34,351 nt of DNA from the IMG/VR virus record IMGVR_UViG_3300035698_015014, positions 1 to 34,351 of that record. The stretch is one strand, 5' to 3'. The notes beneath the pieces were generated by a model. The model was not told where the DNA came from, ran no database searches, and saw nothing but the letters and a program-made list of their open reading frames with translations. This DNA comes from a virus. The position numbers were made by a program, and so were the translations under genes. Below, in pieces: positions 1 through 34,351 of this stretch; the first letter of the stretch is position 1; each line of letters opens with the position of its first letter.

Positions 1-2
1 AC

Positions 3-71
3 GGATTTAAAACTGATCAACCAGACTGGAATATAATTATAGACTTCCTTGTACCCACCAGTCCATTCTGA
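3..71 (+). CDS. C-terminal tail of an upstream gene (partial)
   Basis: The third forward frame is open from the left edge to a TGA at 69-71 and encodes 22 residues ending in DFLVPTSPF. The peptide mixes hydrophobic and charged residues and looks like a normal protein C-terminus, and no other gene covers this stretch. In N4 the two genes of the middle RNA polymerase (RNAPII) lie upstream of the MoxR-like ATPase gene, so this could be the end of such a gene. That is inference from gene order only. The fragment is too short to recognise a family. Confidence 0.35.
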   Translation, partial: GFKTDQPDWNIIIDFLVPTSPF

Positions 72-82
72 ACGCAATCAGT

Positions 83-97
83 AACCGACAAACTTAA
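83..97 (+). repeat. 15-nt leader repeat, copy 1
   Basis: The 15-mer AACCGACAAACTTAA occurs here and again exactly at 3341-3355. Both copies lie in noncoding leaders ahead of a gene block. This copy sits just before the hairpin at 101-115 and the gene at 148. A shared 15-mer at two leaders suggests a promoter or processing element, perhaps for the phage's middle RNA polymerase. No start site is demonstrated. Confidence 0.6.
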
Positions 98-100
98 ATG

Positions 101-115
101 GGAGCCTTTGGCTCC
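101..115 (+). promoter_or_regulatory. 6-bp stem, 3-nt loop hairpin GGAGCC-TTT-GGCTCC
   Basis: This is a perfect hairpin with a three-base loop in the leader of the gene at 148. It is not followed by a T-run, so it is a poor intrinsic terminator. N4 virion RNA polymerase promoters are short GC-rich hairpins with three-base loops and a purine at the loop centre on the template strand. For rightward transcription the template loop here would be AAA, which fits. The same stem recurs at 3265-3279 with loop TTC, and the identical 15 bases occur inside a gene at 10744-10758. Promoter function is inference. Confidence 0.4.
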
Positions 116-147
116 TGATGTAAGTAACCACCCAAGAGGAGAAAAGT

Positions 148-609
148 ATGGCTGTAACATATAATAAATCGCTTAATCGCTTTCGTGCATATAAGAAAAT
201 TAACAATAAGGAATATCAACTCTACTCACCAGATAGACAAACTGCTGACGAAAACCAGGTCTTATTAGATGATAAGGCCCGGCTCTACAAATCACTGAAG
301 GGTCCAAAATTATTTGGTGACAAAGGTAAGCTCAACGGCTTCACCTTGGAAGTTGATAAGCGGAATAGCCGAAAGAATACTATCCGGATGCATGTGCAAT
401 TAAAGAAAGGGGGTGGCTTTGTGCGGCAAAGTATTACCTATAAGCATAACTTTGAAGCGTTCTGGGAACTCGTAAAGAAAGCTTTTCTCGCTATCCACAA
501 TATCGTATTTGCGGATATCCATGATCAACTCGATGCACTGAAAGCAGCTAAGCGAATGTACATGGTTGAGCTTGGCGAATTGGAGATATTGCACAATGTC
601 CGGCCCTAA
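148..609 (+). CDS. Small basic phage protein of unknown function
   Basis: This gene encodes 153 residues. The ATG is preceded by a strong ribosome site (AAGAGGAGAAAAGT). The protein is rich in lysine, arginine and asparagine. Its N-terminal third (YNKSLNRFRAYKKINNKEYQ) has the alternating aromatic and basic pattern of small three-stranded nucleic-acid-binding domains such as AP2-like modules; this is only a resemblance. The C-terminal half is predicted helical (LDALKAAKRMYMVELGELEIL). There is no signal peptide or membrane segment. It is the first complete gene of the small-gene region, directly after the leader hairpin. A DNA-binding or host-takeover role is possible but unproven. Confidence 0.8.
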   Translation: MAVTYNKSLNRFRAYKKINNKEYQLYSPDRQTADENQVLLDDKARLYKSLKGPKLFGDKGKLNGFTLEVDKRNSRKNTIRMHVQLKKGGGFVRQSITYKHNFEAFWELVKKAFLAIHNIVFADIHDQLDALKAAKRMYMVELGELEILHNVRP

Positions 610-757
610 AGATAAACGTGAATATCAAAGTCCTATGGAACTGGCCTGTTTGGCCAGAATGACCCGTATTAATGAGCTATGGATCATTCGTCACTCTGTC
701 CAGTATACTCAGGATTCATTTTATCCGAGGGTTAGGCAATGCATATCAAGTACTTAG
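596..757 (+). CDS. Short hypothetical protein (53 aa)
   Basis: The frame is open further upstream, but only from a TTG at 566. The ATG at 596 has GGAG at 583-586 at normal spacing, so I take it as the start. The gene overlaps the end of the gene at 148 by 14 bases and overlaps the start of the M23-peptidase gene at 739, as in a translationally coupled series. The product (MSGPKDKREYQSPMELACLA...) is mostly polar and helical, with one possible helix around MTRINELWIIRHSVQ. No family is recognised. Confidence 0.6.
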   Translation: MSGPKDKREYQSPMELACLARMTRINELWIIRHSVQYTQDSFYPRVRQCISST

Positions 758-1161
758 TAGCGAAAGACGCATACATGCGTGTTAGCGATAGCTGGGGGCA
801 AGGTCACTTTCATGCTTCCCGTGGAACCAGACGCCATAAAGGTGTGGACTATGAGGTACCGCTTGGCTCAGCCATCATTGCACCAGTGGCCGGTACCATC
901 ACCAAACTTGGGTACGCCTATAACGATGACTTGTCCTTTCGCTATGTGGAAATCACTGAAGAGAATGACTTACGGGTCAGAATCTTCTATGTTCAACCTG
1001 CGGTTGTTGTATTAGATAGTGTTATTGCTGGCGATATAATCGGGCATTCACAAGATCTGGAGGCCAGGTATAAAGAAATACTGCAACATGTGCATCTAGA
1101 AATTCTCAAACCTGATGGGGATGAGATAGACCCTGATGAGTATGAACAATTTATTAACTAA
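739..1161 (+). CDS. M23-type (LytM-like) zinc endopeptidase
   Basis: This 140-residue protein has the two hallmark M23 motifs: H33-K-G-V-D37 (HxGxD) and H117-V-H119 (HxH, in HVHLEI). Between them it has the usual strand pattern, with IIAPVAGTI and a V-x-AGDIIG turn. M23 enzymes cut peptide cross-bridges in bacterial cell walls using a zinc held by the H, D and H residues. The protein is essentially the bare catalytic domain. No signal peptide is seen, so export would need a holin or virion delivery. Where M23 enzymes usually have a YxH segment, this one has FYVQP, so one active-site histidine may be absent. GAGG about 9 bases upstream serves as ribosome site. It lies among early or middle genes, not with the late virion genes. 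The family call is firm; the role (lysis, entry or host-wall modification) is open. Confidence 0.85.
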   Translation: MHIKYLVAKDAYMRVSDSWGQGHFHASRGTRRHKGVDYEVPLGSAIIAPVAGTITKLGYAYNDDLSFRYVEITEENDLRVRIFYVQPAVVVLDSVIAGDIIGHSQDLEARYKEILQHVHLEILKPDGDEIDPDEYEQFIN

Positions 1162-1163
1162 CC

Positions 1164-1189
1164 AAAGGGAGCACTTAGCTCCCTTTTTT
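1164..1189 (+). terminator. Intrinsic terminator after the M23 gene
   Basis: A perfect 9-bp stem (AAAGGGAGC / GCTCCCTTT, loop ACTTA) starts three bases after the stop codon of the M23 gene and runs into six T residues. This is a textbook Rho-independent terminator for rightward transcription. It ends the first small operon; the next gene starts at 1204 with its own ribosome site. Confidence 0.85.
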
Positions 1190-1203
1190 AATGGGAGAAC
1201 AAA

Positions 1204-1491
1204 ATGTCAGATGATAATAAAGAAGGTATTATGGAAGGTGAAATTATGATCACCCCTATTGATGCTGCTTGGCTCTACAATACTTTACGTGCGGGCATGC
1301 AGTGTTCAACTTGTGAACGTGAAGCTGAAATCTCACATGAAGACAATCTATCCATGAGTGCATGGATGGAACTGGCTAACGATATATGTGAATCAGCTGT
1401 AGCTGTCGGTTATCTTGTAATGGATAACAAAGGCAATGCTGTGGCACCGGATGGCTATACTCCTGATGCTGGCAATGGGGCAATACACTAA
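1204..1491 (+). CDS. Acidic hypothetical protein (95 aa)
   Basis: The ATG follows GGGAGAACAAA, a good ribosome site just after the terminator at 1164-1189. The protein is acidic. It has a short helical segment (ITPIDAAWLYNTLRAG), a CSTC pair at residues 35-38 with a third cysteine at residue 60, and a loop-rich Gly/Asp C-terminus. Two close cysteines alone do not make a zinc site. The stop TAA overlaps the next ATG by one base, which implies coupled translation with the 88-residue gene. I do not recognise a family. Confidence 0.7.
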   Translation: MSDDNKEGIMEGEIMITPIDAAWLYNTLRAGMQCSTCEREAEISHEDNLSMSAWMELANDICESAVAVGYLVMDNKGNAVAPDGYTPDAGNGAIH

Positions 1492-1757
1492 TGATTAAGC
1501 CAACAAAGTTATTTGTCGTATTCAGTACAGCTAAAGGTATTCAACAAACACGGGTCTTTGGGTATAACAATATTGGTTATGCCAAGATCGGATCTAATTA
1601 TGTACCTATTCGTAAGGTAGGCAAAGAAAAGCTAATTGGTTTTAGTGGTTCACTCAAATGGATTGAATTCTACCGAGTAGAGCAGAAAGAAGATAAGCCA
1701 CATATGCCTCGTTTTGCAAACAATGAGTTACAAATCGCAGATAGCAATCTCGTTTAG
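1491..1757 (+). CDS. Hypothetical protein (88 aa), coupled to the previous gene
   Basis: It starts at the ATG in TAATG, overlapping the previous stop by one base. The 88 residues are basic and rich in beta-strand-forming residues (KLFVVFSTAKGIQQTRVFG, then IGSNYVPIRKVGKEKLIGF), which suggests a small beta-barrel or sheet fold. No membrane segment, signal peptide or known motif is seen. Its stop is followed two bases later by the hairpin at 1759-1775, so it ends this two-gene unit. Confidence 0.7.
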   Translation: MIKPTKLFVVFSTAKGIQQTRVFGYNNIGYAKIGSNYVPIRKVGKEKLIGFSGSLKWIEFYRVEQKEDKPHMPRFANNELQIADSNLV

Positions 1758-1758
1758 G

Positions 1759-1775
1759 GCACCACTTCGTGGTGT
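1759..1775 (+). promoter_or_regulatory. Hairpin CACCAC-TTC-GTGGTG downstream of a gene
   Basis: A 6-bp perfect stem with a G-T pair added outside and a three-base TTC loop begins directly after the stop at 1757. The following sequence (GTGTTCCTTGTTTTA) is T-rich but has no clean T-run, so it would be a weak terminator. Its loop size and TTC loop match the hairpin at 3265-3279, so it is also a candidate virion-polymerase recognition hairpin. Confidence 0.4.
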
Positions 1776-1841
1776 GTGTTCCTTGTTTTATGATCCTATT
1801 AATCTCAATTGGATAATCTTATCATGGGCTAAATAATGGCT

Positions 1842-1887
1842 GTCCACCTCCTACCTCAATGTAGGTGCTTAGTGGACCTTATTTTTT
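1842..1887 (+). terminator. Two-tier hairpin with T6 tail
   Basis: An outer GTCCAC/GTGGAC stem (1842-1847 with 1872-1877) encloses an inner CCTAC/GTAGG stem (1850-1854 with 1861-1865). Six T residues follow at 1882-1887. The structure lies between the genes at 1491 and 1909 in an otherwise noncoding 150 bases. It is best read as a rightward intrinsic terminator with an interrupted stem. Confidence 0.65.
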
Positions 1888-1908
1888 AACCACAAATTCG
1901 GAGACTTG

Positions 1909-2091
1909 ATGCAGATGAATAACTTTATTAGTGGGGGAATAATCTCAGTACTAATGTGTATAACTGGGTTCCTCGGTTTTGTTACTGGTACCCAGCATGG
2001 CGCTATTCAAGTTACTACCGGTAAAATAGTATGTACTGAGACTGCCAAACATCAACGTGTACCTTGGATATGTAAGGAGCATAAAATATGA
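1909..2091 (+). CDS. Small single-pass membrane protein
   Basis: The frame opens at a TTG one codon earlier, but the ATG at 1909 sits five bases after GGAG and is the better start. The 60-residue product has a short polar N-terminus, then one hydrophobic segment (about residues 6-25, GGIISVLMCITGFLGFVTG), then a polar C-terminal half with two cysteines. It could be an N-anchored membrane protein or carry an uncleaved signal. Small phage membrane proteins of this form include inhibitors and superinfection-exclusion factors, but nothing here identifies the role. Confidence 0.6.
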   Translation: MQMNNFISGGIISVLMCITGFLGFVTGTQHGAIQVTTGKIVCTETAKHQRVPWICKEHKI

Positions 2092-2132
2092 ATGGTTCAT
2101 GTCCAGCGTGTGGTCGTATGTGCGGGATTTAG
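2088..2132 (+). CDS. Possible 14-codon ORF with Cys cluster
   Basis: The ATG at 2088 lies seven bases after a strong ribosome site (AAGGAGC, 2074-2080) and opens a 14-codon frame, MNGSCPACGRMCGI, ending at TAG. The CPxC..xxC pattern looks like the start of a zinc knuckle. It may be a leader peptide that couples translation to the gene at 2099, or the head of a longer protein read by frameshifting. A third frame (ATG at 2092, 38 codons to 2208) competes for the same ribosome site. I cannot tell from the sequence which is used. Confidence 0.25.
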   Translation: MNGSCPACGRMCGI

Positions 2133-2299
2133 ACAGGGCGGGATTTTATGCAAAAACACAAAATCTTACCAAACCAGAAATGCACAAGAAATTAATGAAG
2201 CTATTTGAACTTGTAGAGTTTGCTGATCATGAAATTGGTGGTGACTACAATTGGGAGTTATCAAAGCGGGATATTGGCCTGCCTAGTGAAGCCAATTAA
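2099..2299 (+). CDS. Hypothetical protein (66 aa)
   Basis: This frame continues to a TAA at 2297-2299. The ATG at 2099 is the first good start codon. Starting at the upstream GTG (2057) would force a long overlap with the membrane-protein gene. The product is helical and charged (TKPEMHKKLMKLFELVEFAD, then YNWELSKRDIG), with the composition of a real soluble protein. It has no close ribosome site of its own, so translation probably depends on the small frame at 2088 that starts just upstream. Family unknown. Confidence 0.5.
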   Translation: MSSVWSYVRDLDRAGFYAKTQNLTKPEMHKKLMKLFELVEFADHEIGGDYNWELSKRDIGLPSEAN

Positions 2300-2346
2300 T
2301 ACTTGAACACAGAGCGCGCAGCGTATTTTGCTGTGACTTGTTATAA
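2297..2346 (+). repeat. Imperfect 50-nt direct repeat, copy 1
   Basis: TAATACTTGAACACA, a three-base spacer, CGCGCAGCGT, five variable bases and GCTGTGACTTGTTATAA recur in the same order at 2581-2632. The left block begins inside the stop codon of the preceding gene. A short CAGC...GCTG stem can form in both copies. The copies stand immediately before ribosome sites of two small genes, so they may be promoters or translational leaders, or marks of gene-cassette insertion. Confidence 0.8.
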
Positions 2347-2365
2347 CTGAAAAGGACACTGAATT

Positions 2366-2575
2366 ATGAGCGAGATAGAGCAACTTAAAAAACGCATTGA
2401 AGATTCTGGCATGGATGGCATAGAGACTGCACGTGTGCGCGATGACTACGAACCCGTAGGCGATTTAATGATTCGACAGCTTATTGATACGGGGGACTAC
2501 GTGACGCGCCAAGCGCCAACGCACAGCTTTGATGCGAAGTGGCGAATCTTCTCGTCAGGCTACGCACCGTACTAG
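2366..2575 (+). CDS. Hypothetical protein (69 aa) between direct repeats
   Basis: The ATG follows AAGGACACTGAATT. The protein has a charged N-terminal helix (MSEIEQLKKRIEDSGMDG) and a C-terminal half with aromatic residues (WRIFSSGYAPY). Its codons are visibly richer in G and C than neighbouring genes (GCG, CGC, ACG and CGT recur). The gene is enclosed by two imperfect 50-52 nt direct repeats, so it looks like a recently acquired or exchangeable cassette. I recognise no family; the N-terminus could be a short coiled coil. Confidence 0.65.
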   Translation: MSEIEQLKKRIEDSGMDGIETARVRDDYEPVGDLMIRQLIDTGDYVTRQAPTHSFDAKWRIFSSGYAPY

Positions 2576-2580
2576 AGTTA

Positions 2581-2632
2581 TAATACTTGAACACATAATC
2601 GCGCAGCGTCTATTGCTGTGACTTGTTATAAA
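2581..2632 (+). repeat. Imperfect 52-nt direct repeat, copy 2
   Basis: This is the second copy of the repeat at 2297-2346. The three constant blocks (15, 10 and 17 bases) are identical; the first spacer is four bases rather than three and the variable five bases differ. It precedes the GGGAGG ribosome site of the zinc-ribbon gene at 2648. Preserved flanks with diverged spacers suggest selection on the blocks, such as a protein or polymerase site. Confidence 0.8.
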
Positions 2633-2647
2633 TCGGGAGGTAGATAG

Positions 2648-2797
2648 ATGCACGTTACTTATTTTTATTGTCCAAGCTGCGGATTTGAAGACTGGGATAT
2701 ATATGTAGCCTATGTCAGGCAGATGGCAAACGCAGAACTTTGCGAATGCCCTGAATGCAAAAAGGAGTCATCCCAGTTTCATACTGAGGATTTATAA
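2648..2797 (+). CDS. 49-residue zinc-ribbon protein
   Basis: The ATG at 2648 follows GGGAGG with good spacing. The product has two cysteine pairs, CPSC at residues 8-11 and CPEC at residues 34-37 (with C32 beside them), about 22 residues apart, which is the layout of a zinc ribbon. Such small ribbons in phages often bind nucleic acid or host RNA polymerase, but no specific family is recognised. The stop TAA at 2795-2797 overlaps a second zinc-ribbon frame in another phase. It is preceded by repeat copy 2. Confidence 0.7.
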   Translation: MHVTYFYCPSCGFEDWDIYVAYVRQMANAELCECPECKKESSQFHTEDL

Positions 2798-2919
2798 TTC
2801 TAGAAAATTGGAGAAGACATAGATGTAACTTAGGTAGTCATGCTGGATTCATTGCAGACGGTAAATTTATATGTAAGACATGTGGCTATACTTCCGAATT
2901 ACCAAAGAGAGATAAATAA
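2797..2919 (+). CDS. 40-residue zinc-ribbon ORF without a standard start codon
   Basis: The frame is open from 2788 to the TAA at 2917-2919 and encodes a clear ribbon-like sequence: HRCNLGSHAGFIADGKFICK followed by TCGYTSELP. No ATG, GTG or TTG exists in it. The only start-like codons are ATA at 2794 and ATT at 2797, the latter overlapping the previous stop (TAATT). Its own stop overlaps the next ATG (TAATG). The arrangement implies coupled translation from a rare start codon, or a -1 frameshift joining it to the upstream ribbon. A sequencing error or a decayed gene are alternatives. The start coordinate is provisional. Confidence 0.5.
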   Translation: MLENWRRHRCNLGSHAGFIADGKFICKTCGYTSELPKRDK

Positions 2920-3167
2920 TGCGATATGTAAGTAGATCATCATTTGAAGAAAATTTGCATGCAAAATTTACAATTGAAGAACGTATTAAGGGCTTTTGTA
3001 TTTATTATATAGTGCCATTAGAACTAGGGGAGGAAATGCGAATGCTAAAAGAACCCCGTTCCCGTTTTGATACTCGTTATTATAAGGGTATCAGTACAGC
3101 CATTAATCTATTACGCCAGTCAGGTGTGACTAAAATTAACATACAACTAATGAGTAAACAATTATGA
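2919..3167 (+). CDS. Hypothetical protein (82 aa)
   Basis: It starts at the ATG in TAATG, overlapping the zinc-ribbon frame's stop. The 82 residues are basic, with an amphipathic pattern (FTIEERIKGFCIYYIVPLEL, then ISTAINLLRQSGVTKINIQL). The second half resembles a helix followed by a strand. No motif identifies a family. It is followed with an ATGA overlap by the 32-residue gene at 3164, so it belongs to the same coupled series. Confidence 0.65.
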   Translation: MRYVSRSSFEENLHAKFTIEERIKGFCIYYIVPLELGEEMRMLKEPRSRFDTRYYKGISTAINLLRQSGVTKINIQLMSKQL

Positions 3168-3262
3168 AAGACGACTATACAATAGAAGTAGATACTTGTG
3201 ATAGTCAAGGGCAAGTCTGGTTTATTGATTTAGATAATGATGAATCCTTTTTTCAAAAATAA
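3164..3262 (+). CDS. 32-residue acidic peptide
   Basis: The start ATG overlaps the stop of the preceding gene (ATGA). The product is very acidic (MKDDYTIEVDTCDSQGQVWF, then IDLDNDESFFQK), beta-like, and ends one base before the terminator hairpin at 3264. Short acidic proteins are common host-inhibitor forms in phages, but nothing here shows a target. Position at the end of a coupled series and the following terminator support that it is a real gene. Confidence 0.55.
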   Translation: MKDDYTIEVDTCDSQGQVWFIDLDNDESFFQK

Positions 3263-3263
3263 G

Positions 3264-3294
3264 AGGAGCCTTCGGCTCCTGTTTTGGTGTTTTT
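3264..3294 (+). terminator. Terminator-like hairpin closing the small-gene region
   Basis: AGGAGCC-TTC-GGCTCCT (7-bp perfect stem, three-base loop) begins just after the TAA at 3260-3262. It is followed by GTTTTGGTGTTTTT. The T-rich tail makes termination likely. The core GGAGCC stem is the same as at 101-115, so it may also be a hairpin promoter element read by the virion polymerase. Confidence 0.6.
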
Positions 3295-3340
3295 AAGGGT
3301 ACGTGGAATTGCCCTTAAACTCTAGGGTCGAAAGTACCCC

Positions 3341-3355
3341 AACCGACAAACTTAA
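3341..3355 (+). repeat. 15-nt leader repeat, copy 2
   Basis: Exact second copy of AACCGACAAACTTAA found at 83-97. Here it is followed within 20-30 bases by an A/T-rich stretch. Bases flanking the 15-mer differ between the two copies, so the conserved unit is short, as expected for a polymerase or protein site. Confidence 0.6.
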
Positions 3356-3419
3356 TCGTGTTGAAATTTAGGTGTATATATAAAACTGGTAAGTACTTAA
3401 TTCGATACCACGTTTCCTC

Positions 3420-3446
3420 AAGCCCTATGGTACTCATGGGAGGCTT
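3420..3446 (+). ncRNA. Strong hairpin in the leader
   Basis: AAGCC pairs with GGCTT at the base and CTATG pairs with CATGG (one G-T pair) above, with a two-base bulge and a five-base loop (GTACT). No T-run follows, so it is not an obvious terminator. It could be an RNA processing or stability element for the operon mRNA. The product type is a guess; only the pairing is seen. Confidence 0.35.
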
Positions 3447-3531
3447 GGCTATTTCCTTTAATTAGGCGGAGCTATATCAGGGGATTCTAAACAAAGCCTA
3501 TGGCACGTACTAATTTTAGGAGAATATTACA

Positions 3532-3636
3532 ATGCTAAAAGAATTAATTATTAAATATTTTAATAAAGGAAAATCCGTTTTTTACCGTAGCTCGGGATTG
3601 GTTACAGTAGGTGTGGCTGCTGAAAGAAATATCTGA
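3532..3636 (+). CDS. 34-residue basic peptide
   Basis: The ATG follows AGGAG at nine bases. The product (MLKELIIKYFNKGKSVFYRS plus 14 residues) has an amphipathic basic N-terminal helix. Its 3' half and stop codon lie inside the two-tier RNA hairpin at 3588-3645, which may limit termination or ribosome passage. It could be a leader peptide for the downstream operon (next gene at 3702). Family unknown; being so short, its reality rests on the ribosome site. Confidence 0.45.
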   Translation: MLKELIIKYFNKGKSVFYRSSGLVTVGVAAERNI

Positions 3637-3645
3637 CCCGAGTTA
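3588..3645 (+). promoter_or_regulatory. Two-tier RNA stem-loop ahead of the MoxR gene
   Basis: TAGCTCGGG (3588-3596) pairs with CCCGAGTTA (3637-3645) over nine pairs including one G-T. Inside, CAGTAG (3605-3610) pairs with CTGCTG (3617-3622) around a six-base loop. No T-run follows. It spans the stop codon of the 34-residue frame and ends 57 bases before the start of the replication operon, so an attenuator, processing site or ribosome-stalling element is plausible. Confidence 0.45.
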
Positions 3646-3701
3646 CGTATCTCCTTATCAGGTATTTCACCACAAACCCTTAACCCAATTTAGGAACTCC
3701 G

Positions 3702-4745
3702 ATGAAAACTGAATTTCCAGTTACACTCTCGCAATCTGCGAAACAAGCAAGTCGAGCTATCAGTCGGCAACGTACTGTGATGCTCCATTCGCATCCAGGT
3801 CTGGGTAAAAGTTCTATCCTCAAACAGTTAGCTAAAAAGCATAATTTGTTTGTGATCGACTGGAGAGGCTCTACAGCTGATCCAACAGATCTATCTGGTA
3901 TGCCAGATACTTCAGGTAAGTATGCAACGTATAAACCGTTTGATACTTTCCCGTTAATGAATACCGCTATCCCAATTAATCCTGAAACAAAGCTACCGTA
4001 TAATGGTTGGTTATTGTTAATGGATGAATTTAATTCCGCTCCTCGTTCAGTAATGGCTGCTGCCTATAAACTGATTTTGGATCGTGAAGTGGGTCAACAT
4101 AAATTGCATCCCCGAGTAGCTATTGCTGCTGCCGGTAACTTTGCAACCAGTGGAGCTATTGTTAATCCGATGGGTACTGCTGCTCAATCACGTATGTCTC
4201 ACTTAGTTATTGAGGCAGACTTAACTGAGTTTGTTGAGCATGGTATCAAATCTGGTTTTGATTCTCGTGTACTCGCTTTCGTTGGTCACAGACGTAAACT
4301 GTTGCACAACTTTACACCGGATGTTGTTCACCTATCTTTCACTTGTCCTCGTACTTGGGAAATGGTTAGTGACTATGTTAAAGGTGAAGAAAATGTTCGC
4401 CAATGGTTACCTCTACTTGCCGGTACTATCGGTGATGGGGCTGCTGCTGAATTTGTTACGTTCACAGAACTATCCATTGACTTGCCGAAGTTCGATGAGA
4501 TCGTAATGGCACCAGAAACAACTATGGTTCCTGATGAAGCAGGGCACTTGTACGCAATGGTCGGTACCATCTCTGATGCACTGACTCCTGCTAATGTTGA
4601 TGAAGCTATGAAATACGTTAATCGTATGTCAAAGGAATATCAATATTTGATTGTCCGTGGTGCTTCAGCAAGAGATCCTAATTTGCAATACAAACCTTCA
4701 ATCGATAAATGGATAGAAGAAAATGCAGAATTCCTCTTTGGCTAA
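3702..4745 (+). CDS. MoxR-like AAA+ ATPase (N4 gp24-like)
   Basis: This 347-residue protein has a Walker A motif HPGLGKSS (residues 31-38), a Walker B strand WLLLMDEFNSA (D108, E109), a sensor-1-like AAAGNFA (about 141-147) and a conserved arginine region (QSRMSH, about 161-166). This layout is that of MoxR-type AAA+ proteins, which use ATP to remodel partner proteins and are usually encoded beside a VWA-domain protein. The next gene is exactly such a partner, overlapping by 23 bases. The ATG follows TAGGAACTCCG. It opens the middle operon, as its relative does in N4-like phages. Family and pairing are firm; the substrate in phage infection is unknown. Confidence 0.88.
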   Translation: MKTEFPVTLSQSAKQASRAISRQRTVMLHSHPGLGKSSILKQLAKKHNLFVIDWRGSTADPTDLSGMPDTSGKYATYKPFDTFPLMNTAIPINPETKLPYNGWLLLMDEFNSAPRSVMAAAYKLILDREVGQHKLHPRVAIAAAGNFATSGAIVNPMGTAAQSRMSHLVIEADLTEFVEHGIKSGFDSRVLAFVGHRRKLLHNFTPDVVHLSFTCPRTWEMVSDYVKGEENVRQWLPLLAGTIGDGAAAEFVTFTELSIDLPKFDEIVMAPETTMVPDEAGHLYAMVGTISDALTPANVDEAMKYVNRMSKEYQYLIVRGASARDPNLQYKPSIDKWIEENAEFLFG

Positions 4746-5919
4746 AGCAAAAATGCGTCTGATGACAGACGCAAAAAATGTATTTTTTATTGAGCTAATG
4801 TGCTCACTCGAAATATCTGTTACGGATGAAATTCCGTCTGTGTTTATTAGAAATAACACATTACCTACTGCTTGGACTAACGGGCTAACTATTAAATTCC
4901 ATGTGGATTTTTTAGAAAGTCTGACGGACTCACATGTGTTATTTGTTTTAATGCATGAGTTGATGCATGTAGCATTAATGCATCCACTCCTATTTACCGG
5001 TAAAATTGAAAAGTTATGGTTAGAGGCTACTGACTATTGGGTCAACGATGATCTCAAGCGTAGAAGCTATGACGTAATAGATTGGGCGTTAATTGATTCA
5101 CATCGATTTAACTCAACTAAAATGTCTACTAACCAAATTTATGCTAAGCTGCTTGATGATAAAAAGAATCAGGATGCTAAGAATAAAAAAGACGGTAAGG
5201 CCCCTGGTACTGGAGATACAGATAGAAGTAAAGATCCACTAGCTTTTGATGTATTTCCTAACGAAGGAACCAAAGAACAGATGCGCTATATTGAGCAACA
5301 GGTGAAAGATGCTGTTGTGAAGGCTGCTATTAAAGCTCGTATGGCTGGGCAACCTGGAAGTATCCCTACTGAAGTTCAACGTGCTGTGGATGATTTAGCC
5401 ACACCTAGAGCTGACTGGGCAACCGAATTACAGAGCTATTGCTTTGAACGTTGTCAGGAAGACTACTCTTGGAAAAGACGTAACAGACGATATCAGGATA
5501 TTTACTTACCATCACTTTACAGTGAGCAAATGGGAGAGGTAGAAATTTATATCGACTCCTCCATTTCTGTTGACGATGATTTATTCAAAATGCAGTTCCA
5601 ACAAGTGCGTTGGATTAAACAAAATATGAATCCTAAGAAGATGAGTATTAGCGTTTTCAATACACGTATTAGTGAGCGTAAAGAATTTCTCGAACATGAG
5701 GAATTAGCCATGGAATTTAATGGCTCAGGTGGAACAAGTATTCATCCTGTCATTGCTGACATTATGAAACGCAAACCTCAAATAGCTATCATATTAACTG
5801 ATGGTTATTTTAATAAAGAGGTACCTACACCCCCAACGGACATACTCTGGGGGATTTATAATAATGTAGATTTCACCATGCCTTTCGGTAAGGTTGTTAT
5901 CTTGCCACATGAGGATTAA
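4723..5919 (+). CDS. VWA-domain protein with HExxH metallopeptidase-like N-terminus (N4 gp25-like)
   Basis: The 398-residue product has a zincin-type motif HELMHVALMH at residues 78-87 (H78, E79, H82). A linker of charged repeats follows (about 150-175, NKKDGKAPGTGDTDRSKD). The C-terminal half is a von Willebrand A domain with a metal-binding MIDAS motif DSSIS at 278-282 and later GSGGTSIHP and LTDGYF elements. This combination is known from DUF2201-type proteins paired with MoxR ATPases. It overlaps the ATPase gene by 23 bases, so the two are probably made together. Proteolytic activity is possible because the HExxH is intact, but is not proven. It could instead be a metal-dependent adaptor that presents a target to the ATPase. 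Confidence 0.87.
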   Translation: MQNSSLAKAKMRLMTDAKNVFFIELMCSLEISVTDEIPSVFIRNNTLPTAWTNGLTIKFHVDFLESLTDSHVLFVLMHELMHVALMHPLLFTGKIEKLWLEATDYWVNDDLKRRSYDVIDWALIDSHRFNSTKMSTNQIYAKLLDDKKNQDAKNKKDGKAPGTGDTDRSKDPLAFDVFPNEGTKEQMRYIEQQVKDAVVKAAIKARMAGQPGSIPTEVQRAVDDLATPRADWATELQSYCFERCQEDYSWKRRNRRYQDIYLPSLYSEQMGEVEIYIDSSISVDDDLFKMQFQQVRWIKQNMNPKKMSISVFNTRISERKEFLEHEELAMEFNGSGGTSIHPVIADIMKRKPQIAIILTDGYFNKEVPTPPTDILWGIYNNVDFTMPFGKVVILPHED

Positions 5920-5922
5920 AAC

Positions 5923-6387
5923 GTGTCTATTTTACGGCAACGTAAACAGTCAGGAATTAAGGATTTAAATAATGACTGTTTACATATATTGAACAAAGCA
6001 TTAGAACAATTATTCCAGCCTGCTATTGCTAAAATCACGGCGGATAACCCAGACCTCTGGTTAACATTACCAGAGGAAGATTCAGGTGACTCATTCCTAA
6101 CTCAGATTTATACCTTACACAGGAGCCAGAATGAACGGATGAGGAATTTATCTCGTCATCCCCTTGTTCAACAAATTTATACTGAGGTTAAGAATATTCA
6201 TGCACTGGCTATTAGCTGGGATACGTATGCAAAAGATACTCATGACTTTTCACTCATGTTTCCTCCTTCATTAAATGTATGGGATGCAGATTATGATAAT
6301 GCTCCGTCGAACCTAGCGTTCTTCAAAGAGACTCCTAATTATAAAGTCATGACCAAGCGTTTAATGAAAGCAACTATGGGATTATAA
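5923..6387 (+). CDS. Hypothetical middle protein (154 aa), GTG start
   Basis: The start is GTG, 12 bases after GAGGATT. The protein is helical and soluble, with an N-terminal stretch LNNDCLHILNKALEQLF and a C-terminal Phe/Pro-rich part (DTHDFSLMFPPSLNVWDADY). No nucleotide-binding or metal motif is seen. It follows the VWA gene by three bases and precedes the gene at 6390 by two, so it belongs to the same operon. Middle genes of unknown function also lie between the VWA and helicase genes in N4, so this may be a conserved accessory. I do not recognise it. Confidence 0.75.
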   Translation: MSILRQRKQSGIKDLNNDCLHILNKALEQLFQPAIAKITADNPDLWLTLPEEDSGDSFLTQIYTLHRSQNERMRNLSRHPLVQQIYTEVKNIHALAISWDTYAKDTHDFSLMFPPSLNVWDADYDNAPSNLAFFKETPNYKVMTKRLMKATMGL

Positions 6388-6389
6388 CT

Positions 6390-6683
6390 ATGCGTCCAAG
6401 AGTAAATTTAACAGAGATAGAATCGTCTGGTTATATTAAATTTGATTTTGGCCATAGTACCTCTATCTTAATTACTGAAGATGACCTCACAATATTCACA
6501 GAAATCCTTATGCGTAGTTACGCAATAGATGGTTGGTCGGAAGAGAATTACAAACTAATTGACACCCCTTGGGTGGCGAAACGGATGCCCTTCACTTTAC
6601 TCTCTGATTTAAAGAAAGCAAAAATGTTAGGTAAAGATTTAAGAGAAATTATTAAAGAGAGAAAAGAATATGAATCTTCCTGA
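6390..6683 (+). CDS. Hypothetical middle protein (97 aa)
   Basis: This 97-residue protein starts at ATG two bases after the preceding stop and overlaps the helicase start by 14 bases. It has a strand-rich N-terminal half (SGYIKFDFGHSTSILITEDD) and a basic helical C-terminus (LLSDLKKAKMLGKDLREIIK). No motif is recognised. The close overlap with the helicase gene suggests coupled expression, so a replication-accessory role is a fair but weak guess. Confidence 0.7.
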   Translation: MRPRVNLTEIESSGYIKFDFGHSTSILITEDDLTIFTEILMRSYAIDGWSEENYKLIDTPWVAKRMPFTLLSDLKKAKMLGKDLREIIKERKEYESS

Positions 6684-7914
6684 AACAGCAGAAGTAATCA
6701 ATGTACTTAATGATGGGCAAGAACTTGCTCGTCGTAAAATTGTTTCCTTCCTTGGAGATAAAACTAGAAAGTATATGGTCGTCAATGCCCCATCAGGCTA
6801 TGGCAAAACATTTTTAATGAATCGCATTAAAGATGCCATGGCCCAAATCAATCAGCGTAATAAGTTGATGTCTGCCACCCAGTACACACAATTTATGTTT
6901 ACAGCGACTAGTAATAAAGCTGCAAAGATGCTGGATGATGCAACAACAATTCATAAACTTTTAGGACTTACTGTTTTTAATGATTTTAAAACTGGTAAGA
7001 CCGTGATCAACACAACGAATAGATCTGCGCAAATACCAAATTCGATTATTGTAGTGGACGAAGCGTTCACTCTTAATGATCGTATGCTCGGCTTTATTGA
7101 TAAATTCACCGACACTAGTAAAGTTATCTTCGTGGGAGATGAAGTCCAGCTCTACCCTGTAAATAGTAAAACTATGCCATTAACTGAAAAAAGTTATTTG
7201 ACTGCTGCACTGGATGAACCCATGCGTCAGGATAAAGACTCCCATTTATTTAAAACTTGCCAGCATTTACGTGCATGTGTCGAACAACAAGTTAGACCAC
7301 AAATTCAACAAGGCCCGGGTGTTCGATTCATTACGGATTCTAAGCAATTTCTAACTGAAGTTGTTGATTCATTCAAAGCTGAAGAAGATGCCAAAGTAAT
7401 AGCCTACCGGAACACTCAGGTAGTGGGTATTAATCAATACATCCGTAAGCAGCTAGGTATGGAACCGGACTGGCAGGCTAAGGATCACATCCTATTTAAG
7501 AACAGCTGTCGGCTAATGAACGATAAGGATGTTAGAGTCCATGTCGAGTCAGAAGCTGTGATCCACAGTATTGCAGAAAGTAATACCTTGCTAAACGATC
7601 TTGATTTCAATATCGTAAAACTCACCAATGGCGATACAATCCGAGTAGCTAAGAATCAAAAAACTTGGAAAGCTGAAATCGCTAAAGCAAAACGAGCTGC
7701 TGATTGGGTAACCAAATTCAGCTTAGAAGAAAACTTCGCTGATATTCGCAGCTCTTATGCATCCACTTGTCACTCTGCCCAAGGTAGTTCCTACGAAAGA
7801 GTATTTATCGATTACGCCGATATGGTTGGTTGCTACGATCTCAACACCTTCCTACGTATGATGTATGTGGGTGTTAGTAGAGCGAAAACAGAAGTCGTCA
7901 TCTACGGTATTTAA
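6670..7914 (+). CDS. SF1 DNA helicase, Dda/RecD-like (N4 gp37-like)
   Basis: The 414-residue protein has superfamily 1 helicase motifs in order: Walker A NAPSGYGKT (about 39-47), TATSNKAA (Ia region), motif II VVDEAF (D130, E131), motif III VGDEVQL (155-161), motif V-like TCHSAQGSSYERVFID and motif VI VGVSRAKTEVVIYG near the C-terminus. The compact size and the motif II DEAF match phage Dda-type 5'-to-3' helicases, which help start replication and strip proteins off DNA. It sits directly before the DNA polymerase gene, as in N4. The ATG lies just after the basic run AGAGAGAAAAGAAT. The family is well supported; the polarity is from family knowledge. Confidence 0.92.
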   Translation: MNLPETAEVINVLNDGQELARRKIVSFLGDKTRKYMVVNAPSGYGKTFLMNRIKDAMAQINQRNKLMSATQYTQFMFTATSNKAAKMLDDATTIHKLLGLTVFNDFKTGKTVINTTNRSAQIPNSIIVVDEAFTLNDRMLGFIDKFTDTSKVIFVGDEVQLYPVNSKTMPLTEKSYLTAALDEPMRQDKDSHLFKTCQHLRACVEQQVRPQIQQGPGVRFITDSKQFLTEVVDSFKAEEDAKVIAYRNTQVVGINQYIRKQLGMEPDWQAKDHILFKNSCRLMNDKDVRVHVESEAVIHSIAESNTLLNDLDFNIVKLTNGDTIRVAKNQKTWKAEIAKAKRAADWVTKFSLEENFADIRSSYASTCHSAQGSSYERVFIDYADMVGCYDLNTFLRMMYVGVSRAKTEVVIYGI

Positions 7915-7926
7915 TATGGAGAGAAC

Positions 7927-10611
7927 ATGTTTTACGTTGATTTTGGTAACACCAATTTCCACACTGCAATATTAATCAAAGAATCCTCTTTGACTAAAGC
8001 AGATCTAATGAAAAATTATTATGACCCATTGAAAGAGAGAGGTTTCGACGTTGATGGGTTAATTGCAATTAGTTTGGATTTTGGAGGTAAAGCCAAATCA
8101 ACAGCCAAGACCAGAAAAGCGTATATAGAAGTTCTTGAAAAAACTTTTAAAGATTGCGCTATTCGAAATGTACTCGTTTGTGATTCAGATTATTTTAAAA
8201 CTCTGTCGAAGCAAACAAAAGCAACCGGTCATCAAGGTATTGCCTATCCGTTTAAAGATACGGGTATCCATTTGCTGCAAGGTTACAACTACGGTGCATT
8301 CTTTTATGATCCAAGTTTAAAAACTAAACTGGAGCTTACCTTAGATTCACTGGCCAATTTAGAAAATGGTACCTATACCGTATTGGGTTCTGGGGTATTG
8401 AAAGATGCCTGTTATCCAGAATCACTTTCAGAGATTGAAAAATTCTTAGAATCGTTACATGCCTATCCACAGATCACTTGTGATATTGAGGCATTCTCGT
8501 TAAAGCATTATGAAGCGGGGATAGGCTCTATTGCATTTGGAACCAGCAAACATGATGGTGGTGCTTTCTTAGTGGATTATATTCCACTGGATGAGCCAAT
8601 CAATGTTCTCAATGAAGCTGGGCATAAAACTAAAAAATGGCTGCATGGTACGAAAGAAAGTAATGTATTTGTAAAAGTATTATTGCAAAACTTCTTTGAA
8701 ACTTATGAAGGTGAAATCACATACCACAACATATCCTACGATGGCACTGTGTTGGTGTATGAGTTATGGATGGAAGATCTTATAGATCAGGAGGGTTTAC
8801 TCGCGGGTCTAGATATCATTACCAAAAACTTCCAAGATACTAAATTGATTTCATACTTAGCCACCAATAATTGTGGTGGTAACTCTTTGGGGTTGAAAGA
8901 CCAAGCTCATGAATTTATGGGTAACTACGCTCAAGAGAGTGATGATATTAAAGATATCAGATTGATTCCGGCTAAAGCTTTACTGGAATACAACTTATTG
9001 GATTGTTGTGCAACTCAGTACGTTAAAGAAAAGAATAGCCCTATCATGATAGCTGATCAACAGATGGAGCTATATACCGGTCTGTTTATCCCCGCTATAA
9101 AAGATATTATCCAAATGCAACTCACGGGTATGTGTCGGTTGATGGATAATGTTTTAGAAGCTGAAAAAGAACTGTCGATTATTCGGCATAATGCTTTGGT
9201 TGAATTCCACAAACAGAATAGGGTCAAAAAATACATACAAGATAAATGTATTCAAGAAATGACAGACCGGAATGAAGCTTACAAAACAAAAGTTATTGGG
9301 CTTGATGAAGTAAAATTTGAATTCAATATGAACTCCGGCCCCCAGAAAGCCGAATTAATTTATGAGGTACTGGGACTCCCCATTCAAAAGCGTACTAAGA
9401 AAGGTTTTCCCTCAACAAAGGGTAAGCACTTAGAACATTTAAAGAATCACACCACTGATCCTGAAACACTCATAATACTTAATTCAGTACTTGAGTTTAT
9501 GGCTGTTGATAAAATCATTGGTACATTTATAAAAGCTTTCAAAGAAGCACCACTGGCACCTGATGGTTACTATTACCTATTTGGTAACTTCAATTTAGGA
9601 GGTACGAAAACTGGTCGGCTATCTAGTAGTAATCCTAACCTACAGAATCTACCTTCTGGTTCAATCTACGGTAAGCTCATCAAGAATTGTTTTGGTGCTC
9701 CCCCTGGTTGGATAATGGTCGGATTGGATTTCAATTCACTGGAAGACTATATATCAGCACTCACCACGAAAGATCCAAATAAGTTGAAAGTTTACCTTGA
9801 TGGTTATGACGGTCATTCCCTACGGGCATTTGCCTACAGGGACGAAGGTGAAATGCCTGATATTATTGATACGGTTGATAGTATCAACTCAATCAAGAAA
9901 AAATATCCCAATGTTCGACAAGATTCCAAGCCAGTAACCTTTGCGCTTACGTACAGGGGCATATGGAAGACGCTAATGAACAACTGTGGATTTACGGAGG
10001 GTAAGGCTAAACGCACTGAGAATGCCTACCATGACCTATATCGTGTATCCGATGAATGGGTGGATGCCCGTTTGGCTCAAGCTTCAATCGATGGCTATGT
10101 GACCGTTGCATTCGGCCTACGGGTAAGAACCCCATTATTGAAGCAAGTAGTGCTGGGTAACTCCAGAACGCCATTTGCGGCTGAAGCAGAGGGCAGGACA
10201 GCTGCTAACTCAATGGGGCAGTCATACGGGTTATTGAACTCCCGGGCATCTATTGAATTTATGCAGAAGGTCAGAGCATCCGAACATCGTTTGGATATCC
10301 GACCGATGGCTCATATACATGATGCACAATACTTCAGGATAAGAGATACTGTTGGGCTGGTTGACTGGGTGAATGAACATTTAGTCAAAGCAGCCAAATG
10401 GCAAGACCTTCCAGAATTGGAACACCCTGTAGTAAAAATTGGTGGTGACCTCTCTATATTCCACCCCACATGGAAGTATGAGATTGTCATCAAAAATGAC
10501 CTTACGGCAAAACAAATACTGGAAACTTTAAAAGATGAAAGAAATCGACGCCTTACTGACTCTGAGGAACAAGAAGGTATGTATGGAGGAGGTGATGACA
10601 GCGAGGAATGA
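7927..10611 (+). CDS. Family A DNA polymerase with 3'-5' exonuclease (N4 gp39-like)
   Basis: The 894-residue enzyme has a proofreading exonuclease domain: Exo I D186-x-E188 (CDIEAF), Exo II N268...D272 (HNISYDG), and Exo III Y355...D359 (YNLLD). The polymerase domain has T562-G-R-L-SSSNPNLQNLP, motif A LDFNSLE with D601, motif B R664-x3-K668-x6-TYRG, and motif C IHDAQ with D799. All catalytic acids are present. Motif B reads YRG where most relatives have YG. An N-terminal extra domain of about 180 residues precedes the exonuclease. The ATG follows TATGGAGAGAAC. It is the replicative polymerase of the phage, working with the helicase, primase and SSB genes around it. Confidence 0.96.
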   Translation: MFYVDFGNTNFHTAILIKESSLTKADLMKNYYDPLKERGFDVDGLIAISLDFGGKAKSTAKTRKAYIEVLEKTFKDCAIRNVLVCDSDYFKTLSKQTKATGHQGIAYPFKDTGIHLLQGYNYGAFFYDPSLKTKLELTLDSLANLENGTYTVLGSGVLKDACYPESLSEIEKFLESLHAYPQITCDIEAFSLKHYEAGIGSIAFGTSKHDGGAFLVDYIPLDEPINVLNEAGHKTKKWLHGTKESNVFVKVLLQNFFETYEGEITYHNISYDGTVLVYELWMEDLIDQEGLLAGLDIITKNFQDTKLISYLATNNCGGNSLGLKDQAHEFMGNYAQESDDIKDIRLIPAKALLEYNLLDCCATQYVKEKNSPIMIADQQMELYTGLFIPAIKDIIQMQLTGMCRLMDNVLEAEKELSIIRHNALVEFHKQNRVKKYIQDKCIQEMTDRNEAYKTKVIGLDEVKFEFNMNSGPQKAELIYEVLGLPIQKRTKKGFPSTKGKHLEHLKNHTTDPETLIILNSVLEFMAVDKIIGTFIKAFKEAPLAPDGYYYLFGNFNLGGTKTGRLSSSNPNLQNLPSGSIYGKLIKNCFGAPPGWIMVGLDFNSLEDYISALTTKDPNKLKVYLDGYDGHSLRAFAYRDEGEMPDIIDTVDSINSIKKKYPNVRQDSKPVTFALTYRGIWKTLMNNCGFTEGKAKRTENAYHDLYRVSDEWVDARLAQASIDGYVTVAFGLRVRTPLLKQVVLGNSRTPFAAEAEGRTAANSMGQSYGLLNSRASIEFMQKVRASEHRLDIRPMAHIHDAQYFRIRDTVGLVDWVNEHLVKAAKWQDLPELEHPVVKIGGDLSIFHPTWKYEIVIKNDLTAKQILETLKDERNRRLTDSEEQEGMYGGGDDSEE

Positions 10612-10996
10612 TGACCTCACCTTTGCTGCCAAAGGGAAAACCCGCTTAATCCACTCATTTATCCCTACTCAAGATGCTATGCATTCTGCCATAGTGAAAG
10701 AGGTAAATTATTTTTTAGCCCCTGTTGAATTAATTGATTTATTGGAGCCTTTGGCTCCTGCTTCGAAACCTTCTGAAATAGGTACCTTTGTTATTAGCGA
10801 AGATTTGTGGCTGGTTAAAATCCCTGTCACTGACTGCGTTTATGAAGCTCGGTATGCATTAATAGATGAAGAAACGGGAGAATATTTAATTCGCTATGGC
10901 GAAGGAATGGTTCTACGTGGTTCCCATACTGGTAGCCAATCACTACACCACTTACGAGATGACTGTCATGCCTTTTACCAACAACTTCGGGGTTAG
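10583..10996 (+). CDS. Hypothetical protein (137 aa) overlapping the polymerase gene
   Basis: The frame opens at ATG 10535, inside the polymerase gene. I prefer ATG 10583, which follows AAGAAGGT; ATG 10595 is also possible. The overlap with the polymerase gene is then 29 bases, and its end overlaps the nuclease gene by 29. The product is a mixed alpha/beta soluble protein (GTFVISEDLWLVKIPVTDCV, then LIDEETGEYLIRYGEGMVLR), without any known motif. A perfect copy of the leader hairpin GGAGCC-TTT-GGCTCC lies in it at 10744-10758, encoding EPLAP. Function unknown; located between replication genes. Confidence 0.65.
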   Translation: MEEVMTARNDDLTFAAKGKTRLIHSFIPTQDAMHSAIVKEVNYFLAPVELIDLLEPLAPASKPSEIGTFVISEDLWLVKIPVTDCVYEARYALIDEETGEYLIRYGEGMVLRGSHTGSQSLHHLRDDCHAFYQQLRG

Positions 10997-11942
10997 CCTA
11001 CCGCTTGCCGTATGGTTAGCCACCGATGATTACGATGGGTACTCCCCAGAAGAAAATTACATTTCAGTATCTACTTTACTGAAAAGTGTCCGACAAATTA
11101 CTTTAGGCAAACGCTTAAAGCCAGGGGAAGCAATGATACCTGATGTAGCTGAGCAATTAGCTAGTCGTTTCGGTACTGCTCTCCACAAAGCTATTGAAGA
11201 GTCATGGACTAAAGGCCCACAAAAAGCTCTGAAAGAACTTGGTTACCCAGCTCGGGTAATTGATAACATTATTATCAATCCCAAAGATGGTGAAGAAATC
11301 CCTGAAGGTAAAATACCTTTATGGTTTGAATACCGTACTCAACGTGAATTCGGTGGCTGGATTATATCCGGTGAATTTGATATGAGTTTTGACTGGGCTG
11401 TTCACGATATTAAGTCCACTAAAGTTTACGCCTATATCAAAGGCACCAATGATAAAAAATATGTAGAGCAGCTTAGTATGTATAAGTGGCTTAACCCAGA
11501 TAAAATCAAACATGATGCTGGCTACATTGAATATTTATTTAAAGATTTTTCTGCTAAGAAAGCTTTATCAGATAAAACCTATCCGCCACTGGAAGTAGTA
11601 CAGGTGGCATTCCCTTTACTGTCCACGGTAGAAACCGAAGGTTTCATCTCACGCAAATTAAATTTAATTGATTTGCATAAAGAGACGCCGGAAGCAGAGC
11701 TACCTCTTTGTGATAAAGATGAGCTTTGGCAGAAAGAGCCAGAATACAAATATTTTGCTAAGGTAGATGCTAAACGCTCTACTAAAAATTTCCAACACGA
11801 CAAAGCTGGTGCTTATGCATTACTCGCTGCTAAAGGTACGGGTGTCGTTAAAGAAATTATGGGTGAGGCAACAGCTTGCTTATATTGCCCAGTACGTAAT
11901 AACTGTTCGCAGTTTAAAGTGTTACACCCCGAAAAGGCTTAA
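10968..11942 (+). CDS. PD-(D/E)XK (RecB/Cas4-like) nuclease
   Basis: The frame opens at 10896, but the ATG at 10968 (MPFTNNFGVSLPLAVWLATD) avoids a long overlap, and the sequence from here on looks like the conserved N-terminus. The core signature is GEFDMSFDWAVHDIKST (11367-11417): an acid, a spacer, then D-I-K, as in PD-(D/E)XK nucleases. A helix and Q-x-x-x-Y (EQLSMYKWL) follow, as in RecB-type nucleases. Near the end, C-x2-C-x5-C (CLYCPVRNNC, 11877-11906) with an earlier C (PLCDKDE) may hold an iron-sulfur cluster as in AddB and Cas4. It probably degrades or trims DNA ends during phage replication or host DNA breakdown. It lies between the polymerase and primase genes, as N4 middle nuclease genes do. 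Confidence 0.8.
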   Translation: MPFTNNFGVSLPLAVWLATDDYDGYSPEENYISVSTLLKSVRQITLGKRLKPGEAMIPDVAEQLASRFGTALHKAIEESWTKGPQKALKELGYPARVIDNIIINPKDGEEIPEGKIPLWFEYRTQREFGGWIISGEFDMSFDWAVHDIKSTKVYAYIKGTNDKKYVEQLSMYKWLNPDKIKHDAGYIEYLFKDFSAKKALSDKTYPPLEVVQVAFPLLSTVETEGFISRKLNLIDLHKETPEAELPLCDKDELWQKEPEYKYFAKVDAKRSTKNFQHDKAGAYALLAAKGTGVVKEIMGEATACLYCPVRNNCSQFKVLHPEKA

Positions 11943-11948
11943 CCTCTT

Positions 11949-14135
11949 ATGAAATTAAAAGATCTATCAACTGTGGATTATGATCCTATTACTGAGCAAC
12001 TGTTACAGATACTCCGTGCTAAAACTCAGAATCTTGAAAGTGATCAGTATTTTAGAATACTGATTGCATTTTATTTTGGCCAAATGGCTGCATCAATGCG
12101 AGTTAATATTGCTGCACCTATCCGTGGGGAAATACCCATTCCCCTAAATGTATTTGCTTGCTGCTTGGCTCCATCTGGAACAGGTAAAGGGCATAGCATG
12201 AACATCATGGAACGTGAAATCATTAAAGGTTTCCGTGACGAGTTTGTGAAATTCAGCTTTCCCCGTATTGCTGAACAATCACTTGATGAAGAAGCTACTC
12301 GGATGTCAGATATTAATGGCACCGAGAAAAAGGACGAGCTAGTTAATCTCACACGAGAGTATAGATCGTATGGCTCAATGCCTTATAGCTTTGACAGTGG
12401 CACCAGTCCGGCATTTAAAGAAATCCGAACCAAAGCTCAAATGGCTAAAGCCGGAGCGTTGAATATGATCGTTGATGAAATAGGTACCAACCTATTAGCC
12501 AATGCAGATCTATTTGGTGTCAATCTGGAAGCGTATGACGCAGGGTTGATTAAGCAAAAAATTATCAAGAATACTTCTGATAATGTACGAGCAGAAGATC
12601 GTGATGATCCAGTACCTAGTAACATGCTGATCATGGGTACCCCATCGAAATTATTTAATGGAGGTAAGGAAGAACAGGAATGGGATTCTTTACAGGAAAC
12701 CGGTTACTCACGTAGATTGTTTTTTGCGGTAGGCACTAAATCTGCTAATCCAGATATGACAGCAGAAGACCTATATGACATTCTGACGAATAAAACGATG
12801 GATGCCAATCTTGTTATTATTAGACAGCAATTTGCACGCTTAGCAGTAATAACAAATCACAATATTGATCTACCGTTAACTCGGGAAGTTAGTTTAATAC
12901 TTTTGGAATACCAATTACGTTGTGAATTAGCTGCCTCCAAATTATCTGAATACCAGAGGCTTAAGAAAACTGAGCTGATGCACCGACATTCTAAAGCATT
13001 AAAATTGGCCGGTATCTACGCTTTTGTAAATACCAATTCAGAAGTCACAGTTGATAACATGTACGCTGCGATTAAGTTGACTGAAGACAGTGGTGAAGCA
13101 TATGAAAAAATGCTGACCCGAGATCGTGCTTATGCTCGATTAGCTAAGTACATTGCTGAAGTAGGCAAGGAAGTTACACACGCAGATATTCAGGAAGACC
13201 TGCCATTCTATCCTACGGCTATTGGAGCCAAAACAGATATGATGAACATGGCCATTAGTTGGGGCTATCGACACAATATTATTGTGAAAAAATCCTTCAT
13301 GGATGGTATTGAATTCTTCGAGGGTGAAGCCTTAGAAGAAGTTGATCTGCAGAAAATTCCTATGGCATTTAGTTTGCATCCAGCCTACAACTTTTTATCC
13401 CAAGAAATTCCTTTTGATAAAATGCATATTCTGACCCAGAAGAAAGATCACGGTTGGATCAATCATACGTTAGCTGACCCTAAAAAAGGTCATCGTATTG
13501 AGGACCAGATTGTTAAAGGTTTCTCTGTAATAGCGATTGATTGTGACAAAGATATTTCTTATGCAGCTGCTAAAGAATTACTGACAGGCTATAAAGCACA
13601 CTGGTATAAAACCAAACGTCATCAAGTTTTAGAAGACGGTGTGCAGCATGGTGATAGGTTCCGCATAATCATTCCAATGAAATATAAATTGTATATGGAC
13701 GCAGATGAGTATAAAGAATTTATGAAAAATCTGTTAGAATGGTTACCCTTTCCATCGGATGATGTAGTCGGTCAAAGAGCCAGAAAATGGTCATGTCATC
13801 CAGGTGAAAATGAGTACACGGAAGGGGAGCTATTAGACCCCAGACCATTCATTCCAAAGACTGCTAAAAATGAAGAACGTAAAACTAAAAATAAAGCACT
13901 CAAAAATATGGGTGCTATGGAACGCTTCTTCGCTAGTCAATGGGCAGAAGGTGGTAGGAATAAAATCCTTATCCGCTACGGATTAATGCTTCAAGATGCT
14001 GGCAAAATAGCCAGTGACGTTCAAGAGGCAGTAATGAAGTTCAACGGTAAGTTTGGCTCTGAGGCACTACCTGTAAGTGAAGTGATGCAAACAGTTATCC
14101 AAACTATTTATAAACGAGCACAGGATAAAAAGTAG
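11949..14135 (+). CDS. Helicase-primase: DUF3987-like ATPase plus archaeo-eukaryotic primase domain
   Basis: The 728-residue protein has an N-terminal P-loop ATPase: Walker A APSGTGKGHS (about 74-83), Walker B MIVDEIG (D176, E177), and a motif region SNMLIMGTPS. This resembles DUF3987-type helicase domains. The C-terminal third carries primase-type motifs: IDCDKD with D531 and D533 as likely metal ligands, TKRHQV and HGDRFRIIIPM, and RKWSCHPGE. These fit an archaeo-eukaryotic primase fold. It therefore would unwind DNA and make primers for the polymerase at 7927. Most phage fusions place the primase first, so this order is unusual. N4 encodes a primase-like protein at this location. Start ATG 11949 follows AAAAGG. 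Confidence 0.82.
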   Translation: MKLKDLSTVDYDPITEQLLQILRAKTQNLESDQYFRILIAFYFGQMAASMRVNIAAPIRGEIPIPLNVFACCLAPSGTGKGHSMNIMEREIIKGFRDEFVKFSFPRIAEQSLDEEATRMSDINGTEKKDELVNLTREYRSYGSMPYSFDSGTSPAFKEIRTKAQMAKAGALNMIVDEIGTNLLANADLFGVNLEAYDAGLIKQKIIKNTSDNVRAEDRDDPVPSNMLIMGTPSKLFNGGKEEQEWDSLQETGYSRRLFFAVGTKSANPDMTAEDLYDILTNKTMDANLVIIRQQFARLAVITNHNIDLPLTREVSLILLEYQLRCELAASKLSEYQRLKKTELMHRHSKALKLAGIYAFVNTNSEVTVDNMYAAIKLTEDSGEAYEKMLTRDRAYARLAKYIAEVGKEVTHADIQEDLPFYPTAIGAKTDMMNMAISWGYRHNIIVKKSFMDGIEFFEGEALEEVDLQKIPMAFSLHPAYNFLSQEIPFDKMHILTQKKDHGWINHTLADPKKGHRIEDQIVKGFSVIAIDCDKDISYAAAKELLTGYKAHWYKTKRHQVLEDGVQHGDRFRIIIPMKYKLYMDADEYKEFMKNLLEWLPFPSDDVVGQRARKWSCHPGENEYTEGELLDPRPFIPKTAKNEERKTKNKALKNMGAMERFFASQWAEGGRNKILIRYGLMLQDAGKIASDVQEAVMKFNGKFGSEALPVSEVMQTVIQTIYKRAQDKK

Positions 14136-14870
14136 ATGGCAGATGCAATTAATGACAATCTAGTGTTAATCGCTGGAGAGTCAACCACAGGCAAATCTGC
14201 TTCCCTCATGAATATCGAAGACCATTCTGGTGTTTTATATTTAGGTACGGAAGCAGGTAAGAAACTACCCTTCAGAAATAAGTTTAAAAAACTGAAGGTA
14301 ACTGAACCAAATCAAGTTCCATCAGCTATAGATCAGGCAGAAACTATGCCAGAGATCCATACTATTGTAATTGACTCGGTGAGTTTCTTGATGGAGCAGT
14401 TCGAATCACAGTATGTAATTAATGCTGTTGAAGGTTACGCTGCTTGGTCACAGTACGGCCAATTCTTTAAGAATTTAATGCAAGATAAAATTGCTAACTC
14501 GAAAAAGAACGTTATCGTTACTGGGCACACAAACGCTGTTCTTAATGAGCAAACTGGTGTGATGGAAAGTAAGGTCACTATAAAAGGTGCTCTTAATAAA
14601 ATTGGAGTGGAGAGTTATTTCTCCTGTGTTATAGCTACTAAGGTAGTTCCTATTAAAGACCTGAAAGATTATAAAAATGACATGCTGGTCATTACTCCTG
14701 AAGAAGAAGCACTTGGGTTTAAGCATGTCTTCCAAACTACTAAAACCAAGAAAACATTTGGTGATCGAATTCGATCACCGATTGGTATGTGGACTACAGC
14801 AGAAACATATATTGACAATAATGTTCAGCATGTACTCGACAAGTTGAAATGGTATTACGCTGACGATTAA
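14136..14870 (+). CDS. RecA-like P-loop ATPase, Sak4-like
   Basis: The 244-residue protein has Walker A GESTTGKS (residues 14-21) right at the N-terminus, a TEAGKK segment where RecA-fold proteins sense nucleotide, and Walker B HTIVIDS (D80). A GH-T-N motif after VIVTGH resembles sensor elements of AAA_24/Sak4-type phage recombinases. Those proteins help load single-strand annealing or strand invasion together with the phage SSB. The gene begins directly after the primase stop (TAG ATG) and ends in a terminator; the SSB gene follows. Its N4 counterpart is the ATPase just before gp45. It could also be a generic helicase loader. Confidence 0.82.
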   Translation: MADAINDNLVLIAGESTTGKSASLMNIEDHSGVLYLGTEAGKKLPFRNKFKKLKVTEPNQVPSAIDQAETMPEIHTIVIDSVSFLMEQFESQYVINAVEGYAAWSQYGQFFKNLMQDKIANSKKNVIVTGHTNAVLNEQTGVMESKVTIKGALNKIGVESYFSCVIATKVVPIKDLKDYKNDMLVITPEEEALGFKHVFQTTKTKKTFGDRIRSPIGMWTTAETYIDNNVQHVLDKLKWYYADD

Positions 14871-14873
14871 CTC

Positions 14874-14894
14874 TGCCCCGTTGGGGCATTTTTT
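14874..14894 (+). terminator. Intrinsic terminator between ATPase and SSB genes
   Basis: TGCCCC-GTT-GGGGCA forms a 6-bp GC-rich stem with a three-base loop, followed by six T residues. It begins three bases after the TAA of the RecA-like ATPase gene. It would reduce rightward transcription into the SSB gene, or generate a processed end; the SSB start lies 25 bases downstream. Confidence 0.85.
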
Positions 14895-14919
14895 GAATAA
14901 ATTAAACAGGTACAATTTT

Positions 14920-15642
14920 ATGGATTTTTTAAATGTAGGCGAAGGTGTTGAACAGCAGGAAGAACGTGACGTAGTAGGGGGCTTTGTACTCCACGAATCG
15001 GATATTCAACCTGTATCGATCAAAGCGGCTTTCTATGACAAGTCAGCAAATGGTGCTAATTGCATTACTTTGCTTCTGGAAGGTGAAGAGGGTTTCAAGT
15101 ATTCCCATAATGAATATCTCACTAATCGCAAGGGTGAGAATTTCTATATCGACAAAAAAGATAAAAAGACTAAGCACTTGTTGCCTGGTATGAATCTAAT
15201 GATGTCCTTCTCCAAAATGATTACCGGTGTTGAGTTGAAGGATGCTCCTGTGGAAGATAAATTCCATGAGATCTATTCTAAAACACTTGGCCAGAAAACT
15301 CCGCAAGAACGTGCAACGCTTGTCGATTGGCAGGGTGTCAAAATTGAAATTGCTATTTTGAAAATCCATGACAATAAGCAGGTTAAAAACTCTGACGGCA
15401 AATATATCAATTGCCCAACGGGTGCTGACATGACTACCAATGAAATTGATAAATTTCTGACGGAAGATGGTCTAACGGCTAACGAAAAAGCCAAAGGTAC
15501 GGCTTCGAAGTATAAAGCTGATTGGCTTGCGGAAAATAAAGGTAAAACCCGTGAGAAGTACACGGCAATTCCTGGTGGTTCAGCTACTGCAGGTGCCCCA
15601 GTGGGTGCTGCATCAACTAAGCCATTGAACTTCGATGAGTAA
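14920..15642 (+). CDS. Single-stranded DNA-binding protein (N4 gp45-like)
   Basis: An in-frame TTG at 14881 lies inside the terminator, so I take ATG 14920, which follows AACAGG. The 240-residue product has a Gly/Ala/Pro-rich flexible tail (TAGAPVGAASTKPLNFDE) ending in acids, as SSB proteins use to recruit partners. The body is strand-rich with KMITGVELKDAP and a lysine-rich stretch (FYIDKKDKKTKHLLPG). Position beside the RecA-like ATPase and RuvC-like genes, and the size, match N4 SSB, which is also an activator of late transcription in N4. Without a search the family call rests on context and tail. Confidence 0.75.
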   Translation: MDFLNVGEGVEQQEERDVVGGFVLHESDIQPVSIKAAFYDKSANGANCITLLLEGEEGFKYSHNEYLTNRKGENFYIDKKDKKTKHLLPGMNLMMSFSKMITGVELKDAPVEDKFHEIYSKTLGQKTPQERATLVDWQGVKIEIAILKIHDNKQVKNSDGKYINCPTGADMTTNEIDKFLTEDGLTANEKAKGTASKYKADWLAENKGKTREKYTAIPGGSATAGAPVGAASTKPLNFDE

Positions 15643-16177
15643 ATCCATCGTTGTTGCTGGAGTTGATCCAGCATTTCGAAATGTGGGGATAGCGAAAGCT
15701 ATCCTTAACGCTGACCTTTCTACACTCGGGGATGTGTACGATTCGGCTTTGGTTAAGACTGCAAAGACTACTGAAAAAGGTCTTTACGTGAACCAAGATG
15801 ATCTACTTGAGTGTCAGAAATTATACAAAGGGTTTACCCAAAGTATGATTGGTGTTGATATCGCTATGGTCGAACTACCTCAAGGTTCTAAAGGTGCTAG
15901 AGCAGCAATTGGTTATGGAGTTTGCTCCATGTTAATTGCTACATTGGATATTCCCGTTATCGTTGTACGGGCTGATAATGTAAAACTTTATGCTGCCGGA
16001 AAGAACGCCACTAAAAATCAGATGATTTTATGGGCTGAAGAAATCTATCCTGATTTACAAGCGTATGGAGCCAAAAGTAGAAAGGAACACGTTGCTGATG
16101 CAATTGGTTGCTTATACGCCGGAGTCCGTACCAGTCAGTTTAGTGACATGATGGCCATGATGAGTCTAAGTAAATAG
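15635..16177 (+). CDS. RuvC-like Holliday-junction resolvase
   Basis: The 180-residue protein has the RNase H-fold acids in order: D11 in AGVDPAFRNVG, E80 in MVELPQG, and a final H152-V-A-D155-A in EHVADAIG. This pattern of first-strand D, later E, and C-terminal HxxDA is that of RuvC-type resolvases, which cut four-way and branched DNA to finish recombination and ready DNA for packaging. It overlaps the SSB gene end by eight bases (ATGAG). It ends ten bases before the gene at 16187. The fold assignment is strong; phage enzymes of this kind often cut branched DNA more broadly. Confidence 0.88.
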   Translation: MSKSIVVAGVDPAFRNVGIAKAILNADLSTLGDVYDSALVKTAKTTEKGLYVNQDDLLECQKLYKGFTQSMIGVDIAMVELPQGSKGARAAIGYGVCSMLIATLDIPVIVVRADNVKLYAAGKNATKNQMILWAEEIYPDLQAYGAKSRKEHVADAIGCLYAGVRTSQFSDMMAMMSLSK

Positions 16178-16186
16178 GACAAGCCA

Positions 16187-16501
16187 ATGCAAACTACTTT
16201 ATCTACCAGTGAGTTAGACGAAGCAATTCGCCAGTACATGGTCAATTTATCGTCTAATATTATCGTTAACAGTATTAAAATTTCAGGAGGTCGAGGTGAA
16301 CATGGGCCTACCGCAGATGTCGATATCACTATTGAACAGTACGTTACCACAGGTACTACTGGGATTCCTGAAACTGAACCTTCCGCAGGTAAGTCTGAAC
16401 AACCTGAGAAAGTTGACGTTGATAGAGCTGCTACTGATAACGCTGAAGATACTTCTAAAACGAGTGATGCTTCTGTCACTGAAGCGTTAAATCTTGAGTA
16501 G
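16187..16501 (+). CDS. Hypothetical protein (104 aa) with low-complexity tail
   Basis: Its ATG follows AGGACAAGCCA. The first 60 residues form a plausible small domain (LSTSELDEAIRQYMVNLSSN, then strands to VDITIEQYV). The remainder is a Thr/Ser/Glu/Asp-rich tail, probably disordered. No catalytic motif is seen. It is at the end of the rightward operon and overlaps the membrane-protein gene at 16494 by eight bases. Small genes also sit between the SSB and vRNAP genes in N4. Function not recognised. Confidence 0.7.
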   Translation: MQTTLSTSELDEAIRQYMVNLSSNIIVNSIKISGGRGEHGPTADVDITIEQYVTTGTTGIPETEPSAGKSEQPEKVDVDRAATDNAEDTSKTSDASVTEALNLE

Positions 16502-16688
16502 CAGTCCCTTTTATGCCCTGCTTGGATTGATAGGTATATTTTTTATTACAATATTCTTATTAATGAAACAAGCGATATGGCTGTTCTTCTGTTTTTGGAT
16601 GGCGGTGTTATCGTTTATAGCAGGGATGGTTTGGGGATTTCTTCTGTGGCTGGGTTCATTTGCCACAGAAGAAGAAGATGAACCTTAA
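16494..16688 (+). CDS. Small two-helix membrane protein with TTG start
   Basis: The start must be TTG 16494, because the only ATG in frame would remove the first membrane helix. The product has two hydrophobic segments (about 8-22, ALLGLIGIFFITIFLL; 27-53, AIWLFFCFWMAVLSFIAG and onward) and an acidic tail EEEDEP. The topology could be that of a holin or of a membrane anchor, but there is no lysis gene beside it. It overlaps the previous gene by eight bases. Its TAA stop shares bases with the opposing vRNAP stop. Confidence 0.55.
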   Translation: MSSSPFYALLGLIGIFFITIFLLMKQAIWLFFCFWMAVLSFIAGMVWGFLLWLGSFATEEEDEP

Positions 16689-19600
16689 AGAGGTGCAAGT
16701 ATTGGTAATGTGAAAAAACCCATTAACATATCTATGATTCCTGTTTTATACAATAAATCAGTTTGTAGTAAGTTACCGTCAAATGGTGTTGGGACTCCTA
16801 TCCCGAAACCATTGGTCAACAACATTGCCAATACCCTTGTTGGGTTCTCCACGGCCATATCAACAAGCACCGACTGAATACGAATAAAATATTTAAAGAA
16901 ATGTGTCATTCCAATATCATTTAAATACTGCATTGTCTTACTAGGTAATGCACCGTAGTCAATGAACTCAACAGCAACTTTCGCCATTGCTACATCCTTA
17001 CTCAAAGGATTCTTAGCTCTAGTTGTGTAATGTTGATACAACGCAAACTTCGCAACAAAATCCCCTAACTCGATAGCTTCATTCAGAACACCGTAGGCTT
17101 TGGAACTCTTAGAAAAAATAGCTTCCTTACCCACATCTTGTAAACTTTTTGGTAATACTGTAGTAACGTTATCTATTTTAGCCATCAAATCGTTCTGCAT
17201 TGAAAACAAACTATCATGTTCCCCCAAGTCCTCAACAACTGTCGGCATCAATCCAGCTTCCACCAACTCGGTGATTGGATTCTTCGCCAGTATAGTTTCT
17301 AATTCGGCAATCTGAGCAGCCAACAAATCCGTTGGATTAATCTCATGCCTATCCTGTAATTCAATCAACTCCCTATTTACTTTTTTATAATCCCGAGCAG
17401 CTTTAATAGCTACAGAACTACTCTCCACTATCGATGCAATTGGTACACCCCGTAACGTTAATGCAGCCACGTTAGAAATAATATTCACCACCGGTACCAC
17501 TACTGATTTAACGATGACGAAATCTTTAGCTTGTTGGATCAGCTCCTGCAGACCACGTTCCCCTTTACGGGCAATCTTCGCTGCATCTTCACCCAGTACC
17601 TTTGTCAGGATCGTAACGGTTCCTCTGGCAATCGCACCTTGGTCTTCCCACAAATCCAACACCGAGGCTTTACGAAAGCCCAGTGCATTGTTATAGCTCA
17701 TCTTGTTCACATACAGGATGCTTGATCCCGTAGCTTCTTTTTGAGCAGCCTTTACCGAATTAGGTAACAAGGCATATGTCTCACGGATCATAGGATCAGA
17801 CGATTTAGGTGAGATAGCAATGAAGCGTTTTTTCTCTTCAGTACTGGCTCTCCGGTATTCATCATTCAAGGCTTGTACCAATTTTTGGTTATGCACATTA
17901 CCGGTACGCTCTTCAACTAAACGAGCATCCCAGTGGGATAGTACCTGCTCAATATTATTGACTCGGCCCATCTCATTATTTTTAACAGCCTGGTTCACCG
18001 TGTAACGGTAACTGGCCACTCGTCCATTAGGCGAGAATGAGGGGACCAAACTGCTGACCGGAGTATTTACCGATACCCGGGCTTCACTTAATTTCTGCAT
18101 ACCGGATTTTTTCTGCATGTGTATCCGGCCCATGTCCTGATGGGTATACGTAGGACCTACCGCATTGATCGCTTTACCGGTAAATGGGTTCACACCCCCG
18201 ATGTTACCGTCGATCAGGGTCAATACCCCCTGCAGGAAGCCCACACTGCCACCCTCCGATGAGTAAGCTTCGAATAATGGCTCAGTATTGATATCTGAGG
18301 GATCTCGTTGTACCCGCTTACCGATGCTGTAACCACGGTTTTTGTATTTTTTACGCTCAGACGCCTTGATAATCTTGAAGGATTTATTAGGGTCCAACAA
18401 ATCGTAAGTGAAACCCTTGGTCTGGGTGTAAGCCCCATTGCCATTAACAGCCTCTTTCTCTTTGTTTTTGAGATTACGCTGCTTGTCCATGGCGTATTTA
18501 ATACCCTCCACACCACCATCTTGAGCTATTAGCTCTCTGACTGCTGTAATGTCAGCTTCTGGCATAGTTTTGAGGGCATACAGCGAGGCTAATCCCTCGA
18601 TCAGCTGCTTACCTGCCGAAATAGTTTCGCTGCTATAGGCCCCCATATTGCCTTCTAAAGGGTGAGAACGCATTTCTGCTACTACCGTGGCATTAGGCAT
18701 CTGATTTTCCAGATAAATGTCACCGGTAATCATGGTTTTACCCATGTGCTCTGCCTGATTGGCATACCAAATTTTCATCTCATTGCTGACTGGCAAATCA
18801 CGAATAGCCTGTTCGGTACTGGCAATAACTGACTCAGTGCTGATCTCTCCGTTTATTAAACGAATCACATCCGCATTCGAGGTACCCATATCCACTAATG
18901 AGCCAAGATCTGTTCGGGATACCACGTTGGTAACACTGGCACTTTGAGCAGGTGTGAACTCAGCGCCGAAATGGGATCTGATTTCCCCTGGTAAAAAATC
19001 TCTCCGGTGCTGGGAACTCGAATCCACCGCTTCCACTTTTTTACGCTTAGCATCTTGAATACGTTTGGAGTCTTTATTACCCCCTTTGAACTCATTAGCT
19101 CCTTCAGCGAGGAAACCCATGCGGTTAGCCCCACCGGCACCGATAAGGTGATCGGTTAATTTACTCAACACCTCACCTTTATCGGTTACCCCATCAGGCA
19201 TTAAATTAGATGCCAATGCGAAAGCCTTGATCTTGGAATGCTCACCGATGAAAGCGTTACCACGGATGGCAGAAGTCAGCTTCGTTACACCGGACTTAAT
19301 CAAGTGGTCACTGGTATCGAACATAGTGTCCATACCGAACTGTAATTGCTGTGCTGCGTTAGACCGCTTATTCACGACATGGTGAATCCGCTTAGCAAAC
19401 AAATTTAGCTTACGAGTCGGAGCCATATGAGAATGATCACTACCCATAGCTTTGGATAGTGAGTCCAGCACCCCTGTTATAAAATTCTCCACCTCTTCAA
19501 TAAATGAGCCAGACTTAATTCTGATTCCCTTATTGGGGAGGTTTGAAATCATGGTAGCGAATTCAGGATTAACTTTAGCCATTGCTAAAAAGTTACCTAG

Positions 19601-22600
19601 AAATTGTTCGGGTCTTTTGTTGGCCGACAGGAAGATGGCATCCCATTTACGTTGGGCTTCTGCATCTGTTGCAGATACGAAATCCCCCGGCTTAAGAGAT
19701 GTTCTCGCATGGTCATATAATTCCCGTAAACCTTTAGCGTTATAATAATTACCCTGCAACGCAGTGTGAGTAGCTTCGCTGTAAAGTTTAAATACCATTG
19801 CTTCTTTGGGATCAAGATTAAACCCTCCTTCAACTAGATCAGAAAATGATGCATTAACTTCAGGGTCAATGGCATCGACAAGTAATTGGTCTTCTACGTT
19901 AGTGATGTTCTTTATTTCATTGGGAATATTTTCCAGCTTACTCACAACACTACGATGGATCTGATTGAATGCCCCCCGTAGTTCCGGACTCAATGTGCCC
20001 ATCAAGTTATTAAATACTTGAGTAGCATTGATAGAACGATCAAACGTTTGTGAATACAACGGTGCTGTAATATCTGGAGCAGACTTATCCATGAGTGGCT
20101 TAATGGAATACACCACACCAGCTAAATCAGTGAAGGCACTGGCTTTCACATTGACACCTAATACCTGAGTGATATAGCTAAACAGCTTTCTGATTAACTT
20201 ACCGAAATAAGGACTCTTGCCAAAAGGAGTACCGTCTACTGTTTGTAGATAGGCTAATACTCCATCCTGTGTCAGACCTTCTGCTGCAAATTCTTGCAAG
20301 GCAGTACGTAAGTCTACTGGACGTTGTGCTCGATCAGGATTTCTGATTGACCGGTTATAAAAACGAACAATATTAACTAAATGAGGATGCTCTTTATGTT
20401 TTGGATCTTTAGACACATTTTTTAACAGCTCTTCCATACCTTTAATGGCATCGAACTGGACAGCATTGAAGCCTTCAGTAGCTTTTAATTCAGCTGAAGT
20501 TTTATCTTTATTCTGTACGTAGAAAATAACAGCATCATCCATAATGGCATGAACCATTTCATGATAGATAACATTATCCCGTGTGGCTCTGTCTAACCCT
20601 TTACGGTAACGCACTGTTTTAGTTTTAGCATCGTAGGCTCCATTTACCGTGTCACCCTTACCATCAATTTCATCCACTTCCTTAAAAGTAATACCTTCGA
20701 AGAAAGCATCATTCTTTTTCAGGATGAGTGACTTCAGTAAACCGACCTCAGTTTCTGTGTCCAAGGATTTAGCCACCGCTTTACGCATGGCAATAACATA
20801 GGGCTGACGAACAGACTCCCCATATTCAATGGAGTTACCAAATTCCTTATTCTTCTGCTTAGCAGCATGGCCTTGCACTACACCATCTCGGATAGTGGAT
20901 TGACCACCATCAATACCGGCTAAGTTATTGTATGCAGCATCACCTGCCAAGGTGATATTTTTCACCTCAGTAGCGTCTTTGGCTATACCTTCAAGGTTAG
21001 CCGATAACGGTGTAATGAAATCAATAATATCTTCATACGCTAGTTTAGTTCTATCATGCCCTTGCTCTTCATCTTTTTGAAAGTCAGGCCCAAATATTTC
21101 TCTGAAAATAGATTTAATTGATGGGTTAGACTGCGCCAAAGTATGCAACGTATAATTATCAATGGACTCTTTAGTTTTAAGCCCACCATCCTGTGCTTTC
21201 TTATTGGCGTTAGTCATTAAGGACACATCACCGATCATGCCTTTAACAATCATAATACCGGCATCCCGAGGACTATACGTAGAGCCATCAAAGATAGGAT
21301 TATTTGCCAATGCCCGTTTGTGGGTATTATTAATGGCTTCCATCATGTTGTAATCACGTACTGCAATATAACCGGCAGCGTTGATCGTATCATTTGAACC
21401 AGAAATATTATCCAGCTTGGCCATGATTGCATCGTGGATATTTGTATCCAAGGCATTGCCTTGCATTTCTTTGTGTAATAGCTGCATGGCTGCATCAATA
21501 GAGATCGTTAATGCTGCAGCTAAACTCACACCGATAGAATCAAAGCCGATATCATGAGAATCTATTTTAGTTTCCCCAATCGTATTCGGTCTGAATAGAT
21601 CGGTAGCACCATTCTTGTATTCAACTGAATGAAATTCAGAAGGGTTCCAGTAGGTGCTGTAATCCCCTTCTTCAGAAAACATCATCTGATAGGTTGGGGA
21701 AGCTAAAATTAATTCCTGTTTAATACTGTCAAATTGTTCTTCAGAAAGGTCACTGTTCTTTTGTAACTCACCATCTGCAATTAATTGATTGCGTAACTCA
21801 TTACGCTTTTGAATAAACAAAAAGTTATAGGCACCACTGATAATATTAGAAGAGACAATACTGGCTTGTCTATTTTCTAATACATTAGCTAAGTAATTAG
21901 TTGTAGCTGCTCCTAGAGCTTTACCATATGACTTTTGATAAGTTTGCAGTATCGATTCTATTCCCGCATCACTAACAGTAAACTTAGCAATTTCCGCAAC
22001 AAGTTCTGAATTCTTAGCAGGGACGGATTTAGTATCTGCTTGCCCAACTAGAATATTGTACTGTTCTAGGAAGGTCTGCATTTTACTTAAGACAGCAGTT
22101 TGTTGTGCTTTAGTAGAACCTTCTCCATTCGCTGCTACGGCTTCCTGTAATAAGAAATCAGCACTGGCATACATACCGGCTTCCATCTCTCTAACAGCAG
22201 CAACATCTGTACTGTATTGAGAAGCACCATACCCTGTTTGTGTGGTTCTACCTTTAGACGCATTACGTGTTAACTCGATACCTGCATCAGTTATTTCTAC
22301 TTGCTCAGTTAGAAAGTAGTTTAATGCAGGGGTCACTCTATTCCAGAAATTAGCAGCCCAAGCTCTTTGGCCAGGTCTAATTGAAGGGTCCTCACTGCGA
22401 GCAATACCAGCTGCAAAAATTCTCTCGTATATAGCATCAGCATCTGCTGAAATAGCATTGTAAGTATCTAGATCAGTATTCCCTTCCCGCATCTCATTAT
22501 AAGCAACATCCTGGTTGAGAAATAAACCACCCCGTTCTAATTTACGTAATAGCTTTTCATCCAGTTGAGTGCTTACCTGCAATAACGTATTGAATGGGCC

Positions 22601-25459
22601 GTTAGTTACACCATCAATCTCATAATATAAAGAGGTATCAAAGGTATCCCCTACCGCTGCATTTTCAACAAATTCCTGATAACGAGCATATTCAACCAAT
22701 ACCTGCATTGAATGCTCTTTCTGCCTGCCTTTATCAATAGCAGCTTTTAATAAATCCTCATCTAAATCTATGGTTCCATTTATTGCACCACGTAAATTAG
22801 CAGTCACATTGATCATACCAGTGCTACTTAACAATTTAGCTAATTGCACAATAGAGGTAGTGTTACCCTGCTTATCCACATCCAACCCTAAGCCTTGAGC
22901 AACAGCTAGCAATACCATTTTATGGGTCTGCTCGTTGACAGCACCTTTCGTCAAAGTGGTTTGTGTATTAACAAACGAACGAATTAGTTTATCGGCTTGA
23001 GGATTAATATCCGAGTCCATGAACTGACGATAGTTTTGAGCGAAGTTGGTTCCAATAAAGAAATCCTGCTCCTCTACTTGCTTACCATTATTTTCCACTC
23101 GGGTACGCAGATTTTGCAAATGGTCATACGCTCTCACTAGTTGCAGATTTTTACCTTTAGCTGATTTAGCAAAATTGGGATTACGTACACCGGTCAGATC
23201 TGTGAAACCGAATAAGGATAGAAAGCTATCACGGTCCATCTGATCCATAAGTGAATACATGGAGGCACTGGCAGCGTAGGCAGTTTTATTTCCCTTAGCA
23301 GCGGCTTCTTTAGCTCGCTTACTAATACGTTGCTTTGACCCGATAAAGGTCTGAGCTATACGTGTGATCGGTTCAAAGGACAAGGTACCTGTTGTCCGGT
23401 TAGAACCAGTCAATAGTTGGGAAATCCGATTGGATGTTTCACCTAACTTAGCTTTCTGCTTATAGTCTTCTTCCAATTCTGGAGACATGTTTTTAGGCAA
23501 GCCAGCAAAATAGCGTTTACCAGGTGAAAAGGAATCATCATCTTTTGTGGTTATCTTGTTTGCCCGTAAAACAGCGATGGTTTCATTGGTTACTTCGTTT
23601 CGCACAAGCTTTTTCTGATCGAACATATAATCCAATAGCTCATTACCTATCGCATCACTGACTGCTTTGGGAATATTCTGTGATCCCTTATTGGATTTTA
23701 AACCCATAGTGGAAATAACATCGGCACCTAGAGGACCACGTAAAGTGCTAACCGGAACACCCATTTCACCTAATGCATCTCGGGCACCAGCAGGTAAAGA
23801 TTGCTTACTGTCGATACCTAAAAAGCGTTTAATCGCTTCATCACTGATACCTGCTAATCTACCGAATTCATAATGAATCATATTGGTAGCAACTAGGCCC
23901 ATGGCATCAATGAATTCAGGTAAGAGATCCCCATTCTCATCTGCAAAATTCAGGATAGGAACAGTGTTACGCATCTGCTCTGGGGTCTTAGTAAATTTTG
24001 TTTTTACTTTAGCTGATAAGTATTTTTCTACTGATGCCCGAACCTCTGGGTATACCGTAGTTAATATTTCTTGATCAGCTTCAGTGAGTGTTCCTTTCAC
24101 ACCAGCATCATCGACTAACTTTTGTTGTTGTTCGATATCTTGAGTTGTACTCAAGCGATGTAATAGATTGGCAACTTTTGTTGTGGGGCTATTTTTCTTA
24201 CCAAAAAATTTAGCTACTTGATTTGTTAAGTAACCCAATAGAGTGACATCTTTATACCGTTCCTCACTCAGTTTGGAGGACTCTCGGTATTGTTCCAATG
24301 TTTGAACAGGTGAATTTAAACGGGTAAGTATGTCACCCCCTTCTCGGGCACCTAATGTGTACAGTGGCTGACCATCAGTAGCTTCGATAGTGCCATTATT
24401 GTGTTTAATATTTTCAGGATTAACATTAACGATATAGCCATCGTTTTCTAGCTTCTGCCAGATCCGTTGGTTCGCTGTAGATACCACTTTACCGGAAGCC
24501 AAAGTAAAACCTTTAGCCTGGGTAAAATTAATCAGCTCATTAAATAAAACTTTATCTAATCCCTGACCCTGATTCTTTTCTGACAGTGGAGCAATGCGTA
24601 CAACGTACTGACCATTGCCTAAATGCTTAGCAATAATTTGGTCTTCATCAACAGCCCCATTCTTTAAGGGGATAGTAATCGTGTCATTACTGTCGGTAGT
24701 TGTGATTTCTCCTAACCGGGCATCCTGAGAATCATAAGTAACCCTATCCCCAATTTCTTGGGTAGGTGAATATTGTTCGGAATGCAGCACCCCTTGGGGT
24801 GCTGCAGTACCCTCACCCATTGCATACCCCATAGCCTCTAAAGCTTGTAAATTAGCCCGTAGCTCCATGGCTAATTTATCGGCAGTCAGGTAGTCCGTTT
24901 TACTTTGATCAAAATAGACCGCTGGATCACCATTATTAATATGAGCTTGCTCATGTCGAACCAGGAATTCTTGTACCCGTTCAGGGGTATTTATGAACTC
25001 TTTAAGCGAGGCTGTGGTAATACCTTGCTCTGCCATCTGAGCCAACACTACTTTCTTCTGTTGGCTCGTAAAGCCCTCTACCCCACCTTTGAAATAGAGG
25101 AAGAATTCGTCAACAGTGATATTCGGATTAACAATAATTTTACCTTTACGGGTAACGGCTAATACGGTGCCAAGACTGGCATCCTCTGTGTAGATTGAGC
25201 CATAACGATCAACCACTTTGGTTGGATCATTCGGGACTTGTAAGTCAGCAGGGACCTCACCACCAGCTTCAGAAATTTCTTCAGCAATAGTGCCACCTTC
25301 TGATATCCACCGGTTAAGCAAACTCTCTACTGCAGCAATATTCGCTTCTTTTTCAGTCATACCTTCAGCTTGTTTCAGATCACTAACCGTAGTTAGGTAA
25401 ACTCGATCTGCTGCTTTAAGGCCACTGCCTGCTTTCTTCATGCAACCTAGTAAACTCAA
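16685..25459 (-). CDS. Giant virion RNA polymerase (N4 gp50-like)
   Basis: This 2,924-residue protein has T7-like single-subunit polymerase motifs: NYR with R811 plus INPQ in the TxxGR region, motif A IDGVTNG (D949), motif B R1065-NAS-K1069...Y1077-G, and motif C NIHDA (D1343). From memory, N4 mini-vRNAP has these at R424, D559, R666/K670/Y678 and D951. The intervals (138, 116, 278 here; 135, 107, 285 in N4) agree well. That places the polymerase core near residues 390-1490. The C-terminal 1,430 residues match N4's long tail; the N-terminal part is about 600 residues shorter. It also has HEQAH (169-173), a GNAT-like QGQGLDKVLF (near 297) and HEMVH (1633-1637). In N4 it is packaged, enters the host with the DNA and transcribes early genes from hairpin promoters. 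TTG start chosen for GGAG eight bases upstream; ATG at 25441 is possible. Confidence 0.92.
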   Translation of the reverse strand: MSLLGCMKKAGSGLKAADRVYLTTVSDLKQAEGMTEKEANIAAVESLLNRWISEGGTIAEEISEAGGEVPADLQVPNDPTKVVDRYGSIYTEDASLGTVLAVTRKGKIIVNPNITVDEFFLYFKGGVEGFTSQQKKVVLAQMAEQGITTASLKEFINTPERVQEFLVRHEQAHINNGDPAVYFDQSKTDYLTADKLAMELRANLQALEAMGYAMGEGTAAPQGVLHSEQYSPTQEIGDRVTYDSQDARLGEITTTDSNDTITIPLKNGAVDEDQIIAKHLGNGQYVVRIAPLSEKNQGQGLDKVLFNELINFTQAKGFTLASGKVVSTANQRIWQKLENDGYIVNVNPENIKHNNGTIEATDGQPLYTLGAREGGDILTRLNSPVQTLEQYRESSKLSEERYKDVTLLGYLTNQVAKFFGKKNSPTTKVANLLHRLSTTQDIEQQQKLVDDAGVKGTLTEADQEILTTVYPEVRASVEKYLSAKVKTKFTKTPEQMRNTVPILNFADENGDLLPEFIDAMGLVATNMIHYEFGRLAGISDEAIKRFLGIDSKQSLPAGARDALGEMGVPVSTLRGPLGADVISTMGLKSNKGSQNIPKAVSDAIGNELLDYMFDQKKLVRNEVTNETIAVLRANKITTKDDDSFSPGKRYFAGLPKNMSPELEEDYKQKAKLGETSNRISQLLTGSNRTTGTLSFEPITRIAQTFIGSKQRISKRAKEAAAKGNKTAYAASASMYSLMDQMDRDSFLSLFGFTDLTGVRNPNFAKSAKGKNLQLVRAYDHLQNLRTRVENNGKQVEEQDFFIGTNFAQNYRQFMDSDINPQADKLIRSFVNTQTTLTKGAVNEQTHKMVLLAVAQGLGLDVDKQGNTTSIVQLAKLLSSTGMINVTANLRGAINGTIDLDEDLLKAAIDKGRQKEHSMQVLVEYARYQEFVENAAVGDTFDTSLYYEIDGVTNGPFNTLLQVSTQLDEKLLRKLERGGLFLNQDVAYNEMREGNTDLDTYNAISADADAIYERIFAAGIARSEDPSIRPGQRAWAANFWNRVTPALNYFLTEQVEITDAGIELTRNASKGRTTQTGYGASQYSTDVAAVREMEAGMYASADFLLQEAVAANGEGSTKAQQTAVLSKMQTFLEQYNILVGQADTKSVPAKNSELVAEIAKFTVSDAGIESILQTYQKSYGKALGAATTNYLANVLENRQASIVSSNIISGAYNFLFIQKRNELRNQLIADGELQKNSDLSEEQFDSIKQELILASPTYQMMFSEEGDYSTYWNPSEFHSVEYKNGATDLFRPNTIGETKIDSHDIGFDSIGVSLAAALTISIDAAMQLLHKEMQGNALDTNIHDAIMAKLDNISGSNDTINAAGYIAVRDYNMMEAINNTHKRALANNPIFDGSTYSPRDAGIMIVKGMIGDVSLMTNANKKAQDGGLKTKESIDNYTLHTLAQSNPSIKSIFREIFGPDFQKDEEQGHDRTKLAYEDIIDFITPLSANLEGIAKDATEVKNITLAGDAAYNNLAGIDGGQSTIRDGVVQGHAAKQKNKEFGNSIEYGESVRQPYVIAMRKAVAKSLDTETEVGLLKSLILKKNDAFFEGITFKEVDEIDGKGDTVNGAYDAKTKTVRYRKGLDRATRDNVIYHEMVHAIMDDAVIFYVQNKDKTSAELKATEGFNAVQFDAIKGMEELLKNVSKDPKHKEHPHLVNIVRFYNRSIRNPDRAQRPVDLRTALQEFAAEGLTQDGVLAYLQTVDGTPFGKSPYFGKLIRKLFSYITQVLGVNVKASAFTDLAGVVYSIKPLMDKSAPDITAPLYSQTFDRSINATQVFNNLMGTLSPELRGAFNQIHRSVVSKLENIPNEIKNITNVEDQLLVDAIDPEVNASFSDLVEGGFNLDPKEAMVFKLYSEATHTALQGNYYNAKGLRELYDHARTSLKPGDFVSATDAEAQRKWDAIFLSANKRPEQFLGNFLAMAKVNPEFATMISNLPNKGIRIKSGSFIEEVENFITGVLDSLSKAMGSDHSHMAPTRKLNLFAKRIHHVVNKRSNAAQQLQFGMDTMFDTSDHLIKSGVTKLTSAIRGNAFIGEHSKIKAFALASNLMPDGVTDKGEVLSKLTDHLIGAGGANRMGFLAEGANEFKGGNKDSKRIQDAKRKKVEAVDSSSQHRRDFLPGEIRSHFGAEFTPAQSASVTNVVSRTDLGSLVDMGTSNADVIRLINGEISTESVIASTEQAIRDLPVSNEMKIWYANQAEHMGKTMITGDIYLENQMPNATVVAEMRSHPLEGNMGAYSSETISAGKQLIEGLASLYALKTMPEADITAVRELIAQDGGVEGIKYAMDKQRNLKNKEKEAVNGNGAYTQTKGFTYDLLDPNKSFKIIKASERKKYKNRGYSIGKRVQRDPSDINTEPLFEAYSSEGGSVGFLQGVLTLIDGNIGGVNPFTGKAINAVGPTYTHQDMGRIHMQKKSGMQKLSEARVSVNTPVSSLVPSFSPNGRVASYRYTVNQAVKNNEMGRVNNIEQVLSHWDARLVEERTGNVHNQKLVQALNDEYRRASTEEKKRFIAISPKSSDPMIRETYALLPNSVKAAQKEATGSSILYVNKMSYNNALGFRKASVLDLWEDQGAIARGTVTILTKVLGEDAAKIARKGERGLQELIQQAKDFVIVKSVVVPVVNIISNVAALTLRGVPIASIVESSSVAIKAARDYKKVNRELIELQDRHEINPTDLLAAQIAELETILAKNPITELVEAGLMPTVVEDLGEHDSLFSMQNDLMAKIDNVTTVLPKSLQDVGKEAIFSKSSKAYGVLNEAIELGDFVAKFALYQHYTTRAKNPLSKDVAMAKVAVEFIDYGALPSKTMQYLNDIGMTHFFKYFIRIQSVLVDMAVENPTRVLAMLLTNGFGIGVPTPFDGNLLQTDLLYKTGIIDMLMGFFTLPILAPL

Positions 25460-25505
25460 TGTAATGTCTCCATGGTCTTAACAATACTGGAGCTAGTAGC
25501 TTTAT

Positions 25506-28500
25506 TCATTTAGATACACACCCCAATAATTTTTCGAGCATATTACCCCGAGTACGGTGTCTCCGTAAAACAGTTGCTGCGTTTAATTTAATAGTCTCTT
25601 CAACTGTGTTGCCATCCTTATCTTTAAACTCACTTACATCTTCTCTGATGAATAAATCCTTTAAGGGAGTAGTTTTAGCTATAGGCTCAGGTTGCAACTC
25701 CTCCCTGATGGGAGAAGCCGCAGCATCTTCTCTTGCCTGAAGTTCAGCGTATGCATCCCCAGCTTCAGCAGAAATATCATCTTCATTGGTAGCTGGATTT
25801 TCTGACTCAACAACAGGAGCGGCAGCAGTCGTTTCAACCGGTGTATTAATGGATTGATCAATTGGATCAGCTAATGCTTGGTAAGTACCGGCAAGGTTAT
25901 CCAACTGCTGTAAGGCTGCTGTGGCTACTTCACCATCTTTGGTAATACCTTCAGCAAACTTATTATCTGGACCTGGATTTACCCCTTGTGGCCTCGATTT
26001 ATCTTCTACCGTATTACCCTCACCATCTATTTTCATAGAGTAATAAAAGTCACCATTAGGCTTCTTTAAAGGTACTCGTCTTCCGGTCCTATTTGCTTCT
26101 GCTCTGGCTATCCGAAATGCTTGTACTTTAGCCAACCGTTCATCAGCAAATCGTTTTATATCAGCGGTGGCTGTAGCAATACCGGCAACATCATTGATCT
26201 GCATTTTGGCAGCTAGATTACCGAACTTGTCCTTAAAACCTTGGAAGGACATTTTGGTTCCATCACCGGTACCCTTGTACACCTGCTGAGTGACTTCTAA
26301 GGCCGTTTTGTGATTAGCTACCTTGCGTATCTGATCCCGAGCAACGGCTGTACCAGCCCCTGTAGCGTTAGCCAGATCAGCTATCCCCGTAGTCTGCTTT
26401 GCATTGAAGGAAGAATCATCTCCCATATCCTGAGAATAGAGTGCTTGGGTCATCAATAAGTCAATATTATCGATGTCCTGCTTATCCTGATTGGCAATGC
26501 CTTCAGCTAATTTAGCACCGGCATCCAATACTTTTTCAGGATCACCATTAGCCCGGGTTAATAATTCATTCAGGGTAGTAATGGATGTCTCATCAGGAAC
26601 CAATATTTGACCCATCTGAGCCAGATAACCTGAATCTCGGGTCAATATCTCTTTAGCTGCTTTGGCGTTGGTATCACCCTTAGCGATAGCTTCATCCAAC
26701 ATTGCGATAGTGTTAATAACTTCATACGCATTTTTGGCTATCTCATGCTTAGGTGCACCAGCAGCGAAGGAAGCTTTCAGTGCTTTGATCTTCTGAACTT
26801 GATGAGCAATCATACCCTTAGCTACGGGTGTTAATTCCTCTTTCTCTTCTGTTTCAGTCGCTGATTCCATTGCATCAGTATCAACCTGAGTAACAGAAGT
26901 TTGCGTATTCAGTGTGGTACCTGCTTCTAATTCAACTGGTCCCAAAACTTTATCAGTAATAGCTTTAGCACCCTTGGCCAATGTTCTACCGGTTGCCTTG
27001 GGTAATTCAGATATGCCGACTACACCACTACCTGCAGCGATACCAATAACTAAGCCAGTACCTGCACTCGATGCTGCATCTTCAAAAATATCCTTATCAG
27101 CATTGGCCGTATCTCTTTCTGAAATATTCCCTACGATGGTACCTGTACCACCTTGGCCCAATTCCTCAGCACCTTCACGAATACCCGCTATTGCCACATC
27201 ACCTGAAGTACGGACAAGTCCAGCTTTACCAGGGGTAGCTAATTTAGTTTCTGCAAATGCACCACCGGTTAACTTGGTAATAGCGAGAGCCAATACACTT
27301 TGAGTGGCTCCAGCTTTAGCTGATTCATCTAAGGCTAATTGTTCCCGAGCATCTTCTGGTGACATGTAATCAAGATATGCACGGAAGTCAGATGATGTTT
27401 TTTCTAGATCCTCAAATGAGGCAGCATTTACTGTATTAAAAGTTTGGGTACCTGTAGAAGCACCTTCAAGTACAGCGGTTGACTTAACAGCTGAATTAAC
27501 GGTAGCCAAGTTAATATCTTTTTTGGCTTTTTTGGTTGCTGCAACAGTAGCTGCATCACCCATATCTATTTTATGTTGTGCCCGGAAAGTAGCCAATTGG
27601 TCTGTATCTATTTTATCTCTTTGTCCATCCGAATTTAGATCATCCCTTTCAGCATCTCGCGTAGGACGTTTATCTGTATCCTTACCTTTATACACATCCG
27701 CTGTTAAATCAGAAGTTTGCTCAGCATCTTTACGAGCTTTAGTAATATCAACATCTGCTTTTTTGGTAGCTGCTTTTCTTGCTGTACTTGCAACGCTACT
27801 GGCAGTTAATAATGAACCAAGACTTTCGGCTGTACCGACAGCAATCTCTTCAAAATCAGCAGAGGTGACCGCATTACTTAATTGATCAAATTGATTTGCA
27901 ATTCTATCCAAGCGACCAGCATCTTTGGGTAATGCAGCATCCGCAGCTTTGTTATATTCCTTTCTATCCCCTGCTCGATCCTCAGACCGTTCTTTGTAAC
28001 CGATGGTTTGTAGATTTTTCTTCAGGTCATCAATCCGCTTAACAGCTTTGTTTGGCTGAATAATTAAAGCTTCTCGAATACCCTCTTTCACATAGTCTAA
28101 TGCAGAAGGGGTTTTATGGACTGGGGAATCAAACCACGGGTCATCAGTAATACTCTCCTTTAAGTTAGGGGTACCACCCAGCATTTCATCACCGGTTTCC
28201 CAGAGAGTTTCACCAACATCCACTGCTGTTTTAATAGGATTCAACGCAGCTGTAGCAGCAAAGGATACTACTTGAGGAACAATCTTAGAAGATTCCAGAA
28301 ATCCACCAATAGCCATGTTCCGGCTATCTTCTAAAAATGAAGATGTATCGTAACGTGAAGTATCGACATATTTACCTGAGTGGTAATCAACAAACTCCCT
28401 ACCGGCAGCAACACCGTACTTGCCGATATAATCTTGCATACCTAGAGTATCAAGATCTACGACTTGCTGTTGTTGCTGTGGAGTAGCCCCTTTAACTTCA

Positions 28501-28940
28501 GCTACTTTTCTGCTTTTAGCACTAGTAACCTTTTGCTGCTTGTCTTTTAATTTGGCAAGCTTCTGATCCAACTTAGTTGGTGGCTTCAGAATTGGGGAGT
28601 CGAATACAGGTAATGGATTACCTGTACTATCTACGGTAGGGTTGGTTTGATTCGAAGAAAGAAAATCTGGGATATTCGGCTGGCGTTCAGCATTTAATGC
28701 TGCTTGAACTTGAGAAGAGTTTCTCTGCATAAAACCGAATTCGCCTACCCGATCTTTCCCCTCAACAATGGTTGTAGGTACTTCAACAGGAAGGGGATGA
28801 CCTTTACTTGCTTTAATTAAGTCTGCACGAGAACCCCCTCCACTCATCGCATCAATTTGCAAATTCTCAATAGCCGATATTCCGAGGCTATCTTTCATAT
28901 TCGCAAATTTAGCCAAATCGTACTGTTTAGTTGTTGCCAT
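25506..28940 (-). CDS. Large internal virion protein (N4 gp51-like)
   Basis: The 1,144-residue protein lies directly upstream of the vRNAP gene in the late operon, 46 bases apart. It is Ala-, Lys- and Asp-rich and mostly helical with several charged stretches (KLAKLKDKQQKVTSAKSRKV). Around residues 585-645 it has REGAEELGQGGTG followed by a glycine-rich hydrophobic run AGTGLVIGIAAGSGVVGI. E-G-x-E-E-x-x-Q followed by a glycine-zipper is typical of large phage internal proteins, which may insert in the host membrane during DNA and polymerase entry. Start ATG follows AGGGTATAAGT. By position and size it fits N4 gp51; enzymatic motifs are not seen. Confidence 0.75.
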   Translation of the reverse strand: MATTKQYDLAKFANMKDSLGISAIENLQIDAMSGGGSRADLIKASKGHPLPVEVPTTIVEGKDRVGEFGFMQRNSSQVQAALNAERQPNIPDFLSSNQTNPTVDSTGNPLPVFDSPILKPPTKLDQKLAKLKDKQQKVTSAKSRKVAEVKGATPQQQQQVVDLDTLGMQDYIGKYGVAAGREFVDYHSGKYVDTSRYDTSSFLEDSRNMAIGGFLESSKIVPQVVSFAATAALNPIKTAVDVGETLWETGDEMLGGTPNLKESITDDPWFDSPVHKTPSALDYVKEGIREALIIQPNKAVKRIDDLKKNLQTIGYKERSEDRAGDRKEYNKAADAALPKDAGRLDRIANQFDQLSNAVTSADFEEIAVGTAESLGSLLTASSVASTARKAATKKADVDITKARKDAEQTSDLTADVYKGKDTDKRPTRDAERDDLNSDGQRDKIDTDQLATFRAQHKIDMGDAATVAATKKAKKDINLATVNSAVKSTAVLEGASTGTQTFNTVNAASFEDLEKTSSDFRAYLDYMSPEDAREQLALDESAKAGATQSVLALAITKLTGGAFAETKLATPGKAGLVRTSGDVAIAGIREGAEELGQGGTGTIVGNISERDTANADKDIFEDAASSAGTGLVIGIAAGSGVVGISELPKATGRTLAKGAKAITDKVLGPVELEAGTTLNTQTSVTQVDTDAMESATETEEKEELTPVAKGMIAHQVQKIKALKASFAAGAPKHEIAKNAYEVINTIAMLDEAIAKGDTNAKAAKEILTRDSGYLAQMGQILVPDETSITTLNELLTRANGDPEKVLDAGAKLAEGIANQDKQDIDNIDLLMTQALYSQDMGDDSSFNAKQTTGIADLANATGAGTAVARDQIRKVANHKTALEVTQQVYKGTGDGTKMSFQGFKDKFGNLAAKMQINDVAGIATATADIKRFADERLAKVQAFRIARAEANRTGRRVPLKKPNGDFYYSMKIDGEGNTVEDKSRPQGVNPGPDNKFAEGITKDGEVATAALQQLDNLAGTYQALADPIDQSINTPVETTAAAPVVESENPATNEDDISAEAGDAYAELQAREDAAASPIREELQPEPIAKTTPLKDLFIREDVSEFKDKDGNTVEETIKLNAATVLRRHRTRGNMLEKLLGCVSK

Positions 28941-28965
28941 ACTTATACCCTAAATTTGGTCACAC

Positions 28966-30354
28966 CTATCGTGCTTGGGTCTGTAGAGTATTCAAAAATG
29001 CACGATTACTTTCAGGTTTATTTTGCTGCTGTATCTCATGGGCGAGTGCTGCGATTTCTTTTACGCTAAGGGGATTTTGTCCAGTAGTATTCCCACTATT
29101 GAGTTTTACCGCATTACCTTTTCTATCTGTTAAACCCGCTAAATTATTTCTAGCAGCATCTTTACGTAATTTAGACAGTAAAGCACTCTGCGTATTCTCA
29201 GCTGCAAATATTACATTTTTATGATTTAACTGACGGCGTTTATAATCAGCCATCCGTGGGTTATCAAGTACACCATCACGGTATTTTTTAATAACTGCGT
29301 CAAGATTATTTATTTGTAATTCGAATTTATTATCGTTTGCGGGATTGATATCACGATTACTGGTGTATGCATCACCTAAAATTTTATTCATCACACCTGT
29401 AGAGACACCACCTGAAACACCAGATAACTTAGCATTAATATAATCGATGCCCTCTTCCACCCGCATTCCACTCTCACCAAAATGCGCTTTAGAAGCTATT
29501 AGCTCTTCCATAGGGAGAGAATTATCATCCTGTAAGTCAGCCATTAATGGATCAATATTTGATGCAGTAGCCACCGCTTGTAATTCGGCACTGTGAGAAT
29601 CTTTTAAACTCTGCATAGAAAATTGGTTCATTTTTTCTTGTTGGGTAATAACGGTCTGATCGATATCACTCGGTTTGAGTGCAGCTATACCTTTATTCAT
29701 AATACCCAGTTTTATTTGGTCTTTTTGAGTAGTAGATAGCGTTTTATCATTCGCTAATACCTCATCTACTTTATTACCAAAATCTAGGATATTCCCATCC
29801 CAGTCAGAACCTTTAATTAAGTTATCTAATTCTGCATTGATACCAACAGTAGCTACCCTTTCATTTTCTAAACGGATGTTGGTATCTTTTTCAGCAGTCT
29901 GATTGAATATATTTAAATCAGTTAGCTTATCCTGATCTTCTTGAACACCTGCTCTGCGATTAGCTGTATTAACGCCAGTATCAATTCTTTGTTGGGTAAG
30001 TGTTTTTTGTAACGCAGCAGCGTCTTCACCGGCAATACCTTTACGGCGGCTATCAAATTCTCTATTCAACTGATCTTCATAGACAGCATCACCAAATTGC
30101 TTTTGATCAACACCCCGTAACTCTTCTTCAGTTGTGGCTTTGTTTAACTGGCCAACCAAATCATTTGTGTTGTTCTTAAACTGATTCGATTTATTAGCAA
30201 TCCGTTGATCACCAATACTTTTGAATGCACTGAAGATGTCACCAATACCATTACGCTGAGTTTCTTGAGGTCTGCCTAATGAAGTGGCTAAATCTACCGG
30301 ATCAACTCTACGACGATTGAGGGAATTACATAACGTATCCATTTCACGACTCAT
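28966..30354 (-). CDS. Helical virion-region protein (462 aa)
   Basis: ATG start preceded by AAGGAATAGAGT. The protein is soluble, Asn/Gln/Asp-rich and predicted almost entirely helical (LVGQLNKATTEEELRGVDQK; LKDSHSAELQAVATASNID), without motifs. It lies between the 175-residue and the 1,144-residue genes, 25 bases from the latter. I see no counterpart of this size between gp51 and gp52 in the N4 scheme I remember, so it may be a lineage-specific virion component or a split-off part of the internal protein. Structural role is inferred from context only. Confidence 0.65.
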   Translation of the reverse strand: MSREMDTLCNSLNRRRVDPVDLATSLGRPQETQRNGIGDIFSAFKSIGDQRIANKSNQFKNNTNDLVGQLNKATTEEELRGVDQKQFGDAVYEDQLNREFDSRRKGIAGEDAAALQKTLTQQRIDTGVNTANRRAGVQEDQDKLTDLNIFNQTAEKDTNIRLENERVATVGINAELDNLIKGSDWDGNILDFGNKVDEVLANDKTLSTTQKDQIKLGIMNKGIAALKPSDIDQTVITQQEKMNQFSMQSLKDSHSAELQAVATASNIDPLMADLQDDNSLPMEELIASKAHFGESGMRVEEGIDYINAKLSGVSGGVSTGVMNKILGDAYTSNRDINPANDNKFELQINNLDAVIKKYRDGVLDNPRMADYKRRQLNHKNVIFAAENTQSALLSKLRKDAARNNLAGLTDRKGNAVKLNSGNTTGQNPLSVKEIAALAHEIQQQNKPESNRAFLNTLQTQAR

Positions 30355-30364
30355 ACTCTATTCC

Positions 30365-30892
30365 TTATATAGCTGGGTTGTAGTTGCCCAGAATGCCATC
30401 TTGTGAATCACGGGACTGATTAGTAAAATTCCGTTCTTCTTGTAAAAATTTAGATTCCATAGCCCACTGCTCGTTGGCTCGGTCATTTGCTTGACCCATT
30501 AGATCCAACTGCTCTTGGCCTTGCATGAAGCCCATGACCCCTTGAATACCCTGACCTAATGGAGCCAGAAAACCTTGATTGATATTGCCTTTATCATCTT
30601 GGCTACCGAACATGGACTTGAAGAAATCATTATCCATAAAGCTGAATAGGCCGGTATCTTTGGTAGGCCCACTACTGGAATTATCCAAGAAGCTGGAGGC
30701 ACTGTTCATTGTGGCATTGCCCTGGCTAATAGAATTTATGAGATCGAGGGTACCATTACTACCACCACCAAAATCTTTGGTATCCCCAAACCCTGTCATA
30801 TCAAACCCGGGTTTCATGGCAGAATTCATAAAGCCCATATCTGAGCCACTATTCCCACTGAAATCAAGGTCATCTAAACCCGTTATTGACAT
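30365..30892 (-). CDS. Gly/Met/Asn-rich small virion protein (N4 gp52-like by size)
   Basis: The ATG follows AGGAG at good spacing. The 175 residues are rich in Gly, Met, Phe, Ser and Asp (SGSDMGFMNSAMKPGFDMTG) with a helical C-terminal third (GVMGFMQGQEQLDLMGQAND). This low-complexity N-terminus and helical tail suggest a flexible internal or assembly protein. About 18 kDa fits the small 16.5-kDa virion protein of N4 (gp52), and the next gene upstream is the large 722-residue one, as for N4 gp53. Identity is tentative. Confidence 0.65.
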   Translation of the reverse strand: MSITGLDDLDFSGNSGSDMGFMNSAMKPGFDMTGFGDTKDFGGGSNGTLDLINSISQGNATMNSASSFLDNSSSGPTKDTGLFSFMDNDFFKSMFGSQDDKGNINQGFLAPLGQGIQGVMGFMQGQEQLDLMGQANDRANEQWAMESKFLQEERNFTNQSRDSQDGILGNYNPAI

Positions 30893-30901
30893 GCTTTTCT
30901 C

Positions 30902-33070
30902 CTATACGACCAATCTAATATCTGAGCTGGGTAGATCCAGTCTTAGTTTAGATTCGACAAAGTATTCTGTTTGTAAATTGGATAATACAGCGATATTCCC
31001 AAGATGAATAGTCCGAGCATAGAACATGCTGGGGGATTCAGTTGGATCAATTTTGGACATCTGCATATTTGTGGCCCATGGATCGATGGAGCCTTCTGTT
31101 AATTCTGCCAATTCCTTAGCTATCTCTTCTAGCTCATCCATGGTTTCAGCCAGATCAGTTGCGAGATCTACAAGGTCTTCTGCTTGCCTTGCTTGGCCAA
31201 TATCGAACAAGACTTGGGTAGCATCCAAAAAGGAAATGGCATCAAGGGTGCTAGTAGCTGCAAACTCTGTACCCGTTTTTACGGCTTCAGCTGCCCCAAT
31301 GGTATTTTGGGACCAGGTGCCAATCATGATCGTAGCAATAAAGGCTATTACTATGGCCAGTTCTACACCGGCTTTATCCGCTATTTCTTTAACGGCTACC
31401 TGTGTGCCATACACCACTAACGCAGCTAATACGTAACTGGCTGCTATCCCTGCTGCTCCGGTCAATGTAAGGGCCAATGCGAGGGAAGTGGATAATGAAC
31501 CAAGGGACACAATAGTTATAACAATGGCGAGTATTTTAACCACATCCGCAAAGAACTCGGTTTCATACCAGTCCAATTCAGTCACTATTTTGGTATTGAA
31601 TACTATGCGGATAGTGTCGTACATCACTGCGTTATGTGGCAGTGCTCCCATCCCTTTAGCTACTCCAATATGCAAGGGGATAACGAAATTGTTATAGCCG
31701 TTCACATCAGCTAACGCTGTGGTTAATGTTGTTTTAATAACAGAGTCAGAATAGATATAATTTAGGTGATAAACCCCAAATACCAGTAATTCAATATACT
31801 CAGTTTCTGATACTTGATACTGGAAAACAATGGAATCTTGGTTAACAGTATAGGGATTGAAGGGGTTCCCTCTTGTTAAAGGAGGAGAAGTGGTGGTTAC
31901 CCGTACATACTCACCTTTCTCCCCAATTACTCCCTGTATCACTTGCCTATCAATATAATGGTAAGCCAATTCCATATGGTAGTTTGACTCTTTGATCACT
32001 ACTCTATTCAAGTCCGGTGTTGAAGCAAAGCTATGCCCATCCAACCAATAATTATAATCCTGTGCTGAGTACGTGGAATTCCCCCAAAGGTATTCAAAGT
32101 AATCAAATAGGTAGTGTAGAGTGTCAGGTTTATCTGATTGGATATCGATACCAAATATTAAATAAGAGAAGTCTGTTTCTACGACTTCAGGACTAACATA
32201 GTTTGGGTCATTCACTTCATCCCATAGCGGATCACCGGCTACTCGGCCATGTACCCCATCACATAATTCATCAAAGTCAGTACCAATAATTTTGCATAAG
32301 CGTTTGCTGTCCTCATACACTTGAGCATCATAGAAAGCTGGGTCTGATTGATCTTCCTGATTCAAACGTAAAGGGACAATAGGCATATATGGGGAATCTG
32401 GATCGACAGTCACTGGCGGTAAATCTAATTTAGGGTACAGCCCTGTGGATTCCTGGTAATTCCAATACAGCCGTTCACCAAAGCGTTCAGAATTTTTAGA
32501 TTGGTAATAGGCAACATGGTAATAAAGCTCTTGTGGATGAGCTGATGGAAAATTAACTGTTTCCGTGTAATTAGGCCCCCCAGAATCGGCGTAAACAATA
32601 TTAATGGATTGTTCTCCATTCGTTTTAGCCGTCAAAAATGTGGCTGTTCCTACTGCCGCAAAGGGAGGTGTACTTACTATATTGGTTAAATGGTCCCAAC
32701 CACTCACCCCTTGTAAATAATCTGCTACATATAACGTGGCATTCAATCTATCCGCTACAACGTAATCCAGGGAGATACCGGATATATGGTCTTCTTGTAG
32801 GGTATGGAGAATGTACGCTTCATTGGGTGGCATATACCCCGTGGAACCTTCAGGTAAGCCCAGCACTGTATGATCTCTACCGTACCGGTAATAAGACTGT
32901 GCTTTTGAAGCTAAACCGTTTAGGTGGTTATCCATGAGGTCTTCAGCAATCGAACGATTGTTCATTACTGAAACATAAATAGAATCTTTAAGAAGGTTAG
33001 GGGTATCTTCAACTAATTGTAGAGTGGAGGATTGGAGTGTTATTACTTCGTCTTTATCCCAAAAAGCCAT
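30902..33070 (-). CDS. 722-residue virion protein with C-terminal membrane segments (N4 gp53-like by size)
   Basis: The N-terminal about 490 residues are strand-rich with many Tyr, Asp and Trp residues (YYRYGRDHTVLGLPEGSTGY). Between about residues 505 and 610 there are several hydrophobic stretches (VVKILAIVITIVSLGSL, ALALTLTGAAGIAASYVLA, VELAIVIAFIATIMIG), followed by a heptad-like helix near 640-665 (LVDLATDLAETMDELEEIAK). This combination fits a virion protein that interacts with the host envelope during ejection. Its start follows AGGACATCAT and the terminator-like hairpin at 33081-33105. The mass fits the about 79-kDa N4 virion protein. Function is inference. Confidence 0.7.
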   Translation of the reverse strand: MAFWDKDEVITLQSSTLQLVEDTPNLLKDSIYVSVMNNRSIAEDLMDNHLNGLASKAQSYYRYGRDHTVLGLPEGSTGYMPPNEAYILHTLQEDHISGISLDYVVADRLNATLYVADYLQGVSGWDHLTNIVSTPPFAAVGTATFLTAKTNGEQSINIVYADSGGPNYTETVNFPSAHPQELYYHVAYYQSKNSERFGERLYWNYQESTGLYPKLDLPPVTVDPDSPYMPIVPLRLNQEDQSDPAFYDAQVYEDSKRLCKIIGTDFDELCDGVHGRVAGDPLWDEVNDPNYVSPEVVETDFSYLIFGIDIQSDKPDTLHYLFDYFEYLWGNSTYSAQDYNYWLDGHSFASTPDLNRVVIKESNYHMELAYHYIDRQVIQGVIGEKGEYVRVTTTSPPLTRGNPFNPYTVNQDSIVFQYQVSETEYIELLVFGVYHLNYIYSDSVIKTTLTTALADVNGYNNFVIPLHIGVAKGMGALPHNAVMYDTIRIVFNTKIVTELDWYETEFFADVVKILAIVITIVSLGSLSTSLALALTLTGAAGIAASYVLAALVVYGTQVAVKEIADKAGVELAIVIAFIATIMIGTWSQNTIGAAEAVKTGTEFAATSTLDAISFLDATQVLFDIGQARQAEDLVDLATDLAETMDELEEIAKELAELTEGSIDPWATNMQMSKIDPTESPSMFYARTIHLGNIAVLSNLQTEYFVESKLRLDLPSSDIRLVV

Positions 33071-33080
33071 ATGATGTCCT

Positions 33081-33105
33081 AAATAATAAAAGGGCCGAAG
33101 CCCTT
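33081..33105 (-). terminator. TTCG-loop hairpin with U-rich tail in the late operon
   Basis: On the minus strand AAGGGC-TTCG-GCCCTT is a 6-bp stem with the very stable TTCG tetraloop, then TTATTATTT. It lies nine bases downstream of the 33114 gene's stop and eleven bases before the ATG of the 722-residue gene. The tail is interrupted by A residues, so partial termination or mRNA stabilisation is more likely than a full stop. Confidence 0.6.
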
Positions 33106-33113
33106 ATTCAGAC

Positions 33114-33968
33114 TCAGACCGCTGGGGGTATTGGTGTAACACCAATGTTGGTTACCATGTTATCCATGACTGCTTTTATTTGAGGACCCGATGCCCCGTA
33201 AATTGAGTCATTATTGATCCCTGTAACAGACTTGATTACTGTAAAGAAGTCAGCATGTATTTTAGCTGCTTTCTGTTCAGAATCCCGAATAAAGCCATTT
33301 GCTTGGTTAGTATATAGGACTTTCTGCTTACCGATAATACCTGCAACCGTCACACCATCCACATCATCCAAACGTTGAGCCTGTTCAGTAAAGCCTTTCT
33401 GGATCAAAATTGTAGTTTCAGCTGCAATCTTACCTGCGTTAGCTACAATATTGGCATTCTCTGATAAGGCATTCGCTTCTTGTTGAGCAAGCATAGAATC
33501 CTGCACACCAATATGAGCAACTTGGGCTTTAACCAATTCAATTTCTTCAGTTACCTTAGCGAGTTGTTCACCCATTAGAGAGGTCTGCTGTGCCACTAAA
33601 GCAGTTTCATTGATTATCTTAGCCTTTTGCTCAGTTAGAACTTCCAGCTGCATAGAGGCTATTATGCTATCCACCTTGGCTTTCACCAAAGCTTCATCTA
33701 AAAGCAAACCTTGCTTCTTGGTGTTGACTATATTTTCTTGAGCCAACAGCTCCTGCTGTGTTACCAGCGGAGCTTGCAGTGTGAATTGAGAGCCAACTTG
33801 CAATGCAGCTTGAGTCATACCGACATAGGCTTGAGCGTAATCTGCTCCCTGTATCCGCCCAGAATCGTATTGGGTTTCAATCTGGGAATTAACAGAGCGC
33901 ATTAGTTCATCAAATGTACCCTGTTCTTGAGAACCACCACCGGTAAGACTAGCTACACTTATACTCAT
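33114..33968 (-). CDS. Coiled-coil virion protein, about 30 kDa (N4 gp54-like)
   Basis: The 284 residues have a long central helical region (about 70-190) rich in Gln, Ala, Leu, Glu and Lys with heptad-like spacing (LLAQENIVNTKKQGLLLDEA; MGEQLAKVTEEIELVKAQVA), flanked by flexible Gly/Ser- and Pro-rich ends. No catalytic motif is seen. The length corresponds to about 30 kDa, the size of the N4 structural protein gp54, and it sits where gp54 would. The ATG overlaps the upstream gene's stop (ATGA), giving translational coupling. A role inside the capsid or at the portal is inferred. Confidence 0.72.
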   Translation of the reverse strand: MSISVASLTGGGSQEQGTFDELMRSVNSQIETQYDSGRIQGADYAQAYVGMTQAALQVGSQFTLQAPLVTQQELLAQENIVNTKKQGLLLDEALVKAKVDSIIASMQLEVLTEQKAKIINETALVAQQTSLMGEQLAKVTEEIELVKAQVAHIGVQDSMLAQQEANALSENANIVANAGKIAAETTILIQKGFTEQAQRLDDVDGVTVAGIIGKQKVLYTNQANGFIRDSEQKAAKIHADFFTVIKSVTGINNDSIYGASGPQIKAVMDNMVTNIGVTPIPPAV

Positions 33969-34351
33969 AAATCATCCATTGTCACAGTCGCTTTCTGGCG
34001 AAGACGAATAGCATCCGCTTCTACTTTAGTAATCGCAGGCAGAAGTTGAATAGCAAAGGTCTTAGCTAAGCGGGTTTTTGTTACTTGTTTATTAGTTTTT
34101 GGATCTCGAATTTTGTAAAAATGTTGATATTCTTTATCCTCCAACGTTTCTAATAGTGCCTTCGGTATATGGTATGGCACCGGAGAGTGATAAGGGATGT
34201 ACTTCGTGATAGTGCCAATTTGGCCATTACCACAACCGAACATTTCACCAGGAATATCAGTTTTACTGGGGTCATTGCATGTGATCATACAACGAATATT
34301 TAGTCGTGCTTGATCTCGCATTAAGGTATTCGTTTGAACTTGCAGTTCTGC
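33965..34351 (-). CDS. Partial late protein running off the right edge
   Basis: The frame has a TAA-class stop overlapping the next gene's ATG, and continues open beyond an internal ATG at 34321 to the window end (upstream residues AELQVQTNTL). It is therefore the 3' end of a longer gene. The visible part includes NIRCMITCNDPSKTDIPGEM, FGCGNGQIG and a basic C-terminal region ending in TVTMDDL. Three cysteines lie within about 20 residues. By N4 order it would be gp55, with the major capsid gene expected just to the right. No family is recognised. Confidence 0.7.
   Translation of the reverse strand, partial: AELQVQTNTLMRDQARLNIRCMITCNDPSKTDIPGEMFGCGNGQIGTITKYIPYHSPVPYHIPKALLETLEDKEYQHFYKIRDPKTNKQVTKTRLAKTFAIQLLPAITKVEADAIRLRQKATVTMDDL

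Follow-up and report, generated by a model that had tools for sequence, protein, structure and literature searches.

The closest described counterpart of the protein considered here is gp50, the virion RNA polymerase (vRNAP) of coliphage N4 (PDB 9pnq, 9pnr and 11gp), a single chain of 3,500 residues with a short linker, in which the RNA polymerase (RNAP) domain is followed by domain C1, carrying the only HExxH motif of the protein, and then by domain C2. The zincin-like nature of C1 was described by Iyer et al. in 2017 (PMC5512222) and restated later (PMC8472413), and C1 is a named domain in the cryo-EM work on N4 reported in a 2025 preprint (PMC12633501). Iyer et al. also defined a class of polyvalent proteins that includes a zincin-like metallopeptidase (MPTase) fused to an N4-like RNAP, as well as ART, lysozyme and PBECR domains; GNAT acetyltransferases joined to a vRNAP are not among the combinations given in the parts of that account cited here (PMC5512222). 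In addition, vRNAPs have been published as cysteine-free proteins (PMC3915230, PMC2784036).

The window analysed here is the whole stretch of 34,351 nucleotides of IMG/VR virus record IMGVR_UViG_3300035698_015014, a metagenomic fragment of 34 kb. The open reading frame 25459..16685 on its minus strand, starting with TTG as read or with the alternative ATG, matches the vRNAP family profile phrog_2206 with E = 0, residues 396–2918 corresponding to profile positions 897–3398, as well as the N4 vRNAP chains in the PDB (E 1e-75) and the Pfam model PF21867 (vRNAP_dom_2). The catalytic set of the polymerase is present, with R811 (the T/DxxGR arginine), D949 of motif A, and K1069 and Y1077 of motif B invariant or nearly so in an alignment of the window with nine phage vRNAPs. 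The order RNAP–C1–C2, the near-absence of cysteine, and a gene that adjoins those of ejection proteins are further features shared with N4 gp50. On these grounds the product, referred to below as chain 2, can be assigned as the polymerase and C-terminal half of an N4-type (Schitoviridae) vRNAP. The original prediction had called it a vRNAP and was correct as to the polymerase family, but the frame lacks the N-terminal domain (NTD) and thus does not encode the whole protein. Unlike N4, the window carries two chains and an accessory segment of about 400 residues at the linker (Table 1).

Table 1. Features of the vRNAP locus in the window (positions are those of the window; residue numbers of domains refer to chain 2).
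Feature	Position	Strand	Extent	Evidence or landmarks
vRNAP chain 1, N-terminal (ejection/membrane) domain, separate ORF	25506..28940	-	1144 aa	phrog_2206 profile 21-866, E 2.5e-20
Break between chains	25459..25508	-		ORF1 stop TGA 25508-25506; TTG start 25459; alternative ATG 25441
vRNAP chain 2 (RNAP + C1 + C2, lineage-specific N-terminal segment)	16685..25459	-	2924 aa	phrog_2206, N4 PDB chains
Candidate second zincin	24815..25234	-	residues ~76-215	HEQAH 24941-24955; candidate third ligand E199 24863-24865
Segment called GNAT-like	24344..24742	-	residues ~240-372	QGQGLD 24554-24571; motif only
Single-subunit RNA polymerase domain	20960..24274	-	residues ~396-1500	phrog_2206, PF21867, catalytic residues
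C1 zincin-like domain	20078..20911	-	residues ~1517-1794	HEMVH 20549-20563; third ligand E1723 20291-20293
C2 domain	16715..20092	-	residues ~1790-2915	HMM match across full C2 model

The reading that we prefer, with a probability of about 0.6, is that of an N4-type vRNAP made of two polypeptides, with an ordinary C1 zincin and with an accessory segment at the linker that probably includes a second zincin. Such a protein is a new form of the already known class of polyvalent ejected proteins: as in the proteins described in the cited parts of Iyer et al., an N4-like RNAP is combined with at least one zincin-like MPTase and with accessory domains, although, unlike in those, the accessory segment of the window matches none of the domains published there by sequence. 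The original prediction had itself likened the protein to the polyvalent proteins that phages deliver with their DNA. This comparison holds insofar as RNAP and a zincin share one chain and inserts occupy the linker in relatives, with delivery alongside the DNA taken over from N4, but its acetyltransferase component does not stand, as discussed below.

Translation of the frame places both predicted zincin motifs where they had been claimed, HEQAH at residues 169–173 and HEMVH at residues 1633–1637, flanking the polymerase core with all four catalytic residues between them. Since only 0.044 HExxH motifs would be expected by composition in a chain of the same make-up, their number is above chance. 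The second motif lies in C1, just after the polymerase, and it aligned with an HExxH in every examined vRNAP that reaches this region. When 59 vRNAPs were aligned, four columns of C1 and no others were invariant throughout (100%), namely H1633, E1634, H1637, and E1723, so that both the motif and the third ligand sought in relatives are strictly retained; by analogy with other Glu-zincins, these residues can be interpreted as the zinc ligands and the catalytic base. The C1 profile matches the solved C1 of N4 in the PDB with E 1e-95, C1 is similar to phrog_87, a family of phage metallo-proteases (E 2e-4), and weak matches of the profile extend to SprT/Spartan and thermolysin. The claim of a zincin-like site within an ejected polymerase is therefore borne out for HEMVH by the four invariant residues and the phrog_87 match, and C1, judged from its sequence, is a conserved, already known, and ordinary part of the vRNAP family. 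Nothing else in this domain, which nearly every vRNAP possesses, is conserved as strictly as its zincin site. Recombinant N4 vRNAP shows no degradation, which counts against a protease reading (PMC12633501), and the parts of the published accounts cited here show neither an activity nor a substrate of C1 (PMC5512222, PMC8472413, PMC12633501). The C1 profile also matches internal virion or ejection proteins (9sfn_G, 417–562, E 1e-19; 8vb2_A, 301–497, E 5e-4), and this type of zincin may be shared by ejected proteins other than the vRNAPs.

The segment of approximately 400 extra residues that precedes the RNAP in chain 2 is situated at the flexible linker between NTD and polymerase, and it is absent from about 80 relatives. 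Its codon usage fits that of the rest of the frame in the right frame only, and beyond residue 6 it contains no cysteine, like the rest of this cysteine-free family; both properties indicate that the segment is coding. It probably contains a diverged second zincin, and a C-terminal α/β part. The case for the zincin starts from HEQAH, followed 26 residues later by E199 within the sequence E-L-R-A-N-L-Q-A. The corresponding pattern E-x-x-A-N-x-x-A resembles those that supply the third zinc ligand in several zincin families. Of the HExxH motifs in shuffled sequences, 0.7% bear this pattern at that distance (a conditional chance of about 0.007), and both elements together at zincin spacing were found in 6 of 200,000 shuffles. 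A single-sequence AlphaFold2 model places strands, then a helix with HExxH, and then a helix with E199, but with low confidence (pLDDT 50–75 locally, mean of 41 overall), and fold searches with this N-terminal model returned globins and other unrelated helical proteins as the best matches, an uninformative outcome.

What can be said against a second zincin is mostly the isolation of the segment. No homologue of it was identified in the phage, plasmid, IMG/VR, and bacterial sequences searched. When the whole segment or either half was compared by tblastn with phage and plasmid sequences, the matches did not exceed chance level; IMG/VR and bacterial genomes, scanned with single sequences of the N-terminal segment and of C1, gave no relative; and searches of 50 related records and 299 genomes yielded nothing firm. 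Similarly, no domain profile matched the candidate zincin, and when the N-terminal segment bearing HExxH was compared by profile with the alignment of C1, no similarity emerged. The profile MPTase-PolyVal (PF18818) has no match anywhere in the window, although C1, an accepted MPTase, is likewise unmatched by it. An additional HExxH located N-terminal to the RNAP is also found in a 5′-truncated vRNAP from IMG/VR (L085), but the extra domains of that protein are clear copies of C1, whereas the motif of the window is not detectably related to them, BLASTP of the N-terminal segment against this vRNAP showing no similarity. HEQAH could thus be a chance motif in a lineage-specific expansion of the linker, with C1 as the sole zincin, the more so because linker inserts in relatives are often charged and helical, with no named domains. 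We consider this quite possible; the rarity of the combined motif at zincin spacing and the local succession of modelled elements argue against it. The motif and a candidate ligand of the claimed first zincin are in place, its family membership lacks homologues and profile matches, and a second, diverged zincin is plausible.

The gene itself is split at the linker between NTD and RNAP, a new point, with the membrane-binding NTD encoded by its own upstream frame: profile positions 1–866 are absent from chain 2 and are matched by that frame, and the best phage matches of ORF 28940..25506 in tblastn are the NTDs of intact vRNAPs. A single chain is typical of the family, although it is not required for homology, and wherever both ends of a vRNAP are available, in nine reference phages and about 80 IMG/VR loci, it forms one chain, with two exceptions (L065 and L090). 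If the break came from a sequencing or assembly fault, the protein would be a single chain of about 4,070 residues whose linker bears an ordinary insert, in agreement with the single chains of all well-sequenced relatives and with the first of the two exceptions, which is broken at the same place and has another frameshift. A lone sequencing frameshift was rejected as the cause, since there is no overlap between the open frames: after the stop of the first comes a gap where both frames are closed, and then the TTG start preceded at 8 nt by GGAG, so that one indel does not suffice. At least two errors would be needed to produce this gap, and the presence of GGAG also speaks against a fault. For a metagenomic fragment an assembly error retains some residual likelihood, but we regard it as unlikely. 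If the split is genuine, no covalent link is required between the polymerase and the ejection domain.

In the first exception, NTD and RNAP (610–7748) lie in different, overlapping frames, with a further break in C1, a pattern that would correspond either to sequencing frameshifts or to a second split. In the other (2229–4785), a stretch of about 2.5 kb that may be an intron interrupts the RNAP domain between neighbouring model positions (807 and 819); Rfam gave no match in the window and none at gathering score in this interruption.

The most far-reaching form of the original prediction combined a zincin, a GNAT acetyltransferase, the polymerase, and a second zincin in one multi-enzyme takeover protein. 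The sequence on which the GNAT was based, QGQGLDKVLFNELINF, is indeed found in the minus-strand translation, starting at residue 297 (24524–24571). It resembles GNAT motif A, and the order strand–turn–helix–strand–helix is compatible with this fold. GNATs are present in other polyvalent proteins, and two weak matches point in the same direction, namely a Firmicutes GNAT-like frame aligned over a typical motif A (L095, E 0.025, among about 300 genomes) and the sole plasmid match to the segment, which is annotated as GNAT (E 4). On the other hand, QGQGLD ends in aspartate, a charged residue instead of the small one expected at the last position of the acetyl-CoA turn [RQ]xxGx[GA], and in this it is unlike a GNAT turn. 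No GNAT family in Pfam (E 10) or NCBIfam matches residues ~240–372, and Acetyltransf_1 (PF00583) and Acetyltransf_7 (PF13508) find nothing in the segment even when the search is confined to the 34-kb record. The best genome match (L094, E 1.8e-5) is an SLH-type protein and not a GNAT, and a degenerate DNA pattern for the motif had one match, in an unrelated frame. The structure prediction proposed as a check was uninformative, with pLDDT under 50 here in both models. The GNAT identity is not supported and is not accepted, and the multi-enzyme protein appears improbable.

Chain 1 and chain 2 contain one cysteine each in their 1144 and 2924 residues, both at the break, that of chain 2 counting only if TTG is the start; the vRNAPs of relatives are nearly free of cysteine by count as well. 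As these are the only two cysteines, one may speculate that they join the chains of a natural two-subunit vRNAP, parted from its ejection domain at the linker and bearing an N-terminal cassette of a new zincin family and a diverged acyltransferase-like domain, which is the least probable of the readings considered. The two cysteines lie in EKLLGCVSK, immediately before the stop (25506–25528), and in LSLLGCMKK (25435–25459); the DNA of these two stretches resembles an imperfect direct repeat, so that a recent duplication and a functional pair of thiols are equally likely.

To return to the two-polypeptide vRNAP with an accessory segment, its insert fits a pattern seen in relatives, which carry other inserts at the same linker. 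The extent of the linker in 76 chains, extrapolated to the model ends, has a median of 11 residues, with outliers of 247–341, and the region between NTD and RNAP is, as a second new point, a hotspot for accessory domains. By analogy with N4, both chains would be packaged and ejected with the DNA, after which the polymerase would transcribe the early genes. In C1, H1633, H1637, and E1723 would be the zinc ligands and E1634 the base, and after entry the domain might cleave a protein of the host or of the phage; we know of no vRNAP with established protease activity. The linker would serve as a cargo bay in which Schitoviridae insert accessory effector domains, and in the lineage of the window, where the gene is split at this site, the cargo would be carried at the new N terminus of the polymerase chain. 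New anti-host functions could be sought in this linker, where different effector-like domains are exchanged.

The inserts themselves are diverse. Klebsiella phage Pylas (L011, 8096–8998) has a DprA/SLOG-like domain in the vRNAP linker (phrog_768, 1.8e-13), and another locus (L038, 7745–9037) has an ART-PolyVal-like domain at this site, with an E-value of 0.0023 that is below the curated cut-off. Two further vRNAPs (L045, 8048–9130; L068, 765–1682) apparently have in common an unnamed insert (SPWL-ADG-V...DHIS...), recognized by eye. In the 5′-truncated vRNAP mentioned above (3–1682), the two additional zincins of C1 type upstream of the RNAP carry the motifs HELIH and HEVIH.
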